This document shows positions 1 through 57,593 of a stretch of 57,593 nt of DNA, piece by piece (positions within the stretch are counted from its first letter, which is position 1; each line of letters opens with the position of its first letter). The notes beneath the pieces were generated by a model that saw nothing but the letters and a program-made list of their open reading frames with translations, did no database searches and was not told where the DNA came from. The stretch comes from a virus: the IMG/VR virus record IMGVR_UViG_3300033153_010811, positions 1 through 57,593 of that record. One strand, written 5' to 3'. The position numbers were made by a program, and so were the translations under genes.

Positions 1-100
1 TTTCGCCAGCATTTTGGATTGCGTAACGGAAGCCGCCTATGCCAGCAAAAAGGTCAATAAATCGAATGGTTATGTTATTTTTTATTTTTTTCTTTTCCAT
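1..100 (-). CDS. Partial DNA (cytosine-5)-methyltransferase, N-terminus only
   Basis: Reading leftward from an ATG at 100, the first 33 residues contain DLFAGIGGFR, the motif I (SAM-binding FxGxG) signature of C5-cytosine methyltransferases, preceded by a short lysine-rich start. The rest lies beyond the window edge. It would methylate cytosine in a specific DNA site; in phages this usually protects against host restriction. It is the most downstream gene seen in the early leftward operon. The motif is diagnostic, so the family is well supported although only the start is visible. Confidence 0.8.
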   Translation of the reverse strand, partial: MEKKKIKNNITIRFIDLFAGIGGFRYAIQNAGE

Positions 101-137
101 ACCAGAAAATATAGTTTAGGGGCAGGCAATTCCTCTG

Positions 138-443
138 TCAGCTAAAGCAGACAGTCTCCTTGCCTGAATTTTTATGAATATACTCGGTAAGATATTCAAT
201 TATTAACTTTTGAATGTCGTAACCCTTCCAAAAGGTGTCTTTGCCGAGTCTATGCCTTGCCTCATGGCATTTCTCGCATAAGGGCATGGTCTCATAGTCT
301 GACGACTTGATACCCATCCCACGACCTGTTACTTGCTCATGATGGGCAACGGCAGGACGGCCGCATATCACACACCCCTTTGATCGTATGAATCTAAGAT
401 ATTTCTCATTCTTATATCTTTTGCGTTTTTGAAAGTTGTGCAT
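138..443 (-). CDS. Small HNH-type zinc nuclease-like protein
   Basis: The 101-residue basic protein has a CxxC pair (VICG, residue ~26), a central HHEQV histidine pair (~34), then LCEKCHEARH (~55-64). This Cys4/His layout is that of small phage HNH or DUF968-like recombination endonucleases found beside recombinase genes. It sits downstream of the lipoprotein gene in the leftward operon. No strong Shine-Dalgarno precedes the ATG. A nuclease role in recombination or DNA processing is inferred; exact family not certain. Confidence 0.6.
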   Translation of the reverse strand: MHNFQKRKRYKNEKYLRFIRSKGCVICGRPAVAHHEQVTGRGMGIKSSDYETMPLCEKCHEARHRLGKDTFWKGYDIQKLIIEYLTEYIHKNSGKETVCFS

Positions 444-462
444 TGTGCTATCTTTGAATTTA

Positions 463-873
463 TTAATTTTGCAAGGCTGTTATTTTTCCATTGTCTGTAT
501 AAACATATTGGCAATCATGGGAATTATAGTAACCATACGGACAGTAAATCCACTGTTTCCTTGTTCCCCGCCTGGTAACTGTTTTATTAATTCGGCGGGG
601 AAGCCCCCACGAACAAACAAGGCCCAGTTCGCTCATACCCAATCGTATTAGCTTTTTTTCTATGAGCGGCCACTCATCATAAGGAATAGCATTCCGCCAG
701 GCCAATTCTAATTTTACCTTTTCTGATCTGGTGAAATAATAATTCTTGCAGAGATCATAAGAATCTTCAGATTTTAAAGCTTCAGGTGACATCATACTAA
801 TACAGCCACTCAAAAACACGATCAAGCCTGACAACGATATGATGACAATATTTCTTAACATAATTTTCATCAT
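463..873 (-). CDS. Putative phage-encoded lipoprotein
   Basis: The 136-residue product begins with a basic stretch, a hydrophobic segment (residues ~8-23) and a lipobox LSGC, so lipidation at Cys24 is expected. The mature part is hydrophilic, rich in Trp and Tyr, with several cysteines. An AGAGG box precedes the ATG-ATG start. Membrane-anchored phage lipoproteins often serve superinfection exclusion, but nothing here proves that. No family recognised. Confidence 0.6.
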   Translation of the reverse strand: MMKIMLRNIVIISLSGLIVFLSGCISMMSPEALKSEDSYDLCKNYYFTRSEKVKLELAWRNAIPYDEWPLIEKKLIRLGMSELGLVCSWGLPRRINKTVTRRGTRKQWIYCPYGYYNSHDCQYVYTDNGKITALQN

Positions 874-942
874 TATATAAACCTCTTTTTAAGCTAATAT
901 TTATTATAAACGGGCGATTTTTCGATCCGCTGAAACGGATAG

Positions 943-1155
943 CTAACCGCGTCTATCTTGCATCTCATTCCAGGGATTTTTTGATGGTTTTTCAACCCGC
1001 CCATTATTTTTGATATCAGCCCATGACCATGATTCAGCTCCATCTACATGCAATAGAAATTGAATTTCGCCACTTGGTAACTCAGGATGATTTGTATTCC
1101 TAAGTATTTTTTGTACTGCATCCGATATTTCTCTTTTTTGTCGTACTGAAAACAT
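943..1155 (-). CDS. Hypothetical 70-aa protein
   Basis: A short soluble protein with a strong AAGGAGG ribosome site eight bases before the ATG. The sequence has a helical start (RQKREISDAVQKILRN) and a Trp-rich middle (ESWSWADI). It lies directly downstream of the DUF1367 gene in the same operon. I do not recognise a function. Confidence 0.55.
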   Translation of the reverse strand: MFSVRQKREISDAVQKILRNTNHPELPSGEIQFLLHVDGAESWSWADIKNNGRVEKPSKNPWNEMQDRRG

Positions 1156-1166
1156 TACATACCTCC

Positions 1167-1628
1167 TTATGTAAATGATAATACTTTTTCTATTAATTCG
1201 TTGATCTCGTCTTCTGTCATATTGTTTAATACGGGTATCCGCTTCATTATGACATCCAAGACGTTTTTATATAGATTATTAAAGGTTTCCTGAGACATAG
1301 ATCCGAAAGATAAAGAGTCGGCTTCGATTCTTACGGTACCGTCCAGTCGAACTACGCTGTGGTAATGGCCGGCTAGTATGGTCAGATCTTTTCTGAAGCG
1401 ATCAAAGTTCTTTTCCGGTGTTCCATGCTTGCTTGATACCGTGCCTGGTTGCCAATAATCATATCCCAAGTTAAATAATGCAAAGAGTTTTTTATGAAAG
1501 GCATAATTCCGAACTTGTTTAACTTCTGCAGAAATAACCGAACCTAATTTTTTCTTTCTAAGCCATTTCTCAGCTTCTGAATTGGCTGGTATAAGTCCTG
1601 CTATGGTTTTAATGAGATAGACTTTCAT
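1167..1628 (-). CDS. DUF1367 family phage protein
   Basis: The 153-residue protein starts MKVYLIKT and carries the block RNYAFHKKLFALFNLGYDYWQP (split here: RNYAFHKKLFALF then NLGYDYWQP), typical of DUF1367 (YbcN/NinB-neighbour type) proteins. Members occur in phage recombination/replication modules and have been linked to DNA binding. Its ATG is one base from the TAA of the upstream homing endonuclease gene, with a GAGG box, so translation is coupled. Confidence 0.75.
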   Translation of the reverse strand: MKVYLIKTIAGLIPANSEAEKWLRKKKLGSVISAEVKQVRNYAFHKKLFALFNLGYDYWQPGTVSSKHGTPEKNFDRFRKDLTILAGHYHSVVRLDGTVRIEADSLSFGSMSQETFNNLYKNVLDVIMKRIPVLNNMTEDEINELIEKVLSFT

Positions 1629-2249
1629 TTAAACCTCATTCAAATAAGCAAATTTCCCAAAATATTCAATAGCTCCCATATTGTATTTTTTAGCGGCTTT
1701 AATCTTATCCTTGAATTGTCCAAGATAAATCTTTTTTTGGTTTATCCTTATTTCCGCTACCCATCTTTTCTTTTTTTTGTTCCAATAAACACCCTTAAAA
1801 CCAGAGCTATTATTCGATGGTTTTCCTCGGTTTTGTTGGTTTTGAGATTGAGTGCTGTACCTTAAATTATCTTTCTGATTATTTAACGTGTCTCGATCTT
1901 TATGGTCAACCATTTGAAGATGGCTTGAATTAAAGTCCATAATTAAGTTTTGCATTCTTAGTGTTTTATTATTTATTTTTGTTATTACATATCCGTTAAG
2001 CGTTAAATGCCATTTATAATCTTTAATTTTTTCAATGTCGTCAACGTCAATTATAGCCCTTGCAACCTCCTGACAATTACGATCATATAGAACAACTTCG
2101 GCAATTTTTTCTTTTATGATTATTTCATTTGGGTCTCTCATGGTTCGTTCTAAAATCTTTCCATGTCTCAATATCTGTGTGTAGTGTTTTATGCAATAGC
2201 CCCTAACATATTTCCTTTTATTGCAACTCTTAATTTTGCATAACTTCAT
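1629..2249 (-). CDS. AP2-HNH homing endonuclease
   Basis: Residues ~1-30 form a Cys-rich start (CKIKSC, GYCIKHY). The middle holds the HNH core (MVDHKDRDTLNNQKDNLRYS, ~112-131). The C-terminus (~145-200) is an AP2-type DNA-binding domain: SGFKGVYWNKKKKRWVAEI followed by LGQFKDKIKAA. This order is standard for free-standing phage homing endonucleases, which cut intron- or endonuclease-less alleles and spread by repair. It has its own promoter and an attenuator-like leader, unlike its neighbours, which fits a recently inserted selfish gene. Confidence 0.85.
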   Translation of the reverse strand: MKLCKIKSCNKRKYVRGYCIKHYTQILRHGKILERTMRDPNEIIIKEKIAEVVLYDRNCQEVARAIIDVDDIEKIKDYKWHLTLNGYVITKINNKTLRMQNLIMDFNSSHLQMVDHKDRDTLNNQKDNLRYSTQSQNQQNRGKPSNNSSGFKGVYWNKKKKRWVAEIRINQKKIYLGQFKDKIKAAKKYNMGAIEYFGKFAYLNEV

Positions 2250-2264
2250 AACATCCCCCTAAAA

Positions 2265-2354
2265 ATAAAAAGCTCCCCCGGCTGACATGAAAAACCATTA
2301 CAATTTTTCACCGGAGGAGCTTGTGTTAATTTTAAGGTTCGGTTTTTCATGTCA
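2265..2354 (-). promoter_or_regulatory. Attenuator-like leader of the homing endonuclease gene
   Basis: Two mutually exclusive stems can form in the leftward RNA. The terminator stem pairs 2311-2322 with 2270-2281 (AAGCTCCTCCGG with CCGGGGGAGCTT) and runs into T-rich GCTTTTTATTTTT. A perfect 14-bp inverted repeat, TGACATGAAAAACC, pairs 2341-2354 with 2283-2296. The terminator 5' arm lies inside the second stem's loop and its 3' arm lies outside, so forming one blocks the other. The ATG at 2249 follows with a GGGGGA box. Confidence 0.65.
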
Positions 2355-2360
2355 TTTTAT

Positions 2361-2389
2361 ATATATTATTTTCATGGAGTATATGTCAA
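2361..2389 (-). promoter_or_regulatory. Promoter for the AP2-HNH gene
   Basis: On the minus strand TTGACA (2389-2384) is followed after 17 bp by ATATAT (2366-2361) within an AT-rich run. Transcription would start about ten bases before the attenuator leader. It overlaps the 3' end of the upstream 58-aa gene. Confidence 0.6.
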
Positions 2390-2548
2390 GATATTTTTTC
2401 TTCTGTTTTCGGGTCTGCTGGTATTAACCCCGTTAGCGTCTTTCTTAGAATTATATGCATTCCATTCCTTCCAACTGTTTAATTTTTTCTTGCGCCATTC
2501 CTGATACCAGATCTTGGGATTAATGGGTTCTTCCTTGATTTCGATCAT
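2372..2548 (-). CDS. Hypothetical 58-aa basic protein
   Basis: This gene is just under 60 codons. Its ATG overlaps the stop of the DUF1351-like gene (ATGA at 2548-2545), typical of coupled phage genes. The product starts MIEIKEEPINPKIWYQEW and continues with lysine-rich, Trp-containing sequence. No known family recognised. The last codons overlap the promoter of the next gene. Confidence 0.6.
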   Translation of the reverse strand: MIEIKEEPINPKIWYQEWRKKKLNSWKEWNAYNSKKDANGVNTSRPENRRKNILTYTP

Positions 2549-3474
2549 TCCAATAAATCTTTCGCGTTCCTTATAAAATCATTAAAGGGCCTCGTGAATC
2601 TGGCTAAAATTACTGCGCCAGCTCCGGTTGACATTTTTGGCTTATCATTAAAGGCATTTTCAACCTGTTCAATCCAGGATCTAATTTTTTCGACGTCTGG
2701 TTTTAATGCCTCATACCATTCCTTTTTTTCGGCTTCCTGTTTTTCTCTCTCGGCTTTCTCTTTTATCTCGCGCTCGATACGTTCTTTTTCTTCCTGTTCG
2801 GCCCGTTTCTTTGCCTCAAAAGCCTCTAGTTCTCTGGCAAGTTTTTTCTTTTCGGCTTCAATTTTTTCTCTTTCAGCACGTTCTTTGGCTTCCTGTTCCT
2901 CTCTGATTCTGGCAAGACGTTTGGCTTCTGCTTCCTGTTCGGCTTTCTGTTTGGCAAGGCGTTCTTCCTCTGCTTTGCGCTCCGCTTCTTCTTTAGCTTT
3001 ACGCTCCTGTTCTATTTCGTATTGCTGAATTTTATCCTGCAATAATTCAGCATATTCTTCATCGGTCAGGACCGCCACGTCCATGAACGGCAAAACGCAA
3101 TTAACTTTTATTAATTTGTCCAGACGGTCCTGGATTTTTTTGTGCTCCGCTTCTTCCTTTTCTTTTCGGATGCGTTCTTCTTCAGCTTTGACTTTATTTT
3201 CTTCGGTTTGAAGATGTTTTTCAATCGGTTCAAGCAAGCGAAATAAACGCTTTGCCTCGCCATCGACTTTTCTACTCCATTCTAAAGCATCCTTTTTGAG
3301 CTCCTTGCGCTTTTTCTCAATCTCTAACCGTTTACCCTTAACAATCATTCGGGCACTATGAACGGCTTTAAATTGCTCTTTATCGGTCAAATCAGTAATA
3401 GTTAATGCCATAAAACGAGACTCCATTTCCGAAATTGCGGCATTGGTAATATTGTATTCTACGATCTGCTGCAT
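2545..3474 (-). CDS. Coiled-coil recombination-module protein (DUF1351-like)
   Basis: The 309-residue product has a short N-terminal domain (ARMIVKGKRLEIEKKRKEL, ~43-61), then ~130 residues of Lys/Glu/Arg heptads forming a long coiled coil (~95-245), then a C-terminal helical domain ending FIRNAKDLLE. This pattern and its place beside ERF and YqaJ genes match the DUF1351/coiled-coil proteins of phage recombination modules. It probably assists the annealing machinery. The start overlaps the upstream stop (TAATG). Confidence 0.65.
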   Translation of the reverse strand: MQQIVEYNITNAAISEMESRFMALTITDLTDKEQFKAVHSARMIVKGKRLEIEKKRKELKKDALEWSRKVDGEAKRLFRLLEPIEKHLQTEENKVKAEEERIRKEKEEAEHKKIQDRLDKLIKVNCVLPFMDVAVLTDEEYAELLQDKIQQYEIEQERKAKEEAERKAEEERLAKQKAEQEAEAKRLARIREEQEAKERAEREKIEAEKKKLARELEAFEAKKRAEQEEKERIEREIKEKAEREKQEAEKKEWYEALKPDVEKIRSWIEQVENAFNDKPKMSTGAGAVILARFTRPFNDFIRNAKDLLE

Positions 3475-3737
3475 TATTTTTCCCCTCCTTTTTCTTTATA
3501 AAAAACAGGATCAATTTTTTCTAACATACCAGCTGCAGTTTTAAGCGTATGGGATATTTTTTTTATTTTATCTTCATGTTCAACAAGAGAGGTTAATTGG
3601 TTGTAGAGAGAATCAATTTTTATTTCATCGCCAATGTTAAAGCGACGCTTGCCATAATAATAGCCTGTTAATTTTTCAATCTCGTAACCTCTAATATCAA
3701 CCATATACCCGTTCTCTGTTTTTGCGAGTATTTTCAT
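3474..3737 (-). CDS. Hypothetical 87-aa protein
   Basis: Preceded by GGGGGTAAAA-ATG. Residues 1-45 look like a small beta-rich fold (MVDIRGYEIEKLTGYYYGKR) and residues 50-80 are helical. It lies between the YqaJ exonuclease gene and the coiled-coil gene and is translationally coupled to the latter. No family recognised. Confidence 0.55.
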   Translation of the reverse strand: MKILAKTENGYMVDIRGYEIEKLTGYYYGKRRFNIGDEIKIDSLYNQLTSLVEHEDKIKKISHTLKTAAGMLEKIDPVFYKEKGGEK

Positions 3738-3739
3738 TT

Positions 3740-4348
3740 TTACCCCCTTAGTTTTTTAACTATCTTTACAACTTCAAAACAAAACTCGTCCAAAGCCCTG
3801 TCTAATTTCCCAATAAATTTTTCATCTCTTTCAACTGTAATTCTGAGCGGTTCAAGTCTAGGGTAATAACTGTAAAAATCCCACTCATCAAATCCCGTGA
3901 TATACATTGATCCCTGCACTTGTTGAAAATATTCAACAGGGAGCTTATTATTGAGCAAATACTTGACATGAGTTTTAACCATCGGGCACTTTATCTCGAT
4001 CCCCTTATTTTTTCCCTCCAAAAGACCGTCAGGCGAACATAGACGGTCTTTTCTTTCATCCTTATATATCATACCCACCTGCTTGATTTCGACATCGTAA
4101 TCCCAGGAATAGCGATTTCGGGCTTCTTCTTCTCTTTCCATGCCTATTTGCATAGCATGAGAGACATAACCCTGTTCAATAGTTCCCAGGACATATTCGC
4201 CGGCAAGCTGGTAAGCATAGTCTTTGGCTTGTTTGGACAGCTCGCCTTTAGTGGTTACGATCTTACTAAAAGATGATGCACCAGGTTTTCCTGCATGTTC
4301 TCGGAACCATGCCTTGGTTCCTTGTTCTATATCATCAATAACAATCAT
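3740..4348 (-). CDS. YqaJ-family viral recombinase/exonuclease
   Basis: The 202-residue protein has the YqaJ layout: N-terminal EQGTKAWFREHAGKPGASS, then the PD-(D/E)xK core with Asp in CSPDGL (~113) and EIKCP (~124), and a following helix with QVQGSMYITG (~150). Such enzymes resect dsDNA 5' ends to give ssDNA for the partner annealing protein, here ERF encoded just upstream. The start forms an ATGA overlap with the previous gene. Confidence 0.85.
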   Translation of the reverse strand: MIVIDDIEQGTKAWFREHAGKPGASSFSKIVTTKGELSKQAKDYAYQLAGEYVLGTIEQGYVSHAMQIGMEREEEARNRYSWDYDVEIKQVGMIYKDERKDRLCSPDGLLEGKNKGIEIKCPMVKTHVKYLLNNKLPVEYFQQVQGSMYITGFDEWDFYSYYPRLEPLRITVERDEKFIGKLDRALDEFCFEVVKIVKKLRG

Positions 4349-4575
4349 TTTAATTTTAATTTCTTAATAATTTTTTTAGGAGTACAATCTTTACACAAGA
4401 ACGCTACAAGGTCATCCCCACGAAACCATGATTGTCTCGTCTCGCCAATAGCGAACAGTTCACCTTTTTTAAATTTATGACCACAAATTGTGCATCCATT
4501 TTTTGCGCCAGGCCTGTTAAATATTGTTCCCTTGCTCCACTCTGTATTTGTATTGAAGATATAATTTTCGTTCAT
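4345..4575 (-). CDS. Small zinc-ribbon protein of the recombination operon
   Basis: The start is placed at the ATG at 4575, which overlaps the ERF stop as ATGA and has GGAG upstream; a longer reading from 4602 is possible but less likely. The 76-residue product has CTICG (~22-26) and LCKDC (~58-62), a four-cysteine zinc knuckle. It sits between ERF and YqaJ genes. No specific function recognised. Confidence 0.6.
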   Translation of the reverse strand: MNENYIFNTNTEWSKGTIFNRPGAKNGCTICGHKFKKGELFAIGETRQSWFRGDDLVAFLCKDCTPKKIIKKLKLK

Positions 4576-5378
4576 TTCTTTTTCTTCTCCAACGCTTTCC
4601 ATGCCTCATCAAATCGGGATGCCGGCAAATCAGTCAATGAGCTCACCCTAAGAAATTTACAAAACCTTGTTTCATCAGCTTCGACTTCGTTTATCATGTC
4701 GAGCAGGGATGAGTATTGCTGATCGTTGATAGGCAGAAGCCCTGCCGAATTGCCGTTAGCTGCGTTAGCATCGTCATCATCACCGGTCGGAATATTAAAA
4801 ATCATACAAGTCAAATACCTTCTGCCATATGAAAAAACTGATCCCTCTCCATGTATTTGAGTCATCATAGCCTTGCCTGCAATTCCGGTTGTTTGAACCG
4901 TTAAATCTATGTGACGTTTTTCCGTATGACCTTGAGAATGCATTATATCAACACATATTCTTTTTTGACCTTCTTTGGCAGGCTCCCCTTCATAAAACAT
5001 GAGAGAAAAGCCTTCTTCTGTGTAAATGGGTTTAGCCTGTAAAAGAATGGTTTTTAAATTTGTATAATGACTTTTTGTTTGATCGTTCCATTCCTTAGCC
5101 ACTACAAGATCAATCCTATTCTGAGTCTTTGTCATGGCAACATTAAAAGCCTCTCTTGCATTACGATTAAGAATCTGCTCTTGCATATCAATAATTTGTT
5201 GTAATTTGGCAGGATCAACGTCAGGAATTCTTGCAAGGCGTTCAATAGTTTCTAAAAATGGATTCTGCAATGCTTTTTCTTTTACCCATTTAGGATCTTG
5301 CCCATACGGCACAACTTCAACTGATTCGGCAACACCCCTTTTTTTAAAGTTTTTTACTGTTTTCTCTAAATCGTTCAT
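4572..5378 (-). CDS. erf: ERF-family single-strand annealing protein
   Basis: The 268-residue product shows the ERF domain: NVAMTKTQNRIDLVVAK (~81), the block HYTNLKTILLQAKPIYTEEG (~104), the core ICVDIMHSQGHTEKRHIDL (~142) and YGRRYLTCMIFNI (~187). ERF proteins bind ssDNA and anneal complementary strands, giving RecA-independent recombination and genome circularisation. The pairing with the adjacent YqaJ exonuclease is the usual SSAP-exonuclease pair. SD GGAGG precedes the ATG. Confidence 0.85.
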   Translation of the reverse strand: MNDLEKTVKNFKKRGVAESVEVVPYGQDPKWVKEKALQNPFLETIERLARIPDVDPAKLQQIIDMQEQILNRNAREAFNVAMTKTQNRIDLVVAKEWNDQTKSHYTNLKTILLQAKPIYTEEGFSLMFYEGEPAKEGQKRICVDIMHSQGHTEKRHIDLTVQTTGIAGKAMMTQIHGEGSVFSYGRRYLTCMIFNIPTGDDDDANAANGNSAGLLPINDQQYSSLLDMINEVEADETRFCKFLRVSSLTDLPASRFDEAWKALEKKKK

Positions 5379-5547
5379 GGTGGTCCTCCATTATATGATC
5401 GGACGGGATTAATCCTTCGTCCTCCAAAAGTTCTTCATAAGCCCTCAAGCATCCCCAACAGACTTGCTTTTTATGGCGCATGATACTACCGTCATCAATA
5501 GGATATAGACGGTCTGCGGGAAGTTCGCATATGTCGCAATAGAGCAT
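5344..5547 (-). CDS. Small CxxC zinc protein
   Basis: Start chosen at 5547, six bases after GGAGG; an ATG at 5553 abuts the SD. The 67-residue product has CDIC near its start and CWGC at ~30, a probable zinc knuckle, followed by an acidic helix. The gene overlaps the start of ERF by a different frame. Function unknown. Confidence 0.55.
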   Translation of the reverse strand: MLYCDICELPADRLYPIDDGSIMRHKKQVCWGCLRAYEELLEDEGLIPSDHIMEDHHERFRENSKKL

Positions 5548-5549
5548 TT

Positions 5550-5819
5550 TCATCCTCCTGTAAACTTCCTGAACAAAATTTCTCGTCTTGAATCCCTATT
5601 TAAAAAGTCTAAAAGATCAAAATAGGTTTTAAATGTTTTTTGATCATAAACTGACAATTTACCAGGCATTCTGGTAAAGCAATAATCGGTTTCTATTGTG
5701 GGATCTTCTCCAATTTTTATGGGGGGATGAATTGTAACACTAAAATCGAGAAAAACAGATGCTTCCCCCCCAATTTTATTATAGTATTTCCATGCCGGTT
5801 TTAATAACAACTCTTTCAT
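5550..5819 (-). CDS. Hypothetical 89-aa protein
   Basis: The ATG at 5819 follows GGGGGAT and lies one base after the stop of the 30-aa membrane peptide, so this start is preferred over an upstream TTG at 5831. The product begins MKELLLKPAWKYYNK and looks like a compact alpha/beta protein. No family recognised. Confidence 0.55.
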   Translation of the reverse strand: MKELLLKPAWKYYNKIGGEASVFLDFSVTIHPPIKIGEDPTIETDYCFTRMPGKLSVYDQKTFKTYFDLLDFLNRDSRREILFRKFTGG

Positions 5820-5820
5820 T

Positions 5821-5913
5821 TTATCCCCCAATCAATATAGCCAGCAGAGCCGATACTGCGACTATGCCGACCATAGCAAAAAATTCTAATGTTATATCGA
5901 TTAAAGTTTGCAT
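5821..5913 (-). CDS. 30-aa single-span membrane peptide
   Basis: The frame from the ATG at 5913 encodes MQTLIDITLEFF followed by AMVGIVAVSALLAILIGG: one transmembrane helix with almost nothing else. Its stop touches the start of the next gene, so it looks like a real member of the operon. The role is unknown; small phage membrane peptides often act on the host envelope. Confidence 0.5.
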   Translation of the reverse strand: MQTLIDITLEFFAMVGIVAVSALLAILIGG

Positions 5914-5934
5914 GGCTAATCCTTTTTTGAGAGT

Positions 5935-5999
5935 GGGAGCCGCCGATTTTGACCGGCAGACTATGCCGAGGCTAACCACAGCCTATTTAAGCGGCTCCC
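5935..5999. other. Structured element, predicted three-way junction
   Basis: Outer arms GGGAGCCGC (5935-5943) and GCGGCTCCC (5991-5999) pair perfectly over nine base pairs. Inside are two further stems, CGGCA/TGCCG and GGCT/AGCC. Either strand could fold; the leftward early transcript would carry it in the 5' part of the operon. It is not followed by a T-run, so it is not a simple terminator. tRNA was considered and rejected. Confidence 0.4.
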
Positions 6000-6142
6000 G
6001 GTTTGGCAGACAGTCATATTTGCCTTTGCCGTTAATAAACCACCCCCTTCTAAAAGATCGTAACCTCCCTTTGCCATTCCCGAATGTCAGGCCCAAGATT
6101 TATTTGGTTTTATGCTTGGCGTAAATCGGGTTTTATGGCTTT

Positions 6143-6241
6143 TTATTTTCCCACTCTCCGTACACTCAAGTCGCAACCTTTGTGCCGTTCGGTGGGATAA
6201 TTCTTTATATATTTATTGCACCATGCGCAAATTCTTATCAT
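6143..6241 (-). CDS. 32-aa zinc-finger peptide
   Basis: The frame encodes MIRICAWCNKYIKNYP and then ERHKGCDLSVRR: a CxxC plus HxxC pattern that fits one zinc site. Its ATG overlaps the stop of the preceding 53-aa gene as ATGA (6241-6238), the same coupling used elsewhere in this operon. Too short for family assignment. Confidence 0.45.
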   Translation of the reverse strand: MIRICAWCNKYIKNYPTERHKGCDLSVRRVGK

Positions 6242-6399
6242 CGTTTCACCAGATTGTAATTATTCCAAATACATACGGTATTAATAGTTGTCTTGCCCCC
6301 CAATATCCATTTTCTCATTTTCGGAAAGCAATGAGCTAAAACCGTGACTGCTACTTGAGATGTAATCAGCGTAATTAAGATGTTTAAGATGTAGCGCAT
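6238..6399 (-). CDS. 53-aa small membrane protein
   Basis: The first candidate gene of the leftward operon after its promoter and hairpins. The product begins MRYILNILITLITSQVAVTV, a probable signal or transmembrane segment, followed by a basic tail. A GGGA box lies seven bases before the ATG. The competing longer frame over 6281-6661 crosses the promoter and terminator and is rejected. Confidence 0.4.
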   Translation of the reverse strand: MRYILNILITLITSQVAVTVLAHCFPKMRKWILGGKTTINTVCIWNNYNLVKR

Positions 6400-6435
6400 T
6401 TGATTTCCCAATGATTTTTGACAACTTCAAACTTG

Positions 6436-6503
6436 AAAATAAAAAAGGCGCACTATCCATATGCAGGATAATACGCCTTTGAGTTGCCAGGTAAACCCTG
6501 GCG
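6436..6503 (-). terminator. Tandem-hairpin terminator element, copy 1
   Basis: Leftward RNA first forms GCCAGG/CCTGGC (6502-6486) and then a 12-bp stem (6477-6466 with 6458-6447, ending CGCC) followed by TTTTTTATTTT. The second hairpin is a canonical intrinsic terminator. It lies only about 60 nt after the leftward promoter, so the operon must be read through it or attenuated there. Near-identical copies occur at 14727-14796 and 16560-16601. Confidence 0.7.
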
Positions 6504-6533
6504 GTTCGGTGACGGTTAATTGAAATTTGGGTT

Positions 6534-6564
6534 ATTATAATCACAAACCATATGCGCATGTCAA
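6534..6564 (-). promoter_or_regulatory. Early leftward promoter
   Basis: The minus strand has consensus TTGACA (6564-6559) and TATAAT (6539-6534) with a 19-bp spacer. It faces away from the rightward promoter at 6589-6618 and would drive the recombination operon. Confidence 0.6.
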
Positions 6565-6588
6565 GAACTTTTTTCATATATTTTTTTC

Positions 6589-6618
6589 TTGACTTTTGAA
6601 AACTTTTCATATTAATAT
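6589..6618 (+). promoter_or_regulatory. Rightward promoter with internal operator
   Basis: TTGACT (6589-6594) and TAATAT (6613-6618) are 18 bp apart; the ATG of the HTH gene is at 6626. Between them TGAAAACTTTTCA (6597-6609) is a perfect palindrome around its central base, well placed for a repressor to block polymerase. The adjacent HTH product is the obvious candidate ligand (inference). Confidence 0.55.
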
Positions 6619-6625
6619 TTGAATT

Positions 6626-6808
6626 ATGAAACCAAGAACCGTAAAAATCAAGATAAGTCAACTGGTTAAGATTTTCGGTACACGGAAAGCTGTTGCGGAA
6701 AAATTAGGTGTAACCGAACGGTACATCTATGATTTGCAAAACAACAGAATCCCAGGTAAGCATTTGTACCGATACATTTGCGAGTTGACAGGTCGCAATC
6801 CCTTCTAA
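6626..6808 (+). CDS. Small HTH repressor (Cro/CI-like)
   Basis: The 60-residue protein is mostly one helix-turn-helix: SQLVKIFGTRKAVAEKLGVT then ERYIYDLQNNRIPGKH. That matches the Cro/YdaS-type control proteins encoded at phage early switches. It sits directly downstream of a promoter containing a palindrome and divergent from the recombination operon, so it probably regulates both directions. No integrase is visible, so lysogeny is not shown. Confidence 0.7.
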   Translation: MKPRTVKIKISQLVKIFGTRKAVAEKLGVTERYIYDLQNNRIPGKHLYRYICELTGRNPF

Positions 6809-6876
6809 TCGGGTCATTCCTTCAAACGAACGGCTGGCTTGTCGTGATCAAACAGGCCGACCGATATATTTGCGAA

Positions 6877-7557
6877 ATGGACCAAATGCTAAAAAAAATC
6901 CAGTTTTATTATGGAATAGATTCATCTGATTACGGCGCCCCATCTTTGCCGTACGATTATGAGGAACCGCTCCTATCTAAAAAGCCTCGCAAGTGGCCAC
7001 CGATCACACTGGAAATGCATAAAAAAATTAAACAATTGTACTTAAACAAAAGATATTGCAGTGGAGAAGTAAAAAAATTCGCCAGGCAACACGGCTTGCC
7101 TCGATGGAAAATAACCCGTTATGCTCAACGCATGGGTTGGATTGCCAAACAAAAAAAAGCCCCTGTTTGGACAGATAGAGAAATTAGAATCCTAAAGCAG
7201 AACGCACACCACTCGCCGGAAACCATTCAGAGAAGATTAAAAAGAATTGGTTTCAGGAGAAGCCTCGCCAGTATCATTTTAAAACGAAAACGCATGCGTT
7301 TTATCGCAAATATAGATGGACAGAGCGCAAACTCATTAGCTATGTGTTTAGGTGAAGATGGTCATTTTGTAACAAAAATGATTAAGAACGGCTTACTTAA
7401 GGCTAAAAGGCGAATCCAAAACCGGACGCCTCAACAGGGCGGCAATGTATATATAATTAGAGATAAAGACGTAAAAGACTTCATTGTTAATAATATTCAC
7501 ATGATTGACTTGCGGAAGGTAGATAAATATTGGTTTGTTGATATATTAACCAACTAA
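6877..7557 (+). CDS. Putative HTH/Myb-like DNA-binding protein
   Basis: An HTH-like stretch occurs near residues 55-80 (GEVKKFARQHGLPRWKI then TRYAQRMGW) and a Myb/SANT-like stretch follows (PVWTDREIRILKQNAHHS, ~98). A similar HTH phrase occurs in the 52866-53408 product. The C-terminus resembles helix-rich regulators. The frame stays open upstream to 6778; I chose ATG 6877, but no start has a clear SD. A regulatory role is inferred. Confidence 0.55.
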   Translation: MDQMLKKIQFYYGIDSSDYGAPSLPYDYEEPLLSKKPRKWPPITLEMHKKIKQLYLNKRYCSGEVKKFARQHGLPRWKITRYAQRMGWIAKQKKAPVWTDREIRILKQNAHHSPETIQRRLKRIGFRRSLASIILKRKRMRFIANIDGQSANSLAMCLGEDGHFVTKMIKNGLLKAKRRIQNRTPQQGGNVYIIRDKDVKDFIVNNIHMIDLRKVDKYWFVDILTN

Positions 7558-7664
7558 AGCTATGACTCTAAAATATTTTTGCAAATGCTGACTTCGCTAT
7601 CTTAATCCTGTGGACAGGTGCGATTGTCGGAAAATATGGCCGGGGGAGCCGTTGAAAGAGGAAT

Positions 7665-7997
7665 ATGAAGAAGAAAATCTATTTAGCGTGTCCTTTCAGC
7701 CACCCAGACCCGAAAGTAAGAGAGTGGAGAGTTGAACAGGCAAGCAAAAAGGCCGCTGAATTAATGGAGTCTGGATATTTAGTTTTCAGCCCTTTAAGTC
7801 ATTCTGTCCCGATTTCTAAATATTGTCGAGTTGACCCTTGTGATAATGATTTTTGGTTAGAGCAGGACCTCTGGATTCTTAGCAGTTGTGATGAGATCCG
7901 TGTTTTGTGTTTACCTGGATGGGAAAGATCTGAAGGTATAAAAGTGGAACTTGAGATTGCTAAGTCTTTAGGAAAAGTTTTATATTTGACATGTTAA
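7665..7997 (+). CDS. DUF1937 nucleotide-hydrolase/deoxyribosyltransferase-like protein
   Basis: The 110-residue product starts KIYLACPFSHPDPKVREWRV and continues LMESGYLVFSPLSHS, ending with SEGIKVELEIAKSLGK. This is the DUF1937/DUF4406 pattern, related to nucleoside 2-deoxyribosyltransferases, with the C-terminal glutamate in the usual position. It may act on nucleotides or nucleotide-derived metabolites. AGAGG precedes the ATG. Confidence 0.7.
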   Translation: MKKKIYLACPFSHPDPKVREWRVEQASKKAAELMESGYLVFSPLSHSVPISKYCRVDPCDNDFWLEQDLWILSSCDEIRVLCLPGWERSEGIKVELEIAKSLGKVLYLTC

Positions 7998-8866
7998 TAC
8001 GAGACCACTATCAAAATTTTAAGAGGTATAATCTTCCGAAAGCACAATTAATTATTGCCGACATCCCTTACAATATTGGTATAAACGCATATGGCTCCAA
8101 CCCGGCATGGTATATTGACGGAGATAACTCAAAAGGCGAAAGTGATCTTGCCGGCAAGAAGTTTTTCGCAACTGATGAGAATTTCAATTCTGCTGAATTT
8201 ATGCATTTTTGCAGCAAGATGATGAGAAAAGAGCCTAAAAAAAAGGGTTGTGCGCCTGCAATGATAATCTTTTGCTCGTTCGAGCAGCAACACGGATTAA
8301 TTGAACTTGCAAAACGGTATAACATAAAGAAATATATAAATTTAATTTTTAGAAAGAATTTTAGCGCGCAAGTTCTAAAGGCAAATATGAGAATTGTAAA
8401 TAACGCTGAATATGGTTTATTATTGTTTAGAGATAAGCTTCCAAAATTCAACAACAACGGAAAAATGATATTTAATATAATTGATTGGGAAAAGGATAAA
8501 AATACCAGCCCGTTATATGAAAAAATTCATCCTAATCAAAAGCCAATCCCTTTGCTCGAAAAACTAATAAATATTTTCACGGATGAGGGTGATGTGGTAG
8601 CCGATCCTGTAGCTGGGAGTGGATCGACAATAATAGCAGCAGAAAATCTTAACCGGAAGGCTTATGGTTTTGAAATAGATAGGAAAATTTATCAAAAAGC
8701 AGAAAAATGGATTAATTATAATAAAAAAGTTCGAGAAGAAATAAACAAAACGCTATTTTCACAAACGCTTCTAAATAAAACAGATCCAGGGCAAATGTAT
8801 TTATGGGGGAATTATGGGAACAAAACTGAAACGCAGAAAAAAGACCCGAAAGCAGAAAATAGCTGA
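7991..8866 (+). CDS. N4/N6-type DNA methyltransferase
   Basis: The 291-residue protein has catalytic motif IV as DIPYNIG (~22) and, near the C-terminus, the SAM motif DPVAGSGSTIIAAENLNRK (~199) followed by GFEID. Motif IV before motif I is the beta-class order. The HPNQKP motif (~177) is also typical. It would methylate adenine or N4-cytosine in a specific site, likely for anti-restriction. It overlaps the previous gene by seven bases. Confidence 0.85.
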   Translation: MLIRDHYQNFKRYNLPKAQLIIADIPYNIGINAYGSNPAWYIDGDNSKGESDLAGKKFFATDENFNSAEFMHFCSKMMRKEPKKKGCAPAMIIFCSFEQQHGLIELAKRYNIKKYINLIFRKNFSAQVLKANMRIVNNAEYGLLLFRDKLPKFNNNGKMIFNIIDWEKDKNTSPLYEKIHPNQKPIPLLEKLINIFTDEGDVVADPVAGSGSTIIAAENLNRKAYGFEIDRKIYQKAEKWINYNKKVREEINKTLFSQTLLNKTDPGQMYLWGNYGNKTETQKKDPKAENS

Positions 8867-9002
8867 GGGGCATCTAACTTGTAGATCAGAAAAAACGCCA
8901 AGGTCTCTGATTAGGGCGTTAAACAAAATGTCGTTAGAGGAGATACAAATTAAACGTGTCCAAACTATCCATGATGCAGGAACAATCAATACGGGACGAT
9001 AG
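8814..9002 (+). CDS. Hypothetical 62-aa basic protein
   Basis: The frame begins MGTKLKRRKKTRKQKIAEGH and overlaps the methyltransferase end and the next zinc gene. Its high Lys/Arg content would suit nucleic-acid binding, but overlap on both sides makes coding status uncertain. Confidence 0.35.
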   Translation: MGTKLKRRKKTRKQKIAEGHLTCRSEKTPRSLIRALNKMSLEEIQIKRVQTIHDAGTINTGR

Positions 9003-9159
9003 GGGGAATTGCCGTTGCCCGTATTGTGGGAAATATCGCAAACGATCTGAGTTTGAGGAACAATCCCCTCATGTACCATTGATCGATGCAGACAGTAAAA
9101 TTATGGGCCATCTCCATGTTGCGGCAGCGTGCAAATATTGCTTTGAAGCGAAATATTAA
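8956..9159 (+). CDS. Zinc-ribbon protein, 3' end rebuilt by insertion
   Basis: The GTG-initiated frame (AGGAG upstream) gives a 67-residue protein with CRCPYCGKY (~19-27) and CKYC (~61-64), a four-cysteine zinc ribbon. The last codons CKYCFEAKY lie in a 27-bp segment that is repeated after the next gene, at 9899-9925, where it would read CKYCLEAE. Probably the 3' end was duplicated when the PAPS-reductase-like gene was inserted. Confidence 0.55.
   Translation: MSKLSMMQEQSIRDDRGNCRCPYCGKYRKRSEFEEQSPHVPLIDADSKIMGHLHVAAACKYCFEAKY
9130..9156 (+). repeat. Direct repeat, left copy flanking the PAPS-reductase gene
   Basis: TGCAAATATTGCTTTGAAGC followed by GAAATA. The right copy at 9899-9925 differs at only about three of 27 positions. 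The two copies bracket the gene at 9162-9896 almost exactly. Confidence 0.75.
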
Positions 9160-9161
9160 AA

Positions 9162-9896
9162 ATGGTTAGAACAAATAATATAGTTTCCTTGTCCGGCGGG
9201 AAAGACAGCACGGCCATGCTGTTGATGATGATTGAACATAAAATACCAATACATTCAGTAGTTTTTTTTGATACTGGATGGGAATTTCCACAAATGTATG
9301 GACACATAGATCTTATAGAAGAAAAGACAGGAATAAAAATATGGAGGTTGCACCCAAGATTGCCATTTGAATATTGGATGCTTCACAGACCCATTGTAGC
9401 AAGGAAAGGCAAATTAAAAGGTAAAATACATAGAATTGGTTATGGTTGGCCTTCTATGTCAAGAAGATGGTGCACAACAGAGAAAGTTGGAGCGATTGAA
9501 TATTTTTCCAAACCTATTCCAAATGTAGTTAATTGTATAGGATATGCTTCTAATGAAGATAGAAAGGTTTCTAATCCAAAATATAAAACAAGATTTCCTT
9601 TACAAGAATGGGATATAACAGAAAAAGACGCCTTAGAATATTGTTATAATAAGGGATATAATTGGGGTGGATTATATAAATTATTTAGGAGGGTGTCTTG
9701 TTATTGTTGCCCATTGCAAAGAATTGACGAATTAAGAACATTAAGAAAGCATTTTCCAGATCTTTGGAAAAAAATGTTAGAAATGGATCAAGCAAGACCA
9801 GAACATAACATAGGGTTTAAGGGATATAAAACAGTTAAAGATTTAGAAAGAAGATTTTATTATGAAGATTGTCAAATTAAATTGCCGTTGTCGTAA
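9162..9896 (+). CDS. PAPS-reductase-like PP-loop protein
   Basis: The 244-residue protein starts with SLSGGKDSTAMLLMMIE, the PP-loop of adenosine-nucleotide alpha-hydrolases, and has FFDTGWEFP (~34) and a CTTEK motif (~108). A Cys-rich block SCYCCPLQRIDELR (~180) matches phage PAPS-reductase-like proteins, some of which serve DNA phosphorothioation (DndC-like) or sulfur activation. Codon use is more AT-rich than its neighbours, and direct repeats flank it, so it looks inserted. The substrate is not known. Confidence 0.75.
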   Translation: MVRTNNIVSLSGGKDSTAMLLMMIEHKIPIHSVVFFDTGWEFPQMYGHIDLIEEKTGIKIWRLHPRLPFEYWMLHRPIVARKGKLKGKIHRIGYGWPSMSRRWCTTEKVGAIEYFSKPIPNVVNCIGYASNEDRKVSNPKYKTRFPLQEWDITEKDALEYCYNKGYNWGGLYKLFRRVSCYCCPLQRIDELRTLRKHFPDLWKKMLEMDQARPEHNIGFKGYKTVKDLERRFYYEDCQIKLPLS

Positions 9897-9898
9897 CA

Positions 9899-9925
9899 TG
9901 CAAATATTGCCTTGAAGCGGAATAA
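9899..9925 (+). repeat. Direct repeat, right copy
   Basis: TGCAAATATTGCCTTGAAGC then GGAATA. It repeats the 3' end of the zinc-ribbon gene at 9130-9156 and would restore a plausible original C-terminus, CKYCLEAE. Confidence 0.75.
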
Positions 9926-9991
9926 TCCTTGACATGACGCGGTATCACAGCCGAGCATGTTCCAAGAGGCTTTTGTATTTTGGAGGTTGTG

Positions 9992-10615
9992 TTGCAATAC
10001 TTAAAAATCAAAAATTGGAAAAAATATCAGCATTATAAAGACCGAAACCCACCTTGGATTAAATTTTACCACTCAATTCTTGATGATTATATTTACTCTT
10101 GCTTGCAAGATGATAGCAAATTGCTACTTATAACATTACTTTTATTAGCGGGGAAAACCAATAATAAAATCCCATATGATATCAAATGGATACAAAATAA
10201 ATCTATGATTAAGAAAAAGATAAATTTAAAAGAATTATTAAGTTCTGGCTTTGTTTTTGTTGATGATGGTGATAGCAATTTGATAGCAGATGAATATCAA
10301 GATGCTACCCTTAGAAGAGAAGAGAAGAGTAAGAGAAGAGAAGAGAAGAAATTTGTACCACCCACCGTTGACGATGTAATAAAATATTTTCAAGAAAATG
10401 GGTATTCCGAAAAATTAGGAAAAAACGCTTTTTATTATTATGAAGAAGGTGATTGGAAAGATAGCCGAGGTCAATCCGTCCGAAACTGGAAACAGAAAAT
10501 GCGCGGGGTTTGGTTTAAGCCAGAGAATAAGCAAAATAACGATGCCGGCAGAGTCCAACCAAAGGAATTTAAAACACCTGATTATCTTAAAAATATAACT
10601 AAAGATATAGGTTAG
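9992..10615 (+). CDS. Replication-initiation/DnaD-like protein
   Basis: Near the N-terminus the protein has the phage replication-protein block IKNWKKYQHYKDRNPPWIKF, followed by a winged-helix-like region (DDSKLLLITLLLLAGK). A charged linker leads to a C-terminal segment with FQENGYSEKLGKNAFYYYE and GVWFKPE, resembling DnaD/replisome organisers. Start placed at TTG 9992, five bases after GGAGG; TTG 9980 is an alternative. It probably loads the host helicase at the phage origin. Confidence 0.6.
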   Translation: MQYLKIKNWKKYQHYKDRNPPWIKFYHSILDDYIYSCLQDDSKLLLITLLLLAGKTNNKIPYDIKWIQNKSMIKKKINLKELLSSGFVFVDDGDSNLIADEYQDATLRREEKSKRREEKKFVPPTVDDVIKYFQENGYSEKLGKNAFYYYEEGDWKDSRGQSVRNWKQKMRGVWFKPENKQNNDAGRVQPKEFKTPDYLKNITKDIG

Positions 10616-10714
10616 ATTTAATCAACTACGAAATGGCGAAAAGTGAAGAAAAAGCAATAAGAAAATCTTTATTGTTTTTTATCAGGCAAAAACACAATAA
10701 ACAGGAGGTTAGGG

Positions 10715-11032
10715 ATGAATGATGAAGCGGGTTGGAAACTAGTTGGGTTTGCGTTGATGTTATTGAGTGCCGCAATAATGGTATTTTCCATTATCGGGGT
10801 GTATGACTCTTTTTGGCATGTCCCGGCAAAAAACGCAGCGATATATCAACTATCTCAAAAAAATGAATTGTTGCAGGCCGAAAACCGTAAAATGAAAATA
10901 GCTATGCGTTTTGAGAATCTTTTCACAACCTTTGCGAACCCTAATCAAATGATCGACTTCAAAGAACTCGAAAATTACATCTGCGAAAAGCGCGGGTTCT
11001 GTTTAGATCCGGTCGATAAGAGGGTAAAATAA
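10715..11032 (+). CDS. Small membrane protein with coiled coil
   Basis: The 105-residue product has one transmembrane helix (residues ~8-30, VGFALMLLSAAIMVFSIIGV) then a coiled coil (AIYQLSQKNELLQAENRKMK) and a soluble tail. GGAGG precedes the ATG, and the stop overlaps the RuvC start (TAATG). The role is unknown; a link to the array locus downstream is only positional. Confidence 0.6.
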   Translation: MNDEAGWKLVGFALMLLSAAIMVFSIIGVYDSFWHVPAKNAAIYQLSQKNELLQAENRKMKIAMRFENLFTTFANPNQMIDFKELENYICEKRGFCLDPVDKRVK

Positions 11033-11496
11033 TGCGCGTGTTAGCAATAGACCCAGGTCCTGTCGAGTCGGCCTATGTTCAATGGGATGGGGAAAATATT
11101 GAAGGGTTTGGCCTGGAAGATAATGAGGCTATGCTTGATTTAGTAAGTTCGGTCGGGGAAGCTCCTAAAAATATGGTTATCGAACAAGTACGCTCATATG
11201 GGATGCCAGTCGGTGCTACCGTTTTCGACACGGTGTTTTGGACAGGCCGATTTTGCCAGGCCTGGCATGGTGATTTTTGGCTGGTGCCGAGAATAGAAAT
11301 CAAGCAACACATTTGCCATGATTCCAGGGCGAAGGATAGCAATATCAGACAGGCCCTTATTGATAGGTTTGAGCCAGATTTAAAACCGCGACAAAGACCT
11401 AAAGGAATTTTAAAGGGTGTTAAAAAAGACATCTGGCAAGCATTTGCCTTAGCGGTTTTTTTTGTGGACGTGCGAAGTAATCAGGTGCGATTGTAA
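11032..11496 (+). CDS. RuvC-like nuclease/Holliday-junction resolvase
   Basis: The 154-residue protein has the RNase H-fold catalytic pattern of RuvC: first acidic residue in LAIDPGPVES (~7), second in NMVIEQVRSYG (~49), and a last acidic residue in KDIWQAFALAVFF (~139). Stand-alone RuvC-like resolvases are common in phages and process recombination intermediates. Here the stop codon lies five bases before the first motif of the repeat array. In TIGR-Tas systems, as I recall, one class fuses a RuvC domain to a Nop domain (TasR), so this gene could also be a separate nuclease subunit. The resolvase reading is the default. Confidence 0.75.
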   Translation: MRVLAIDPGPVESAYVQWDGENIEGFGLEDNEAMLDLVSSVGEAPKNMVIEQVRSYGMPVGATVFDTVFWTGRFCQAWHGDFWLVPRIEIKQHICHDSRAKDSNIRQALIDRFEPDLKPRQRPKGILKGVKKDIWQAFALAVFFVDVRSNQVRL

Positions 11497-11501
11497 ATAT
11501 A

Positions 11502-11735
11502 TGCGAGCCAACGAAAAACTGAAACCTACTGGCGGTGTGCGAGCCAATATAAAAATAAAGCCCAGGTATGGATTGCGAGCCATTACATTTTTGAAACCCA
11601 GTGAAAGCATGCGAGCCAACATTGTATTAAAACCCATACGATCTATGCGAGCCATCTCGATATTGAAACCCAAGCCCAATGTGCGAGCCAGCAGATGCTT
11701 GAAATCCACAAAATTGATGCGAAAACTTAACCCAA
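11502..11735 (+). repeat. TIGR-like array 1: six 36-bp units
   Basis: Motif 1 (TGCGAGCCA) starts at 11502, 11538, 11574, 11610, 11646 and 11682, exactly 36 bp apart. Motif 2 (TGAAACCCA or close variants) starts 18 bp later each time. Variable 9-bp segments lie between. Segment pairs are acgaaaaac/ctggcggtg, atataaaaa/ggtatggat, ttacatttt/gtgaaagca, acattgtat/tacgatcta, tctcgatat/agcccaatg, gcagatgct/caaaattga. A degenerate TGCGAAAAC at 11718 ends the array, then TTAACCCA and a GGAG ribosome site. The frame is open through this array, but array 3 shows it need not be. Confidence 0.9.
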
Positions 11736-11751
11736 AAAAAGGAGAATAATT

Positions 11752-12378
11752 ATGCAATTCAAAATTGAAGAATTAAAAAAACGGTACGACAAAAAGAGTG
11801 TGGGGCAATGTGTCGCTGAAGCGAAAAGCCTTAACGAAAAAATGATCCAGCGAGGGGAGGAACTTGTCAGCTTACTCTGGTATCTCGAAAAAACCAAGCG
11901 ATTTCGCGAGTACAAAGGGTATGAGAAAATTGCTTTCAATGTTTTTGTCTTTGAAGTTTGCCACATTCCATACAACCGCTATAGGCAGCTTGCTTATGCT
12001 TACAATTGGTACCCCGTAGAATCGAGGGAATACGGTCCCCAGACCATTCAGAGGATTAGAAGTAAGGTCGGGGTTGTAAAAATCCCGAAGGTGCTGGGCG
12101 AAATTAAGAAAAAGGTTAGTAAAATAACGGCACCAGAGAAAAAACGAGAGGCGATTGAACAGGTTATTAAAAAATACGCGCCTCCGAAAAAAACTATCCC
12201 ATCGACCGATACGAAAGCATATTGGAAAAGCAAGTATGAGGAATTGTTGGAAAAGTATAAATTTCTCGAAAAAGAGAACGATGAAATGCGCAAACAATTA
12301 GCAAGGCAAAGAGTACCGCTGGAAAATTTCATGAAGATCCGGAACCTCATTCAAGAGGATTCGGTTCTATTACAGTAG
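11752..12378 (+). CDS. Unknown 208-aa protein between guide-like arrays
   Basis: The N-terminal half is helical and aromatic (LVSLLWYLEKTKRFREYKG, ~44; YNRYRQLAYAYNWYPVE, ~77), and could hold a DNA-binding fold. The C-terminal part is basic, with a coiled coil (KYEELLEKYKFLEKENDEM, ~162-182). The start is set by AAAGGAG eight bases upstream of ATG 11752. It lies between arrays 1 and 2 on the same strand, so probably belongs to the same locus. I do not recognise the family; roles in array expression, acquisition or as a partner of the Nop-like protein are all possible. Confidence 0.65.
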   Translation: MQFKIEELKKRYDKKSVGQCVAEAKSLNEKMIQRGEELVSLLWYLEKTKRFREYKGYEKIAFNVFVFEVCHIPYNRYRQLAYAYNWYPVESREYGPQTIQRIRSKVGVVKIPKVLGEIKKKVSKITAPEKKREAIEQVIKKYAPPKKTIPSTDTKAYWKSKYEELLEKYKFLEKENDEMRKQLARQRVPLENFMKIRNLIQEDSVLLQ

Positions 12379-12383
12379 AGTAG

Positions 12384-12511
12384 CACAAGCCGTCTCAATC
12401 ATAAAACCCAACGGAGCAATGCGAGCCAAAAAAGCCTTACTGAAACCCGTGGGTTACATGCGAGCCAAGGGGTGTTTGAAACCCACCGAATTGATGCGAA
12501 ACCATAACCCA
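12384..12511 (+). repeat. TIGR-like array 2: about three units
   Basis: Motif 1 occurs degenerate at 12384 (CACAAGCCG) and intact at 12420 and 12459. Motif 2 occurs at 12402 (TAAAACCCA), 12441 (TGAAACCCG) and 12477. Segment pairs are tctcaatca/acggagcaa, aaaaagccttac/tgggttaca, aggggtgtt/ccgaattga. One segment is 12 rather than 9 nt. The segment tgggttaca, with its preceding TGAAACCCG, also occurs in array 3. The end (TGCGAAACC, then ATAACCCAAAAAAAGGAG) nearly copies the end of array 1. Confidence 0.85.
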
Positions 12512-12528
12512 AAAAAAGGAGAAAAATT

Positions 12529-13386
12529 ATGAACACCAAATGGAACGAAATATCGAACGAATTAAACTATGCGATTAAGAATTACAATGGTATAGTAAAA
12601 CAGATCGTACAGATCAAAAACCGAGCACATGCTTATGGGATTGACCCGAAACACGAAGTTCTAATCCATGGCAAGATCGCAAAAGACGGCACTTCCAGAA
12701 TGCAGGGCCTGGAATCATTGAAGGGTGTGGCAGCGCGAAAGATCGGTCGAATCCTGAAGGACTTCCCGATCTGGACCGAATGGCTTGACAATGTTCCGGG
12801 GATCGGTATGGTCATCGGCGGGCAGCTTATAGCACTTTATTATTTTAAGAATATCCCGATCTGCTCTAAATGCGGCGCTGACCTGAACGATAATTTCGAT
12901 TGCCCCATCTGCACAATGAAGGCGAAAGGACAGGGTATCCTTAAGTTCAGAGTGGAGCTTCGAGACTTCCCGACAATATCAAGCTGGTGGCATTTCATGG
13001 GCCGGCACGTAATAAAGGGGAAAATACCAACAAAAGGAAATGTTAAAAAACTAAAGGCCGGCGATTCGGGAAAGCTGGTCGATTGGTCATTCAGTGGTAA
13101 GAAGTTAGGATACGATTTTAAGGAGTCAATCAATAAAATGCCCAGCGACAACAAATACAAAGCATACGCAGAAAAACGAAAGCGGTACCGTGAGGAAACA
13201 CACCCGAACGCCACAAAGGGACACCGCCATAACATGGCATGGAACGAGGCCTGGAAGTTGTTCCTATCGCATTTTTGGCAGGTCGATCATATACTGAGCG
13301 GTGCAGAGATGACTAAGCCGTGGTGTGTTCAACACGGGGGGCATGACCAGAGTTCGATAATCCGACCGTTTTATTTTGAAACTTAA
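12529..13386 (+). CDS. Nop/IS110-C-terminal-like protein, candidate Tas effector
   Basis: The 285-residue protein has a helical N-terminal region (~1-85), then DNVPGIGMVIGGQLIALYYF (~86-105), a PGxG helical element found in Nop domains and in the C-terminal domain of IS110 transposases. A CSKCG...CPIC zinc-ribbon-like insertion follows (~111-127), then DFPTISSWWHFMGRHV (~145) and KGHRHNMAWNEAWKLFLSHF (~223), comparable to the basic RGK-type helix of Nop proteins. Nop domains bind guide RNP scaffolds. Arrays flank it on both sides. I see no HNH or RuvC motif in it, so it would be a nuclease-less Tas or would work with the RuvC-like gene upstream. The similarity is by eye and the assignment is inference. 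Confidence 0.65.
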   Translation: MNTKWNEISNELNYAIKNYNGIVKQIVQIKNRAHAYGIDPKHEVLIHGKIAKDGTSRMQGLESLKGVAARKIGRILKDFPIWTEWLDNVPGIGMVIGGQLIALYYFKNIPICSKCGADLNDNFDCPICTMKAKGQGILKFRVELRDFPTISSWWHFMGRHVIKGKIPTKGNVKKLKAGDSGKLVDWSFSGKKLGYDFKESINKMPSDNKYKAYAEKRKRYREETHPNATKGHRHNMAWNEAWKLFLSHFWQVDHILSGAEMTKPWCVQHGGHDQSSIIRPFYFET

Positions 13387-13396
13387 TTATAAAATA

Positions 13397-13693
13397 TGCG
13401 AGCCACGCCGCGCCTGGAACCCAAAGGAAATGTGCGAGCCATTTTCAATTTGAAACCCACTTGACATATGCGAGCCGGTCGCTAATTGAAGCCCAAAGAT
13501 CGAATGCGAGCCATTACTTCTCTGAAACCCAGCGAAACGGTGCGAGCCAAAGAGCTGTTGAAACCCGTGGGTTACATGCGAGCCATGAGAGGCGTGAAAA
13601 CTACTGAGATGATGCGAGCCAAGAATTGTTTGAAACCCATTGATGTCGTGCGAGCCACCACCATCTTGAAACCCATTGGCGGCATGCGACCTC
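13397..13693 (+). repeat. TIGR-like array 3: eight 36-bp units
   Basis: Motif 1 starts at 13397, 13433, 13469, 13505, 13541, 13577, 13613 and 13649, always 36 bp apart, with motif 2 18 bp after each. Segment pairs: cgccgcgcc/aaggaaatg, ttttcaatt/cttgacata, gtcgctaat/aagatcgaa, ttacttctc/gcgaaacgg, aagagctgt/tgggttaca, tgagaggcg/ctgagatga, agaattgtt/ttgatgtcg, ccaccatct/ttggcggca. Stop codons fall in the repeat frame (TGA near 13461, TAA near 13484), yet the motifs stay intact, so the array is conserved as nucleic acid, not as protein. A last partial motif TGCGACCTC (13685) runs into the terminator. Confidence 0.92.
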
Positions 13694-13696
13694 ACC

Positions 13697-13747
13697 CCAA
13701 AAACCCCCTGAGAAGCCCTCAGAGGCTTTTCTCGGGGTTTTTTTGGG
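13697..13747 (+). terminator. Strong terminator closing the array locus
   Basis: AAAACCCC...TGAGAAGCC pairs with GGCTTTTCTC..GGGGTTTT around a short loop, followed by seven T residues. The mirror side has a T-run too, so it can also stop the leftward Dam transcript. It closes the array locus only four bases after the last partial motif. Confidence 0.85.
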
Positions 13748-13799
13748 ATAGGTAAGGGGAGAGATAGGTAAGAGTAAAAGGGTCCTTAAAAAAGCCGCC

Positions 13800-14519
13800 C
13801 TAATTTTTAATAAAAACGCATTCTTTCGGACGGTTTTTCCTAACATTTTTCCCCCGAAGTCCCTGATCAATATCTGTCAGCCTAGTAAATGGCAGCCAAT
13901 TCGCTGATTCATTTTCGCAGCAAATTATTTGGCCGCGCCGAGATTTAACCCATGTGGCGAGTTTATGATAATTTAATTTATTTTCCGTATATAATCTCCC
14001 GGGCGTGTCTTGATACGGAGGATCGATGAACCATGTTGCGGTAATATTTGGAGCATCTTCGTATGATCTATGTAAAATTTTCCAGTGTTGTATTTTTGGA
14101 TGCCAGAATTTTATTTTTAAAATTGTGTTATGATACCAATGTTTTACTGCTATTTTAGTAATTGTATTGACTTTTACATTAAGCCCGCCTGTGCCAATAT
14201 TAGCGGACATTCTGAGGATATTTTTAAGACCTTGAGGGAAATCATCAAAATATTTAATATCATTGATTTTATCCCCAGCATTTACTTTTTTGGGAATTTT
14301 GTTAATATAATTTAACGCATCTTGCGATTTAACGAAATTCCATGCCTCTATTGTTTTTAGGTTCGTATCAAGTAAAATAATATTATGTTTATACCACCGC
14401 AAAGAATAAGCAGCCCCACCGGCAAATGGTTCGATTATAGTTTTATGTTTTGGTGGGGGATATTTGTTTACCAACATTCCTTTCCCCCCGTAATAATTGA
14501 AAACAATTCTATGTTTCAA
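13800..14519 (-). CDS. D12-class DNA adenine methyltransferase (Dam-like)
   Basis: The 239-residue product has motif I as FNYYGGKG (~7), FAGGAAYSLRW (~33) and catalytic WFIDPPYQDTPGRLY (~159), the alpha-class order of D12/Dam enzymes. It would methylate adenine N6 in a specific site, probably for anti-restriction or packaging. It is last in the minus-strand accessory operon and converges on the array locus. Confidence 0.85.
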   Translation of the reverse strand: MKHRIVFNYYGGKGMLVNKYPPPKHKTIIEPFAGGAAYSLRWYKHNIILLDTNLKTIEAWNFVKSQDALNYINKIPKKVNAGDKINDIKYFDDFPQGLKNILRMSANIGTGGLNVKVNTITKIAVKHWYHNTILKIKFWHPKIQHWKILHRSYEDAPNITATWFIDPPYQDTPGRLYTENKLNYHKLATWVKSRRGQIICCENESANWLPFTRLTDIDQGLRGKNVRKNRPKECVFIKN

Positions 14520-14520
14520 T

Positions 14521-14712
14521 TTATATCTCCTTCCCCCATTTTTTTAACATTTCCTCTTGCGATAATTCGATGCATCGGTCACAGACACACAGATTAATCG
14601 TCGCCTCTCCATCTGTGAATGATACCCGGTATTTTACTGGGCGTTCCTTGCAAACATAGCAAGTGTCGTTGATGTTTATTTTTTTAATCGTCTTGTTGGT
14701 CATTTCTATCAT
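14521..14712 (-). CDS. Small zinc-binding protein
   Basis: The start at 14712 follows GGGAGGATGTT; the longer frame that begins MQDSTPFLFS is translation of a terminator hairpin. The 63-residue product has CYVCKERP (~15) and CVCDRC (~40), a four-cysteine site. It lies between a repeated terminator element and the Dam gene. Function unknown. Confidence 0.6.
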   Translation of the reverse strand: MIEMTNKTIKKININDTCYVCKERPVKYRVSFTDGEATINLCVCDRCIELSQEEMLKKWGKEI

Positions 14713-14726
14713 AACATCCTCCCTTG

Positions 14727-14796
14727 AAAATAAAAAAGGCGTACTATCCTGCAATATGGACAGTACGCCTGTGATTTGCCAAGATTATTCTTGGCG
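14727..14796 (-). terminator. Tandem-hairpin terminator element, copy 2
   Basis: Leftward RNA forms GCCAAG/CTTGGC (14795-14778) and then a 12-bp stem (14769-14758 with 14749-14738) running into TTTTTTATTTT. It shares flanking sequence with copy 1, including GAACCGCCA before the first hairpin. It follows immediately the stop of the 15417 gene, inside the operon. Confidence 0.75.
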
Positions 14797-14808
14797 GTTC
14801 GATGGCGG

Positions 14809-15417
14809 TTAGGTTAAGTTAGTCCAGAATTTCCCGCAATTAATGCAGGCCATACAATCTCGGGCCTGCTGCTGTGGTCGACTATTGGAAAAAACCAGTA
14901 CGCCATTTCCTTGGATAATGGCGTGCTGAAAACGTCTCCCGCACCCGCAATACATTGCGGGAGGTACCTCTTTCGGGGCTTGGAAGGATTTGTACTTCCT
15001 CACTCCCAAAAGAGCTGCGACCTCCTCAATAAGTTCAGGGTCGCGACACTTGTTGAGCGCATCTCGGACCTGCCGGATGCGCCTTTTCTGGATAGATTCT
15101 TTTTCAAAAGAGCCTATCCAATCCCAGACCCTTTCGATCAAAGCTTCAGCCTCTTCCAGACTGAGGCTTTGTATCGGGCTGAGGGCCTCGAGCACGATCC
15201 CGTGCCAGATATGGCTCTCCAAATATACTGAGTAATTTGGAAAATCTCTTTTCACGTCCTCACTTCCAAACGGAAGCTGGACGCGTCCCCAACCTTTGGG
15301 ATGACTGGCCTGCCTGATCAGAACAAGCCAGCCATCCTTTCTTGAGACAGAATTGCTGTCTCGTTTTGCCTCGACAGCAATCCCGCCAAAGTTACCGGTA
15401 TTGTTACTCCATTCCAT
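14809..15417 (-). CDS. Hypothetical 202-aa protein with C-terminal zinc ribbon
   Basis: Start placed at 15417 after GGAGG; the upstream reading is translation of an intercistronic repeat. The N-terminal half is alpha/beta (GGIAVEAKRDSNSVSRKDG). Residues ~130-202 contain CGCGRRFQH and CMACINCGKFW, a likely zinc ribbon. No family recognised. It is followed by terminator copy 2. Confidence 0.6.
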   Translation of the reverse strand: MEWSNNTGNFGGIAVEAKRDSNSVSRKDGWLVLIRQASHPKGWGRVQLPFGSEDVKRDFPNYSVYLESHIWHGIVLEALSPIQSLSLEEAEALIERVWDWIGSFEKESIQKRRIRQVRDALNKCRDPELIEEVAALLGVRKYKSFQAPKEVPPAMYCGCGRRFQHAIIQGNGVLVFSNSRPQQQARDCMACINCGKFWTNLT

Positions 15418-15428
15418 TCTTGCCTCCT

Positions 15429-15487
15429 TTTGCCCCGGCTTAGGGCTTTCGTTACCCGGTTCAGCGTTCCCCTTGACCGGGTTGAAA
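15429..15487 (-). repeat. Intercistronic repeat, copy 1
   Basis: About 58 bp: minus strand ATTTCAACCCGGTCAAGGGG, then AACGCTG..CGGG, then CCGGGGCAAAAGGAGG. It starts just after one gene stops and ends with the ribosome site of the next gene. Close copies lie at 15882-15939 and 17038-17088; this copy is the most diverged. Confidence 0.65.
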
Positions 15488-15493
15488 TAATAA

Positions 15494-15652
15494 TTATGAA
15501 TAATTGGCAATTTCCTCCCCCGTCTCAACATCGACGAGGAGAATGTAGCCGGCATGGCCATACCGGGAATATCGGTAGGCCTCTGCCGCTCTTAAGGTGT
15601 CGCAATCCTTGTAGGATTGCCAGTCCTCACTAAAAACCCTAAACTTTCTCAT
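15494..15652 (-). CDS. Hypothetical 52-aa protein
   Basis: Start at 15652 set by GGAGG seven bases upstream. The product begins MRKFRVFSEDWQSYKD and ends with HAGYILLVDVETGEEI, a small alpha/beta sequence. The longer frame to 15853 is not preferred. Function unknown. Confidence 0.5.
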   Translation of the reverse strand: MRKFRVFSEDWQSYKDCDTLRAAEAYRYSRYGHAGYILLVDVETGEEIANYS

Positions 15653-15674
15653 TAGCCTTCCTCCTGCGAAGTCT

Positions 15675-15872
15675 TCACCGGTTAGATATATATTGTCCTT
15701 TTTCATAATCATATTTTCCAGCGGCGGTATCTTTTGCAACCTGGTCCGCCTCCTCAAAAGTATTGAAAGAACGGAAGCTACTAATTCGCCTAACAATATT
15801 GTGAGGTTTATTCCCGTGAGCCATACCGCAGGCCCACTTATTGCCGTAAGCAATTGCCATATAATATTTCAT
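15675..15872 (-). CDS. Hypothetical 65-aa protein
   Basis: Start at 15872, after GGGAGG provided by intercistronic repeat copy 2. The product begins MKYYMAIAYGNKWACGMAHG; the second half (FEEADQVAKDTAAG) is like a small SPOR-type or WGR-like fold, but this is not secure. Length and sequence differ from neighbours although the leader is shared. Confidence 0.5.
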   Translation of the reverse strand: MKYYMAIAYGNKWACGMAHGNKPHNIVRRISSFRSFNTFEEADQVAKDTAAGKYDYEKGQYISNR

Positions 15873-15881
15873 GGCTCCTCC

Positions 15882-15939
15882 CTTGCCCTGGCTTAAGGCT
15901 TTTGTTCCCGGCCAGCGTTCCCCTTGACCGGGTTGAAAT
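15882..15939 (-). repeat. Intercistronic repeat, copy 2
   Basis: The copy is nearly identical to 17038-17088 over about 50 bp, including GGGGAACGCTGGCCGGGAAC and AAAAGCCTTAAGCCAGGGC. It carries CCGG..CCGG and CCTT..AAGG self-complementary stretches and ends in the ribosome site of the next gene. Confidence 0.7.
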
Positions 15940-15993
15940 GATACAATGAGGTGCATGACGTTCAATCGGTTAAACCGACGAAGTCTTCACCTC

Positions 15994-16194
15994 TTATTCT
16001 TCCGCTGACCGGCACATTCCCGACACAGATACTGCCGGATAACCCATACCGGGGTACAGGGTACAGGTTATACAGCCGCACTCCGCGCAACGCTCTGCGC
16101 CACGGGAGTGCAGATATTCCCGATGTTCTCTGGTCGCTTGCGTTACGGCATCTTCCGACCGTGCAACCCCTATTTCATACATCGTCTCATTCAT
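15994..16194 (-). CDS. Hypothetical 66-aa protein with cysteine cluster
   Basis: Start at 16194 after AGGAGGTAAAAAA. The product begins MNETMYEIGVARSEDAVTQA and carries CAECGCITC (~37-45) plus a distal cysteine, a likely zinc site. It overlaps the upstream gene by four bases (ATGA-type coupling). Function unknown. Confidence 0.5.
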   Translation of the reverse strand: MNETMYEIGVARSEDAVTQATREHREYLHSRGAERCAECGCITCTLYPGMGYPAVSVSGMCRSAEE

Positions 16195-16529
16195 TTTTTT
16201 ACCTCCTTTCCAAAAATAAAAATGCCGCAAATATTTTCAACCTCGATATCTATCGATTTCCCGACGGTATGCCAGGTTCGAGGTCGGTTGTATTTGCGGC
16301 AAATACAATTTTTTGTCCGGTACCAGCCCTGTGTTGATGCCGGACGCTCGATTATAATAATCCCGGTGACGCCCGTACGGGCACCCTCTGCGGCGGTTAT
16401 CCGGGGTACGCCCTCGGAAAAATACACACCAGTACCCTCAGCGCCTTGCGGCCCGGGATTTAATCTAATAACGTCTCCGGGTGAGACGAATTTAAGCTTG
16501 TCCCACCCGGAGACGTGGTACAATTTCAT
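16191..16529 (-). CDS. Unknown 112-aa protein, ADP-ribosyltransferase-like hints
   Basis: Start at 16529 after GAGAGGTAGT; the longer frame is terminator translation. The order LYHVSGWDKLKFVSPGDVI (~3), GTGVYFSEG (~34), then AAEGARTGVTG resembles the H...Y...A core of small ART-fold enzymes (LYHGT...GxYF). The catalytic glutamate is not obvious. Phages do encode ARTs that modify host polymerase or toxins, but this is a weak pattern match and the family may be different. Confidence 0.5.
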   Translation of the reverse strand: MKLYHVSGWDKLKFVSPGDVIRLNPGPQGAEGTGVYFSEGVPRITAAEGARTGVTGIIIIERPASTQGWYRTKNCICRKYNRPRTWHTVGKSIDIEVENICGIFIFGKEVKK

Positions 16530-16559
16530 ACTACCTCTCCAATGACCGGGTTGAAATGA

Positions 16560-16601
16560 AAATAAAAAAGGCGCACTATCCATATTGCAGGATAGTGCGC
16601 C
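16560..16601 (-). terminator. Repeated terminator hairpin, copy 3
   Basis: A perfect 12-bp stem (GGCGCACTATCC at 16601-16590 in the leftward reading, mirrored at 16581-16570), then TTTTTTATTTT. It shares its stem sequence with copies at 6436 and 14727 but lacks their first small hairpin. It sits between the stop of the 17023 gene and the start of the 16529 gene. Confidence 0.75.
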
Positions 16602-16606
16602 TTGAA

Positions 16607-17023
16607 TTACCTCCCCAATGACCGGCAGCCGACAATTCTGCCGGTCTCATCCCGCACAACTTCTGCCGGGACGAGTAAATCATCCCGATCGGGCAGTGCG
16701 GACTTGACGAGCTGACTGACGATATAATACACGTCAGGCTCGTCAACCGTACCTGCTCCGCAATGGGGGCAGGTATCCGGGCTATGTATGTCCCCCGGAT
16801 CATTCTTTCCGCACTCCAGGCAGCGAGTATGAAAAGAAATATCCGGCAATCCGACGGGATCGCCGAATTTGGTGACGGAGGTTGGAATTCCGTCGATTTC
16901 GGCGGCCGGAACCGTTTCGACCGCCAACCGGATTTGCCCGACGCTTTCAAATCGGGCAAATTCGTTACCCTCCTCATCCAACATGTTTATCGGATGAGGG
17001 GTCATGTTAACTATTTTATGCAT
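16607..17023 (-). CDS. Phage accessory protein of the NxTPHPI type
   Basis: The 138-residue product starts MHKIVNMTPHPINMLDEEGN, a start shared by a common group of uncharacterised phage and bacterial proteins. A CLECGKND...CPHCG zinc ribbon is inserted at ~70-93, and the C-terminus (LLVPAEVVRDETGRIVGCRS) is also typical. Function unknown. Confidence 0.65.
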   Translation of the reverse strand: MHKIVNMTPHPINMLDEEGNEFARFESVGQIRLAVETVPAAEIDGIPTSVTKFGDPVGLPDISFHTRCLECGKNDPGDIHSPDTCPHCGAGTVDEPDVYYIVSQLVKSALPDRDDLLVPAEVVRDETGRIVGCRSLGR

Positions 17024-17037
17024 TTTTCCCCCCTTTT

Positions 17038-17088
17038 TTTTGCCCTGGCTTAAGGCTTTTGTTCCCGGCCAGCGTTCCCCTTGACCGG
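17038..17088 (-). repeat. Intercistronic repeat, copy 3
   Basis: The copy overlaps the 3' end of the 17259 gene, which is why that protein ends in VKGNAGREQKP. Sequence matches copy 2 almost base for base from CCGGTCAAGGGGAACGCTGG onward. It is followed by the ribosome site of the 17023 gene. Confidence 0.7.
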
Positions 17089-17259
17089 TGCCTGAATCTC
17101 AACCTTTACGTAGGTGTCAGGATTATACCCAACACCTATCTCGTTGAGATAGGCCCTGATCTCGTCTTCCAAGTCACTATCATGGAAGACATTATCGATT
17201 TCAATATTCCTGGGCTCTTTCCCAGGATATTGAATGGTGTAAATGGTGTAACTGGTCAT
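17050..17259 (-). CDS. Hypothetical 69-aa protein
   Basis: GGAGGGGAAAA precedes the ATG. The product starts MTSYTIYTIQYPGKEPRNIE, a beta-rich sequence, and ends with a repeat-derived tail. It is the first gene after the operator-covered promoter at 17351-17379. Function unknown. Confidence 0.5.
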   Translation of the reverse strand: MTSYTIYTIQYPGKEPRNIEIDNVFHDSDLEDEIRAYLNEIGVGYNPDTYVKVEIQAPVKGNAGREQKP

Positions 17260-17307
17260 TTTTCCCCTCCTTTTGTGTTGTTGTTTTCATTTGCCTATTT
17301 GATACAG

Positions 17308-17362
17308 CAAATATCGTGCCAAACGTAACATATTGAATTTGTTATATGGCATGATATTTGCT
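17308..17362. repeat. Long inverted repeat upstream of the 69-aa gene
   Basis: GCAAATATCGTGCCA (17308-17322) and TGGCATGATATTTGC (17348-17362) pair over 15 bp with one mismatch, around an AT-rich loop that itself contains GTAACA/TGTTAT. It overlaps the -10 region of the putative minus-strand promoter, so it could be an operator or 5'-leader hairpin. Confidence 0.55.
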
Positions 17363-17410
17363 TGCATACTTTTTGACAAATTTTGTCAGGCGATTGACAT
17401 TAATTGTCAA
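17351..17410 (-). promoter_or_regulatory. Minus-strand promoter with two palindromic operators
   Basis: TTGTCA (17379-17374) and TATCAT (17356-17351) are 17 bp apart. The -35 box is covered by the palindrome TGACAAATTTTGTCA (17374-17388). A second palindrome, TTGACATTAATTGTCAA (17394-17410), is centred 21 bp away, about two helical turns, consistent with cooperative binding of a repressor. The regulator is not identified. Confidence 0.5.
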
Positions 17411-17541
17411 TTACAAGCCATATTTTTGAATCCGGTTTTTCTCTCCTTATTCCAGTCATACCGTTTGCATTTAGGGCAGGCTTTAGGTTGTTTAGTTCGT
17501 GAAATCCAAATATGGCCACATTGTTTACATTGACATTTCAT
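17407..17541 (-). CDS. 44-aa zinc-ribbon protein
   Basis: A short gene with GGAGGTAATGCC before its ATG at 17541. The product begins MKCQCKQCGHIWISRTKQP and continues ACPKCKRYDW: a complete four-cysteine zinc ribbon of a type common in phages and archaea. It is the first gene of the minus-strand accessory operon, behind a consensus promoter. Confidence 0.75.
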   Translation of the reverse strand: MKCQCKQCGHIWISRTKQPKACPKCKRYDWNKERKTGFKNMACN

Positions 17542-17572
17542 GGCATTACCTCCTTTTTATTAGGGTTATATT

Positions 17573-17601
17573 AATATAATCATAATAAATAATATTGTCA
17601 A
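17573..17601 (-). promoter_or_regulatory. Accessory-operon promoter (leftward)
   Basis: On the minus strand TTGACA (17601-17596) and TATATT (17578-17573) are separated by exactly 17 bp, 30-60 bases before the zinc-ribbon gene start. Confidence 0.65.
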
Positions 17602-17628
17602 GAAAATAATAATCACAGAAAAGAACCC

Positions 17629-17655
17629 TTGACAGCCATAATTGTGCTATGATAT
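17629..17655 (+). promoter_or_regulatory. Putative late-operon promoter (rightward)
   Basis: Consensus TTGACA at 17629-17634 with a weak -10 (TGATAT at 17650-17655, 15-bp spacer). It diverges from the leftward promoter and lies 170 bases before the terminase small subunit. The short spacer suggests an activator or a different -10 choice. Confidence 0.4.
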
Positions 17656-17822
17656 GCGATAAGCACAAGATATGGTATCGAGGTGAATTATCCTGATACG
17701 GGTTCCGAAGATAATCCTGGCAGCCCCGGTTGGAAAAAGCACCAGGAATTAAGGATAAACAGCCGGCCGGATCACGTCGCGGGTGATACTGGATACTCAA
17801 TCGAGCAATAACAACAAAGAAA

Positions 17823-18269
17823 ATGAAACGTAAAATAGAATTCACGCAAAAACAGATTAATCAAGTGGAAGCATTGGCTTCTGTCTTAACCATCGAACAG
17901 ATATCAGAATATTTTGGTATTTCCTACGTTACCTTTGGGCGTTTGAGAAAAGATAATGAAGCAATTGATATTGCCTACAAAAAAGGCAAGGCAAGGGCTA
18001 TTCGCACTGTGGCTGAAGGATTACTGGATAAGGCTAAAGCAGGAAATTTGTCAGCCATTATTTTCTATTTGAAAACGCAGGCAGGATGGAGGGAAACAAA
18101 CCGCACTGAATTTACAGGACCAGATGGAAAACCTATCGAGGCAAATCTGAGTAGCAAGAAAAAAATCACGATGGACCTGTCTGATAGGACTACAGAGGAA
18201 TTGCTGGCCATCCATGCAGGATTGAAAATAGTAAAAGAGGCTATAGGTGATACAATCACAGAAAAATAA
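17823..18269 (+). CDS. terS: Terminase small subunit
   Basis: The 148-residue protein has an N-terminal HTH (QINQVEALASVLTIEQISEY then FGISYVTFGRLRKDN), then the block GNLSAIIFYLKTQAGWRET (~78-96) typical of small terminases, and a C-terminal helix. It recognises packaging-site DNA and hands it to the large subunit. The next gene starts 23 bases before its end. The start has no clear SD. Confidence 0.75.
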   Translation: MKRKIEFTQKQINQVEALASVLTIEQISEYFGISYVTFGRLRKDNEAIDIAYKKGKARAIRTVAEGLLDKAKAGNLSAIIFYLKTQAGWRETNRTEFTGPDGKPIEANLSSKKKITMDLSDRTTEELLAIHAGLKIVKEAIGDTITEK

Positions 18270-19806
18270 TAATCAATACAATGATTCTACACTTTTACGA
18301 CGAACCAAATTCACTATTCCTGAAACATATCTTTCTATGATAACCCCTCTCTATAGTCAAACTACTGCTATTCTATGTCGTCGTTCTCTATATTATTTCA
18401 TGCAGGAATTCTGGGATGAAGTGTCTAATGATGTGTTTCAACCAAATTGGCATCTCAAGTTGTTTTGTGATGAATTGCAAACCATAGCAGAAAGGGTGGC
18501 CCAAAATAAACCAAAAAAATATGATTTGATAGTTAATGTTCCTCCGGGAACAACCAAAACAACTACATTCATGATAATGTTTCCGGTATGGTGCTGGTTG
18601 AATTGGTACTGGATGAGATTCATAACAGCATCTTACTCCGCTGCCCTGTCGTTAGAGTCCGCGGAATACAGCAGGGATGTAATACGATCTACGAAATTTA
18701 CTAATGTTTTCAAAGAATTATCAATAAAGCAGGATAAGGATACCAAATCAAATTTTAAGATTATAAAAGAATTGCCTGATAATACTATAAAACTGGGTGG
18801 TAATAGATACAGTACATCAGTAGGAGGGACCCTGACAGGCTTCCATGGTCATATATTGTTAGTGGACGATCCCCTCGATCCAAACAAAGCCGTAAGTGAA
18901 GTGGAAATAGCAAACGCAAACAGATGGATTGATCAGACTTTATCAACCCGGAAGATCGACAAGACAATTACTCCTACCATTATGATTATGCAAAGACTCC
19001 ATGAGAATGATCCATCAGGGCATTTACTTGCGAAACAGAAAACCAATCTCAAACACATCAGTTTACCCGGGGAAATTCGTAATTATAGGAAAAGTCTGAA
19101 ACCGGATAGTTTTGCAAAAAACTATGTGGATGATTTGTTGGACCCGGAACGTATGAGTTGGAATGTATTAAAAGAAATGGAAGCAGATCTGGGACAGTAT
19201 GGTTATGCAGGACAGGTTGGGCAATCCCCTACACCGCCTGAAGGCGGGATGTTTAAAGTGGCTATGCTTTCCATAGTGGAGAACCTCCCGGCGCCTACTA
19301 ATCTTACCGGGATGGTGCGCGCATGGGATAAAGCAGGAACTTTTGGCGGAGGCGCATACACGGTAGGATTGAAATTATACCGTTACTCCTCTGGAAGATA
19401 TATTATTGTGGATATCATTCGTGGGCAGTGGAGCAGTGAGGAACGGGAGAACATCATTCGTACTACGGCAGAAACTGATGGAAAAGATGTTTCTATTGTT
19501 ATTGAACAAGAACCGGGATCAGGCGGGAAAGAGTCAGCAGAGGCTACAATAAGAAATTTGGCAGGGTTTAATTCTTTGGCAGAGCGTCCTACCGGGGATA
19601 AGGCATTTCGGGCTGACCCTGTAAGCGTACAAGTTAATAATGGGAACGTCAGTATGTTACGAGGGGATTGGAATTTTACTTTTACAGAAGAATTACGAAA
19701 TTTTCCATTTAGTACATATAAAGATCAAACAGATGCTTTTTCCATGGCTTTTCATTATTTGACTAAGAAAAAACGGGCGAGGATGCTTTTTAGTAAAAAT
19801 AGATGA
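18247..19806 (+). CDS. terL: Terminase large subunit
   Basis: The 519-residue product has an ATPase domain with an unusual Walker A, LIVNVPPGTTKTTT (~95), Walker B ILLVDDPLDP (~205), and a C-terminal RNase H-like nuclease domain with GMVRAWDKAGTFGGGAYTVG (~355) and IVIEQEPGSGGKES (~419). It powers DNA translocation into the procapsid and cuts the concatemer. GTG start overlaps the small subunit. Confidence 0.9.
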   Translation: MIQSQKNNNQYNDSTLLRRTKFTIPETYLSMITPLYSQTTAILCRRSLYYFMQEFWDEVSNDVFQPNWHLKLFCDELQTIAERVAQNKPKKYDLIVNVPPGTTKTTTFMIMFPVWCWLNWYWMRFITASYSAALSLESAEYSRDVIRSTKFTNVFKELSIKQDKDTKSNFKIIKELPDNTIKLGGNRYSTSVGGTLTGFHGHILLVDDPLDPNKAVSEVEIANANRWIDQTLSTRKIDKTITPTIMIMQRLHENDPSGHLLAKQKTNLKHISLPGEIRNYRKSLKPDSFAKNYVDDLLDPERMSWNVLKEMEADLGQYGYAGQVGQSPTPPEGGMFKVAMLSIVENLPAPTNLTGMVRAWDKAGTFGGGAYTVGLKLYRYSSGRYIIVDIIRGQWSSEERENIIRTTAETDGKDVSIVIEQEPGSGGKESAEATIRNLAGFNSLAERPTGDKAFRADPVSVQVNNGNVSMLRGDWNFTFTEELRNFPFSTYKDQTDAFSMAFHYLTKKKRARMLFSKNR

Positions 19807-19831
19807 CCATAGAAAAAGAAGCGGTTGAATC

Positions 19832-21196
19832 ATGACTAAAAAAAGAGACAAAGAATTACAACTACAGGTAAATCGGATCAAGGTTCTTTCTGAGTTAGTG
19901 TCCAGGGCAAAACTTGCTGGAAGATTGGGACAGCAGTATGGAACTGATCGGGATATCTATGAAGCGTTAGGATATCCACTCACGCTTTCTTACAAAGATT
20001 TCATAGCTCGTTACATTCGACAGGACATTGCCCGCGCCGTGATCGATAAACCAGTGGATGCTTCCTGGCATGGTGGATGTCTTATTCAAGAATCTACAGA
20101 AGAAGACACGCCATTGGAAAAAGCCTGGAAAGCTTTGATTCAAAGAGAAGATTTGAATGTTTTAAGCAAACTGAATCGATTGGATAAACTTGTGGGAATA
20201 GGAGAATACGCTGTTCTGTTATTTGGATTAGGAGATATATCAAACAGGGAACAATTCGTTCTACCAGCAGCAAAAGCTTCTCAGCTGGTGTATTTACGAC
20301 CTTTAGGAGAAGATAGTGTTTCTATTGTTCAGTGGGAGGATGATACTTCTAATCCGCGGTATGGGCTTCCTGTGATATACGAATTAAAATTGTTTCAAGC
20401 TGCTTCAGACACAACAGTTACATTACGCGTGCATTATTCTCGCATTCTTCATGTCGCAGGAGAGCTTCTGGAAGGAACAGTTAAAGGCTCTTCTCGGTTA
20501 CTACCTATATATAATAGGTTATTTGATTTGGAAAAACTGGTAGGCGCATCTGCTGAGATGTTCTGGCGAGGAGCAAGACCCGGGTACAAGGGGAAGGTGG
20601 ATAAGGATTACATATTGACTTCTGATGAAAAGGAGGATTTCCGAAATCAGTTGGATGAATATGAGCACAACTTGCGAAGATTCTTGATCAGCACCGGAAT
20701 AGATTTATCTGCCCTGGAAACACAAGTAGCTGATCCAGGTAAACATGTTGATGTTCAGATCCAAATGATAAGTGCTCAAACAGGAATACCAAAACGGATA
20801 CTAACAGGGAGTGAAAGAGGAGAACTCGCCAGCACGCAAGATATTGCTTCATGGTATTCTTTGATACAAGGAAGAAGAGAAGATTATATCGAAGGAACTA
20901 TTCTGCGGCCATTTATTCGGAAATGCCAAGAATTTGGCATTCTTCCTCCTGTGAAAAGCGAAGAAGATGGTTTCTCTATAATTTGGAAACCAGTTTTTGA
21001 AAAATCAGATAAGGAGAAAGCCGAAGTTGGAGAAATAAGAGCCAAAGCACTCAATCAATACGCGGCGCAGCCTATGGCTGAGTCGATTGTTCCACCAGAA
21101 GCTTTTTATAAATACTTCTTAGGATTTGATCAGGATCAAATTGACATGATCACAGTGATGCAAGAATCTGCGATAAAGAAAGAAGAAGAAGCATGA
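19832..21196 (+). CDS. Portal protein (DUF1073 family)
   Basis: The 454-residue product matches the DUF1073 portal group: DIARAVIDKPVDASWHGG (~69), the FWRGARPGYKG block (~244) and SAQTGIPKRILTGSERGELA (~313), then a C-terminal helix-rich tail with KEKAEVGEIRAKAL. The dodecameric portal forms the DNA entry channel. Length is normal for the family, and the place after terL is standard. Confidence 0.85.
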   Translation: MTKKRDKELQLQVNRIKVLSELVSRAKLAGRLGQQYGTDRDIYEALGYPLTLSYKDFIARYIRQDIARAVIDKPVDASWHGGCLIQESTEEDTPLEKAWKALIQREDLNVLSKLNRLDKLVGIGEYAVLLFGLGDISNREQFVLPAAKASQLVYLRPLGEDSVSIVQWEDDTSNPRYGLPVIYELKLFQAASDTTVTLRVHYSRILHVAGELLEGTVKGSSRLLPIYNRLFDLEKLVGASAEMFWRGARPGYKGKVDKDYILTSDEKEDFRNQLDEYEHNLRRFLISTGIDLSALETQVADPGKHVDVQIQMISAQTGIPKRILTGSERGELASTQDIASWYSLIQGRREDYIEGTILRPFIRKCQEFGILPPVKSEEDGFSIIWKPVFEKSDKEKAEVGEIRAKALNQYAAQPMAESIVPPEAFYKYFLGFDQDQIDMITVMQESAIKKEEEA

Positions 21197-21927
21197 CATT
21201 GTCCAGCAAGATAACAGAAGTACAGCATCGTATCGGATTATCTACAGATGATAAACCTTCAGGAATGGCCCCTGGGTCTACCATCTATGAATATGATACT
21301 GGGCGGATGATGGAAACCTACGATGGGACAAACTGGGTAGAGAAGTCTAACCCCGGAGTTCCTATCAAAGGGTATCGGTTGTCTGATGAAACATATCAAT
21401 TTTTACGTTTAAGTGCATGTTATAATTCTTTGATAGTTTCTTTGGAGGAATGTACCAAAATTGTAGAAGGAAAGGATTATTATTATCACGATGTTCTCGA
21501 GCCTCTTGGTGCCAGTGCTTCCCAAGATTACTTATTAACTACGCCAAATTCGGATTTGAATATTCACTTTGATTTAATCGCTGTATTTGGTGACGGGGCC
21601 GGATCTCTTGAAGTATATGAAGGTGGTGATAGAATAGGCAGCGTCCTCCAAACAATAATAAATAGGAATCGGAATTCTTCAAACAACACTATAGTTACAA
21701 TTCATAAAGGACAAAGTGGTGGATCAAGTGATGGCACCAGGATGTATTGGAAACGAACAGGCAAGAATGGTGGCAATACAAAATTTGATGTTGGTGGAGA
21801 CGCAGGAGCGGCAAAGTATAGAATATTAAAGAAGAATACTAAATATATCATTCGTGTTACTGATAAATCAGCGACAGAAAATAATGTATCTCTGGAAATG
21901 CGTCTAGTCGAATTTGATCAAGCATAA
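21193..21927 (+). CDS. Structural protein of unknown role in the head operon
   Basis: The start overlaps the portal stop (ATGA). Residues 1-50 contain GSTIYEYDTGRMMETYDGTN, a small domain often found at the ends of phage structural proteins; the rest looks like a beta-sandwich (YIIRVTDKSATENNVSLEMR at the end). It may be a head-attached or decoration protein. Not recognised further. Confidence 0.55.
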   Translation: MTLSSKITEVQHRIGLSTDDKPSGMAPGSTIYEYDTGRMMETYDGTNWVEKSNPGVPIKGYRLSDETYQFLRLSACYNSLIVSLEECTKIVEGKDYYYHDVLEPLGASASQDYLLTTPNSDLNIHFDLIAVFGDGAGSLEVYEGGDRIGSVLQTIINRNRNSSNNTIVTIHKGQSGGSSDGTRMYWKRTGKNGGNTKFDVGGDAGAAKYRILKKNTKYIIRVTDKSATENNVSLEMRLVEFDQA

Positions 21928-21941
21928 GGATAACATGTAAC

Positions 21942-22973
21942 ATGAGGTTGCTGGCCAGGAAGATAGAAACAATTATTATTCAGAAAAAGAAAGCAAAAGC
22001 TATTTCGCGGTATGATCCAACAAGGACAACGCATCTGCGAAATGCCTTTGTTCGTGACTTGAATATACGGTTCCGGGCGTTGAGAGGTATAATTCGTAGA
22101 GCCATCATAGAGCAAGATTGTTTTGGTATGCTGGATAAAGAGTTTAAGGTGGTAACGCTGGCGGCTTCTGATTTTTCGCTCCCGGGCAGAAAGGCGTTTG
22201 CGTTTCCTCGATCTGAAGAGAAAGTCAATGCTTTCATGAATTGGTTACAAGAGCAGGAAGCGAAAGGGGTCCTTGAAGTAGGAACAATACAACAAATAGG
22301 CGCGCCTGTTGAGGCTGCATGGATAAATAAATACATCAAGGATTCATATCAAAGAGGAATACAACGAGCACGGGCAGAGATGAGAGGAGCAGGGTATGAA
22401 GTACCCACTCTTTCAGAAACTGGGGGTATTACAGCTTCGATGGCTACTCCTTTCCACATGGATCGTGTAGGAACTTTATATGGCCGTGTTTTCCAAGAAC
22501 TTAAAGGTATTACGAGCCAAATGGATACTCAGATTAGCCGAGTACTCTCCCAGGGTATTGCTGATGGAAAACATCCATTAGAACTTGCTAGATTATTAAC
22601 CAAAACAATATCCGGGCCAGTGGGGGATCTTGGAATAACAGATACACTAGGGAGGTTTATTCCAGCAGAAAGGAGAGCACAAACTTTAGCAAGAACCGAA
22701 ATAATTCGAGCGCACCATCAGGCTAACATACAAGAAATGAAAAATTGGGCTGTAGAAGGAGTTGAAGTTAAGGCAGAATGGGTAACAGCTGGATACAACG
22801 TTTGTGATTTGTGCGCGGCATTGGAAGGAAAAGTTTATGACTTGGATGAAATGATGAATATGTTGCCATATCACCCGAATTGCAGATGTTGTGCAATCCC
22901 CGTGAAGAAGAAGGAGAAAATATCTGCAGAAAATATTGAAGAACAGTATAAAAAATCTGTTAGGAGAAAGTAA
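21942..22973 (+). CDS. Minor head protein (SPP1 gp7 / Mu F-like)
   Basis: The 343-residue protein has the family C-terminus RAQTLARTEIIRAHHQANIQ (~246) and AEWVTAGYNVCDLCAALEG...YHPNCRCCAIPV (~281-325; shown in parts), with cysteines and a histidine that fit a zinc site. Such proteins bind the portal and are packed in the head, sometimes being injected with DNA. Confidence 0.85.
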   Translation: MRLLARKIETIIIQKKKAKAISRYDPTRTTHLRNAFVRDLNIRFRALRGIIRRAIIEQDCFGMLDKEFKVVTLAASDFSLPGRKAFAFPRSEEKVNAFMNWLQEQEAKGVLEVGTIQQIGAPVEAAWINKYIKDSYQRGIQRARAEMRGAGYEVPTLSETGGITASMATPFHMDRVGTLYGRVFQELKGITSQMDTQISRVLSQGIADGKHPLELARLLTKTISGPVGDLGITDTLGRFIPAERRAQTLARTEIIRAHHQANIQEMKNWAVEGVEVKAEWVTAGYNVCDLCAALEGKVYDLDEMMNMLPYHPNCRCCAIPVKKKEKISAENIEEQYKKSVRRK

Positions 22974-22975
22974 AA

Positions 22976-24529
22976 ATGCCATTACCAAAACCACGTAAAG
23001 GTGAAGAGCGAGACGCTTTCATTTCTAGATGTATGGGAGATGACTTGATGAATAAGGAATACCCTGATAATAAACAGCGAGCCGCAGTATGTTACAATCA
23101 ATGGAGGGCTAAGTTGAAAAATCAGCAATATAAGGTATTGACAACTAACAATTATGTAATTCGGACTGAGACACATCAAGGGAGGAAACATCTTGTTGTT
23201 CCAGTGGTTATGATGGTAGAAGGGGTTCATAACGGCAGTGCAGGGCCTTTGCTCCATACTCAGGATGAGTTAGGCAAGTTCCCCGCTGCGTGGAATGGAA
23301 TTCCGGTAGTAATAGGCCACCCGGAAGAGAATGGACAGCTAATATCTGCCAACTCTCCAAAAGTCATTGATCAATCAGTGATTGGCCGGGTATATAATAG
23401 CAGAATGGAGGATGCAAAGTTGAAAGGTGAGGTCTGGGCTGATGTGGAAAAGCTGAAACAAACATCTCCATTAGCATATGCTTACATCATGCAACAAAAG
23501 CCATTGGATGTTAGTGTTGGCGTATTTTCGGATGATGAAACTACTTCCGGTGAGTGGGATGGAAAAGATTATGTGGCTATTGCACGAAATTATCGACCAG
23601 ATCATCTTGCTTTGTTACCAGAGGGAACTGGAGCTTGTAGTTGGTTAGATGGTTGTGGTGTGCGGGTAAATACAGAAGGGCTTTTAGAGGCAGTGAATCT
23701 GGTAAAGGATAAACTTTATTCTTTAGACAGTAATACGAATTCATATTATCTTGAAGAAGTTTATGATGATGGTATTTTTATCTACAAGAAGAGTGGAAAT
23801 GGTAAGGAGAAATATTACAGAGGAACATATCAAATCAAAGACGGGGAGGTGCAATTTGGCAATGATGAAGAAGAAGTGACAAAGGAAGTAAAGTACAAAA
23901 AAGTGATAACTATGCAAGAAACTAAAAACAACAGAGGAGGTATTGTAATGAACAAGGTAAAAGAACTTCTGACCACTGCTCCTTCGATATACACCGAAGA
24001 TGATAATGAGTGGTTAGAAAAATTGGAAGAGGAGCAACTTGATAAGTTGATTACTTGTGCGAAAACAAGTGCAGAAGCAACCGCTGCGAAGGATGCTGTA
24101 GAAGAGGAAAAGGTGAAAGCAAATGAAAGAATCATTGCTTTAGAAAGTGAAGTCACAGAATTAAAAAAAGGTACTCTCCAGATAAATGAGGAGGCGGCCA
24201 TGAAAATTCTGAAGGAGAAGATTTCCGATATGAAGACTTTTGGAGAGCTTCTACCGGATGAATTCAAAAAGCAGTTTGAATATGGGCAGAAGCTATATAC
24301 TGCGCACAGACAGGAGTTGATTCAGCATATTTTGGACAATCAGGCGGAGAAAGTATGGGATGAAGAGTCTCTGAAGAAAAAGGATGATGATGATCTGCAG
24401 AAAACAGCGGAAGCTATTAAGAAACCTGTTGATTATTCCGCTTCAGGTGGAGGAGCAGCCAGTGGATTTTTCGTAAATACCAATGAGGAAATTCTTCTCC
24501 CGCCGGGAGTTGAAACAGAAAAAAAATAA
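22976..24529 (+). CDS. DUF2213 prohead protease/scaffold precursor
   Basis: The 517-residue protein begins with a short Cys-containing module (FISRCMGDDLMN, AVCYNQWR), followed by a DUF2213-like region (GIPVVIGHPEENG, ~102; LDVSVGVFSDDETTSGEWDG, ~178; YRPDHLALLPEGTGACSW, ~205) and a C-terminal coiled-coil scaffold (KVKANERIIALESEVTELKK, ~381). The protease would cleave head proteins during maturation. An internal start yields the scaffold alone. Confidence 0.8.
   Translation: MPLPKPRKGEERDAFISRCMGDDLMNKEYPDNKQRAAVCYNQWRAKLKNQQYKVLTTNNYVIRTETHQGRKHLVVPVVMMVEGVHNGSAGPLLHTQDELGKFPAAWNGIPVVIGHPEENGQLISANSPKVIDQSVIGRVYNSRMEDAKLKGEVWADVEKLKQTSPLAYAYIMQQKPLDVSVGVFSDDETTSGEWDGKDYVAIARNYRPDHLALLPEGTGACSWLDGCGVRVNTEGLLEAVNLVKDKLYSLDSNTNSYYLEEVYDDGIFIYKKSGNGKEKYYRGTYQIKDGEVQFGNDEEEVTKEVKYKKVITMQETKNNRGGIVMNKVKELLTTAPSIYTEDDNEWLEKLEEEQLDKLITCAKTSAEATAAKDAVEEEKVKANERIIALESEVTELKKGTLQINEEAAMKILKEKISDMKTFGELLPDEFKKQFEYGQKLYTAHRQELIQHILDNQAEKVWDEESLKKKDDDDLQKTAEAIKKPVDYSASGGGAASGFFVNTNEEILLPPGVETEKK
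23948..24529 (+). CDS. Nested scaffolding protein from an internal start
   Basis: An in-frame ATG at 23948 is preceded by AGAGGAGGTATTGTA, a far better ribosome site than most in the operon. It gives a 193-residue product beginning MNKVKELLTTAPSIYTEDD, mostly coiled coil. This mirrors the lambda C/Nu3 arrangement, in which the scaffold is made by internal initiation within the protease gene. Confidence 0.65.
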   Translation: MNKVKELLTTAPSIYTEDDNEWLEKLEEEQLDKLITCAKTSAEATAAKDAVEEEKVKANERIIALESEVTELKKGTLQINEEAAMKILKEKISDMKTFGELLPDEFKKQFEYGQKLYTAHRQELIQHILDNQAEKVWDEESLKKKDDDDLQKTAEAIKKPVDYSASGGGAASGFFVNTNEEILLPPGVETEKK

Positions 24530-24549
24530 CGATAAAGGAGGTTTAAACA

Positions 24550-25008
24550 ATGGCGTATAACACGATTAAGTTGAAGAAATACTCTGATATTGTCGAAGAG
24601 TATGAGGCAGCAGGAACAATCACCCCTGGGATGCTGGTTGAGATGACCAGCGCAGGCAAGGCTCAGGCACATTCCAGCGCAGGACAGTTTGCAGAAAAAA
24701 TATTTGCTCTTGAAAATGAATTAGAGGGCGGGGGAATTGATGATGACTATGCATCTGGTGAACAGGTGCAATGCTGGATTGCCCGTAGAGGCGCTCAGGC
24801 ATACGCCCTTCTTGCTGATGGTGAGAATGTAGTATTTGGTGATATTTTGGAATCACACGGGGATGGTTATCTGCAGAAGGCGGACGCAGAAGCCGCAGGA
24901 AGCGCTACATATCCAGATTCCGTCGTTGGCATAGCACTTGAAGCTGTGGATATGTCAGGTTCTTCTGGTGAGGACCCGAGTGGTAGAATTATAATCAGAG
25001 TTGTATAA
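24550..25008 (+). CDS. Head decoration protein
   Basis: The 152-residue product lies between scaffold and capsid genes with AAAGGAGG upstream. It has GTITPGMLVEMTSAGK (~22) and DGENVVFGDILESHGDGYL (~86), a beta-rich pattern like DUF2190/lambda-D-type decoration proteins. It likely stabilises the expanded capsid. Confidence 0.65.
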   Translation: MAYNTIKLKKYSDIVEEYEAAGTITPGMLVEMTSAGKAQAHSSAGQFAEKIFALENELEGGGIDDDYASGEQVQCWIARRGAQAYALLADGENVVFGDILESHGDGYLQKADAEAAGSATYPDSVVGIALEAVDMSGSSGEDPSGRIIIRVV

Positions 25009-25034
25009 AATTGAAGTAAGGAGGTAAATGACAA

Positions 25035-26126
25035 ATGATTGATGTAATATTAGGAAATGGACAAGCGCATGGTGATGTGGCGGCATATATGGCAGGAGAA
25101 GGAAGATTGAATCCTGGTAATATGCGCCCGTGGCTTGGGAAAGATGGACGAGCTTATGTTACCGTGTATACAGGTGGGGATTCGAAGAATCCCAAGAATT
25201 ATAAGGCTGTTCAGGTAAATGCAGCCACATTACGTCGAGATGAGTGGAAAACTCTGGATGAAGCCATCCTTAAAGTGAGCGAAACTCGTTTGAGTGGTAT
25301 TGCAGATCTTATTGCAAATGGTCTAACGTACGATCTCGGCAATGCGATGGGTACTACGGTGCTTGAATGGCACGATGTATCAAATGCTATGGAAGCTGAT
25401 TTGACGATGGATGGAGTTTCCCGGGGTAGAGGGGACCGCCCTGTTTATCAGACCAATTATCTTCCGATTCCTATAATCCATGTTGATTATGAAATCAATG
25501 CGAGGGTACTTGAGGCCAGTAGGAAATTAGGTAATCCTTTGGACACCACTTCCGCTGAAAGAGCTGCGCGTAAAGTGAATGAGAAATTGGAGGAGATGTT
25601 GTTCACTGATGTTGATTATGCCTGGGGAACTAAGGATGATAGATCCAGGAATAAGATTTACTCATATCTTAACTACCCGGATATTAACAGCGTGACTCTC
25701 AGCGCAAACTGGGATGCTTCTGGGAAAACGGCGGCTCAGATCCTGACAGATGTTTTGGATATGAAACAAGCCAGTATTGATGCGAAGCATTATGGTCCCT
25801 GGATGTTGTACATTCCAACAGCGTATGAAACTGTACTGGATGAGGATTATGATACCACAACTCCAGGAACTACCATCAGGGAAAGAATCCTTAAGATTGG
25901 TGGTATCAAGGATGTTAAAGTAATTGATACTCTCACAGCGAATAATGTTCTTCTCGTACAAATGACAAGCGATGTTGTCAGACTGGTAAGAGGATTGCCT
26001 ATTCAGAATGTTGAATGGCAGACAGAAGGCAAGTTCATCACAAAATACAAAGTATTAACCATTCAAGTTCCTCAGATTCGTTCTGATCAGGATGGAAATT
26101 GTGGTATTGTATTACTTGCTGCATAG
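25035..26126 (+). CDS. Major capsid protein (HK97 fold)
   Basis: The 363-residue protein has an N-terminal arm, a spine-helix region (DEAILKVSETRLSGIADLIA, ~77) and a C-terminal P-domain-like end with VRLVRGLPIQNVEWQTEGK (~317) and QDGNCGIVLLAA. The position after the decoration gene and the AAGGAGG site are as expected for the most abundant virion protein. Confidence 0.85.
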   Translation: MIDVILGNGQAHGDVAAYMAGEGRLNPGNMRPWLGKDGRAYVTVYTGGDSKNPKNYKAVQVNAATLRRDEWKTLDEAILKVSETRLSGIADLIANGLTYDLGNAMGTTVLEWHDVSNAMEADLTMDGVSRGRGDRPVYQTNYLPIPIIHVDYEINARVLEASRKLGNPLDTTSAERAARKVNEKLEEMLFTDVDYAWGTKDDRSRNKIYSYLNYPDINSVTLSANWDASGKTAAQILTDVLDMKQASIDAKHYGPWMLYIPTAYETVLDEDYDTTTPGTTIRERILKIGGIKDVKVIDTLTANNVLLVQMTSDVVRLVRGLPIQNVEWQTEGKFITKYKVLTIQVPQIRSDQDGNCGIVLLAA

Positions 26127-26163
26127 GCCATGATAAAGATAGGCCATGATAAAGGGGAATGGA

Positions 26164-26526
26164 ATGAATGAAAGTAAAGAAATACAATGGCGAAAAATAG
26201 GTGGGGGCTCCCTCCGGTACATTCGCGGTAAAATTATAAAACCAAATGAGATTTTTACCGCGCGACCGGAGGAAGTTCCACTTTCCTTTCGTAAACACGT
26301 AGTGGCATTAGAAGATATTCCAGAGACAGTAGTTGAACCTGTACAGCCTTTTACAGCCCGCCGGAGAGAACCTTCTTTGGAAGAAGGAGAGAAAGAAGCA
26401 TACAAAGTTCAAAAACGTTCTGCTGGTTGGTGGGATGTTGTTAATTCTGTATCAGGAAAAGTAATCAATGAAAAAGGACTTCGAGAAAAAGCCGCGAAAC
26501 AATTAGTGGAAGAATTAAATACATGA
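26164..26526 (+). CDS. Small head-region protein sharing a module with the 705-aa glycan protein
   Basis: Start at ATG 26164 after GGGG; ATG 26146 is possible. Residues ~7-45 (WRKIGGGSLRYIRGKIIKPN then EIFTARPEEVP.SFRK) are repeated near the start of the 27226 product. The rest is charged, ending KAAKQLVEELNT. The shared module may anchor products to the capsid or to a glycan target (inference). Confidence 0.5.
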   Translation: MNESKEIQWRKIGGGSLRYIRGKIIKPNEIFTARPEEVPLSFRKHVVALEDIPETVVEPVQPFTARRREPSLEEGEKEAYKVQKRSAGWWDVVNSVSGKVINEKGLREKAAKQLVEELNT

Positions 26527-27236
26527 TTTGGACAGTTCCTCGATTGTGGGAAGGGGCTACATGTTGGATTATTGGAGGTGGTACTTCTGTACCTTTGCAG
26601 TTTGGAGTTCCTCAAGAGGTGATACGGAAAGTATATGAAGGACGGATTTTTCCTTCTGCTTATTCTGATTATATGTATCCACTCCATAATCAGCATGTGA
26701 TTGGTATTAATAATGCCTATCAGTTAGGAACATGGATTGATATTTTGTTTTTTGGAGATAGTCACTGGTATTTATTACATCGAAAGAAACTGGCAACCTG
26801 GCCAGGATTAAAGGTATGTTGTGATCAGAAATTTGCGAACCGGCCACAAAATAAAATGGAAGGAATTAAATTTCTTGAACGTGATAAAGCAAAAAGAGAA
26901 GGAATAACTTCTGATCCTTCAAAAGTATCCTGGAATGCAAATTCAGGCGCAGCGGCTATCAGTTTGGCTCATCATTTGGGAGTGCGGAGAATAAATCTAT
27001 TGGGATTTGATATGACTATGGACGAAAAAAAATCATACAGCCACTGGCATGGTTCCCATCTACCACCGGGACAGCGGGCAAAAAGGAGTCCTCCATTCCA
27101 GAGACATTTGAAAGCATTTCCTGCAATAGCACAAGACGCAGAAAAATTGGGAATAGAAATATACAATCTCAGTCCCGTTAGTAAAATTGATTGTTTTCCA
27201 AAAATTACATTGGAGGAAGCATTGAATGGATTGTGA
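26523..27236 (+). CDS. DUF115/sialyltransferase-like glycan enzyme
   Basis: The 237-residue product has WIIGGGTSVPL (~15), VIGINNAYQLGTWIDILFFG (~59), SGAAAISLAHHLG (~142) and INLLGFDMTMDE (~157), a Rossmann-like arrangement found in DUF115 and GT29/42-type transferases that phages often carry near virion genes. Start overlaps the previous stop (ATGA). It probably helps modify virion or host surface sugars. Confidence 0.6.
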   Translation: MIWTVPRLWEGATCWIIGGGTSVPLQFGVPQEVIRKVYEGRIFPSAYSDYMYPLHNQHVIGINNAYQLGTWIDILFFGDSHWYLLHRKKLATWPGLKVCCDQKFANRPQNKMEGIKFLERDKAKREGITSDPSKVSWNANSGAAAISLAHHLGVRRINLLGFDMTMDEKKSYSHWHGSHLPPGQRAKRSPPFQRHLKAFPAIAQDAEKLGIEIYNLSPVSKIDCFPKITLEEALNGL

Positions 27237-29343
27237 TATTGTATCAGCAGAAAAAGAATGGCGGAAGATTGGAGGCGGTTCTCTTCGATGGAAGGGGCAG
27301 ATTATAAAGCCAAATCAAATCTTTCACGCTGTGGAAGAGGATCTGCCTAATGCGTTTCGGAAGCAGATTGAATTGGTTACTCGTATTCCACGTCACAGGA
27401 TGAAGCAGAAGAAGGAAATCTGGTATAATAATTACTTCGGTTTCGGGGATCAGATAAATATGCGCCCTTTTGTGATGGAGGCTACAAAAAGATATGATAA
27501 GGTTTACCTGTCCACGGCTTTTCCTGAGCTATACTATGAGAAACCAAAAAATCTTTTCTTTGTTAAGCCAAGGACACATTTAAGATTACAAATGAAGAAT
27601 TTGATGAAACAATCACGACGGATTTGGGTGACTCCTCCTCCGCGGGTTGAAAAATCTAAATTCAATTATGGAAAGGGGTTGAACATTCTTGATGCGTTGA
27701 ATCACACAATGTTGGGTGAGAGGAATACTAAGATTGATTATGATTTACCAGTTAATCCAGAATGGATTAGACGCGCACAGTCGATTTTGGGCACTATTAA
27801 ATCCACAAAACCAATTTGTATCATCAAGTATCCTACTTTGAGAAAAGAATGGAAAGTGGAAACAAGACTGCCCAAAACAGAATATATTCAATTGTTGATA
27901 GATAGATACAAGAATGATTATTATTTCATTTCTGTTGCAGATATGTTGTCGGGGGTTGATGATTATTATGGTGAATTGAAAGGAATTGATTTGAAGTTAG
28001 ATACAGTAGATATATGGATTACTGTTGGATTGGTGTATCTATCGAATATGGTGATAGCATGGCCTTCCTTCTTTATTCCTCTTTGTATAGCATTGCGTAA
28101 AAAGGCCTTCTTTATTTTTGGTGGATATCATAAGCCTGAAAATTATACTAATCGACGTATGGATTTAAGTAATTATGCCTACGTTGCTCCTATTCCATTT
28201 TGTAATTGTTTGAAATACAAGCATGATTGTAATAAAAATATTGAAGAAGATAGGATAATTACAGAATTTGAGAAACTAAGAAACAGAAAGGAGAATTTGT
28301 TGATTGTCCGTTTGGGGGGCAAACGGAGGGATTTTTATACGCAGATTACAACGAACAAGCACATAGCGAAAAAGTATGCCATTTCAATCATGGATGTCAA
28401 AGGAAACACAGAGGAATATGATAATAATAGAGCGATATTTCAGGATTTGTTTGTTTGGAGGCCTGATAACAATGAGCAGCAAATAGAATTCTTGACAAGA
28501 CGTAATTTTCGCAATGTCATTATTGCGCAGAAACTTCATTCTTCCTCTGATTTTCTGGAAAAGATTTGCCAGGAGTATGGAATTAATTACATCTGGACAG
28601 AGGCTTTCTTTGATAACCGATTATTGTTCGATAAAATAGGATTGCAATATACTCCAGATAATGAAATTGTCAGATACATAGATAAGATTAGGTGTTCCAA
28701 AAAAATAAAATATCCATTAGTTACCCGCACACCACAAGAATCATTCATATCCAAGGAGGCATTATATCAAAAATACGAGTTAAAACAGGGGATGAAATAT
28801 ATTGTCATGTTTGGCCAGACAGTCTTTGATATGAGTCTGAAGTATAGTTTACTTCCAGGGATTGATGAGTTTCAAAAATATGTAGATTTGGTAATTAGAA
28901 GTAATCCAGACGTGATTTTCATATATAAGAATCACCCGCATTACAAAACGTATTTTGCAAAGCGGAAAGAGACAGATGTAGGTTTCATTCGTGACTATCC
29001 AAATGTAATTGAAGTAGATGAGAATATCAATTCCCTTTTCAATGCGTTTGATTACTTCACTGCCTTTTCTTCCACTACTATTTTTGAAGGACTTATTAAA
29101 GGAAAGAAGTTCGCTACGATGGGATACCATTTCTGCAATGATCAAAGAATAGTATATCGAATGAAAGAAAAAGTAATGGTGGAAAACTTGTATGAGAAGC
29201 TAAAGGCATTTCGCATAGATAATGAAACTCGAAAAAGATATATTTACTTTGTTTGTAATTATTATGCCATCCCACTTGGCAGTAAACAATTGATAGATAA
29301 GTTAGAATTATCCCCAGACGAATACTATGGGAGGCGTTATTAG
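27226..29343 (+). CDS. Large glycosyltransferase-like protein, two domains
   Basis: The 705-residue protein begins with the WRKIGGGSLRWKGQIIKPNQ module shared with the 26164 product. Residues ~65-320 resemble a GT9/GT-B fold (NYFGFGDQINMRPFVMEATK; SNMVIAWPSFFIPLCIALRK). Residues ~500-690 resemble capsule-synthesis KpsC-type domains (NPDVIFIYKNHPHYKTYF; NINSLFNAFDYFTAFSSTTI then FEGLIKGKKFATMG). It most likely adds sugars; the acceptor could be a virion protein. Confidence 0.6.
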   Translation: MDCDIVSAEKEWRKIGGGSLRWKGQIIKPNQIFHAVEEDLPNAFRKQIELVTRIPRHRMKQKKEIWYNNYFGFGDQINMRPFVMEATKRYDKVYLSTAFPELYYEKPKNLFFVKPRTHLRLQMKNLMKQSRRIWVTPPPRVEKSKFNYGKGLNILDALNHTMLGERNTKIDYDLPVNPEWIRRAQSILGTIKSTKPICIIKYPTLRKEWKVETRLPKTEYIQLLIDRYKNDYYFISVADMLSGVDDYYGELKGIDLKLDTVDIWITVGLVYLSNMVIAWPSFFIPLCIALRKKAFFIFGGYHKPENYTNRRMDLSNYAYVAPIPFCNCLKYKHDCNKNIEEDRIITEFEKLRNRKENLLIVRLGGKRRDFYTQITTNKHIAKKYAISIMDVKGNTEEYDNNRAIFQDLFVWRPDNNEQQIEFLTRRNFRNVIIAQKLHSSSDFLEKICQEYGINYIWTEAFFDNRLLFDKIGLQYTPDNEIVRYIDKIRCSKKIKYPLVTRTPQESFISKEALYQKYELKQGMKYIVMFGQTVFDMSLKYSLLPGIDEFQKYVDLVIRSNPDVIFIYKNHPHYKTYFAKRKETDVGFIRDYPNVIEVDENINSLFNAFDYFTAFSSTTIFEGLIKGKKFATMGYHFCNDQRIVYRMKEKVMVENLYEKLKAFRIDNETRKRYIYFVCNYYAIPLGSKQLIDKLELSPDEYYGRRY

Positions 29344-29345
29344 AT

Positions 29346-29945
29346 ATGGATTATAATTTTCTGATGCAATCCACAATGCAGATATTCAATAGATATTGCA
29401 TTTATCATATGGTTATGAGTAAGGAGGTGAAGGGCGATGTGATTGAATTAGGTGTTGGAACAGGGAAGAATTCTTTTCACCTGGCACGCGTGGTGAATGA
29501 TCTATCGCTCAACAAGAAAGTGTATGCTTGTGATACTTTTCAGGGTCTTCCATATACAGATGAGGGAACAGGAATAGAAAGTTCCCTGAAAAAAGGGGAG
29601 TGGTTTTACATAACTTTGGAACAATTCAGATTGGAAATTGCTAAAGAAAAATTGAATGGCGTTTTGATTCCTATTCAGGGGTTAATAGAAAAAACGCTTC
29701 CAGCGCAATTGAAGGATAAGAGGTTCTGTTTTGCCTGGTTGGATATGGATTTGTACAAATCCACTGTTTCAGGTTATAAATTCTTAGAAGACCGAATTTC
29801 GGTAGGCGGTATTCTGGGATTCCATGATTACAAAAATAAAATGTGCCCTGGAATTGTGAAGGCGGTGGATGAAGAAGTGAATAAGAATAAGTTCAAACAA
29901 ATCTTTTGCAGGGGAAGTAGTATCTTTTTCAGAAGGGCGGGATAA
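29346..29945 (+). CDS. TylF/MycF-type sugar O-methyltransferase
   Basis: The 199-residue product carries GDVIELGVGTGKNSFHLARV (~28), the SAM-binding motif, then YACDTFQGLPYTDEGTG (~58), FAWLDMDLYKST (~129) and GGILGFHDY (~153), the metal-binding DMDLY/HDY signature of TylF enzymes. It methylates hydroxyls on sugars, so it fits the adjacent glycosyltransferases. Confidence 0.8.
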   Translation: MDYNFLMQSTMQIFNRYCIYHMVMSKEVKGDVIELGVGTGKNSFHLARVVNDLSLNKKVYACDTFQGLPYTDEGTGIESSLKKGEWFYITLEQFRLEIAKEKLNGVLIPIQGLIEKTLPAQLKDKRFCFAWLDMDLYKSTVSGYKFLEDRISVGGILGFHDYKNKMCPGIVKAVDEEVNKNKFKQIFCRGSSIFFRRAG

Positions 29946-29949
29946 GAAT

Positions 29950-30585
29950 ATGGATGTGAGTTTGCTGGAGTATTTGGGGGATACATTACATTGGTTCCCG
30001 GAGAAGGGTATAGGATACTATCCAGTGAGTAATGGAAAGAAATATGATCAAGATTATTTCAATAAATACGTAAGGTATGAAAAAACTGAAATGGGTCGAG
30101 GGATCAATACTTTTAGAAAGGAATTAGTAAGTAAATATACACAAGGAAAAGTTTTAGATATTGGGATAGGGTGTGGTTCTTTCTTGAAAACATATAAGAA
30201 TGGTTTTGGATATGATATAAATCCAGTTGCAAAAGAATGGTTAGTTAAAAACAAACTTTGGTATGATCCATACAAACAAGATATTGAAATGTTTGCTGGA
30301 ATTGCTTTCTTCGATAGCTTGGAGCATATAGAAGATTTCAGTTCCCTGTTGCGACGCATGAAAAATCAGTTCTTGTTTGTTTCGATCCCAATATTCAGGG
30401 ATTTGCCTCATCTGTTACAATCGAAGCACCTTCGAAAGGATGAGCATTATTATTACTTTACTCAGACTTCTTTTATAGATTTCATGACGAAAGGATTGGG
30501 TTTCTCTTTATTTGAAGTTCGCGATGATGAGATTGGATTAGGCAGAGAAGATATTTGGACATTCGTATTCAAAGGAAGGGCGTAG
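29950..30585 (+). CDS. Class I SAM-dependent methyltransferase
   Basis: The 211-residue protein has VLDIGIGCGSFLKTYKNGFG (~68), YDINPVAKEWL (~88), FFDSLEHIEDFSSLLRRM (~119) and a beta-strand FLFVSIPIF, the Methyltransf_23 pattern. The substrate is unknown; small-molecule or sugar methylation is likely from context. Confidence 0.75.
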   Translation: MDVSLLEYLGDTLHWFPEKGIGYYPVSNGKKYDQDYFNKYVRYEKTEMGRGINTFRKELVSKYTQGKVLDIGIGCGSFLKTYKNGFGYDINPVAKEWLVKNKLWYDPYKQDIEMFAGIAFFDSLEHIEDFSSLLRRMKNQFLFVSIPIFRDLPHLLQSKHLRKDEHYYYFTQTSFIDFMTKGLGFSLFEVRDDEIGLGREDIWTFVFKGRA

Positions 30586-30587
30586 TA

Positions 30588-31358
30588 ATGGGATATGGCG
30601 ATGAAATAATGGCTTTGGGCAGGGCGGAGACTGTCTATGGCATACTTAAAAGGCCTGTGGCAATCTATGGAGTGAGTGGGAGACCGCGTAATCATCCAGT
30701 ATGGAAGAACCATCCTGCGATAGATATTAATTCTCCATTGCATATTGTTGATGGTCCTTCTGCTCGCCCACATATACTTCGATGGAAACGTAATCCAGGA
30801 TTGACAACTATATGGAATATGAAATATCGCGCTCGTGCAGGTCGCATGCGTTTAACCACCCGAGAACAAAATGAAGCCCGATACTTGACTCCAAAGAAAC
30901 CTTTTGTAATTGTGGAGCCGATTGTGCGAAAACCCGGCAGTCGGAACAAGGATTGGGGATTTAATCGTTGGAAAGAAGTAATTAAAGATTTTCCACTTCC
31001 TGTGTATCAATTTGATCTGGATGGGGAAACTAAAATTCTTCCCGGGGTAACGGCGATACATTCTCCAGGTTTTAGAATTGCTGCTGGGATAGTCAAGCAT
31101 TCTACATTAGTAATGACAATAGATGGGGGCATGCATCATATGGCGGCCAGTATGAAAACTCCTGCAGTGGTGATATTTGGAGGTTTTGCTAATCCAAAGA
31201 TTACGGGATATGCATATCAGAGAAATTTTTATATTGATCTTCCAGAATCACCCTGTGGACGATATGCTCCATGCAAACATTGTGAAAAGGCAATGTCTAT
31301 GATTTCTCCAGAAGAAGTTCGGCAGGCGGCGTTAGAGATGTTGGAGAAAGTTTCATAG
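30588..31358 (+). CDS. GT9/heptosyltransferase-like glycosyltransferase
   Basis: Start moved to ATG 30588 (AAAGGAAGGG upstream). The 256-residue product has GYGDEIMALGRAETVYGI near the start and, later, VEPIVRKPGSRNKDWGFNRW (~106), HSTLVMTIDGGMHHMAASMK (~171) and PAVVIFGG, the GT9 (ADP-heptose transferase) C-terminal pattern. It completes the glycan island between capsid and connector genes. Confidence 0.75.
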   Translation: MGYGDEIMALGRAETVYGILKRPVAIYGVSGRPRNHPVWKNHPAIDINSPLHIVDGPSARPHILRWKRNPGLTTIWNMKYRARAGRMRLTTREQNEARYLTPKKPFVIVEPIVRKPGSRNKDWGFNRWKEVIKDFPLPVYQFDLDGETKILPGVTAIHSPGFRIAAGIVKHSTLVMTIDGGMHHMAASMKTPAVVIFGGFANPKITGYAYQRNFYIDLPESPCGRYAPCKHCEKAMSMISPEEVRQAALEMLEKVS

Positions 31359-31390
31359 GTAAATACAGCGTATCAAAAAAGGAGGATAAA

Positions 31391-31765
31391 ATGTATGTCG
31401 TTTCTGCTGAGGATGTGAAGAAAATTATTGATACTGATCTTACAGATACTATAATAGATGCTTATATCTTAAGTGCCAATTATGCTGTTACTGAAATTCT
31501 TGGATCTGATACAACTCTTTCTGATGGACATAAAGAAACTATTGTTCAATGGCTCGCAGCGCATTTGATTGCAGCGACAAGAGAGCAGCAAATTCAAAAG
31601 GCTGGCGCAGGTGGAGCAAATGTAACCTACCAGGGCATGACAGGAAAAGGATTGGAGGCTACTTTATACGGGCAGCAGGTGTTAGCGCTTGATACGACTG
31701 GAAAAATGATAACAACTATGACAAAACGGAAAGCATCTTTGACTGCCGTAACGAGTTTTGAGTGA
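31391..31765 (+). CDS. Head-tail adaptor (gp6-like)
   Basis: The 124-residue helical protein is preceded by AAAAAAGGAGG. Residues 4-60 (DVKKIIDTDLTDTIIDAYIL; ETIVQWLAAHLIAAT) resemble adaptor proteins that sit below the portal ring. The first position after the glycan island agrees. Confidence 0.65.
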   Translation: MYVVSAEDVKKIIDTDLTDTIIDAYILSANYAVTEILGSDTTLSDGHKETIVQWLAAHLIAATREQQIQKAGAGGANVTYQGMTGKGLEATLYGQQVLALDTTGKMITTMTKRKASLTAVTSFE

Positions 31766-31895
31766 AAAAGGGGAGATAAAAGGTACTAAATTTTCCTAAA
31801 AAAACATATGTTAAGTCGGGTTTTTCTTGTCTAAAATCGATTTTCCTTGAGGGAAGTATATATTAGTATGAGGAAGGAAAAATAACACTTTTAAA

Positions 31896-32264
31896 ATGGC
31901 GAAACCAATAGAAAAATTTTTGAGAAAACTCAGTGTACAAACGGCCGTATATTGGGGATCTCCTGTAAATGATGGATATGGAGGATGTACTTACGCCACT
32001 CCGATTGAAATAGCTGTGCGTTGGGAAGGCTCAACAAAAGTAATTACTACCTCTAAAGGAGTAGAGTATGTCAGTCGAGCAGAAGTCATCGTAAATCAAG
32101 ATATAGACGAAGAAGGATATCTATATTTGGGAACATTATCAGATTTGACGGATGAACAGAAAGCTGATCCACAATTAGTAGATGGCGCATGGAAGATTAT
32201 AAGATTTGATAAGATTCCTATGATTTTTAAGACTGATGAGTGGGTGCGCAAATGTTACCTGTAA
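31896..32264 (+). CDS. Head-closure/stopper-like protein
   Basis: The 122-residue product has VYWGSPVNDGYGGCTYATPI (~18) and EVIVNQDIDEEGYLYLGTLS (~67), a small beta-barrel pattern typical of head-closure proteins. The homing endonuclease begins within its last codons. The preceding 130-base gap is AT-rich with weak hairpins only. Confidence 0.6.
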   Translation: MAKPIEKFLRKLSVQTAVYWGSPVNDGYGGCTYATPIEIAVRWEGSTKVITTSKGVEYVSRAEVIVNQDIDEEGYLYLGTLSDLTDEQKADPQLVDGAWKIIRFDKIPMIFKTDEWVRKCYL

Positions 32265-33061
32265 GTGGCGTTTACAGTATAAAAAATAATATTGATGGGA
32301 AACAGTATATTGGCAGTTCAATCAATATTAAGAGACGATTTTTATATCATCAGGAATATCTACGTAGAAAGGAACATTTTAATTGTCATTTGCAAAATGC
32401 TTGGAATAAATATGGAGAAGAAAACTTTGAATTTAAGATTCTTCTCTATTGTGATAAGGAGAATTTACTTTTTTATGAACAACGTGCCATTGATGTTTAC
32501 GCTGCCTTTGGAAGTGGTGGGTATAATTTACGTCCAAAAGCAGAAAATCAATTAGGCTTCAAGCTTTCTGAAGAAGCAAAATCAAAAATTTCAGAAGGGA
32601 ATAAAGGAAAAGTAATTTCAAAAGAACATAGAGAAAAAACAAGTAAAGCTTTAAGAGGAAGAAAGGTTTCAAACGAAACAAGAGAGAAAATAAGGAAAGC
32701 ACTTTCTGGGCGTCCTATTTCTGAGCATCAAAAGGAAGTTCTAAATCATGTTAGATATGGGATGCTTGGTAAGAAACATTCAGAGGCAACAAAATTAAAA
32801 ATGTCAAAGAGTGCTAAAGGAAGAATAATATCGGAGGAAACGAGAAAGAAATTATCAGAAGCACATAAAGGACAAGTAGCATGGAATAAGGGAAAGCCTT
32901 TTTCTGAAGAAATAAGACGTAAAATGCTGGGGCCTGTTTCCATAGAACACCGGCAGAGAATTTCTGCAGCTAATATGGGAAGGAAAGATTCAGAAATAAC
33001 ACGACAAAGAAAATCTGTAGCAGCAAAAAAGGGATGGATTAAAAGGAGGGCTTCCTTATAA
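32252..33061 (+). CDS. GIY-YIG homing endonuclease with NUMOD3 repeats
   Basis: The N-terminus has the GIY-YIG pair as SGVYSIKNNIDGKQYIGSS (~4-22), then HLQNAWNKYGEENFEFKIL (~48). From ~110 on come repeated NUMOD3 modules (KSKISEGNKGKVISKEHREK; similar blocks at ~145, ~180, ~210). It overlaps the end of the head-closure gene and splits the connector set, typical of a mobile free-standing homing gene. Confidence 0.88.
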   Translation: MLPVSGVYSIKNNIDGKQYIGSSINIKRRFLYHQEYLRRKEHFNCHLQNAWNKYGEENFEFKILLYCDKENLLFYEQRAIDVYAAFGSGGYNLRPKAENQLGFKLSEEAKSKISEGNKGKVISKEHREKTSKALRGRKVSNETREKIRKALSGRPISEHQKEVLNHVRYGMLGKKHSEATKLKMSKSAKGRIISEETRKKLSEAHKGQVAWNKGKPFSEEIRRKMLGPVSIEHRQRISAANMGRKDSEITRQRKSVAAKKGWIKRRASL

Positions 33062-33555
33062 TGAGCACTGCTATAGAAAGAGAAAGTCTTCAAGAAGTAA
33101 TGAAAAATCTCAATAGGGAGATTAAAGGAATTGAGGAACGTACTCTGAAAGGCATGATTGAAGGGGTGATTGATGTTCGCCGTGATATGAAAGAAACACC
33201 CCCCGTGATTCCTGTATTTACAGGCAATCTCAGGCAAAGTTGGTTCACGGTTACTTCAAAAGGGACCACTCTTCATGGAAAATCTCCAACATTTAAAGGC
33301 CGTGAAGCTGGAAAATTGGGGGCGGAGCATTCTGCAGTAAAAACTGTTATAGCTGGGAGAGCGGAGGCAAAATCTCGAAAAGGACCTGTGGTAGCCTTTG
33401 GCTTTTCTGCGTATTATGCGATGTATGTACATGAAATGTATGGAGCAAACTTTCAACGTCCGGGGGCAGGTGCCGGGTTCTTTGTAGCATCAATAAAACG
33501 AAACAAAAAAAAGATTCTGGACGCGATCAAAGAGAATGCAAAGGTGAAGAAATGA
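33061..33555 (+). CDS. Tail-completion/HK97 gp10-like protein
   Basis: The 164-residue product overlaps the upstream stop as TAATG. It contains TPPVIPVFTGNLRQSWFTV (~43) and a C-terminal GFSAYYAMYVHEMYGANF (~117) plus a final RNKKKILDAIKE helix, the pattern of gp10-like tail-completion proteins. Confidence 0.7.
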   Translation: MSTAIERESLQEVMKNLNREIKGIEERTLKGMIEGVIDVRRDMKETPPVIPVFTGNLRQSWFTVTSKGTTLHGKSPTFKGREAGKLGAEHSAVKTVIAGRAEAKSRKGPVVAFGFSAYYAMYVHEMYGANFQRPGAGAGFFVASIKRNKKKILDAIKENAKVKK

Positions 33556-33953
33556 ATCCGACATCTAAGGATGTATGCTCATTGTTAGAAGCAGATTCCA
33601 GTCTTGGATTGGTAATCGCTACTAATCTATTTGTTGGAAAAGAACCGGCATCCCCGGATGATTGCGTGACTGTGTTTGATATTCCAGGGGATTCCCCATC
33701 ACTTACATTAACAGGGAAAGGGGGCGGTGTTTATTATCAACCTTCTATTCAAATACGAGTTAGAAATAACAATTATGTGACAGGATGGGAATTAATGCAT
33801 GACATCCGGGAATTTTTACATGGTATGAATAACATAACAGAAGATGGAACAGAGTATCTGTTAATCAGAAGTGTGGATGAACCAGCTTTGCTTGATTGGG
33901 ATGAGAATAATCGTGCAAGATTCATAACAACATTCTCAATACAGCGAAGATAA
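33552..33953 (+). CDS. Tail-terminator-like minor protein
   Basis: The 133-residue product has CVTVFDIPGDSPSLTL (~38), YYQPSIQIRVRNNNYVTGWE (~61) and a C-terminal ARFITTFSIQRR strand. These features and the position before the major tail protein fit tail-terminator proteins that cap the tail tube. Confidence 0.65.
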   Translation: MNPTSKDVCSLLEADSSLGLVIATNLFVGKEPASPDDCVTVFDIPGDSPSLTLTGKGGGVYYQPSIQIRVRNNNYVTGWELMHDIREFLHGMNNITEDGTEYLLIRSVDEPALLDWDENNRARFITTFSIQRR

Positions 33954-33983
33954 CATAAAAATAAAATTTGGAGGTGAACAGTT

Positions 33984-34427
33984 ATGGGGGCAGTAGATGG
34001 AATTACAGGAGTTGGAACAGTATTTCGCAGATGGAATACTACCAACAGTACATGGGAAACAATAGCTGGGATCACTAACATCGGTGGCCCTTCGGCATCA
34101 CGAGAAACTCATGATACCACAGCATTGGACACAGAAGGTGGATACAGAACATTCATTACTGGATTCAGAGATGCTGGAGAAATCACACTCTCAATGATTT
34201 TCAATCGAACAGAGTATGATATTATGGTTAATGATTTTGAATCTGATGATGTTCAAAACTATGAAATAGTTCTCCCAGATGACGATCAAACATCTTTGGA
34301 GTTTGAGGGATTAGTCACAGGTGTTCCGTTAACTATTCCAGATACTCCTGTAACATTGGAAGTTACAATCAAGCTTACAGGAGCAATTACAATAAATTCG
34401 GGTAGTTATTCAGGATCGCCAGCATAA
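33984..34427 (+). CDS. Major tail tube protein
   Basis: The 147-residue protein has TNIGGPSASRETHDTTALDT (~31) and GFRDAGEITLSMIFNRTEYD (~59), well-known tail-tube phrases, then a beta-rich C-terminus (VTLEVTIKLTGAIT). TTGGAGGTGAACAGTT precedes the ATG, consistent with high expression. Confidence 0.85.
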   Translation: MGAVDGITGVGTVFRRWNTTNSTWETIAGITNIGGPSASRETHDTTALDTEGGYRTFITGFRDAGEITLSMIFNRTEYDIMVNDFESDDVQNYEIVLPDDDQTSLEFEGLVTGVPLTIPDTPVTLEVTIKLTGAITINSGSYSGSPA

Positions 34428-34453
34428 ACTATCATAAACAGGGGGATTGTATC

Positions 34454-34876
34454 GTGAAAGTATTAACAAGAGAAGATTTACTGAAAAAGGAAAAACTGAG
34501 AACGGAGAGAGTTAACCTTGGAAAAGGAGAATTTGTGTATGTTCGTCAGATGACAGGAAGAGAAAGGGATCAATTCGAGCAAAGCTTGGTGAAAGAAGTT
34601 AAAGATTCTGATGGACAATTAGAATTTGAACGATCTCTGGATGACTTCCGGGCGAAATTGGCAGTGCACACCATCTGTGATGAAAAAGGAAACAATCTTT
34701 TGAAACCAGGGGATGTGGCAATACTCTCACAGAATATGAGTGCGGCACGGTTAGAATTGATTGTAAATGCAGCACAAAAATTAAATAGAATTTCGGAGGA
34801 GGATAAGAAAAACCTAGTAAAAAACTCCGAAGCCGTCCAGAACGCCGATTCTACTTCCGACTTTGTCAAGAGTTAG
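34454..34876 (+). CDS. Tail assembly chaperone, zero-frame product
   Basis: The GTG-initiated (GGGGGA box) 140-residue protein is charged and helical: RVNLGKGEFVYVRQMTGRER (~17), FRAKLAVHTICDEKGNN (~63). It ends shortly after a slippery heptamer at 34819-34825. It corresponds to lambda gpG, which with its frameshift extension loads tape measure for tail assembly. Confidence 0.75.
   Translation: MKVLTREDLLKKEKLRTERVNLGKGEFVYVRQMTGRERDQFEQSLVKEVKDSDGQLEFERSLDDFRAKLAVHTICDEKGNNLLKPGDVAILSQNMSAARLELIVNAAQKLNRISEEDKKNLVKNSEAVQNADSTSDFVKS
34819..34825 (+). promoter_or_regulatory. Programmed -1 frameshift site
   Basis: The heptamer A AAA AAC is in phase with the upstream frame (GTA-AAA-AAC). A second, weaker G AAA AAC lies 12 bases upstream. 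After the shift the frame is open to 35211. Position and motif match the lambda G/GT frameshift. Confidence 0.75.
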
Positions 34877-35211
34877 GATATCCTCATCCAGATTATTTGT
34901 TGGAAATACTAACGTCGGAACAGATTGGCGAATGGATGGCTTATGACAGTATTGATCCTATTGGAAAACGTCGAGATGATTACGGTTGGGCAATGGTGTG
35001 CTCAGTGGTTTATAATCTGGCGCTTGATATCCATGCAAAGAAAGGAACGCGTCCAAAACGAACAACCCCCAGTGACTTCATGCCTGATTGGGATGGTACA
35101 GGAAAGAAAATGCGAAAGACGCAATCAATAGAGGAACAGAAGTCTATTTTATTAAATTTGGCAAGAAGGCATAACAAGATGCATAGTAGAAAGAGAAAAA
35201 AACATGGCTGA
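34825..35211 (+). CDS. Tail assembly chaperone, -1 frameshift extension (GT-like)
   Basis: Read from the slip, the -1 frame gives RSRPERRFYFRLCQELGYPH, PDYLLEILTSEQIGEWMAYD, then a DUF4035-like continuation (SIDPIGKRRDDYGWA). No start codon is needed, although TTG 34897 exists. The fusion is about 250 residues in total. The stop overlaps the tape-measure start by eight bases. Confidence 0.72.
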   Translation, partial: LRSRPERRFYFRLCQELGYPHPDYLLEILTSEQIGEWMAYDSIDPIGKRRDDYGWAMVCSVVYNLALDIHAKKGTRPKRTTPSDFMPDWDGTGKKMRKTQSIEEQKSILLNLARRHNKMHSRKRKKHG

Positions 35212-37744
35212 TTTAGGAACCTTATATACCTCGTTTGGAGCTGACCTCGGTCCGTTGAAGCGATCTGCGACTGCTGCGGAAGCACAGTTTCGTAAGTTTC
35301 AGAAAGGAGGTGTTGCGGCATTAACTACTGTGCGAAAAGAAGTAGTTAATTTGCGCAATTCTATGATTGCTCTTAGCGCCATTGCCATTGCCGCGAAATT
35401 GGTGAAGGAAGCTGCAGAGTATGAAGAGGCATTAGTTGATATGCACAAAGTCACTTCTCGCTCGTTCAAAGCGATTAACAAAGACATTATGTCTCTTGAC
35501 TCCAGTCTTGGAAAATCTACCGACTTAATGAGGGGCTATTATCAAACAATCTCAGCTGGGGTAACGGAACCGAAAAAGGCAATGGATTTGTTAGTTACCG
35601 CTTCTAAATTGGCGAAGGTTGCCCATATTGACCAGGCAACTGCCGTGAAAACCCTGGCTGTTATGATGGGCTCTTATGGGGATGAATTGAAAAGTACTAC
35701 AGATGTCGCAAATTTACTCCTTGCCATTGAAGCAAAAGGGATAACAACTACAGGGGAAATGGCTGCACAGATAGGCCTGGTGGCCAACCTGTCACGTGAA
35801 ACCGGTTTGGCTGCAAATGAAATGGGCGCCGCATTAGCACAAATAACAAAAAGTGGAATAGGAACCGCGGAGAGTGTGACGCAATTACGATCATTATTAA
35901 CAGCATTGACCAAGAATTTTGATGAACTTCCTCCTTCTATTAAGAAATATGGTTCCGTTACGAATGCAATACAGAAATTGAGTTTTATAGAAACGCTGCA
36001 AGAAATAATGACTGCCACTGGGGACAACGCGCAAGCTCTAACAAAAATGTTAGGACGACAGGAAGCTTTTCTTGCGATGCTGCAATTATTGAAAAGGGAT
36101 GGAAAAGAATACGAAGATGTCCTGTCGGGAATGATAGATAAAACAGGTGGGCTAACTAAGGCATGGAAGGAATATGAAGAGACTTACAAGGCAATGAAAG
36201 AAGCTGTGCTTGCTGACCTGAATAAAATCATGATTGAATTAGGAATGAGAACTCTTCCAACGGTTAAGGAGGCATTGAAAGGTATTCGTGATAATATGGA
36301 TTTGATTTCCACAGCAGTTAATAATCTTTTGAAGATAGCTGGTGTGTCTATTAAAATTTTGACAGGTTGGTTAGTACACAAGTCTTTCAGAGCATTTCTT
36401 GTTTGGACATCATTGGCTACTGCCGGAGTAGGCAAAGTAGCTACTGCTGTTAATCTGCTTCGTATTTCCATCAAGGCGTTGGGACGGGCCGCGCTTTATG
36501 GTCTGATCGTAGAAGGTATCTCGCGAGTAGTATCTGAATTTAGGAAGATGAATAAATTTGTGAAAGAAACTCCTGCGGCATGGGGGGCTGCAATACGTTT
36601 GGCAATGGATAACATTGTGAACACTGTGATTAATAGTTTTGTGGCTCTTGGTAATTTGATGCCAAACTTATTACGCTTAATTACTGATCCAATAATTGCC
36701 GCGTTCACATCTTTTAACATTCTGAATTTGATATTTGGTGATTTGACAAAAGAAGAAGCATGGACAGCAGTGATATCATCAATGAAAACAGCCTTTACGG
36801 ATGCTTTAACACGCATTGGGGATACTTTTCAAGCGGATATGTCGCGACGAATTGTTTCAATTGCTTCTGAGATTGATAAAGTACTTTTACGAGATTGGTC
36901 GAAATTGCCAAAGGAAGTTACTGACGGAATGAACGAGAAAAAGGGTCTCAGCAATGTAAGTGAAGGTCTCAGCAATGTAAGTGAAGGTCTCAGCAATGTA
37001 AATAGAGAACTTCAGCAATATTACGGCTGGTGGTCTGCATACGGCGAGACCATGGAAGATTTTTATACGACAAATTCAGAGGTAATGCTTGATTTTGCGA
37101 AAGAGAATTTTTCTACTCTTGAAAATTTATCCCAACGAACCGCCGAGGCTATGGAACAGAACTTTTCTGATTTTTATTTTGACGCCATGCGAGGAGAATT
37201 TGATTCTTTGCGAGATTATGCCAATGCCGCGCTCAGAAGTATTCAACGTGCTACTGCCGATATCCTGGGGCAGATGACTAAGGAGCTTATATTTGGAGAA
37301 GGCTCTGGGGGTGGTGGACTGATACAAAGCGCTGGAAAATGGCTTGGGTCTTTATTTGGCGGTGGTAGTTCTGGGTATAATCCAGCAGATTGGGCCGAAA
37401 CGTTGTGGGCGAAAGGGGGAGTGTTTGAAAAAGGTCGTGTCCATGCTTTTGCGCGTGGAAGCGTTATAAATCGTCCCACACTTTTCCCCATGGCCCGTGG
37501 CGCCGGCCTTATGGGCGAGGCTGGTCCAGAGGCTATTATGCCACTAACCAGAACGTCATCGGGAGACCTGGGAGTTAGAGCAGAAGGGGCTGGTAGAGGA
37601 GTTACGAATATTAATATATATGCCTGGGACAGTCAGAGCATGGAGCAGTTTGTTCGGCGCCATAAAGACATATTTGTTGGGATTAATGTTGAAAACATTG
37701 AGCGCAATGGCGATCTCAGGCAGGCGATAGGAGCAACAATCTGA
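35204..37744 (+). CDS. Tape measure protein
   Basis: The 846-residue product has an N-terminal ADLGPLKRSATAAEAQFRKF, TP901-type core (YYQTISAGVTEPKKAMDLLV; TKSGIGTAESVTQLRSLLTA), hydrophobic helices (~385-480) and a C-terminal GEAGPEAIMPLTRTSSGDLG. It fixes tail length; at about 0.15 nm per residue it suggests a ~125-nm tail. A short tandem repeat lies at 36944-37005. Confidence 0.88.
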   Translation: MADLGTLYTSFGADLGPLKRSATAAEAQFRKFQKGGVAALTTVRKEVVNLRNSMIALSAIAIAAKLVKEAAEYEEALVDMHKVTSRSFKAINKDIMSLDSSLGKSTDLMRGYYQTISAGVTEPKKAMDLLVTASKLAKVAHIDQATAVKTLAVMMGSYGDELKSTTDVANLLLAIEAKGITTTGEMAAQIGLVANLSRETGLAANEMGAALAQITKSGIGTAESVTQLRSLLTALTKNFDELPPSIKKYGSVTNAIQKLSFIETLQEIMTATGDNAQALTKMLGRQEAFLAMLQLLKRDGKEYEDVLSGMIDKTGGLTKAWKEYEETYKAMKEAVLADLNKIMIELGMRTLPTVKEALKGIRDNMDLISTAVNNLLKIAGVSIKILTGWLVHKSFRAFLVWTSLATAGVGKVATAVNLLRISIKALGRAALYGLIVEGISRVVSEFRKMNKFVKETPAAWGAAIRLAMDNIVNTVINSFVALGNLMPNLLRLITDPIIAAFTSFNILNLIFGDLTKEEAWTAVISSMKTAFTDALTRIGDTFQADMSRRIVSIASEIDKVLLRDWSKLPKEVTDGMNEKKGLSNVSEGLSNVSEGLSNVNRELQQYYGWWSAYGETMEDFYTTNSEVMLDFAKENFSTLENLSQRTAEAMEQNFSDFYFDAMRGEFDSLRDYANAALRSIQRATADILGQMTKELIFGEGSGGGGLIQSAGKWLGSLFGGGSSGYNPADWAETLWAKGGVFEKGRVHAFARGSVINRPTLFPMARGAGLMGEAGPEAIMPLTRTSSGDLGVRAEGAGRGVTNINIYAWDSQSMEQFVRRHKDIFVGINVENIERNGDLRQAIGATI
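36944..37005 (+). repeat. 21-bp tandem repeat in the tape measure gene
   Basis: Three copies of a 21-bp unit, GGTCTCAGCAATGTAAGTGA plus A, encode GLSNVSE three times. The unit keeps the frame, so copy number would change tail length by seven residues each. Confidence 0.8.
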
Positions 37745-38322
37745 TGGCAGAATTTCCGTTAATGTCAAGGGCTATTCACCCACTGGTTGAGCAAATCCAG
37801 TTTAAAACGTTAGTATCACGGTTTGATGATCTGGGGGAGGAAACGCGTAAGAAAAAATGGTTATACCCGCGCCGGCGCATTTCGCTTGCTTTCAAAGGTT
37901 TGTCTCTCGCAGATGCGAAAACACTGTGGGCTTTCTATATTGCCCGCGGAGGCTCGTTCGAGGCATTCAACTGGTTTCATCTATTTAGCAATACTTATGT
38001 TGGTGAATATGTTGGTACTGGGGACGGATCAACTACTAATTTCAATTTGCCATCTAAAGATGCTTCTTCGAGAAAATTATACATTGATGGTGAGGAACAA
38101 ACTGAAGGCGTAAACTGGACATTCACTGCCGAAGGTGGGGCCGATAGCGCCGATCTTTGTGAATTAACCACCGCAGCGGCATCAGGGCAGCGAATTACTT
38201 TTGATTTCACAGGTTATCTTAAAGTGCGCTGCCGATTTGACGAAGATTATGCGGATTTTAGAATTTTTGTAAGAACATTGACGGAAGCGGGTATTAAATT
38301 ACAGGGGTTACTTAATGCGTAA
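37744..38322 (+). CDS. DUF2460 tail protein
   Basis: The 192-residue protein has DDLGEETRKKKWLYPRRRIS (~27) and LWAFYIARGGSFEAFNWF (~60), then FNLPSKDASSRKLYIDGEEQ (~94). DUF2460 proteins are distal tail components, also seen in gene transfer agents. It begins the DUF2460-DUF2163-NlpC-tip set. Confidence 0.75.
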   Translation: MAEFPLMSRAIHPLVEQIQFKTLVSRFDDLGEETRKKKWLYPRRRISLAFKGLSLADAKTLWAFYIARGGSFEAFNWFHLFSNTYVGEYVGTGDGSTTNFNLPSKDASSRKLYIDGEEQTEGVNWTFTAEGGADSADLCELTTAAASGQRITFDFTGYLKVRCRFDEDYADFRIFVRTLTEAGIKLQGLLNA

Positions 38323-38941
38323 TATAGATTCCAGTATCATAGCCGAATTAGAAAGCAGCGAGTTCAGGCCTTTTCTCCTGATTGATTTAGAGATTGATTC
38401 AACTCATTATCGATATACAAATTGTGATGTTCCCATTGAATACAATGGAAATATATATACTCCCAGAGGATTCAGCGTCAGTGAAATTCAATACTCACTT
38501 TCAAAAATTGTGGATCAGGCAACTATAGAGATGGACAACTTAGATAGTGTTTTTACATCTCTATTTGTTGGTGGTGATCCTCGGGGCAGCCTGGTGATTT
38601 TGTCTCTCGTGGTTCTGAATTCAAATGGTCAAATCATTGATGAACCAGTGACTCTGTTTGAAGGAGATCTGGACACGTGGGATTTAGATGAGAAAAAACT
38701 AAGATTGATCCTGGCCAGTGAGGCGGCTCGATGGCCGAAGAAAACCCTCGTGAAGCAAGCGTCGAGTTGCCGATGGAAAGTATTTAAGGGCACTGAATGC
38801 GGATATTCAGGAAGTGAAACCTGGTGTGATCGGTCTTATACTCGGTGTGAATATCTAAACAATACCGATAACTTTGGCGGGGAAAGATGGCTGCCATCTA
38901 TTGTAGATAAGGAAATTTGGTGGGGTAGAAAACCTAAATGA
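38315..38941 (+). CDS. DUF2163/phage BR0599-like tail protein
   Basis: The 208-residue product contains LIDLEIDSTHYRYTNCDVPI (~24), FSVSEIQYSLSKIVDQATIE and a Cys-rich C-terminus (ASSCRWKVFKGTECGYSG; RSYTRCEYLNN) as in DUF2163/BR0599 proteins, where the cysteines can bind a metal cluster. It belongs to the distal tail hub. Confidence 0.75.
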   Translation: MRNIDSSIIAELESSEFRPFLLIDLEIDSTHYRYTNCDVPIEYNGNIYTPRGFSVSEIQYSLSKIVDQATIEMDNLDSVFTSLFVGGDPRGSLVILSLVVLNSNGQIIDEPVTLFEGDLDTWDLDEKKLRLILASEAARWPKKTLVKQASSCRWKVFKGTECGYSGSETWCDRSYTRCEYLNNTDNFGGERWLPSIVDKEIWWGRKPK

Positions 38942-39354
38942 ATTTAGCGAAAATATCATCACGATTTATCGGCATTCCTTATGAATTAGGCAGGATGGAT
39001 TGTTTTATGGCTGTTGTCAGATATTTACAGGAAAAGGGTTGTGCTCCAAATATTAACGAGTATCAGGGCATAACATTGGAGACCTATGCAGAAGTTTTCC
39101 TGAATGACCCTGAGCGAGCGAAAAATATTATGGTGCAATTAATGGATGACTATTTTTCAGTTATAGAATCCAAAAAAGCCGCTCCTGGTGATATTGCACT
39201 TCTGAAACTAAGAGGTAATTCCGCGCCGCCATTTTTAGGGATTATAGCAGGCAATGCTATAATTATTATCGCAACCGAGCAAGATGGTGTGACAACTTAT
39301 CCATTAAAACATTATAAAATATTGAGGGCGTGGAGATGCCAGCGGCAGCAGTAG
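38938..39354 (+). CDS. NlpC/P60-like tail-tip peptidase or hub protein
   Basis: The 138-residue product starts ISSRFIGIPYELGRMDCFMA with a GRMDC motif like the Cys of NlpC/P60 and DUF6950 proteins; AAPGDIALLKLRGN (~79) is also typical, but the catalytic histidine (usually HxG) is replaced around LGIIAGNAIII. Its role may be structural. Start overlaps the DUF2163 stop. Confidence 0.6.
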   Translation: MNLAKISSRFIGIPYELGRMDCFMAVVRYLQEKGCAPNINEYQGITLETYAEVFLNDPERAKNIMVQLMDDYFSVIESKKAAPGDIALLKLRGNSAPPFLGIIAGNAIIIIATEQDGVTTYPLKHYKILRAWRCQRQQ

Positions 39355-41831
39355 CACCATTTGTTGCAAAAGTATTTGCTTCGTTTGTCGTGTCCAGGAT
39401 AGCAACGGGGCTTTTGAGCCGTGACAAGGACCCGAAATCCAGGCTTGAAGATCTGACTCGTGGCATACGGGCTAACACTCGGTCAACCAGCGTACTGCTG
39501 CCCATAGTCTACGGTCAGATGAAAAAAGGTGGTAATGATGTTTTTATGGAATCGCAAGGATCAAATAATAATATTCTTTGGATCGTTCAAAACCTGGCAG
39601 AAGGGGAATGCGAGGGGATCGCCCAGGTAGGAGGAGTTGATCAATTATTTTTAGGAGACAAACTCTGGAACACATTTGGTGGAAATGTTTCATACTGGTT
39701 TCATTCAGGAACAGCGTCACAGACAGTGAATTCCAGTCTCCACAGCGCTATATCAAAATGGACCGACTGTAAGCATTACACAACATATATTGTCTGGAAA
39801 TTGACGTATAGTCAGGATTATTTTCAAAATCTACCGGACCGTATGGCTCTTTTGAAAGGGCGAAAACTTTATGATTTTAGAGATGAATCTACTGCCTGGT
39901 CTCAGAACCCTGTTTTGGCGCTTTACGATTTTATGACAAATACACGTTATGGAGAGGGCATAGATAGTTCAAAGATTGACGTCACGTCCTGGACATCGGC
40001 GGCTAATTATTGTGATACTGCGGGCTGGAAAATTAATATGATTATTAAGCAGCACGATATGCATGCAGATAAAATTCGAGAAAACATCTTAAGTTCATTT
40101 CGAGGGCATCTTGTCTGGTATGATGGAAAATATTATCTTAGGTATTCCGATCTGAATTATGAGTCATCGGTTATGACATTGCAAGACAATCATATATTTC
40201 AGGATGATGATGGCAGGGCGCAAGTGCGCATATCAGAGCCCAGTAGATTTCATTATCCGGACGGCATGAAGGTAACATTCATAAATGCGGATAAAAACTA
40301 TACAGAGGATACTGTGATTATTGGCGACAGTCTTGGGGTTCTGGAACAAATCCATCTTGAAGCAATTACTGATCGAGAAACTGCGTCCAATATAGGAACA
40401 TATCTTCTGGAACGCAAACAGTTAGATCGGATGATCCGCGGAACATTTAGGGATGATGCGCTGAAATTGGAACCGCATGACATTGTGACTTTCAATTCGA
40501 CAGCACTGTCTATATCGGATCAACTCATGCGGGTAAAAGAAGAAAGAATTATGCCAGATGGTTTGATCGATCTGGTATTGATGTATGAGAGCGATGTTTT
40601 GTATAATGATGACTATGATTATACAGCAGAAGATGCCTTTGAATGTGATTTGCCCAGTCCTGAAGATGAACCGCCCAATGTTACAAACGTGAATTTTACG
40701 GAGGAGACTTATCATTATAGACTGCGAACATTTACGCGGCTTAAAATTACTTTTGATCCGCCTTCTAATTATGCCTGGTTTGACCGGGTGGCTGTCTGGT
40801 TTTCTCTGGGCGCAATAGGAAGCACAAGAATTACAGAAGCAGGGGATACAAGAGTTACAGAAGCAGGGGATACAAGAGTTACAGACGCTCCTGGCGTATG
40901 GAAGTATTTATACGATGTTAATACAGACTTCAACATAGACAACCTTGAAGAAGGTCAGCGTTACCTGATAAAATTACAGACAGTTTCCATCTGGGATACT
41001 AAGACAAAATTTGATAATGCTTATTTACTGGATACGACTATTCTTGGTAAAACATCAAGCCCTGCATCAGTAGCCGATTTATCCGCAATCATGAACGCTA
41101 ATTCTATTAATTTGTATTCATACAAGGTGTCAGATCCCGATGTTGAATTATATGAGTTTCGTTTGGGAACATCCTGGTCCGGTGCTATATTTCTGGGCGC
41201 TTATCGCAGTCCAAATTTATCTCTTTATGGTGTGAAACCAGGCAGTCATACATTCTATATCAATACGTTGGCCAATAATAATCAATATGGCGATACCCCA
41301 AGAAGCACAACTGTATCTCTGCCAGAGCCCCCTATAGGATGGACGATTCAGAATACTGAAACCTGCGATTATGATGGGGTGGGATCTCACGACAATACGG
41401 AACACACAACTTATAATAGTGAGGATTACCTTAAATGTTCCCATACCAGCGGAGTTCTGGTTGGCACATATATATCGCCGATTTATGACCGGGGATCTTC
41501 TGCGGAATACCTGGTTTATCTTTTAGCCGACATTGTTGTAACAGGGGCGGGAACAGACTGGGACAGTGTCATCCCATCTCCTAATACCTGGGAAAGTATA
41601 AGTATAGACACCAGATCATGGACAGAAATATTTGAATTGGCAGCAGGCCCTAAAGTAGAAACCAAATTAAAATATGGAGAAACCAGCCCGCCTACCAACG
41701 AAGTAGAAAGGATGGAGATATTGGGAACAGTGGTAACCGGGCGATATTTTCAGGCTGAGATTACGATTACTGATCCGTCTGACGCTGTTAACGCGTTGGT
41801 GGAACATTTTGAATTAAAATTCTGTCAATAA
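39336..41831 (+). CDS. Tail tip/host-specificity protein (J-like)
   Basis: Start at ATG 39336 (GAGGG seven bases upstream), giving 831 residues. The N-terminus has RANTRSTSVLLPIVYGQMKK (~44) and LWIVQNLAEGECEGI, the usual tip start. Central RGTFRDDALKLEPHDIVTFN (~370) matches the J/GTA gp15 hub. C-terminal parts look like fibronectin or beta domains. It probably contacts the receptor and opens the tail. Confidence 0.75.
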   Translation: MPAAAVAPFVAKVFASFVVSRIATGLLSRDKDPKSRLEDLTRGIRANTRSTSVLLPIVYGQMKKGGNDVFMESQGSNNNILWIVQNLAEGECEGIAQVGGVDQLFLGDKLWNTFGGNVSYWFHSGTASQTVNSSLHSAISKWTDCKHYTTYIVWKLTYSQDYFQNLPDRMALLKGRKLYDFRDESTAWSQNPVLALYDFMTNTRYGEGIDSSKIDVTSWTSAANYCDTAGWKINMIIKQHDMHADKIRENILSSFRGHLVWYDGKYYLRYSDLNYESSVMTLQDNHIFQDDDGRAQVRISEPSRFHYPDGMKVTFINADKNYTEDTVIIGDSLGVLEQIHLEAITDRETASNIGTYLLERKQLDRMIRGTFRDDALKLEPHDIVTFNSTALSISDQLMRVKEERIMPDGLIDLVLMYESDVLYNDDYDYTAEDAFECDLPSPEDEPPNVTNVNFTEETYHYRLRTFTRLKITFDPPSNYAWFDRVAVWFSLGAIGSTRITEAGDTRVTEAGDTRVTDAPGVWKYLYDVNTDFNIDNLEEGQRYLIKLQTVSIWDTKTKFDNAYLLDTTILGKTSSPASVADLSAIMNANSINLYSYKVSDPDVELYEFRLGTSWSGAIFLGAYRSPNLSLYGVKPGSHTFYINTLANNNQYGDTPRSTTVSLPEPPIGWTIQNTETCDYDGVGSHDNTEHTTYNSEDYLKCSHTSGVLVGTYISPIYDRGSSAEYLVYLLADIVVTGAGTDWDSVIPSPNTWESISIDTRSWTEIFELAAGPKVETKLKYGETSPPTNEVERMEILGTVVTGRYFQAEITITDPSDAVNALVEHFELKFCQ
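40824..40891 (+). repeat. 24-bp tandem repeat in the tip gene
   Basis: Nearly three in-frame copies of ACAAGAGTTACAGAAGCAGG plus GGAT encode TRVTEAGD-type octapeptides. The first two copies differ at one base. They lie between the hub and the C-terminal domains. Confidence 0.75.
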
Positions 41832-41855
41832 ATTTATCAGTAAAAAGGAGTTGTT

Positions 41856-42941
41856 ATGAGTCAGAATTATACAGATAATTGTTTTGCTCCTGGCCATGTC
41901 GGCCAGACAGATTTACAAAATATGGAAAATAATTTTGCCGCTTTGAAGTCGGGGTTTTCCGGTGCTTCGGCCCCGTCTAATCCAGTGGCCGGCATGATCT
42001 GGATTGATACAACCAATGATTTACTCAAACGTTATTATGACGGGTCGTGGATTTCTATATGGGATTTGGCGAACAACAAACCCATAATTACTAATCTGAG
42101 CAATGAAATTACAAGCAGTATGATTTCGTCAGCTATCAAGGATGCAGCAGCGGGAACGGCTTCTTTACGGACTTTAGGAACAGGGGCTAATCAAGCTGCC
42201 GCTGGAAACCAACCGCCACCTGACGGATCGGTTACCGAAGCAAAATTGGCGTCAAGCGTGATTTCTCAAGCCAAATTAAAAACTTCAACACAAAGTCAGA
42301 GTTATGATATAACAGCATACGCGACTCATAAATTCGTATTAACAGGAGGGCAGTATTGTTTTAGTCCACTTGTGAAGGGTGAGAGTAATGATATAATTCT
42401 TGGTTTTGCAGAAGAAGTGGGAACATCATACATTAATCTTGTTATGCTAAAAAATGATAGTGATAGTAATCGTTATGGCTACGTGCAGCATCGGTATGTG
42501 ACGTCTTCCGGCGAAGTTTATTGGATATTCATTTTAAAAGATAAAGCGACCGGAAAAATTATTGGGACAAGTGCTTGTGATGATCATCCTTCTTTCGGAT
42601 ATAATGGAAATCATGAAATGTTTCCTCACCCGTTTACGGAATCCTATGATTCTACAAAACATGAGATAGTGGTGATTAATCCGGCCAGAGAAGAAATTCA
42701 CGAATTAAAGAAAAAGACAAGTTACGATAGATGTCTTACTCAAGTAATTGGTGAAGATTATGATATTGATGATACAATAAAACCACCCTGGCCTACAACG
42801 CCAGTTACAGTCGGTTTGCCACCGGAATGGGAAGAAAAATCCACAGGTTCTATAATAAAACCCATTAGAAAAGTAATACCAAAACCATCTATGGTTAAGA
42901 CTGCGAGGCTGAGACTAAAAAGACAAAACAGGAGAATATGA
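41856..42941 (+). CDS. Tail fibre protein
   Basis: The 361-residue product has NPVAGMIWIDTTNDLLKRYY (~43), a fibre phrase, then a flexible Ala/Gln-rich linker and a C-terminal beta domain (GYVQHRYVTSSGEVYWIFIL). A very basic C-terminal tail ends the protein. SD AAAAGGAG. Likely a receptor-binding or fibre shaft component. Confidence 0.6.
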   Translation: MSQNYTDNCFAPGHVGQTDLQNMENNFAALKSGFSGASAPSNPVAGMIWIDTTNDLLKRYYDGSWISIWDLANNKPIITNLSNEITSSMISSAIKDAAAGTASLRTLGTGANQAAAGNQPPPDGSVTEAKLASSVISQAKLKTSTQSQSYDITAYATHKFVLTGGQYCFSPLVKGESNDIILGFAEEVGTSYINLVMLKNDSDSNRYGYVQHRYVTSSGEVYWIFILKDKATGKIIGTSACDDHPSFGYNGNHEMFPHPFTESYDSTKHEIVVINPAREEIHELKKKTSYDRCLTQVIGEDYDIDDTIKPPWPTTPVTVGLPPEWEEKSTGSIIKPIRKVIPKPSMVKTARLRLKRQNRRI

Positions 42942-43393
42942 AAGCAGTCCTTGAAAATGATATTATTGTTCACATCACTGAGCGCGGAGATACCGAAATC
43001 GGGCAAATACCTAAAGGTGTCGGTCTTGAGCGATTAAGATGGGATGGAAAGAAGGTTGTGGATCTGGCCGATCTTGATCAAATATGGGTAGAAGAACGAA
43101 ACGGGGTTTTCATTCTCCATGCTGTCGAGGTTCCGGGAGCGCAAAAAGTGTCCATGACTTATGCGGATCGGAAAAAATTGACACGGGATGCTGATTTGAT
43201 ACGATTAAAGTCTGTGAACGAAATTGAGGTTGATAGTCGAGAACAGGAATTGAAAGGCAAGATAAGTGCATTAACCTTAGATGATATGAGGATATTGTTG
43301 GTTCATATGGCTAAAAAAATGGGAGTGATTGATAAAGCTCCTGCTTTGAATCAGGAAAAGCTTAGTAAAATTCAATCAAAAATAATGGAGTAA
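42938..43393 (+). CDS. Fibre-associated protein, possible assembly chaperone
   Basis: The 151-residue soluble protein starts MKAVLENDIIVHITERGDTE and ends in a helical segment (MAKKMGVIDKAPALNQEKL). It is coupled to the fibre gene by a four-base overlap. This fits a fibre assembly chaperone, but no family is certain. Confidence 0.5.
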   Translation: MKAVLENDIIVHITERGDTEIGQIPKGVGLERLRWDGKKVVDLADLDQIWVEERNGVFILHAVEVPGAQKVSMTYADRKKLTRDADLIRLKSVNEIEVDSREQELKGKISALTLDDMRILLVHMAKKMGVIDKAPALNQEKLSKIQSKIME

Positions 43394-43397
43394 CAAA

Positions 43398-44186
43398 ATG
43401 GCAAGTATAAAAATAACTGATCTGCCGGAAATTGACACTCTTGCAGACGCAGATTTGATTGAGGTCGTTGATGATGTGGGAGGGACACCCACGTCAAAAA
43501 AATCAACATGGACGGAAATCAAGTCATTCCTGAAATCTTACTTTGACGGGATTTATGCGGAGTCAGGAGTTAATAGTGATATAACTTCAATGACAGGGCT
43601 TGATGATGACGGGATACCCGTTGCTAAAGTAGATAAGGCTGTTAGTGCTAATGCTAATATTGGGGATAATAAGCTTGTCAGGGGAGATGGCGGAGCTGAA
43701 GGTGTTCAGGAATGTTCTACCATTACAGTGTCTGATAATGGGGAGATGGTTAATACTGGGCAACCTTGTTTTAATGTTGTTTTGACCTCCGATCAAGATA
43801 ACGTCACCGGCGATGATACTTTATATTCAATTACTGGGGCTATATGGACAGAAATCATAGATCAGGGAAATAACTTTTCCAATGGAACATACACTGCCCC
43901 TGTTGATGGACAGCACCAGTTGTCTGGTGTTGTCAGCATAGCTGGTTTGCTTGCTGCTCATTCATTTGGAGAAATTAGATTAGAAACTTCTAATAGATCA
44001 TACATGTTATTTTATGGCGATCCATATACATTACAAGATGGTAATTGGAAGATTCTTATTAACTTTTCACTTACAGTAGACATGGATGAAAGCGATACAG
44101 CATATTTAACTGTAAAAATTTATAATGGTACTAAAGTGATCGATGTTGATCACGAAACTCGATTCACTGGAGCACTAATTTGCTAA
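43398..44186 (+). CDS. Tail fibre with C1q/TNF-like tip
   Basis: The 262-residue product has LPEIDTLADADLIEVVDDVG (~10), a standard phage fibre start, and a C-terminal C1q-like beta-sandwich (NVTGDDTLYSITGAIWTEII; FSNGTYTAPVDGQHQLSG). Trimeric C1q tips bind cell-surface sugars or proteins. Confidence 0.7.
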   Translation: MASIKITDLPEIDTLADADLIEVVDDVGGTPTSKKSTWTEIKSFLKSYFDGIYAESGVNSDITSMTGLDDDGIPVAKVDKAVSANANIGDNKLVRGDGGAEGVQECSTITVSDNGEMVNTGQPCFNVVLTSDQDNVTGDDTLYSITGAIWTEIIDQGNNFSNGTYTAPVDGQHQLSGVVSIAGLLAAHSFGEIRLETSNRSYMLFYGDPYTLQDGNWKILINFSLTVDMDESDTAYLTVKIYNGTKVIDVDHETRFTGALIC

Positions 44187-44200
44187 AGGAGAAAACATAA

Positions 44201-44446
44201 ATGAAAACAATTCAAGTTCAAATTACAGATCTCGAATATGAAATCTTAGAGTCATGGTTAGGTGTTGGTCAAGTCGAAGCATGGCTTCAACATGCGATAG
44301 ATAATAAAGTTCGTCAACGGACTGATGCCTCTGTTCTCGAACACACTGACCGTAATCCTAAGAAACTGAATAAACAAACTAAACTTGATCTGCTTAAGGA
44401 TGTTCAACTTCCTTCGCGGGAAGAGCGAGATCAGTTGACAAAGTAA
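44201..44446 (+). CDS. Hypothetical 81-aa protein of the fibre cluster
   Basis: A short helical protein, starting MKTIQVQITDLEYEILESWL; AAAGGAG is 15 bases upstream. The middle GQVEAWLQHAIDNKVRQRTD resembles small fibre-cluster proteins in other tailed phages. Function unknown. Confidence 0.5.
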   Translation: MKTIQVQITDLEYEILESWLGVGQVEAWLQHAIDNKVRQRTDASVLEHTDRNPKKLNKQTKLDLLKDVQLPSREERDQLTK

Positions 44447-44458
44447 TGGAGAATCAAA

Positions 44459-44842
44459 ATGAGTGATTATCATGTTTTAGAACAATCCGCTGACAAGAAA
44501 ACCGTTCGGGTGGCGCTGCATTATACGATTCCGGCAGATAGCCAAAACCAGGTAAATCAAAACCATCGGAACTTGATTGCTATCGTGCGGAAAAATGCAG
44601 AATCCGGCACGGTCAAATCCCAGGTACCCTACTTAGCGGACGAATTCTCAACTGAGCTGGCCAAGATGCAGACCGGGGAAATAATCGAGGAAGTAGTGAC
44701 GGTTCGCTTTTCTTCTCTGGGCTTGAGCAATGCCCAGAAAAAGGCCGAGATCGAAGCTGCCTGGGAAGCTAAGCGTGCTGAGATTTTTGACAGATTGCAG
44801 ACGCAACTAGAATATTATCACTACGATAATGATATAGTTTAA
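44459..44842 (+). CDS. Hypothetical 127-aa protein of the fibre cluster
   Basis: The product is largely helical with TVRVALHYTIPADSQNQVNQ (~15) and KAEIEAAWEAKRAEIFDRLQ (~99). Similar small proteins lie between fibre and adaptor genes in other phages. No function assigned. Confidence 0.5.
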   Translation: MSDYHVLEQSADKKTVRVALHYTIPADSQNQVNQNHRNLIAIVRKNAESGTVKSQVPYLADEFSTELAKMQTGEIIEEVVTVRFSSLGLSNAQKKAEIEAAWEAKRAEIFDRLQTQLEYYHYDNDIV

Positions 44843-44852
44843 GGAGTGAGTT

Positions 44853-45302
44853 ATGAGTACTGAAAAACGATTTACGGAGTATGACTCGCTACAGACGTAT
44901 TTGACTACCGAGTTGGATAGCCTGGCTGATGGTGCCAATAAGTTAGGCGCGGCCATTGATTTTGCGGCGGGTGGAACGGATAGGAAGTTGTTCATGGATA
45001 TCGAAGTTTATTTGGCCAGCGTTAATCTGTCGGCTCAGACCAATCCGGCATTGTATATCTGGCTAATCCGCAGAACTGACGGCACAAATTTTGAGGACGG
45101 CGGCGATAGTATTACCCCTGCCCGAGCGCCAGATAAGATTATTCCGTTGCGAGAAGTCAATGGCGCTCAAAGAGTATCCGCCCGAATGTTGATGCTCATG
45201 CCGGATCAGGGCAAATTATTGATCGGTAATCGAGCAGGAGCCGCTTTAGCATCGTCTGGCAACACCGTGAAATACAACATCTACAGCGTGCAGGACGTGT
45301 AA
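44853..45302 (+). CDS. Tail-associated structural protein
   Basis: The 149-residue product starts MSTEKRFTEYDSLQTYL and has LFMDIEVYLASVNLSAQTNP (~46) and VSARMLMLMPDQGKLLIGN (~107), a beta-sandwich-like phage tail protein often next to LamG-domain proteins. GGAG precedes the ATG. Exact role unknown. Confidence 0.55.
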   Translation: MSTEKRFTEYDSLQTYLTTELDSLADGANKLGAAIDFAAGGTDRKLFMDIEVYLASVNLSAQTNPALYIWLIRRTDGTNFEDGGDSITPARAPDKIIPLREVNGAQRVSARMLMLMPDQGKLLIGNRAGAALASSGNTVKYNIYSVQDV

Positions 45303-46819
45303 TGTATAGATTTATCCGAAATCCTGATCCCAGGGAAAAGCCTCCGTATGGCTCTATTCTTGATCCGCATCATCCGATGTCACAGGGGTTGGTGGCATCT
45401 TGGTTGATGAATGAGGGCGGCGGGAATAAGGTTTTTGATATATCTAAGAGCAATAATCATGGAAGCATTGTCTTAGGGCAATGGGAGACACCTGATGGTG
45501 TGCGCTTTGTTTCCGGCACTGTTGATTATATAGAAATTGATCCGATCTTAAACCCTGCTGTGTCTGATTTCACTTTTGGACTCATTCTTAAATTCCTTGC
45601 AGTGCCTTCCTCGCAAGTACATCTTTTGCAGCAAATGGGAACAGATGGTCGCGCCTGGATTTACTTAAATGAAAGTAGTCTTCAATTATATTCATTTTTG
45701 GGCAAAGAAACAACAGATAGCAATTTTACTGCCACTGTAAACAAATGGCATCATATAATTCTAAGAAAAACTGGCTCAACGCTTCAATTTTATATTGATG
45801 GGCAACCAAAAGGTAGCAATACTATTACTGCCGAATCAAGTTCCGATGGCTTTTTATTTGGTACTGATAAAGACAAGATTGAAAGTGCGACTAATGCTAA
45901 TATTTTAGCGAGTCATTTTTATAATTCCGCTATCACTTCCGCAGAAATCGCCCAACTCTACGCCGAACCTTATGCCAACATCTTAGTGCCGCAATATTGG
46001 TTTATGGCGGATTTCGGGGCGGCGGCAGTAATTGAAGATGTTTCTATCATTCTATCAAACGTTTTGAGTGTTTCTCAAACCGGCGGAGCGGTTTCCGGCG
46101 CTGGAATTTCATTAGGGCAGGGATTGGGGGTGTCTGATGGGGGTGATGCAAATGCGGATGGATTGTTAACAATGCAAAAAATTGTTGGATTATTGCAGTC
46201 TGGGTATAAGTCAGTACAAAGCACCATTGATTTGGCAAATCATTTCACTCTCAGCCTGTCTTCAGATGCGATCTCTGAGGCAACATTAGCTACTGCAGTA
46301 CATTTGGCCACAACTACTGATAGGCAGGCTTCTATCGAAACGTCAATATCTCTCGATCAGTTTTTCGGTGCTTCTTTACAGGCCCAGGCAGAAGCATATT
46401 CGGCATTAGTTTTTGCGTATCAGAATAGTATGTTATTATCTGGGCAGACCAGTTCGGAAAGTTTAATATCATTAGCCGTTAAACTTGGTATCTCCATTAA
46501 TTGGATTTTAGAAACAGATGTGTCTATTATGCTGGCGCAAAAATTTGGCGTATCTCATCTATCACAAGTATCAGCCTTTGGCAATCTAACTATTTCGCAG
46601 ATATTGGGGATTTCGACATTGGCTTCTGTTTTTGCTGATGCGGGTATATCATTATCCATGATACAATCTGTTACGATTACAGAGGATACTATAATTGCAG
46701 CAATAACAACTCCAGATGCCAGGACCTTTACAATAAGTGTTGAAGTTAGGGCTTTTGCAATTAACACTGATGCCAGGACTTTTACAATTAACATTGAAGA
46801 TCGAACATATAAAATATAG
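45302..46819 (+). CDS. LamG/concanavalin-domain tail protein
   Basis: Residues ~25-230 contain a LamG-like jelly roll: LVASWLMNEGGGNKVFDISK, then NKWHHIILRKTGSTLQFYID and a C-terminal ASHFYNSAITSAEIAQLYAE. Residues ~240-470 are hydrophobic repeats of SLxxxxGxS type. It probably binds surface glycans as part of the adsorption apparatus. Start overlaps the previous stop (TAATG). Confidence 0.75.
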   Translation: MYRFIRNPDPREKPPYGSILDPHHPMSQGLVASWLMNEGGGNKVFDISKSNNHGSIVLGQWETPDGVRFVSGTVDYIEIDPILNPAVSDFTFGLILKFLAVPSSQVHLLQQMGTDGRAWIYLNESSLQLYSFLGKETTDSNFTATVNKWHHIILRKTGSTLQFYIDGQPKGSNTITAESSSDGFLFGTDKDKIESATNANILASHFYNSAITSAEIAQLYAEPYANILVPQYWFMADFGAAAVIEDVSIILSNVLSVSQTGGAVSGAGISLGQGLGVSDGGDANADGLLTMQKIVGLLQSGYKSVQSTIDLANHFTLSLSSDAISEATLATAVHLATTTDRQASIETSISLDQFFGASLQAQAEAYSALVFAYQNSMLLSGQTSSESLISLAVKLGISINWILETDVSIMLAQKFGVSHLSQVSAFGNLTISQILGISTLASVFADAGISLSMIQSVTITEDTIIAAITTPDARTFTISVEVRAFAINTDARTFTINIEDRTYKI

Positions 46820-46828
46820 GAGGGAAAA

Positions 46829-47332
46829 ATGGAATTCAATATGGGTTTCAAAGATGTATTCAAGGTTGAATGTTTCGACAAAAATGGTCAATTGAAATGG
46901 GTTGATTATATTGAAAATCTGGTAGTTAACGAGGGCCTTGATGATGCGCTAGACAAATATTTCAAAGGATCATCATATTCTGCAGCGCATTATGTGGGTT
47001 TAACAGATGGTACTCCAACCTTCGCTGCCGGTGATACTATGTCATCTCATGCCGGCTGGACTGAGGTAACCGCGTACGATGAGGCTGATCGCCAGACTGT
47101 AACCTGGGGATCGGTATCCAGTCAATCTGTTGATAATAGTGCATCTAAGGCTACTTTTACGATCAGTTCTAATTCGACAACAATCGGCGGTGCATTCTTG
47201 TCCACGAATTCAACCAAGGGTGGCTCTACTGGTACGCTATACGGCGGTGGTGCGTTCAATGCAGGCGATAAAAGCCTGGATGACGATGATGTACTTAATG
47301 TTACTGTGACCGCCACAGCTTCAGCGTCTTAA
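46829..47332 (+). CDS. Tail protein with NxVVNEGLDD start
   Basis: The 167-residue product has NLVVNEGLDDALDKYFKGSS (~31) and HYVGLTDGTPTFAAGDTMSS (~53), found in many phage tail-associated proteins next to fibre genes. A Ser/Thr-rich beta end follows. SD AGGAGG. Likely a virion surface or fibre-linked protein. Confidence 0.65.
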   Translation: MEFNMGFKDVFKVECFDKNGQLKWVDYIENLVVNEGLDDALDKYFKGSSYSAAHYVGLTDGTPTFAAGDTMSSHAGWTEVTAYDEADRQTVTWGSVSSQSVDNSASKATFTISSNSTTIGGAFLSTNSTKGGSTGTLYGGGAFNAGDKSLDDDDVLNVTVTATASAS

Positions 47333-47344
47333 GGAGGATAATTC

Positions 47345-47617
47345 ATGGCCGGCTCATTCTTAAAAGATCCTGATGCGGTCCTTGATTACGTATTTGATTG
47401 GTCAGACTGGCTGGATTCTGACGAGACTATTTCTAGCTATATTATTACAGAAGAGACCGGGATTACTGTCGATAGTGACAGCGAGTCTGATGGGCTTGTT
47501 ACTGTATGGCTTTCTGGAGGTTCCGCTGGAGAAAAATATAATGTAGCATGCAAGATTACTACGTCACTCGGTCGAACTGACGAACGAACAATGATAATCC
47601 ATGTAAGGAACAGGTAG
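47345..47617 (+). CDS. Fibre-tail adaptor-like protein
   Basis: The 90-residue protein, FLKDPDAVLDYVFDWSDWLD then VWLSGGSAGEKYNVACKITT, matches the small adaptor family of phages with short immunoglobulin-like folds. AAGGAGGATAATTC precedes the ATG. It likely joins fibres to the tail. Confidence 0.7.
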   Translation: MAGSFLKDPDAVLDYVFDWSDWLDSDETISSYIITEETGITVDSDSESDGLVTVWLSGGSAGEKYNVACKITTSLGRTDERTMIIHVRNR

Positions 47618-47628
47618 GAGATCAATTA

Positions 47629-47940
47629 ATGCAACTTACATCAGAGATGACTGTCGGGCTGATAGCACTGTTTGGAATATCCGTGCTGACTATTTTGATG
47701 ATGCTGAAACGGTTCGGAGTTATCAGATTTGCAAATGGAGATCGTTGCCCTGATCACGAATCTTTCTGTAATGCATTCAAGGCTTTGAAAGAGGAACACA
47801 TTGTTCAAGGGGAGGTTTTAAAACAGCATGGGAAACAGCTTGATGAAGGCAAAGAGATATTTAATCAAATCAGGAATGACATTGCTCAAATCAATATTAA
47901 TGTAGCTCTGATAATGCAGGAGTTAAAAATACAAAAATGA
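47629..47940 (+). CDS. Membrane-anchored coiled-coil protein near the lysis genes
   Basis: One transmembrane helix near the start (VGLIALFGISVLTILMMLKR) is followed by a soluble coiled-coil region (EIFNQIRNDIAQININVALI). The position just before the endolysin suits a holin- or spanin-like role, or an HK97 gp-type anchor, but the family is uncertain. Confidence 0.5.
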   Translation: MQLTSEMTVGLIALFGISVLTILMMLKRFGVIRFANGDRCPDHESFCNAFKALKEEHIVQGEVLKQHGKQLDEGKEIFNQIRNDIAQININVALIMQELKIQK

Positions 47941-48323
47941 GAACATGGGTGATAAATCCTCGTAATTTTAGGCGTGAGGAGTTCGACTGTAAATGCTGCG
48001 GATGGAACAATATAAAAGAGGAGTTTGTTTGGAGACTCCAACTTGCGCGCACAGAGGCTAAGATCCGCTTTACTGTTCTGTCTGGTTGTCGATGTCGAGA
48101 GCACAATAAAGCTGTCGGAGGTGCAGAAAATTCCGATCATTTGACAGGAGAAGGTGCTGATATCAAATGTAAGGATGCTCGATCAAGATTTTTAATAATT
48201 GATGCTGCTCTTAAAGCAAACATAACACGTATTGGAATTGCAGAAACGTTTATACACTTGGGAGTTGCGAGAAGGAATCCTCAACGAGTTATATGGACAT
48301 ATCCAAAAGGAGAAAAAAGATAA
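47937..48323 (+). CDS. Endolysin, M15-type peptidase
   Basis: The 128-residue protein has RNFRREEFDCKCCGWNNI (~8), FTVLSGCRCREHNKAVGGAE (~43), NSDHLTGEGADIKCKD (~63) and FIHLGVARR (~107). SxHxxGxAxD and the later H are the zinc ligands of M15A/VanY peptidases. It cuts stem-peptide bonds in peptidoglycan for lysis. Overlaps the preceding stop by four bases. Confidence 0.85.
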   Translation: MRTWVINPRNFRREEFDCKCCGWNNIKEEFVWRLQLARTEAKIRFTVLSGCRCREHNKAVGGAENSDHLTGEGADIKCKDARSRFLIIDAALKANITRIGIAETFIHLGVARRNPQRVIWTYPKGEKR

Positions 48324-48664
48324 AACAGTTCCTAATGACAATTATAATGTTCTTTGTGTTAATTGGAGTCGCTTGCGCTGGTACTACTGTAACTCTTCAA
48401 TGGAATCCAAACAGTGAACCTGATCTTGCAGGCTATAGGATTTATCAGGACGGTATTCAGGTAGCTGAAATTCCCTGCACCGCCAATGATAACTCATGCT
48501 GTGAATGGACCAGTGAGGAGTTACCCGAGCCGCATAAATGGTATGTCACGGCCTATGATACGGACGGTTTTGAATCTAAGCCCTCGAACATGGTAGATTC
48601 GTATCCGCCGAATGCACCAAAGATTAATATTATAGTAAATTTACAGGTCACGGTTAATCCATGA
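48293..48664 (+). CDS. Secreted fibronectin type III-like protein
   Basis: The 123-residue protein has a basic start and hydrophobic core (FLMTIIMFFVLIGVACAG), a signal peptide or lipid-attachment type start, then a fibronectin III domain (LQWNPNSEPDLAGYRIYQDG; EPHKWYVTAYDTDGFES). It overlaps the endolysin end and sits where spanin partners often lie. Function not certain. Confidence 0.6.
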   Translation: MDISKRRKKIKQFLMTIIMFFVLIGVACAGTTVTLQWNPNSEPDLAGYRIYQDGIQVAEIPCTANDNSCCEWTSEELPEPHKWYVTAYDTDGFESKPSNMVDSYPPNAPKINIIVNLQVTVNP

Positions 48665-48882
48665 GTAAAAAACCCGAAACCATGCCATTATATATAGCGA
48701 TTGCTCCTATCGGGGTATATTTGCAATCCTGTGTAAAATGCAAACATGATCAGTTTGTTTTGATCAGCAATAACAAATATCTGGCTTGCGCAAAGTGTAA
48801 GGCTAAAATTGCTGAGTTCAATCCGACCTTTACCAAAGCATTGAGCCAGGGGGGAGAGTGTGGGGATCACACATTACATTAA
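48661..48882 (+). CDS. Small zinc-ribbon protein
   Basis: The 73-residue product has CVKCKHD (~24) and CAKCKAK (~43), a treble-clef or ribbon site, between lysis genes. The start overlaps the previous stop (ATGA). Function unknown. Confidence 0.5.
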   Translation: MSKKPETMPLYIAIAPIGVYLQSCVKCKHDQFVLISNNKYLACAKCKAKIAEFNPTFTKALSQGGECGDHTLH

Positions 48883-49100
48883 TGGATATTTGGAAAATCA
48901 AAGATAGATCTTTACGAATGTTAATGGACCGGCTGTATTGTAAAACAGTCATGCTTAATAAATTAAAATCATTCACACATTTTGATTGGTCTGATGAAAT
49001 CGTCAGGCTTACTACCGAAATCGGACAGATTAAAATGGGGTTCACAGATTATGAAAAGAATCTCTGGGAGAGAATATGGAAGAAAAACAAGGACAAATAG
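48882..49100 (+). CDS. Hypothetical 72-aa protein
   Basis: The ATG overlaps the previous stop as TAATG, so the start is set at 48882, not the upstream GTG. The product, MDIWKIKDRSLRMLMDRLYC, is helical and basic. Function unknown. Confidence 0.5.
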   Translation: MDIWKIKDRSLRMLMDRLYCKTVMLNKLKSFTHFDWSDEIVRLTTEIGQIKMGFTDYEKNLWERIWKKNKDK

Positions 49101-49474
49101 TCGAAAAGTTTTATCAATTTCTTGGAGTAATATTTGGGAAAGATGATATGAGCGACCTTGAAGCTAAAGAACGATTATATTTGATCCAGTATATTAGAGA
49201 GGTCGTAAGCAATTGTCTCGAAGCCCAAGAAATAAACCAAATACCTATCCTTGAATTGACAGTTTGGGCAACGTATAACGGCAAAACAAATGTTACAATT
49301 AATCCAAATAAAAACTCCCAGATACTGCGAGGCTGGGAGCTGTCAAAATTAACCAAACGCCTTATGGATGCCATTAATAAGTGGGACGCCAAGGACATCG
49401 GCCAAAAAGATGGTAAGGTGATTGATATGATGTCCGGCCTGGGCTGGGTTGGAAAGACTGGCAAAACTGATTAA
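49076..49474 (+). CDS. Hypothetical 132-aa protein
   Basis: Largely alpha/beta: MSDLEAKERLYLIQYIREVV (~24) and LTVWATYNGKTNVTINPNKN (~61). It overlaps the previous gene by 25 bases and precedes the holin-like gene. No family recognised. Confidence 0.5.
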   Translation: MEEKQGQIVEKFYQFLGVIFGKDDMSDLEAKERLYLIQYIREVVSNCLEAQEINQIPILELTVWATYNGKTNVTINPNKNSQILRGWELSKLTKRLMDAINKWDAKDIGQKDGKVIDMMSGLGWVGKTGKTD

Positions 49475-49483
49475 AGGGGAAAA

Positions 49484-49675
49484 ATGGATAAAATAACAGC
49501 TATTTTAGCAGGATTGGCAATCGTATGCGCCACAGCAATCACGGTGGCATGTTTGTATAAACTAACAGGAAGTAATCCTGCTGCCAAAGAAGTCGCAATA
49601 CTGGCGATTACAGCCATGTTTTCTGCGATTTCTGGGGGCGGCATGGGATATCTTGCCGGGAAAAAGAATGAATGA
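49484..49675 (+). CDS. Holin-like two-span membrane protein
   Basis: The 63-residue product has two hydrophobic helices (ILAGLAIVCATAITVACLYK and AILAITAMFSAISGGGMGYL) with a short charged tail, the usual build of a class II holin. SD AAGGGGAAAA. Near the endolysin, it probably forms the lysis lesion. Confidence 0.65.
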   Translation: MDKITAILAGLAIVCATAITVACLYKLTGSNPAAKEVAILAITAMFSAISGGGMGYLAGKKNE

Positions 49676-50198
49676 TTTACATGATTATTATAAAGTACGG
49701 CCATTAATAAAAACGGGCGATCATCTTGGGTGGAAATCCAATGGTATTATAGGTCGGTTAATCCGGGTATTCGCTCCCGGGCCGATTAATCACAGCGAGA
49801 TTGTTATCAAGATACCGTTTGAGGGCCTCGATGACCGGAGATTTAACATAGGGGCATTGGGAAGTGGTGTGTCTTTGCATTTATTATCCAGACAACTCGA
49901 AAATTATAATGGTAAGGTTTACTGGTATCCGCTCAAAGACGAGTTCGATGAATTAAGACCTGCCATTGCAGCATTTATTTTGCAAAAAATAGATATCAAA
50001 TATGATTTTTACAGTCTTTTTAAAAACGCTTTCGGTAGGGTTTCAACCGAAGCAAGTAAATTATTTTGCTCGGAGGTGTGTAATTGGGCATGGGCCAGTG
50101 CAGGGATAGACACAGGATTTCCATTAAATGGAAAGGCTCCGACTCCGGCTGATATTGATCGGTTTACGATCTTCAAAGAGAAAGTACAAATTTTGTAA
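49668..50198 (+). CDS. YiiX/NlpC-P60-like permuted peptidase
   Basis: Start at ATG 49668, overlapping the holin-like stop. The 176-residue product has a HSEIVIK histidine block (~44) preceded by GWKSNGIIGRLIRVFAPGPI, and a LFCSEVCNWAWASAG (~127) cysteine block, the permuted NlpC/P60 (YiiX-like) order H then C. It could trim peptidoglycan or lipids during lysis or entry. Confidence 0.7.
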   Translation: MNDLHDYYKVRPLIKTGDHLGWKSNGIIGRLIRVFAPGPINHSEIVIKIPFEGLDDRRFNIGALGSGVSLHLLSRQLENYNGKVYWYPLKDEFDELRPAIAAFILQKIDIKYDFYSLFKNAFGRVSTEASKLFCSEVCNWAWASAGIDTGFPLNGKAPTPADIDRFTIFKEKVQIL

Positions 50199-50218
50199 CT
50201 GCTTTTGAGGAGAACCCA

Positions 50219-50512
50219 ATGAAACAAATATCATCTTCAAACCTGATATTAAGGTGTTATGCCCACGGAATATATGGTGGGAGATGGTATGGGGTGTGTT
50301 TAGATTTAAACCTGGCCGCTGAAGCTGATTCTTTTAATGAGTTAAAACAAAAACTACATGAAATGACTTCAAGTTATTTTTCATGTGTTTTAGATACAAA
50401 TGACAAAGATTCTATTCCAGGTCTTCTGTCGAAAAAAGCACCTCTAATGGATTGGATTAAATATTATTTAATTTGCCTGCGGATTTCTATTAAGAAACTA
50501 TTTAAATTTTGA
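50219..50512 (+). CDS. HicB/DUF1902-like small protein
   Basis: The 97-residue product has LRCYAHGIYGGRWYGVCLDL, then NLAAEADSFNELKQKLHEM, the HicB-type beta-beta-alpha fold. A hydrophobic C-terminal helix follows (IKYYLICLRISIKKLFKF). No HicA partner is present, so an antitoxin-like or regulatory role is only suggested. Last gene before the convergent terminator. Confidence 0.5.
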   Translation: MKQISSSNLILRCYAHGIYGGRWYGVCLDLNLAAEADSFNELKQKLHEMTSSYFSCVLDTNDKDSIPGLLSKKAPLMDWIKYYLICLRISIKKLFKF

Positions 50513-50555
50513 ATACAGTCCCTTTTGGGGAAAATGCCTGAAAGTAAGAAATCCC

Positions 50556-50585
50556 TGGGGGTCTAAAATAATTTTAGATCCCCCA
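50556..50585. terminator. Bidirectional terminator at the convergent junction
   Basis: TGGGGGTCTAAAAT and ATTTTAGATCCCCCA pair over 13-14 bp with one bulge, and the stem has AT-rich flanks. It separates the late plus-strand operon from the minus-strand genes at 50.6-53.4 kb. Confidence 0.7.
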
Positions 50586-50598
50586 ATCCTCTCTTTGT

Positions 50599-50979
50599 CT
50601 ACTTCATAACGCCTTCTATTATTTGTTTGGCTTTGCTTAAAATGCCCAAAGCCAAGTCCTTATCAATTTTATATCTTAATTTTTCGTCAGGCACTTCAAT
50701 TATTTCTAACAGCGAAGATGCCACATGGATCTTAGCATACAAAGCTTTAAGATCATTTTTTGATATGAGCTTATACCCTTTAATTTCTTTCCTAAACTTA
50801 ATCAAACCAGGGCTAATCTTCCTTACAAATCTTAGCGCCTTGCTGGGTTGGCTTTGGTTCATTTTTAACACCGCAGGAAAATAGCTGGTGTCAAGTCGGT
50901 ATTCGTAGTATGCATTATCAACCTGAAAGCCTATGCGGCCTTCTTTAGAAGTGTATATAAGATCTATCTTTTCAGTCAT
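50599..50979 (-). CDS. Hypothetical 126-aa protein
   Basis: Start at 50979 after GTGGGGACC; the ATG overlaps the upstream stop. The N-terminal half has LIYTSKEGRIGFQVDNAYYE; the rest is helical and basic (KALRFVRKISPGLIKFRKEI). No family recognised. Confidence 0.5.
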   Translation of the reverse strand: MTEKIDLIYTSKEGRIGFQVDNAYYEYRLDTSYFPAVLKMNQSQPSKALRFVRKISPGLIKFRKEIKGYKLISKNDLKALYAKIHVASSLLEIIEVPDEKLRYKIDKDLALGILSKAKQIIEGVMK

Positions 50980-51259
50980 TTTGGTCCCCACTGGATTTGT
51001 TTTTAAATTCAGCCAATTCTTTTTTTAGCTGACTCAGTAATTCCTCATATGTTTTCAATTCAGGTGCGTCTTTACAATAACTCCAAGTTATCACCCATTC
51101 ATCTGGAAAACATTGAACACAAATATTACCCTTCTTCTCGTCAAAAGTAAACCACACTCTGTGGCCTAAAATATCACTTAGAGAACAACCTGCCTCTTGT
51201 ACAGCTAATGCTGCAAGAGCAACTTGCGGCCTTATATCTTCTCTATATTTTATTCTCAT
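50972..51259 (-). CDS. Hypothetical 95-aa protein
   Basis: The product starts MRIKYREDIRPQVALAALAV and has an alpha/beta core (LGHRVWFTFDEKKGNICVQC) with a helical tail. Coupled to both neighbours by overlap. Function unknown. Confidence 0.5.
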   Translation of the reverse strand: MRIKYREDIRPQVALAALAVQEAGCSLSDILGHRVWFTFDEKKGNICVQCFPDEWVITWSYCKDAPELKTYEELLSQLKKELAEFKNKSSGDQND

Positions 51260-51447
51260 GTAATTTCCTCCGCTTTCAGTTTTTTGAGTAGATTTAGATT
51301 GCTATCACGTTTAGTGTTAATTTCATCCAAGTAGTTTTTGAGTCTCTTTCTGGCATCCATACCAGCCTTTATGGTTTTTTCCACTTGTCGTTGTTCCTTC
51401 TTTGATAGCAGCTCAGCTTCATTTTCTGCATAATCTTCTTTTGTCAT
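51256..51447 (-). CDS. Hypothetical 63-aa helical protein
   Basis: Highly charged, one long helix: LSKKEQRQVEKTIKAGMDAR then LKKLKAEEIT. AAGGAG is 10 bases before the ATG. No function assigned. Confidence 0.5.
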   Translation of the reverse strand: MTKEDYAENEAELLSKKEQRQVEKTIKAGMDARKRLKNYLDEINTKRDSNLNLLKKLKAEEIT

Positions 51448-51458
51448 AGTCTCCTTCC

Positions 51459-51596
51459 CTATTTAAAGTATCGAATAACCCAACAAAAAACGGTTAGCTC
51501 ATATCCAAGAACTTCCTCACGTTGGCTTCTCATTCTTCGTAGCATTAATATCCATTTAAACTTTGGCGACCATCTATAAAATTGAATTCCTCTCAT
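51459..51596 (-). CDS. 45-aa basic protein
   Basis: A strong AGGAGGATCAAA precedes the ATG at 51596. The product is MRGIQFYRWSPKFKWILMLR followed by RMRSQREEV and a hydrophobic end. It is well placed in the operon, though too short for family assignment. Confidence 0.5.
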   Translation of the reverse strand: MRGIQFYRWSPKFKWILMLRRMRSQREEVLGYELTVFCWVIRYFK

Positions 51597-51615
51597 TTTG
51601 ATCCTCCTTTTTGCT

Positions 51616-51850
51616 TTACAGCATTCCACTCTCAGCCATTATTCTAATTACCTCTTCTTCTGGAAGAACCCAACAGGGATATATTACAGCTTTCCCGTGA
51701 AGAGAATAACAACGTGTTCGGTACTCCTTAAATGTGAGGGTGCTTAGACTTCTTTTGTACTCATCTTGTACCCAGCTGTCGTATATTAGTAACAGCTCTG
51801 GAAACAAGAAATAATACATCCACATTTATTTCCTTAGTTATACTATTCAT
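51616..51850 (-). pseudogene. Decayed first member of a three-gene paralog family
   Basis: Compared with paralogs 51863-52135 and 52561-52878, the ATG at 51850 and MNSITKEI are intact, but about 60 bases are missing after codon 9 and the frame shifts. The rest (MWMYYFLFPELLLIYDSW to IRIMAESGML) is in another frame, readable from an internal ATG at 51825 with an AAGGA box. So it is either a truncated 69-aa protein or a decaying gene. Confidence 0.55.
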
Positions 51851-51862
51851 TAGCTTTCCTCC

Positions 51863-52135
51863 CTATATTATCCCACTCTCAGCCATTATCCTCAACACCT
51901 CCTCTTCTGGAAGAACCCAGCAAGGAAATATTATAGCCTCTCCGCTACAAGCGACCAGATTAAATACTTTATATTCCTTCGCCGCCCACTCATCGTATAT
52001 GATGAGCAGCTCAGGAAATAGAAAGTAGTATACCCACATCGGAGAGAACGGTAATGATCTGCATACCGAGCTATGCGGATCATTCTTTTTGAATTCCTCA
52101 TAAGTTTGTTTTATTTCTTTAGTTATGCTGTTCAT
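51863..52135 (-). CDS. Paralog family member 2 (90 aa)
   Basis: The product is MNSITKEIKQTYEEFKKNDP, then MWVYYFLFPELLIIYDEW and a C-terminus CWVLPEEEVLRIMAESG. The C-terminal block is shared with the two neighbours. The family is aromatic-rich with no known domain. SD GGGAGG. Confidence 0.6.
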   Translation of the reverse strand: MNSITKEIKQTYEEFKKNDPHSSVCRSLPFSPMWVYYFLFPELLIIYDEWAAKEYKVFNLVACSGEAIIFPCWVLPEEEVLRIMAESGII

Positions 52136-52147
52136 TAGCTTTCCTCC

Positions 52148-52324
52148 CTATATTTCATCTCTTATGAATTCAAGCATTCTTTTGTGAGCTTTTAACCAAC
52201 ACGGAAGCCATATTTTATCTTCTTCCACGTAATTGTGCGGATTTCCTTTTTGTTCCATCTCATTGATACAATCCTGTGCCCACTCGATTTCCTCCTCACA
52301 TTTTTTTCTAATCTCATCTATCAC
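52148..52324 (-). CDS. 58-aa acidic protein
   Basis: GTG start at 52324; the product is MIDEIRKKCEEEIEWAQDCI followed by a Pro/His middle and KAHKRMLEFIRDEI. It sits between paralogs 2 and 3. The SD is weak, but composition and position fit a real gene. Confidence 0.45.
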   Translation of the reverse strand: MIDEIRKKCEEEIEWAQDCINEMEQKGNPHNYVEEDKIWLPCWLKAHKRMLEFIRDEI

Positions 52325-52341
52325 TTTATTATCTCACTTGG

Positions 52342-52539
52342 TTATAAGGATCTATTAGATGAATTCTGTATCTTCCTACAATTTGGACAATACAATCGTC
52401 TAATAGTCTCGTCCTCTAATTTATATTGTTCCATTAATGTAGGCCATCCGCATCTTTCACAACATTTCCACCCATCAACAAAATAAGGCTCAGATCATAC
52501 TTTAGGCGGAAACATCCGATTAATAAAACGTTTTATCAT
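52342..52539 (-). pseudogene. Zinc-ribbon gene broken by one in-frame TGA
   Basis: Starting at ATG 52539 (GGGGAG upstream) the frame reads MIKRFINRMFPPKV, then TGA at 52497-52495, then SEPYFVDGWKCCERCGWP and CPNCRK to 52342. One base change (TGG to TGA, Trp to stop) would restore a complete 65-aa four-cysteine protein. TGA is a normal stop in other genes here, so this looks like a nonsense mutation or a sequencing error. Confidence 0.55.
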
Positions 52540-52560
52540 TTTAATCTCCCCTCTGTCTCC

Positions 52561-52878
52561 CTATAATATCCTACTTTCCTTCATAATCCTAAGAACTTCC
52601 TCCTTTGAAAGAACCTTACATGGATATAGTAGGGCTTCACCTCTTGCCGTGCTGAATATAAATTTTCTATATCCCTCAATAAAATAAATGCTCGGATACT
52701 TTTCATATTCCGCTAATGTATAATCATCATACACTTGCAACACCTCTGGGAATAAGAAGTAATACATCCACATTTGATCTATTATTGAGAACGGCGCTGA
52801 AGCATATACTGGTCTTGGAGGGCTGGTCTTTTTAAATTGATCGAAGACTTTTTTTATTTCCTTAGTTATGTTGTGCAC
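52561..52878 (-). CDS. Paralog family member 3 (105 aa)
   Basis: The longest member: MHNITKEIKKVFDQFKKTSP, an insertion including YRKFIFSTARG, and C-terminal CKVLSKEEVLRIMKES. It shares ~45% with member 2 by eye and overlaps the start of the HTH gene. Function unknown. Confidence 0.6.
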   Translation of the reverse strand: MHNITKEIKKVFDQFKKTSPPRPVYASAPFSIIDQMWMYYFLFPEVLQVYDDYTLAEYEKYPSIYFIEGYRKFIFSTARGEALLYPCKVLSKEEVLRIMKESRIL

Positions 52879-53408
52879 TGCTCCCCCTCGATTTTAATCC
52901 GGTGCTCACCTGTGTAATGGTGATTAAGGTTTTCTATGCCTATTTCTTTTTGATAATGATTTGCCTCAAAATCAAGCATATCGCATTTGTGACAATTCAT
53001 TGGCTGATTTGCATATGCCGCTGCGTCCCTGCATTCCTTGTATCTTCTACAATGCAATGCCGCAAACGCTCGCTTTTCGCGAGCGTTTTTCCTTTCGGAT
53101 TTTTTGTTGTGTCGAGTGCTCCATCCTTGAGAATGGGCATACTTGGATATCCTTGCGTCAGAAATACCCAGTTCTAAGGCCAGGGCTTTAACGCGTCCAT
53201 GACCGACATCATGATTATAGACCTCGAAAATTCTATTGTGTATGTCTGGTGTAATCCTTCGGACTTTGGTGCGGCCTTTTCGACTGATGGGATGGCCGCT
53301 TTTTTTCTGACATGCTCGGCTACAGAAACGGGGAGGTCCTTGTTCTTCCGATCTCCATGCTTGACCTGCATGGCCGCATGTTTCACAGATGAAACTATAT
53401 ACGGGCAT
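52866..53408 (-). CDS. Zinc-finger/HTH regulator
   Basis: The 180-residue product has FICETCGHAGQ (~6), FCSRACQKKSGH (~27), then an HTH (ALALELGISDARISKYAHSQ, ~75-94) followed by a basic region. The HTH resembles that of the 6877 gene. A C-terminal HCRRYKECRD...CHKCD may bind zinc too. It probably controls the minus-strand genes downstream. Confidence 0.6.
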   Translation of the reverse strand: MPVYSFICETCGHAGQAWRSEEQGPPRFCSRACQKKSGHPISRKGRTKVRRITPDIHNRIFEVYNHDVGHGRVKALALELGISDARISKYAHSQGWSTRHNKKSERKNAREKRAFAALHCRRYKECRDAAAYANQPMNCHKCDMLDFEANHYQKEIGIENLNHHYTGEHRIKIEGEQCTT

Positions 53409-53504
53409 TGTTTTCCTTACAATGGTTTGTTACACCCCTCACCTGGATTTATGTTCATTATAGCTAAGGTGTGATTTGCATGGCCTCTGCCCCATGCTCG
53501 TACC

Positions 53505-53548
53505 CTGTGAGTGGAGTTAATCCTCACGCCATCAAATTAAGCTCACAG
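53505..53548. repeat. Inverted repeat upstream of the regulator gene
   Basis: CTGTGAG (53505-53511) and CTCACAG (53542-53548) form a seven-base inverted repeat with a 30-base loop. It lies in the 190-base gap 53409-53597, in which I see no gene. It could be an operator; the evidence is only symmetry. Confidence 0.3.
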
Positions 53549-53586
53549 ACTCCATTTGTACTACTCAAAACACCAGTTTCTTAGGG

Positions 53587-53698
53587 GTATAACGAAATTA
53601 TTCATAATATTCACATTCTGGTTTATGAAATACTGTGAGTCCTTGAATAGGACAATTGCACCGACCTTCGCCGTCCGAGTGCATGATGCTGGTTAGAT
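53587..53698 (-). repeat. Long attC-like site, array end (k)
   Basis: On the minus strand the site runs from ATCTAAC (53698-53692), which fits the RYYYAAC core, to GTTATAC (53593-53587). Between them is the block CATGCACTCGGACGGCGAAG, shared with site j. It is within and after the 53849 gene. The long form (112 bp) resembles VCR-type attC sites. Confidence 0.45.
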
Positions 53699-53849
53699 AA
53701 TGGCGAAGCGCAGAGATAATAAGTGGTATTTCAATCTCTGGCTCTTTTATAGCAATAGATGCCCACTGATACCCATTATGGGTTACAGATAGATAAATAT
53801 CTTTTCCGTTTCTTTCGGTTTTAACCTCAACTTTATATTTTTTATTCAT
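53598..53849 (-). CDS. Cassette-encoded 83-aa protein
   Basis: The product starts MNKKYKVEVKTERNGKDIYL and ends LTSIMHSDGEGRCNCPIQG..., with the MHSDGEGRC part coming from the attC-like block, as in the neighbouring gene. The N-terminal half is a small beta-rich domain. Function unknown. Confidence 0.5.
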   Translation of the reverse strand: MNKKYKVEVKTERNGKDIYLSVTHNGYQWASIAIKEPEIEIPLIISALRHYLTSIMHSDGEGRCNCPIQGLTVFHKPECEYYE

Positions 53850-53854
53850 AAGTC

Positions 53855-53987
53855 ACCTAACGATTAGCTCACTGATAGCGAACCTATACCTGCTCTCCAC
53901 ATAAGCCACAAATACGAACTGATTTAATGTAACCCTTTGGATGAACGCACCGACCTTCGCCGTCCGAGTGCATGGCGCTGGTTAGGG
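53855..53987 (-). repeat. Long attC-like site (j)
   Basis: Ends CCCTAAC (53987-53981) and GTTAGGTG (53861-53854), about 133 bp apart. It contains GGCGCTGGTTAG and a GCAC.GAC/GTC.GTGC hairpin also found at site k. Overlaps the 3' part of the 54144 gene. Confidence 0.45.
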
Positions 53988-54144
53988 TGGCGTCTTCGAG
54001 TTCTACAGATACGACATTATAAGGGCCAACTATCTCAAAACCAGGCGACCCTCCATTCATTTCATCTGCCAGCTCTTGCATTTTGCGGCCATCTATTGAA
54101 GCTCTTTCAATATTGTCTTCAAACATTAAAATATGTACTTGCAT
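53884..54144 (-). CDS. Cassette-encoded 86-aa protein
   Basis: Residues 1-50 (MQVHILMFEDNIERASIDGR) form an alpha/beta domain. The C-terminus TSAMHSDGEGRCVHPKGYIK ends in CGLCGEQV and comes partly from the attC-like block. No function recognised. Confidence 0.5.
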   Translation of the reverse strand: MQVHILMFEDNIERASIDGRKMQELADEMNGGSPGFEIVGPYNVVSVELEDATLTSAMHSDGEGRCVHPKGYIKSVRICGLCGEQV

Positions 54145-54151
54145 CTAAGCC

Positions 54152-54209
54152 TCCTAACGATTAGCTGAGCCGCTCGGCTTTTCGAGTCGGCTCAAGCGGC
54201 TTGCTAGAT
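54152..54209 (-). repeat. attC site (i)
   Basis: Minus strand: ATCTAGC at the gene side (one base off the RYYYAAC core), AAGCCGCTTGAGCCGA pairing with CGGCTCAGCT, ending AATCGTTAGGA. It is almost identical to sites b, c and f. It overlaps the 3' end of the 54481 gene, giving the C-terminus KPLEPTRKAERLS. Confidence 0.8.
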
Positions 54210-54481
54210 TGTTTGTTAATTAATGACTCTAAGTCTGCCGCACAAGCATATAACCACGCTTGTTCGGAGGTGTTGTGTGATTTATCTGCTTGGTCTTTCC
54301 ATTTATTAGCCAATAACCGATATTTGTTTTTCATATTACCTCCAGTAGTTGGTTGTATATCTTCTTCCATATCCAAAAGCCAATTAGCGCATTCTTCACA
54401 TAAAGATTCATCTGTGCCACAATTTTCACTATCTACAAAAAACTCCTCTCCACACTCTTTACAAATACCTCTGATTTGCAT
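54161..54481 (-). CDS. Cassette-encoded zinc protein (106 aa)
   Basis: GGAGGTAGCAAG precedes the ATG. CKECGEEF (~7) and CEECANW (~28) make a four-cysteine site. A helical C-terminal half ends in the attC-derived KPLEPTRK tail. Function unknown. Confidence 0.6.
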   Translation of the reverse strand: MQIRGICKECGEEFFVDSENCGTDESLCEECANWLLDMEEDIQPTTGGNMKNKYRLLANKWKDQADKSHNTSEQAWLYACAADLESLINKQSSKPLEPTRKAERLS

Positions 54482-54500
54482 CTTGCTACCTCCTCAAGAA

Positions 54501-54559
54501 ATATAACGATTTAGCTGAACGGCGCAGTTTTTGGCGTCCGCTCCAGCGCCTGGTTATAT
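54501..54559 (-). repeat. attC site (h)
   Basis: Minus strand ATATAAC, then CAGGCGCTGGAGCGGACGCC and GGCGCC-type pairing, ending AATCGTTATAT. It differs from the b/c/f/i group in stem sequence but keeps the ends and spacing. It gives the C-terminus ALERTPKTAPFS of the 54765 gene. Confidence 0.7.
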
Positions 54560-54765
54560 TTTTTCGTACAATTTACAATATGATCGATCAATTTAACCAT
54601 GTTATCATACAACTTACCATGTGATTCCATCATGTGGGGCCCCAGGTAAAATTCTCCGAAAATAATAGACATGTCTCCAGATTTAATTCCCAGAGATATG
54701 ACTTCGGCTGGCCCACAACTACCCATATATTCAGGCTTTATTGCTTTTATTTTTTCTATAATCAT
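54511..54765 (-). CDS. Cassette-encoded 84-aa protein
   Basis: The product has MIIEKIKAIKPEYMGSCGPA and EFYLGPHMMESHGKLYDNMV. It ends in the attC-derived tail ALERTPKTAPFS. SD GGAGG. Unknown function; helical C-terminus. Confidence 0.55.
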   Translation of the reverse strand: MIIEKIKAIKPEYMGSCGPAEVISLGIKSGDMSIIFGEFYLGPHMMESHGKLYDNMVKLIDHIVNCTKKYNQALERTPKTAPFS

Positions 54766-54780
54766 TCAATTTCCTCCAAA

Positions 54781-54822
54781 ATATAACAGTGTTAATAAAC
54801 AGGAATCTGCGGCTTGTTATAA
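54781..54822 (-). repeat. Degenerate attC-like site (g)
   Basis: Minus strand TTATAAC (54822-54816) and GTTATAT (54787-54781) flank a 42-bp element whose inner stem is weak (AAGCCGCAGATTCC). It follows the 45-aa gene, at the expected cassette boundary, but fold support is limited. Confidence 0.4.
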
Positions 54823-54954
54823 AACCGAGATATGTTGTTTAACAACTTTAATATGTATTTGATTTTTTATATCGTCATACTCGATTTCTTTTATCTCTCG
54901 TTCTTCTGACAAAATTTTTATAATTTCTCTTATTTCCTTTTCTGGTATAATCAT
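54817..54954 (-). CDS. Cassette-encoded 45-aa protein
   Basis: ATG 54954 has GGAGTAAATATT upstream; the longer reading overlaps the attC site and the radical-SAM-like gene and is rejected. The product MIIPEKEIREIIKILSEERE is helix-beta and ends KVVKQHISVL. Function unknown. Confidence 0.5.
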   Translation of the reverse strand: MIIPEKEIREIIKILSEEREIKEIEYDDIKNQIHIKVVKQHISVL

Positions 54955-54976
54955 AATATTTACTCCTTTAGTAGTT

Positions 54977-55034
54977 TTATAACGATAAGTTAAGTCGCCC
55001 GGTTTTTCGAGTCGGCTCAAGCGGCTTGTTATGC
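54977..55034 (-). repeat. attC site (f)
   Basis: Minus strand: GCATAAC, AAGCCGCTTGAGCCGACTCG, then CCGGGCGAC and ending TTATCGTTATAAA. It lies at the end of the 55675 gene, giving the tail KPLEPTRKTGRLNLSL. Same family as b, c and i. Confidence 0.78.
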
Positions 55035-55675
55035 CATAGTCGATTGAGATTTTTCTTAATTTTGACTTTGGTAATTTTTTTAAGCTCAAATATCAGTTCT
55101 TGCACTTTTTTTAGTTCTGGCTCACACAATTTGACCTTATGATTTGTATTAGCTCCGATATTTACCCATTCGGGTTCTATATCCGCAATCCATTTAACCA
55201 TTGATTTTATATCAAAGTCCATGATGGGTTCTATTGTGACCATTAGAGCAAGAGGAAAACCACAGCCTCGAATGACAGCCATTTGCTCAAAACGATCTAT
55301 TGTTTTTGGCGCATGCCCCATTTCTGGATAATAACGGTTGGTTTCAATCGTTGTACCAATAACACTTTTACTTGGCAGATATTCAGCATAAGCATTGAAT
55401 CGGGCTGGATTTTTCGATTGAAAAAGATATTTATTTTTAAAACGGTCACATACATTTAGTGTGCGATCTATCCATGCTTTAGGTATTTTATCGGCCCACA
55501 TATCACAGGATGACCCAACGAATATGTAATTGCTCTCGCCTAGATCGGTTTTAAGTTCTAATTCATCGAGTCGAACCGGTTTTTGTTCTCCCCACCGTTT
55601 CATATAGCAATACGTGCAATCGTGAGGACATTTACCTTTTACGGTATTCCATGTGTGAGTCAAAAATGAGTACAT
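54977..55675 (-). CDS. Cassette-encoded Gp37/Gp68 (DUF5131) radical-SAM-like protein
   Basis: Start at 55675 after AAAGGAAAT. The 232-residue protein has KGKCPHDCTYCYMKRWGEQK (~13), a CxxxCxxC cluster-binding loop, and YIFVGSSCDMWADKIPKAWI (~60) and ALMVTIEPIMDFDIKSMVKW (~150), as in phage Gp37/Gp68 proteins. The tail is attC-derived. Such proteins occur in phages with unknown substrate. Confidence 0.75.
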   Translation of the reverse strand: MYSFLTHTWNTVKGKCPHDCTYCYMKRWGEQKPVRLDELELKTDLGESNYIFVGSSCDMWADKIPKAWIDRTLNVCDRFKNKYLFQSKNPARFNAYAEYLPSKSVIGTTIETNRYYPEMGHAPKTIDRFEQMAVIRGCGFPLALMVTIEPIMDFDIKSMVKWIADIEPEWVNIGANTNHKVKLCEPELKKVQELIFELKKITKVKIKKNLNRLWHNKPLEPTRKTGRLNLSL

Positions 55676-55709
55676 ATTTCCTTTTACTATATTAAGCACT
55701 TGTTACGGT

Positions 55710-55964
55710 TTAGTCAGCGGTGCGATTGGCGCATTTATCACATACCCATCGTTTAACGGTAACACAATTTTGCCCACATAAAGCACACGGCATCATAGCA
55801 TCCGCTTCAACGACTGGTTGGGAGGCACTTGGGTAGTAGCAACCGATTGAGTCCCATAATACTTTCAAGATGTGCTTTCTTTCTAAGCTGTTCTTGGTAT
55901 TATCAACTAACCATCTTGCATCATTATTTATTAATTCTCTATATTTCTCATATTTAACTTTCAT
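55710..55964 (-). CDS. Cassette-encoded zinc-ribbon protein (84 aa)
   Basis: GGAGGCTAAGAGA precedes the ATG. The C-terminal part has CALCGQNC and CDKCANR, a zinc ribbon; the N-terminus is helical (YEKYRELINNDARWLVDNTK). No clear attC follows its stop, so its cassette boundary is uncertain. Confidence 0.55.
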   Translation of the reverse strand: MKVKYEKYRELINNDARWLVDNTKNSLERKHILKVLWDSIGCYYPSASQPVVEADAMMPCALCGQNCVTVKRWVCDKCANRTAD

Positions 55965-55987
55965 TCTCTTAGCCTCCCAACATCCAA

Positions 55988-56074
55988 ATAACCTACAAGA
56001 AAAGCCACTATAAAAATAACGCTCATTTTAAAACGGCTTGGCTTTTCTTGTCAGAGTTAATTTTATTGTTATCT
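55988..56074 (-). repeat. Long attC-like site (e)
   Basis: Minus strand AGATAAC (56074-56068) to GTTATT (55993-55988), about 87 bp. Inside are CAAGAAAAGCC and GGCTTTTCTTG arms that pair perfectly over 11 bp. The right arm sequence GTCAGAGTTAATTT is shared with site d. It overlaps the 3' end of the 56343 gene. Confidence 0.6.
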
Positions 56075-56343
56075 GCTTTTTGAAAATCTTTTTTCATGGT
56101 GGTGAATAAAAGTATAAATTTGTCTAAATCTTCTTCGCGCATCAACCATGTATCCCAATGTCCATATTTACACTTATATCCAAATAAGTATTTTATAGCT
56201 ATCCAAAGCCTTTTGTACCATTTCCGCCAATCATTTAGAAATATACTTGCATAAATTTCTCGATCTTCTCTGTCATATACAAATTTCAGGATATGTTCAT
56301 CGGAATAACAAGCACATTCAAAAAAATAAGTTCCATCAAGCAT
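56023..56343 (-). CDS. Cassette-encoded 106-aa protein
   Basis: AAGGAGAAATTAACA precedes the ATG. The product is aromatic-rich: FECACYSDEHILKFVYDRED (~8) and RKWYKRLWIAIKYLFGYKCK (~40), with a helix at the end. It resembles uncharacterised integron-cassette proteins; function unknown. Confidence 0.55.
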   Translation of the reverse strand: MLDGTYFFECACYSDEHILKFVYDREDREIYASIFLNDWRKWYKRLWIAIKYLFGYKCKYGHWDTWLMREEDLDKFILLFTTMKKDFQKADNNKINSDKKSQAVLK

Positions 56344-56360
56344 TGTTAATTTCTCCTTGC

Positions 56361-56493
56361 AGATAACGTTCTAATAACCTGCGTGTAGGGTTTGCACACC
56401 CCTTAAAAGAGCACTCCCGCCCGTCATCCCCTGGCAATTATCGACTCTTACCGACAAGCCGACCCTACACGTCAGAGTTAATTTGTTTGTTAG
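56361..56493 (-). repeat. Long attC-like site (d)
   Basis: Minus strand CTAAC (56493-56489) to CGTTATCT (56368-56361), 133 bp, with ACCCTACACG/CGTGTAGGGT arms perfectly paired over 10 bp. The minimal cassette to its right (about 85 bp before site c) has no convincing gene; the 66-codon frame there mostly crosses the attC. Confidence 0.6.
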
Positions 56494-56579
56494 CGGGCCA
56501 TGCCGTCCCCGCCTCTTTCGAGGTTCGCTGTACCACCCGACCGTATTTATTCGACATGGAGTATTTTCCACTTCCCACC

Positions 56580-56637
56580 CGCTAACGATTAGCTGAGCCG
56601 CCCGGTTTTTCGAGTCGGCTCAAGCGGCTGGTTAGAT
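56580..56637 (-). repeat. attC site (c)
   Basis: Minus strand starts ATCTAAC, an exact RYYYAAC core, then CAGCCGCTTGAGCCGACTCG, the loop, CGGCTCAGCT, ending AATCGTTAGCG. The two halves pair in the imperfect way attC sites do. It follows the zinc-ribbon gene at 56632. Confidence 0.85.
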
Positions 56638-56832
56638 ACTTAAATTGTCATTATACCATATGCCGTATTCATAGCGTCTTTCTGCTTCCCTCTCTTCCCG
56701 GCACATACAATCATCACATATCGCCCACTTAACGCCGCCCTCCGAATACACTCCATCGGTATCATTCCCACATTTAGGACATTTGTGCACTTTAAGTTCT
56801 TCCTTACCTAAATAAGTAATTGTCTTTTTCAT
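56632..56832 (-). CDS. Cassette-encoded zinc-ribbon protein (66 aa)
   Basis: AAAGGAGGATAAATC precedes the ATG. The product has CPKCGNDTDG (~18) and CDDCMCREER (~39), a classic zinc ribbon. Its stop lies at the edge of the attC core. Function unknown. Confidence 0.65.
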   Translation of the reverse strand: MKKTITYLGKEELKVHKCPKCGNDTDGVYSEGGVKWAICDDCMCREEREAERRYEYGIWYNDNLSI

Positions 56833-56849
56833 GATTTATCCTCCTTTAG

Positions 56850-56907
56850 GGCTAACGATTAGCTGAGCCGCTCGGCTTTTCGAGTCGGCTCAAGCGGCTG
56901 GTTATCT
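56850..56907 (-). repeat. attC site (b)
   Basis: Minus strand AGATAAC, then the same CAGCCGCTTGAGCCGACTCG stem as sites c and i, ending AATCGTTAGCC. The halves form the expected imperfect hairpin. It follows the 57147 gene. Confidence 0.85.
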
Positions 56908-57147
56908 AATTTCCATTACCCATCCCTTTGATTTCACTTGTGCAATTATGCCTGTTAATTGTGGAAATTTTTTATTTGAATATAATCTGCCCTCGGAATT
57001 AACAGGTGCTGTTGCAAATACACAAGCACGATCTTTCTTGCGAATTAATCGGTACGCCCCTTTTGAGAGTTCCCACTCTACTATATCTCCTACCTCTGCA
57101 TGAGGGCAATTTTCGTGTACTGGGTATGTATTGCGTATTATTTTCAT
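56902..57147 (-). CDS. Cassette-encoded 81-aa protein
   Basis: GGAGGCTATATA precedes the ATG. The product has HAEVGDIVEWELSKGAYRLI (~17) and a beta-rich remainder, like a small SH3-type or HPF-like barrel. The stop touches the attC core. Function unknown. Confidence 0.6.
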   Translation of the reverse strand: MKIIRNTYPVHENCPHAEVGDIVEWELSKGAYRLIRKKDRACVFATAPVNSEGRLYSNKKFPQLTGIIAQVKSKGWVMEIR

Positions 57148-57164
57148 ATATAGCCTCCTCTTAC

Positions 57165-57218
57165 AGATAACGATTAAGTCAGCCGCCGTTATCGATCGGC
57201 TGGACTGGCTGGTTATAT
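57165..57218 (-). repeat. attC site (a)
   Basis: Minus strand ATATAAC to GTTATCT with CCAGCCAGTCCAGCCGATCG and GGCGGCTGACTT in between. Ends and length (54 bp) match the group, though the stem differs. It follows the 57589 methyltransferase gene and gives its C-terminus NQPVQPIDNGG. Confidence 0.75.
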
Positions 57219-57593
57219 GTTAGCACGGACGGCCTAAACACCACAACGGCAGAGGGAAATGGAGCGCTATTTTTACTGCCGCCAAATTTTAATCGCCCTG
57301 GAACAAACCATATATCTCCCTTGCTTGCATATCTCTGCCACCACTTTGTGTCTGTCCGAGCAGGGACAAGACAAACTACAAGATGTCCTTGTAATGCTGT
57401 CTCATAAGCTTTTTTCATCCACTTGCCTATCTCTCGGCCATAGGGCGGATTTATCCAACATCGACTATCCCATTCTTTTTCAAATAATCTTAATTGACCA
57501 TCAATTATCAATTTGTCTGTTTCGCAAAAATAATCCGTATAAGCCCAACCACAAGCTTTAAAAACGTTTTCAATAATGGCTTGCGCCACAGGC
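57179..57593 (-). CDS. Phage-type DNA N6-adenine methyltransferase (DNMT), cut by the edge
   Basis: Visible residues include SRCWINPPYGREIGKWMKKA, the catalytic NPPY, then VVCLVPARTDTKWWQRYASK and FVPGRLKFGGSKNSAPFPSA, diagnostic of phage DNMT (PF05869 type) enzymes. The N-terminal third is missing, and the GTG at 57589 is probably not the true start. The C-terminus is attC-derived, so the gene sits in a cassette context. It protects DNA or adds epigenetic marks. Confidence 0.8.
   Translation of the reverse strand, partial: PVAQAIIENVFKACGWAYTDYFCETDKLIIDGQLRLFEKEWDSRCWINPPYGREIGKWMKKAYETALQGHLVVCLVPARTDTKWWQRYASKGDIWFVPGRLKFGGSKNSAPFPSAVVVFRPSVLTYNQPVQPIDNGG

What the first reader, a model, noticed from the sequence alone, without database searches (positions are those of the whole stretch)
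13397..13693. Array motifs survive broken reading frames, so the array is nucleic-acid selected
Array 1 has an open frame with 12-aa repeats (RAxxxLKPxxx), which could be mistaken for a repeat protein. In array 3 the same frame contains TGA and TAA, yet motif bases and 36-bp spacing are kept exactly, including third codon positions. That points to RNA or DNA function.
Basis: seen in the sequence. Interest (0 to 1): 0.8.

Follow-up and report, generated by a model that had tools for sequence, protein, structure and literature searches.

The report
Phage guide-RNA array of TIGR-Tas type
The repeats are not a protein gene: they are three clusters of short paired guide sequences beside the gene of the protein that should carry them, a phage-borne relative of the RNA-guided TIGR-Tas systems described in 2025, whose natural targets remain unknown.

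Summary
Array 3 (13397-13691) has eight units spaced exactly 36 bp: TGCGAGCCA, 9 variable bases, TGAAACCCA, 9 variable bases. Array 1's RAxxxLKP frame is open; array 3's has TGA (13462) and TAA (13483). In 585 units from other contigs, stops in that frame are not significantly depleted, and spacers share 26% identity.

It is a dual-repeat TIGR array (Faure et al. 2025). Three arrays (6+3+8 units) alternate with a helical, possibly ParB-like gene (11752-12378) and a Nop-domain tasA gene (12529-13386), ending at a hairpin and T-run. A profile of 39 TasA relatives matches solved TasR at 5e-75 and TasH at 5e-39. The closest relative (69%) has the same three-array module in another phage.

Most likely a nuclease-free, RNA-guided DNA-binding system against other DNA. 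No target site was found in its own genome, nor above controls in related phages or cellular genomes.

Possibly new: zinc-ribbon TasA tracks with the partner gene (12 of 12 partner contigs; 0 of 27 without ribbon), and single spacers recur within arrays, mostly in the same slot. New member of a known kind.

The parts
11502..11725 (+). TIGR array 1: six 36-nt units (edge TGCGAGCCA, spacer A, loop TGAAACCCA, spacer B), ending in a 3'-truncated edge just before the ribosome-binding site of the next gene
   Evidence: sequence re-read
11752..12378 (+). partner gene, 208 aa, all-helical model with a C-terminal coiled coil; candidate TasParB
   Evidence: relatives in 15 ORFs of 12 contig groups; model mean pLDDT 72; best VIA-align row is ParB bound to parS, Z 5.8, rmsd 6.7, 104 aligned; no convincing Pfam, NCBIfam or PDB sequence match
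12384..12503 (+). TIGR array 2: three units (5'-truncated first edge; one unit of 39 nt), ending in a 3'-truncated edge before tasA
12529..13386 (+). tasA: 285-aa Nop-domain protein without a nuclease domain, with a zinc-ribbon insertion CxxC-x9-CxxC at residues 112-128
   Evidence: phmmer to 9mty (TasR) E 5.1e-16; 39-sequence profile to 9mty 5.2e-75, TasH 5e-39, IS621 7.1e-7; alignment A3
13397..13691 (+). TIGR array 3: eight 36-nt units ending in the 3'-truncated edge TGCGACC
13696..13747 (+). hairpin with T-run after array 3, rho-independent-terminator-like
   Evidence: inverted repeat I11; RNA fold -30.2 kcal/mol, z -3.9, 0 of 200 shuffles as stable; the generic scan counts 5 terminator-like sites in the region against 4.1 in shuffles, so the scan alone is not evidence
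11032..11496 (+). neighbour, judged not part of the module: RuvC-like Holliday junction resolvase
   Evidence: phrog_1770 E 2.5e-15; found by tblastn only in the window among 50 sequences

Best explanation
This is a dual-repeat TIGR array of a TIGR-TasA module. Shown here: alternating 9-nt edge (UG...CCA) and loop (UG...CCA) repeats with 9-nt spacers A and B on one strand; a Tas-family Nop protein next to them; truncated edges; a terminal hairpin. Inferred from the published relatives: the operon transcript is cut into 36-nt guide RNAs, a TasA dimer holds each guide by the two UG/CCA boxes, and spacer A pairs with one strand of a DNA target while spacer B pairs with the other (target reads A followed by the reverse complement of B). 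TasA has no nuclease, so the complex most likely binds and bends foreign DNA and blocks or marks it, helped by the helical, possibly ParB-like partner; this last step is a guess (about 0.4 for interference with other mobile DNA). The arrays are not translated into a functional repeat protein.
For: 36-nt units with UG...CCA boxes in both repeats. TasA matches TasR 9mty and TasH by sequence profile; 18 of 39 relatives hit Pfam Transposase_20. The same exact repeat pair was found in viral contigs (49 stretches) and genome contigs (16 stretches); Tas ORFs lie in 43 contig groups. L044 carries the same array-partner-array-tasA-array order with different spacers, between terminase and portal genes. 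Terminal hairpin. No frame selection. No own-genome site for any of the 17 window guides within 2 mismatches in the published geometry, as expected if targets are elsewhere. Published rules: PMC12045711, sections 4-10, 24, 44 and 49 read.
Against: No expression or processing data. No natural target found, so the guide role of these spacers is inferred from relatives. The window TasA alone gives no Pfam hit at 0.01, and its AlphaFold model failed (pLDDT 43.7, two-sequence alignment), so fold identity rests on sequence profiles. Foldseek gave the partner no match at E <= 0.001.
Confidence: 0.92

Rival explanations
1. The array encodes a 12-aa repeat protein (RAxxxLKPxxx).
For: Frame +2 is open through array 1 (95-aa ORF 11462-11749) and array 2; in some relatives the tas or partner ORF runs on into array-derived codons (L045, L024 and L019 tails, L051 head).
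Against: Array 3 has two stops in that frame; stops are near the number expected by chance in 585 units; repeats are conserved at all three codon positions; spacers are random-like at 26% identity.
Confidence: 0.02
2. The repeats are DNA sites (iteron- or parS-like) bound directly by the ParB-like partner, with partition or copy control as function.
For: Arrays flank the partner gene; the partner's best structural row is a ParB-parS complex (Z 5.8, below the level the tool itself trusts).
Against: 31 of 43 tas-bearing contig groups have no detected partner yet carry the same repeat pair; repeats are oriented on one strand, match box D/C of tigRNAs and end in a terminator-like hairpin.
Confidence: 0.04
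3. An IS110-type transposon with a bridge RNA.
For: Profile matches IS621 (7.1e-7) and ISCro4 (1.1e-6) over the RNA-binding part; a RuvC-like gene lies upstream.
Against: No N-terminal DEDD domain in the 285-aa protein; many short units rather than one bridge RNA; far better match to TasR and TasH; the RuvC-like gene is absent from the other 49 sequences searched, L044 among them.
Confidence: 0.01
4. TasA acts with the upstream RuvC-like resolvase as a split TasR nuclease.
For: The gene sits directly upstream of array 1.
Against: It is an ordinary phage Holliday junction resolvase family (phrog_1770) and is found beside none of the other 49 array stretches by tblastn.
Confidence: 0.03

Closest known systems
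TIGR-TasA with TasParB (Faure et al. 2025, PMC12045711, methods section on parB-like genes; fig. S14 only as described there)
   Same: TasA operonised with a possible ParB-like helical gene; dual-repeat arrays upstream, between and downstream; phage setting
   Different: The paper's supplement was not seen, so I cannot say whether this phage or the zinc-ribbon insertion is already listed; 'zinc' does not occur in its main text
TaTIGR-TasR (PDB 9MTY) and SpTIGR-TasH
   Same: 36-nt units, UG and CCA boxes, Nop domain
   Different: No RuvC or HNH domain here; zinc ribbon inserted where TasR has a short turn
IS110/IS621 recombinase with bridge RNA
   Same: Shared RNA-binding (Nop-like) domain and split guides
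   Different: No DEDD domain, no single bridge RNA, no element ends
Box C/D snoRNP (Nop5)
   Same: Two guides per RNA framed by box C and D (comparison taken from the paper)
   Different: No fibrillarin or L7 partner; DNA rather than RNA is the presumed target

Membership tests
TIGR-Tas (dual repeat) | two alternating 8-12-nt repeats with 9-nt spacers | tested here: met
   both spacers 9 nt in 470 of 541 units and in 14 of the 15 window units called there (the other has a 12-nt spacer A)
TIGR-Tas (dual repeat) | UG (box D) and CCA (box C) at the ends of both repeats | tested here: met
   consensus TGCGAGCCA and TGAAACCCA; per-column frequencies
TIGR-Tas (dual repeat) | adjacent Nop-domain Tas protein | tested here: met
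TIGR-Tas (dual repeat) | truncated edge repeats at array ends and a terminator | tested here: met
   sequence; hairpin; array 1 lacks an obvious 5'-truncated edge
TIGR-Tas (dual repeat) | processing into 36-nt tigRNAs bound by Tas | not testable with these tools
   needs RNA sequencing
TIGR-Tas (dual repeat) | tandem targeting of both DNA strands | not testable with these tools
   searches for natural target sites negative
TasH or TasR subtype | N-terminal HNH or RuvC nuclease domain | tested here: not met
   285 aa; profile alignment covers only the Nop part of TasR, residues 102-324; no nuclease Pfam
TasParB partner | ParB-like protein encoded in operon with tasA | tested here: inconclusive
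   position fits; fold comparison weak, Pfam, NCBIfam and PDB sequence searches negative
IS110 transposase | DEDD catalytic domain plus single bridge RNA | tested here: not met
   17 short units instead
CRISPR array | one 25-36-nt repeat with spacers of similar size | tested here: not met
   two alternating 9-nt repeats, 9-nt spacers

The most novel reading that the evidence does not exclude
A distinct branch of TasA, marked by a zinc ribbon, works only together with a ParB-like partner: the guides choose a DNA site and the zinc-ribbon TasA loads the ParB-like protein there, an RNA-programmed parS that silences, marks or hitch-hikes on foreign or host DNA without cutting it. Its arrays evolve by moving single spacers between units rather than by capturing whole guides.
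Probability: 0.12. Interest if true: 0.85.

Novelty: new member of a known kind. Interest (0 to 1): 0.4.

Why it matters
It places a further phage TIGR-TasA module, with relatives in dozens of environmental phages and in some bacterial and archaeal genomes, into a family whose natural role is an open question. Two observations bear on open points named in the 2025 paper: single-spacer sharing speaks to how arrays change, and the ribbon-partner link tells which TasA proteins to test with the partner. For genome reading it is a clean case of an open frame with regular peptide repeats that is not a gene.

Tried and rejected
Targets in own and related phage DNA: 478 units against 508,522 bases of loci gave 4, 33 and 570 sites with 1, 2 and 3 mismatches in the published geometry against 1-3, 24-37 and 494-563 in three wrong geometries. 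A first look at self-matches seemed positive (A.rcB gap 0 with up to 3 mismatches: 17, or 15 without duplicated contigs, against 3-6 in controls), so I fetched the rest of the contigs as an independent test: on 1.10 Mb of new sequence (32 contigs, 424 units) the counts at 3 mismatches were 15 against 12, 11 and 16. The lead is dropped. Across 1.64 Mb (600 units) there is one exact site, gap 1, L020 guide in the phage of L080, inside a 91-aa ORF of unknown function, and 12 sites with at most 1 mismatch against 3, 7 and 6 in controls; 4 of the 12 come from one A/T-rich unit. I treat this as chance.

Targets in cellular genomes: six genomes that hold arrays, a query of 53 of the 144 units, one 17-base match from an unrelated array; 155 genomes of the order of Smithella sp. 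SCADC, 51 units, 72 of 155 genomes with a match against 64 of 155 for the wrong geometry, two exact 18-mers in each. Three viral-contig scans for single guides or guide families: 0, 0 and 30 hits, the 30 being a 16-fold degenerate pattern lying in many unrelated genes.

Codon-phase idea (near-duplicate guides differ at wobble positions): 4 of 5 two-difference pairs are in phase (p 0.03), but pairs with up to 3 or 4 differences are not (p 0.52, 0.15); a codon-model test of guide geometry gave z values from -1.8 to 2.6 with no consistent pattern. Not claimed.

Rfam and PADLOC gave nothing; the TasA protein search of phage records gave no match.

Full report
What is there. The window is a whole IMG/VR virus record of 57,593 bases, a tailed phage by its terminase, portal, tape-measure and tail-fibre genes. 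Between 11.5 and 13.75 kb it holds array 1 (six units), a 208-aa gene, array 2 (three units), a 285-aa gene, array 3 (eight units) and a hairpin with a T-run. Each unit reads TGCGAGCCA, 9 nt, TGAAACCCA, 9 nt. The pattern with up to three mismatches occurs 15 times, all in these arrays and all on one strand, and never in 100 shuffles.

The frame argument. Counting from the first T, frame +2 gives RAxxxLKPxxx; it is open in arrays 1 and 2 and broken in array 3 at 13462 (TGA) and 13483 (TAA). Relatives allow a stronger test: in 585 distinct units from other contigs, frame +2 has 113 stops against 125.2 (sd 8.4) in column-preserving shuffles (39 of 500 shuffles at or below) and frame +1 has 140 against 137.9. 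Shuffling all spacer letters instead gives 148.4 (sd 12.1) for frame +2, which by itself would look like depletion; I trust the control that keeps column composition. Spacers share 26% identity. In a few relatives the neighbouring ORF runs into the array and picks up array codons (alignments), which shows how a false repeat protein could be annotated.

Identity. The 285-aa protein matches chain 9mty_A, which is TasR of the TIGR-Tas paper (the code occurs once in that text), at 5.1e-16 alone and at 5.2e-75 with a profile of 39 relatives; TasH follows at 5e-39, then IS621 and ISCro4 near 1e-6. The protein has no nuclease domain, so it is of the TasA type. The array grammar equals the published one: 8-12-nt edge and loop repeats, 9-nt spacers, UG and CCA boxes in both repeats, truncated edges, terminator (sections 4, 5 and 8 of PMC12045711). 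The paper also describes operons of TasA with a ParB-like gene and arrays upstream, downstream and between (section 44). The 208-aa gene fits that place. Its fold evidence is weak: a helical model of pLDDT 72 whose best VIA-align row is ParB on parS with Z 5.8 over 104 residues at rmsd 6.7, while Pfam, NCBIfam and PDB sequence searches are empty or show only scattered, mostly coiled-coil matches.

Relatives. An exact search for the repeat pair found 49 stretches in viral contigs and 16 in genome contigs (9 of those 16 held at most one callable unit); two variants of the loop repeat added further stretches. In all, 765 units were called, 687 distinct, 599 of them exactly 9/9/9/9 in 61 loci. Profile iteration found 49 Tas ORFs in 43 contig groups and 15 partner ORFs in 12 groups. 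The nearest relative, L044, has TasA at 69-70%, the partner at 47% and the same order of three arrays and two genes, but no spacer pair in common, and sits between terminase and portal genes (the two gene names there are my reading of the translated ORFs, not a family search). The window's upstream Holliday junction resolvase is not part of the module.

Two observations that I have not seen in the text read. First, a zinc ribbon (C112, C115, C125, C128) is inserted in TasA. Of 43 contig groups, all 12 with the partner have a ribbon pattern, 4 have a ribbon pattern without a detected partner (by alignment one of these, L020, has its cysteines elsewhere, L010 is cut short beside tasA, and L059 was not aligned) and 27 have neither (alignment). 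The pattern match is loose and contigs are related, so this is a strong association, not a statistic. 'Zinc' does not occur in the paper's main text; its supplement was not seen. Second, single spacers recur inside one contig while the other spacer of the unit differs: A with A 4 times, B with B 3 times, A with B once, against 0.10, 0.12 and 0.21 expected in column shuffles. The window shows it: the 27-nt stretch TGAAACCCG-TGGGTTACA-TGCGAGCCA occurs in arrays 2 and 3, with the same rare loop variant, which suggests copying inside the arrays rather than two captures from a target. In 3 of the 8 cases listed (window, L027, L047) a loop variant is shared as well.

Targets. From the paper's 'C - 5' rule and 8-nt 3' overhangs I deduce that a target's top strand reads spacer A followed by the reverse complement of spacer B, gap 0 to 2 (my inference). 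None of the 17 window guides has a site with two or fewer mismatches in its own genome; the single site with three compares with 4, 5 and 4 in wrong geometries. Searches in related phages, in six genomes that hold arrays and in 155 genomes of the order of Smithella sp. SCADC gave nothing above controls. One apparent self-target excess failed on independent sequence. Natural targets stay unknown, as in the paper's discussion.

How it most likely works. Transcription of the operon, cutting into 36-nt guides, capture by a TasA dimer, and binding of both strands of a DNA target are all inferred from solved and tested relatives. With no nuclease, the outcome should be binding and bending of DNA, perhaps with recruitment of the partner. 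Absence of own-genome sites favours DNA of others as target. I give 0.97 to 'TIGR-TasA module', about 0.6 to 'targets lie outside the phage genome and matter to it', and about 0.4 to interference with other mobile DNA as the role.

Novelty. Literature searched: (open-licence full texts only); only PMC12045711 was read, in the sections named. The system is a new member of a known kind; the ribbon-partner link and single-spacer sharing are the parts that may be new.

Noticed in passing
window 15883-15931 and 17040-17088, with relatives at 15462-15492 and 16531-16561: A 49-nt stretch is repeated identically, with shorter relatives, in a region of small ORFs; looks like a repeated leader or regulatory element (D5 and D6).
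   Followed up: no
window 14736-14770 and 16569-16603: 35-nt inverted pair, 91% complementary, 1.8 kb apart; the second arm also forms a perfect 14-bp hairpin with itself (I1 and I25).
   Followed up: no
window 7991-8866 and 13800-14519 (-): Two DNA methyltransferases of different classes (N6_N4_Mtase and D12) lie on either side of the module, one 2.6 kb upstream of array 1 and one directly downstream of the hairpin on the other strand.
   Followed up: no
window 9162-9896: PAPS-reductase-like (PP-loop) protein.
   Followed up: no
contig of L005, L022, L035, L038 (72,476 bases): One phage contig carries 106 called TIGR units over four stretches (overlap between stretches not checked), far more than the 5-15 that the paper calls usual.
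   Followed up: partly
L067 (Thermoplasmatota MAG contig): 39 units, including guides that share spacer A (TCGGGATAC) with spacers B differing at one or two positions three bases apart, as if several versions of one coding target were covered.
   Followed up: partly
L066 (Planctomycetota MAG contig): Two guides that differ at positions 0, 3, 12 and 15 of the deduced 18-nt target, all in one codon phase.
   Followed up: partly
window 36944-37001: 21-bp tandem repeat, 2.8 perfect copies, inside the tape-measure gene.
   Followed up: no

Follow-up and report, generated by a model that had tools for sequence, protein, structure and literature searches.

A gene-cassette array of integron type at the end of an uncultivated siphophage-like virus contig

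CALINs (clusters of attC sites without the integrase gene intI) have already been published from phages, together with the methyltransferase genes within them and their role as vehicles of gene cassettes (Qi et al., 2023; PMC9892861). Tetrasphaera phage TJE1 carries three attC sites, and the sites of TJE1, P12002L and PH101 recombine with attI1 (PMC9892861). A further form of phage-borne integron is found in Vibrio anguillarum phage Va_90-11-286_p16, which contains a complete integron from the chromosomal integron of its host (PMC9892861).

The stretch of DNA analyzed here (the window) is an IMG/VR virus record of 57,593 bp, classed as linear, with an array of attC sites and small genes at one end (Table 1). 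Like the TJE1 CALIN, it combines an attC cluster in one orientation, without intI, with a methyltransferase gene inside the array. It differs from TJE1 in having more sites (seven clear and up to eleven, versus three), in mixing short and long attC types, and in coming from an uncultivated virus known from sequence alone. Bacterial sedentary chromosomal integrons and CALINs, in the sense of IntegronFinder (PMC9024848), resemble the window in attC structure, in cassette layout, and in the near-identical attC copies within each array; however, the window array belongs to a phage contig, shows neither intI nor attI, and has attC cores unmatched in the GTDB species genomes scanned. With Va_90-11-286_p16 it shares the presence of integron material in a phage, but not an integrase. 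Because phage CALINs have been described (Qi et al., 2023), the kind of element is known; what is added here is its recurrence in uncultivated phage contigs, attC families common to unrelated phages, and the repeated siting of such sites next to early genes. We consider it very probable that a siphophage-like virus carries this CALIN on the strand that does not encode its late genes, with exchange through a host integrase (IntI) and early read-through expression as the proposed means of its turnover and use.

Recombination sites and cassette genes

Six similar minus-strand sites of 58–63 bp, between 54.15 and 57.22 kb, align unaided. A covariance model built from them (R1) is unfit to test the window on which it was trained, and was therefore applied only to other contigs. 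A second model (R2) was built from 36 attC-like sites of other viral contigs, none from the window. Over the entire 57,593-bp window, R2 gives seven matches, with E-values of 5e-17 to 3e-4. They share the minus strand and fall within 54.15–57.22 kb; the remaining ~54 kb yields no match. Run without filters on positions 53400–57593, it adds four weak sites, for a total of up to eleven: those at 55973–56076, 53853–53989 and 54779–54824 score E 0.02–0.05, and that at 53585–53700 scores E 2.1, which is chance level by score alone. The original prediction of six strong and about five weaker sites agrees well with these seven filtered and four unfiltered matches. Where at least two nearby attC sites make a CALIN, seven with E < 0.001 lie here within 3.1 kb. 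The sites used to train R2 had been recruited by R1, a mild circularity; a guard against it is the R2 result for TJE1, where the model's count of three sites equals the published one. A 670-kb R2 search of phage sequence that included TJE1 gave one further match, in G004, a relative of the window. A naive score for pairing of R and L boxes proved unspecific, with top values scattered over the window on both strands, and was replaced by the covariance models. An Rfam search at the gathering cut-off gave no match.

Table 1. Features of the array and its surroundings on the contig (positions within the window)
Feature	Position	Strand	Evidence or remark
attC 1, short type	57163..57220	-	R2 E=3.1e-12; folds as R stem, spacer, L stem with extrahelical base
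attC 2, short type	56848..56909	-	R2 E=5.9e-17
attC 3, short type	56578..56639	-	R2 E=7.6e-14; canonical fold
attC 4, long type, ~130 bp	56359..56497	-	R2 E=2.7e-4; 91.5% over 130 bp to G027 site
attC 5, long, weak	55973..56076	-	R2 unfiltered E=0.024; fold z=-2.9, equaled by 0/200 shuffles
attC 6, short type, stem partly eroded	54975..55036	-	R2 E=8.8e-11
attC 7, weak	54779..54824	-	R1 E=0.12; R2 unfiltered E=0.045
attC 8, short type	54499..54561	-	R2 E=5.5e-17
attC 9, short type, R'' box CTAGC	54150..54211	-	R2 E=2.6e-13
attC 10, long, weak, 'HSDGEGRC' type	53853..53989	-	R2 unfiltered E=0.039; 5' half 89% over 57 bp to L005 attC-like site
attC 11, long, weakest, type of attC 10	53585..53700	-	R2 unfiltered E=2.1; 39-bp repeat of attC 10 at 95%
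Phage-type N6-adenine methyltransferase (Dam), truncated at its 5' end where the contig stops	57179..57589	-	PF05869 1.9e-10, phrog_111 3.7e-29; stop within attC 1
Cassette ORF, 81 aa	56902..57147	-	Stop within attC 2
Cassette ORF, 66 aa, zinc-finger-like CxxC pairs	56632..56832	-	Stop within attC 3
Short cassette ORF, <=37 aa	56465..56578	-	Stop within attC 4
Cassette ORF, 106 aa	56023..56343	-	Stop within attC 5
ORF, 84 aa	55710..55964	-	No attC detected between ORF and 55699
DUF5131 gene (phage-type, radical-SAM-like)	54977..55699	-	PF07505 2.9e-8, phrog_2045 6.5e-12; C-terminus NKPLEPTR... within attC 6
Cassette ORF, 45 aa	54817..54954	-	Sequence; stop at attC 7
Cassette ORF, 84 aa	54511..54765	-	Stop within attC 8
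Cassette ORF, 106 aa	54161..54481	-	Stop within attC 9
Cassette ORF, 86 aa	53884..54144	-	Start after attC 9; stop within attC 10
Last cassette ORF, 83 aa	53598..53849	-	Stop within attC 11
First gene outside array, zinc-ribbon-like N-terminus, no attC	52866..53408	-	Weak sub-threshold match to PF09723
Late phage module (terminase, portal, capsid, tape measure, tail)	17823..50512	+	PHROGs; convergent with array

It is as a folded bottom strand that an attC site is recognized by the integron integrase. In the short sites, the R'' and R' boxes (RYYYAAC and GTTRRRY) are present and paired, with the outermost box positions often unpaired; in attC 9 the R'' box is degenerate, reading CTAGC where CTAAC is expected. 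The predicted CTAAC/GTTAG ends hold for some strong sites, while others have ATAAC/GTTAT, and the predicted length of ~57 bp compares with 58–63 bp as matched with flanks, four sites being long (100–140 bp). When nine sites, six of the window and three of contig L005, are aligned by sequence only, attC pairing is kept in 88% of alignment cells, versus 27–43% when slid. Changes on both sides affect 10 of 19 pairs, compared with 4.2 after shuffling, and none of 500 shuffles reaches 10. One unpaired base of the L'' arm occupies the identical column in every site, and the L''/L' stem with this extrahelical base and the unpaired spacer is conserved in structure. Folds of the plus strand, which is the attC bottom strand, give an R stem, spacer and L stem for the sites at 57165, 56580, 54501, 56361 and 55962; for the remaining sites the minimum-energy fold takes other shapes. 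It could be argued that these elements are terminators or other hairpin repeats among small phage genes, since attC hairpins look like terminators and the naive pairing scan was unspecific. We regard this as exceedingly improbable: the R boxes, extrahelical base and spacer are conserved with compensatory changes in the stems, R2 also recovers the published site number of TJE1, and ORFs extend into the hairpins, behind which there is no T-run.

The genes of the array are small and on the minus strand throughout, as predicted; almost every site has an ORF ending in it, and the next gene starts right after R'. Stop codons inside attC produce C-terminal tails such as NKPLEPTR. This is the layout of gene cassettes—an ORF followed by attC, in one orientation. 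By definition, such cassettes also lack promoters of their own. The R' box of attC 9 overlaps the ribosome-binding site of the following ORF (GTTAGGAGG), and the 84-aa ORF at 55710..55964 probably shares one cassette with the DUF5131 gene. Besides the Dam and DUF5131 genes, a Pfam search of the array ORFs found no family among those searched, and the phage and plasmid collections searched with the array gave no match except to the Dam gene, in one plasmid. Together, these sequence features confirm the 4-kb contig end as a genuine integron-type cassette array, with seven clear and up to eleven predicted recombination sites.

Arrays in other viral contigs

An exact search with the attC cores found one other contig, L005 (also G001), which by our reading has Mu-like tail genes. 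A generic attC pattern led to ten more contigs, most with several R1 or R2 sites, and a looser pattern to 16 further contigs (candidate phages), of which most have one or more R2 matches and many have several. Contig G027 has ~17 sites, flanked by tail genes on one side and replication-type genes on the other. A single phage assembled from four metagenomes (G019, G021, G024 and G025) has an array with a DUF5131 gene before its terminase genes, between phage-type genes. By blastn, the window array resembles those of L005 and G027 on the attC sites and little else, and the genes differ: the short site of L005 matches the window at 87–96%, the long type of G027 at 91.5% over 130 bp, and both attC 10 and attC 11 match attC-like sites of L005. 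Near-identical sites attached to different genes are the signature of cassettes.

Several further observations concern these contigs. G027 (L091) holds the long attC type of the window three times (11376–11505, 11750–11836 and 15024–15108) with conserved inner sequence; besides the site that matches at 91.5%, there are copies at 93% and 81%, and one copy, at the array edge, is without clear R boxes. DUF5131 genes occur in 6 of 12 array-bearing viral records, four of which are the same phage (examples are L087 2251–3066, G022 15823–16848 and the window gene). L005 encodes, at 1029–4601, a 1190-aa helicase-methyltransferase-like protein with an apparent intein (C-HDEKTEVLTKRGWI ... IIVSGN-S). 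A tyrosine recombinase of G027 was considered as a candidate IntI and rejected, as its best score is XerA-like and it reaches 41.9 bits with TIGR02249, against a cut-off of 265.

The arrays also recur in position. The window, G004 and G027 each have their array or attC site on the minus strand, where it adjoins early genes and faces the late module; for the window this follows the circular order of a contig with unjoined ends. G004, the closest long relative, has one attC of this kind. The array of G001 comes after the early genes and shares their strand, and that of TJE1 comes behind the final ORFs on the circular map. A positional rule for all phages is not claimed: in G023, the attC calls and a methyltransferase gene (15192–15842) are on opposite strands.

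The phage contig and its ends

By its terminase, portal, capsid and tape measure genes, the contig belongs to a siphophage-like virus, whose late module is conserved to ~35 kb in contigs G002, G004, G007, G008 and G009; neither the window nor these five contigs contain a tyrosine recombinase. The array is contiguous with these hallmark genes, making it, as assembled, a phage-borne CALIN; the predicted proximity to phage structural genes is supported by the PHROGs matches on the contig. No integron integrase is found in the window (no PF00589, no TIGR02249), as had been anticipated, so that it contains no complete integron (intI with attI), and the array is a CALIN as seen within the contig. 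Its far flank, which may hold an intI or attI, lies beyond the contig end. At its start, the contig seems to encode the N-terminal part of a C5 methyltransferase; as the other end falls within the Dam gene, both contig ends are cut, and because the contig ends inside the array, phage genes are visible on one side only. The exact attC cores had no match in the GTDB species genomes scanned that would point to a host.

The position of the array at a contig end raises the possibility of a chimeric assembly in which, at some point from 50.5 to 53.6 kb, phage sequence was wrongly fused to an integron array of a bacterial chromosome. The genes at 50.6–53.4 kb are orphan, and repeated attC sites may mislead assemblers. 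No IMG/VR relatives were found for the junction gene (52866–53408) or for the late gene at 49653–50198, and hence no second copy of the junction; a Pfam search of the genes at 50.6–52.9 kb gave no match. Yet GC content is continuous at 0.39, the tetranucleotide correlation of the 52–56 kb block (r 0.90) falls among those of other blocks (0.82–0.93), and relative G004 has an attC. Comparable arrays inside other phage contigs, one of them assembled in four metagenomes, and the phage-type methyltransferase within this array lower the concern about a chimera without removing it, and we judge misassembly unlikely.

Another possibility is that the contig is one end of a prophage that sits within or next to a chromosomal integron, in which case the array would belong to the host or would have been gained by imprecise excision. 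There is precedent in Vibrio anguillarum prophages (PMC9892861), and the contig terminates within the array. This seems to us very unlikely, however, since the window and its terminase relatives lack a tyrosine integrase, phage-type genes lie inside the array, and the array of G027 is internal, with tail genes on one side and replication genes on the other. Our preferred reading remains a CALIN carried by the phage itself; the prediction of an integron-type array in a phage genome is borne out by the R2 sites, the compensatory stem changes, the ORFs ending in attC and the phage late genes.

Other features of the contig were observed alongside the array. On the minus strand at 51612–52878, in the stretch that separates the array from the late module, there are three tandem related genes, two full and one degraded. 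Within the late module, a gene at 32240–33061 (plus strand) reads as a GIY-YIG-like homing endonuclease; it is 99% identical over 134 aa to its counterpart in relative G007, compared with 76–89% for adjoining genes, which suggests recent transfer. At 11500–13730 (plus strand), alternating two-repeat arrays with short spacers and 36-bp units (GCGAGCCA + ~10 nt + GAAACCCA + ~10 nt) form blocks at 11503–11719, 12421–12496 and 13398–13668 around ORFs 11752–12378 and 12529–13386. The latter ORF is IS110/Nop-like (PDB 9mty_A 5e-16, phrog_4285), and a terminator-like hairpin follows. Published TIGR-Tas systems include arrays lying between the genes and a terminator that closes the locus (PMC12045711); the locus at 11.5–13.7 kb matches that description, these features included, and is a probable, complete-looking TIGR-Tas system. 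The same alternating repeat occurs on the reverse strand in G004 (L068 1620–1770; GCGAGCCA ... GAAACCCA), and such arrays may therefore recur in the phage group of the window.

Proposed exchange and significance

In the mechanism that we propose for the phage-borne array, cassettes would enter and leave upon infection of a host with an integron integrase. Single-stranded phage DNA would allow the attC bottom strand to fold, and host IntI would recombine attC with attC or attC with attI. As the cassettes adjoin the early gene cluster in its orientation, read-through from early promoters may express them, replacing the Pc promoter of an integron; the methyltransferase would protect phage DNA against restriction. 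A broader idea, which we offer as tentative and somewhat doubtful, is that unrelated phages of one environment share a cassette pool: the distal end of the early cluster would be a standing locus, exchanged via host integrases and enriched in phage genes (methyltransferases, DUF5131).

With its seven to eleven sites, this array joins the few known phage CALINs and points to a rarely reported route by which phages may carry swappable genes. That structurally unrelated phages have attC families in common while the genes attached to them differ makes a cassette trade through host integrases testable, and likewise the use of the cassettes, for example as anti-restriction genes.
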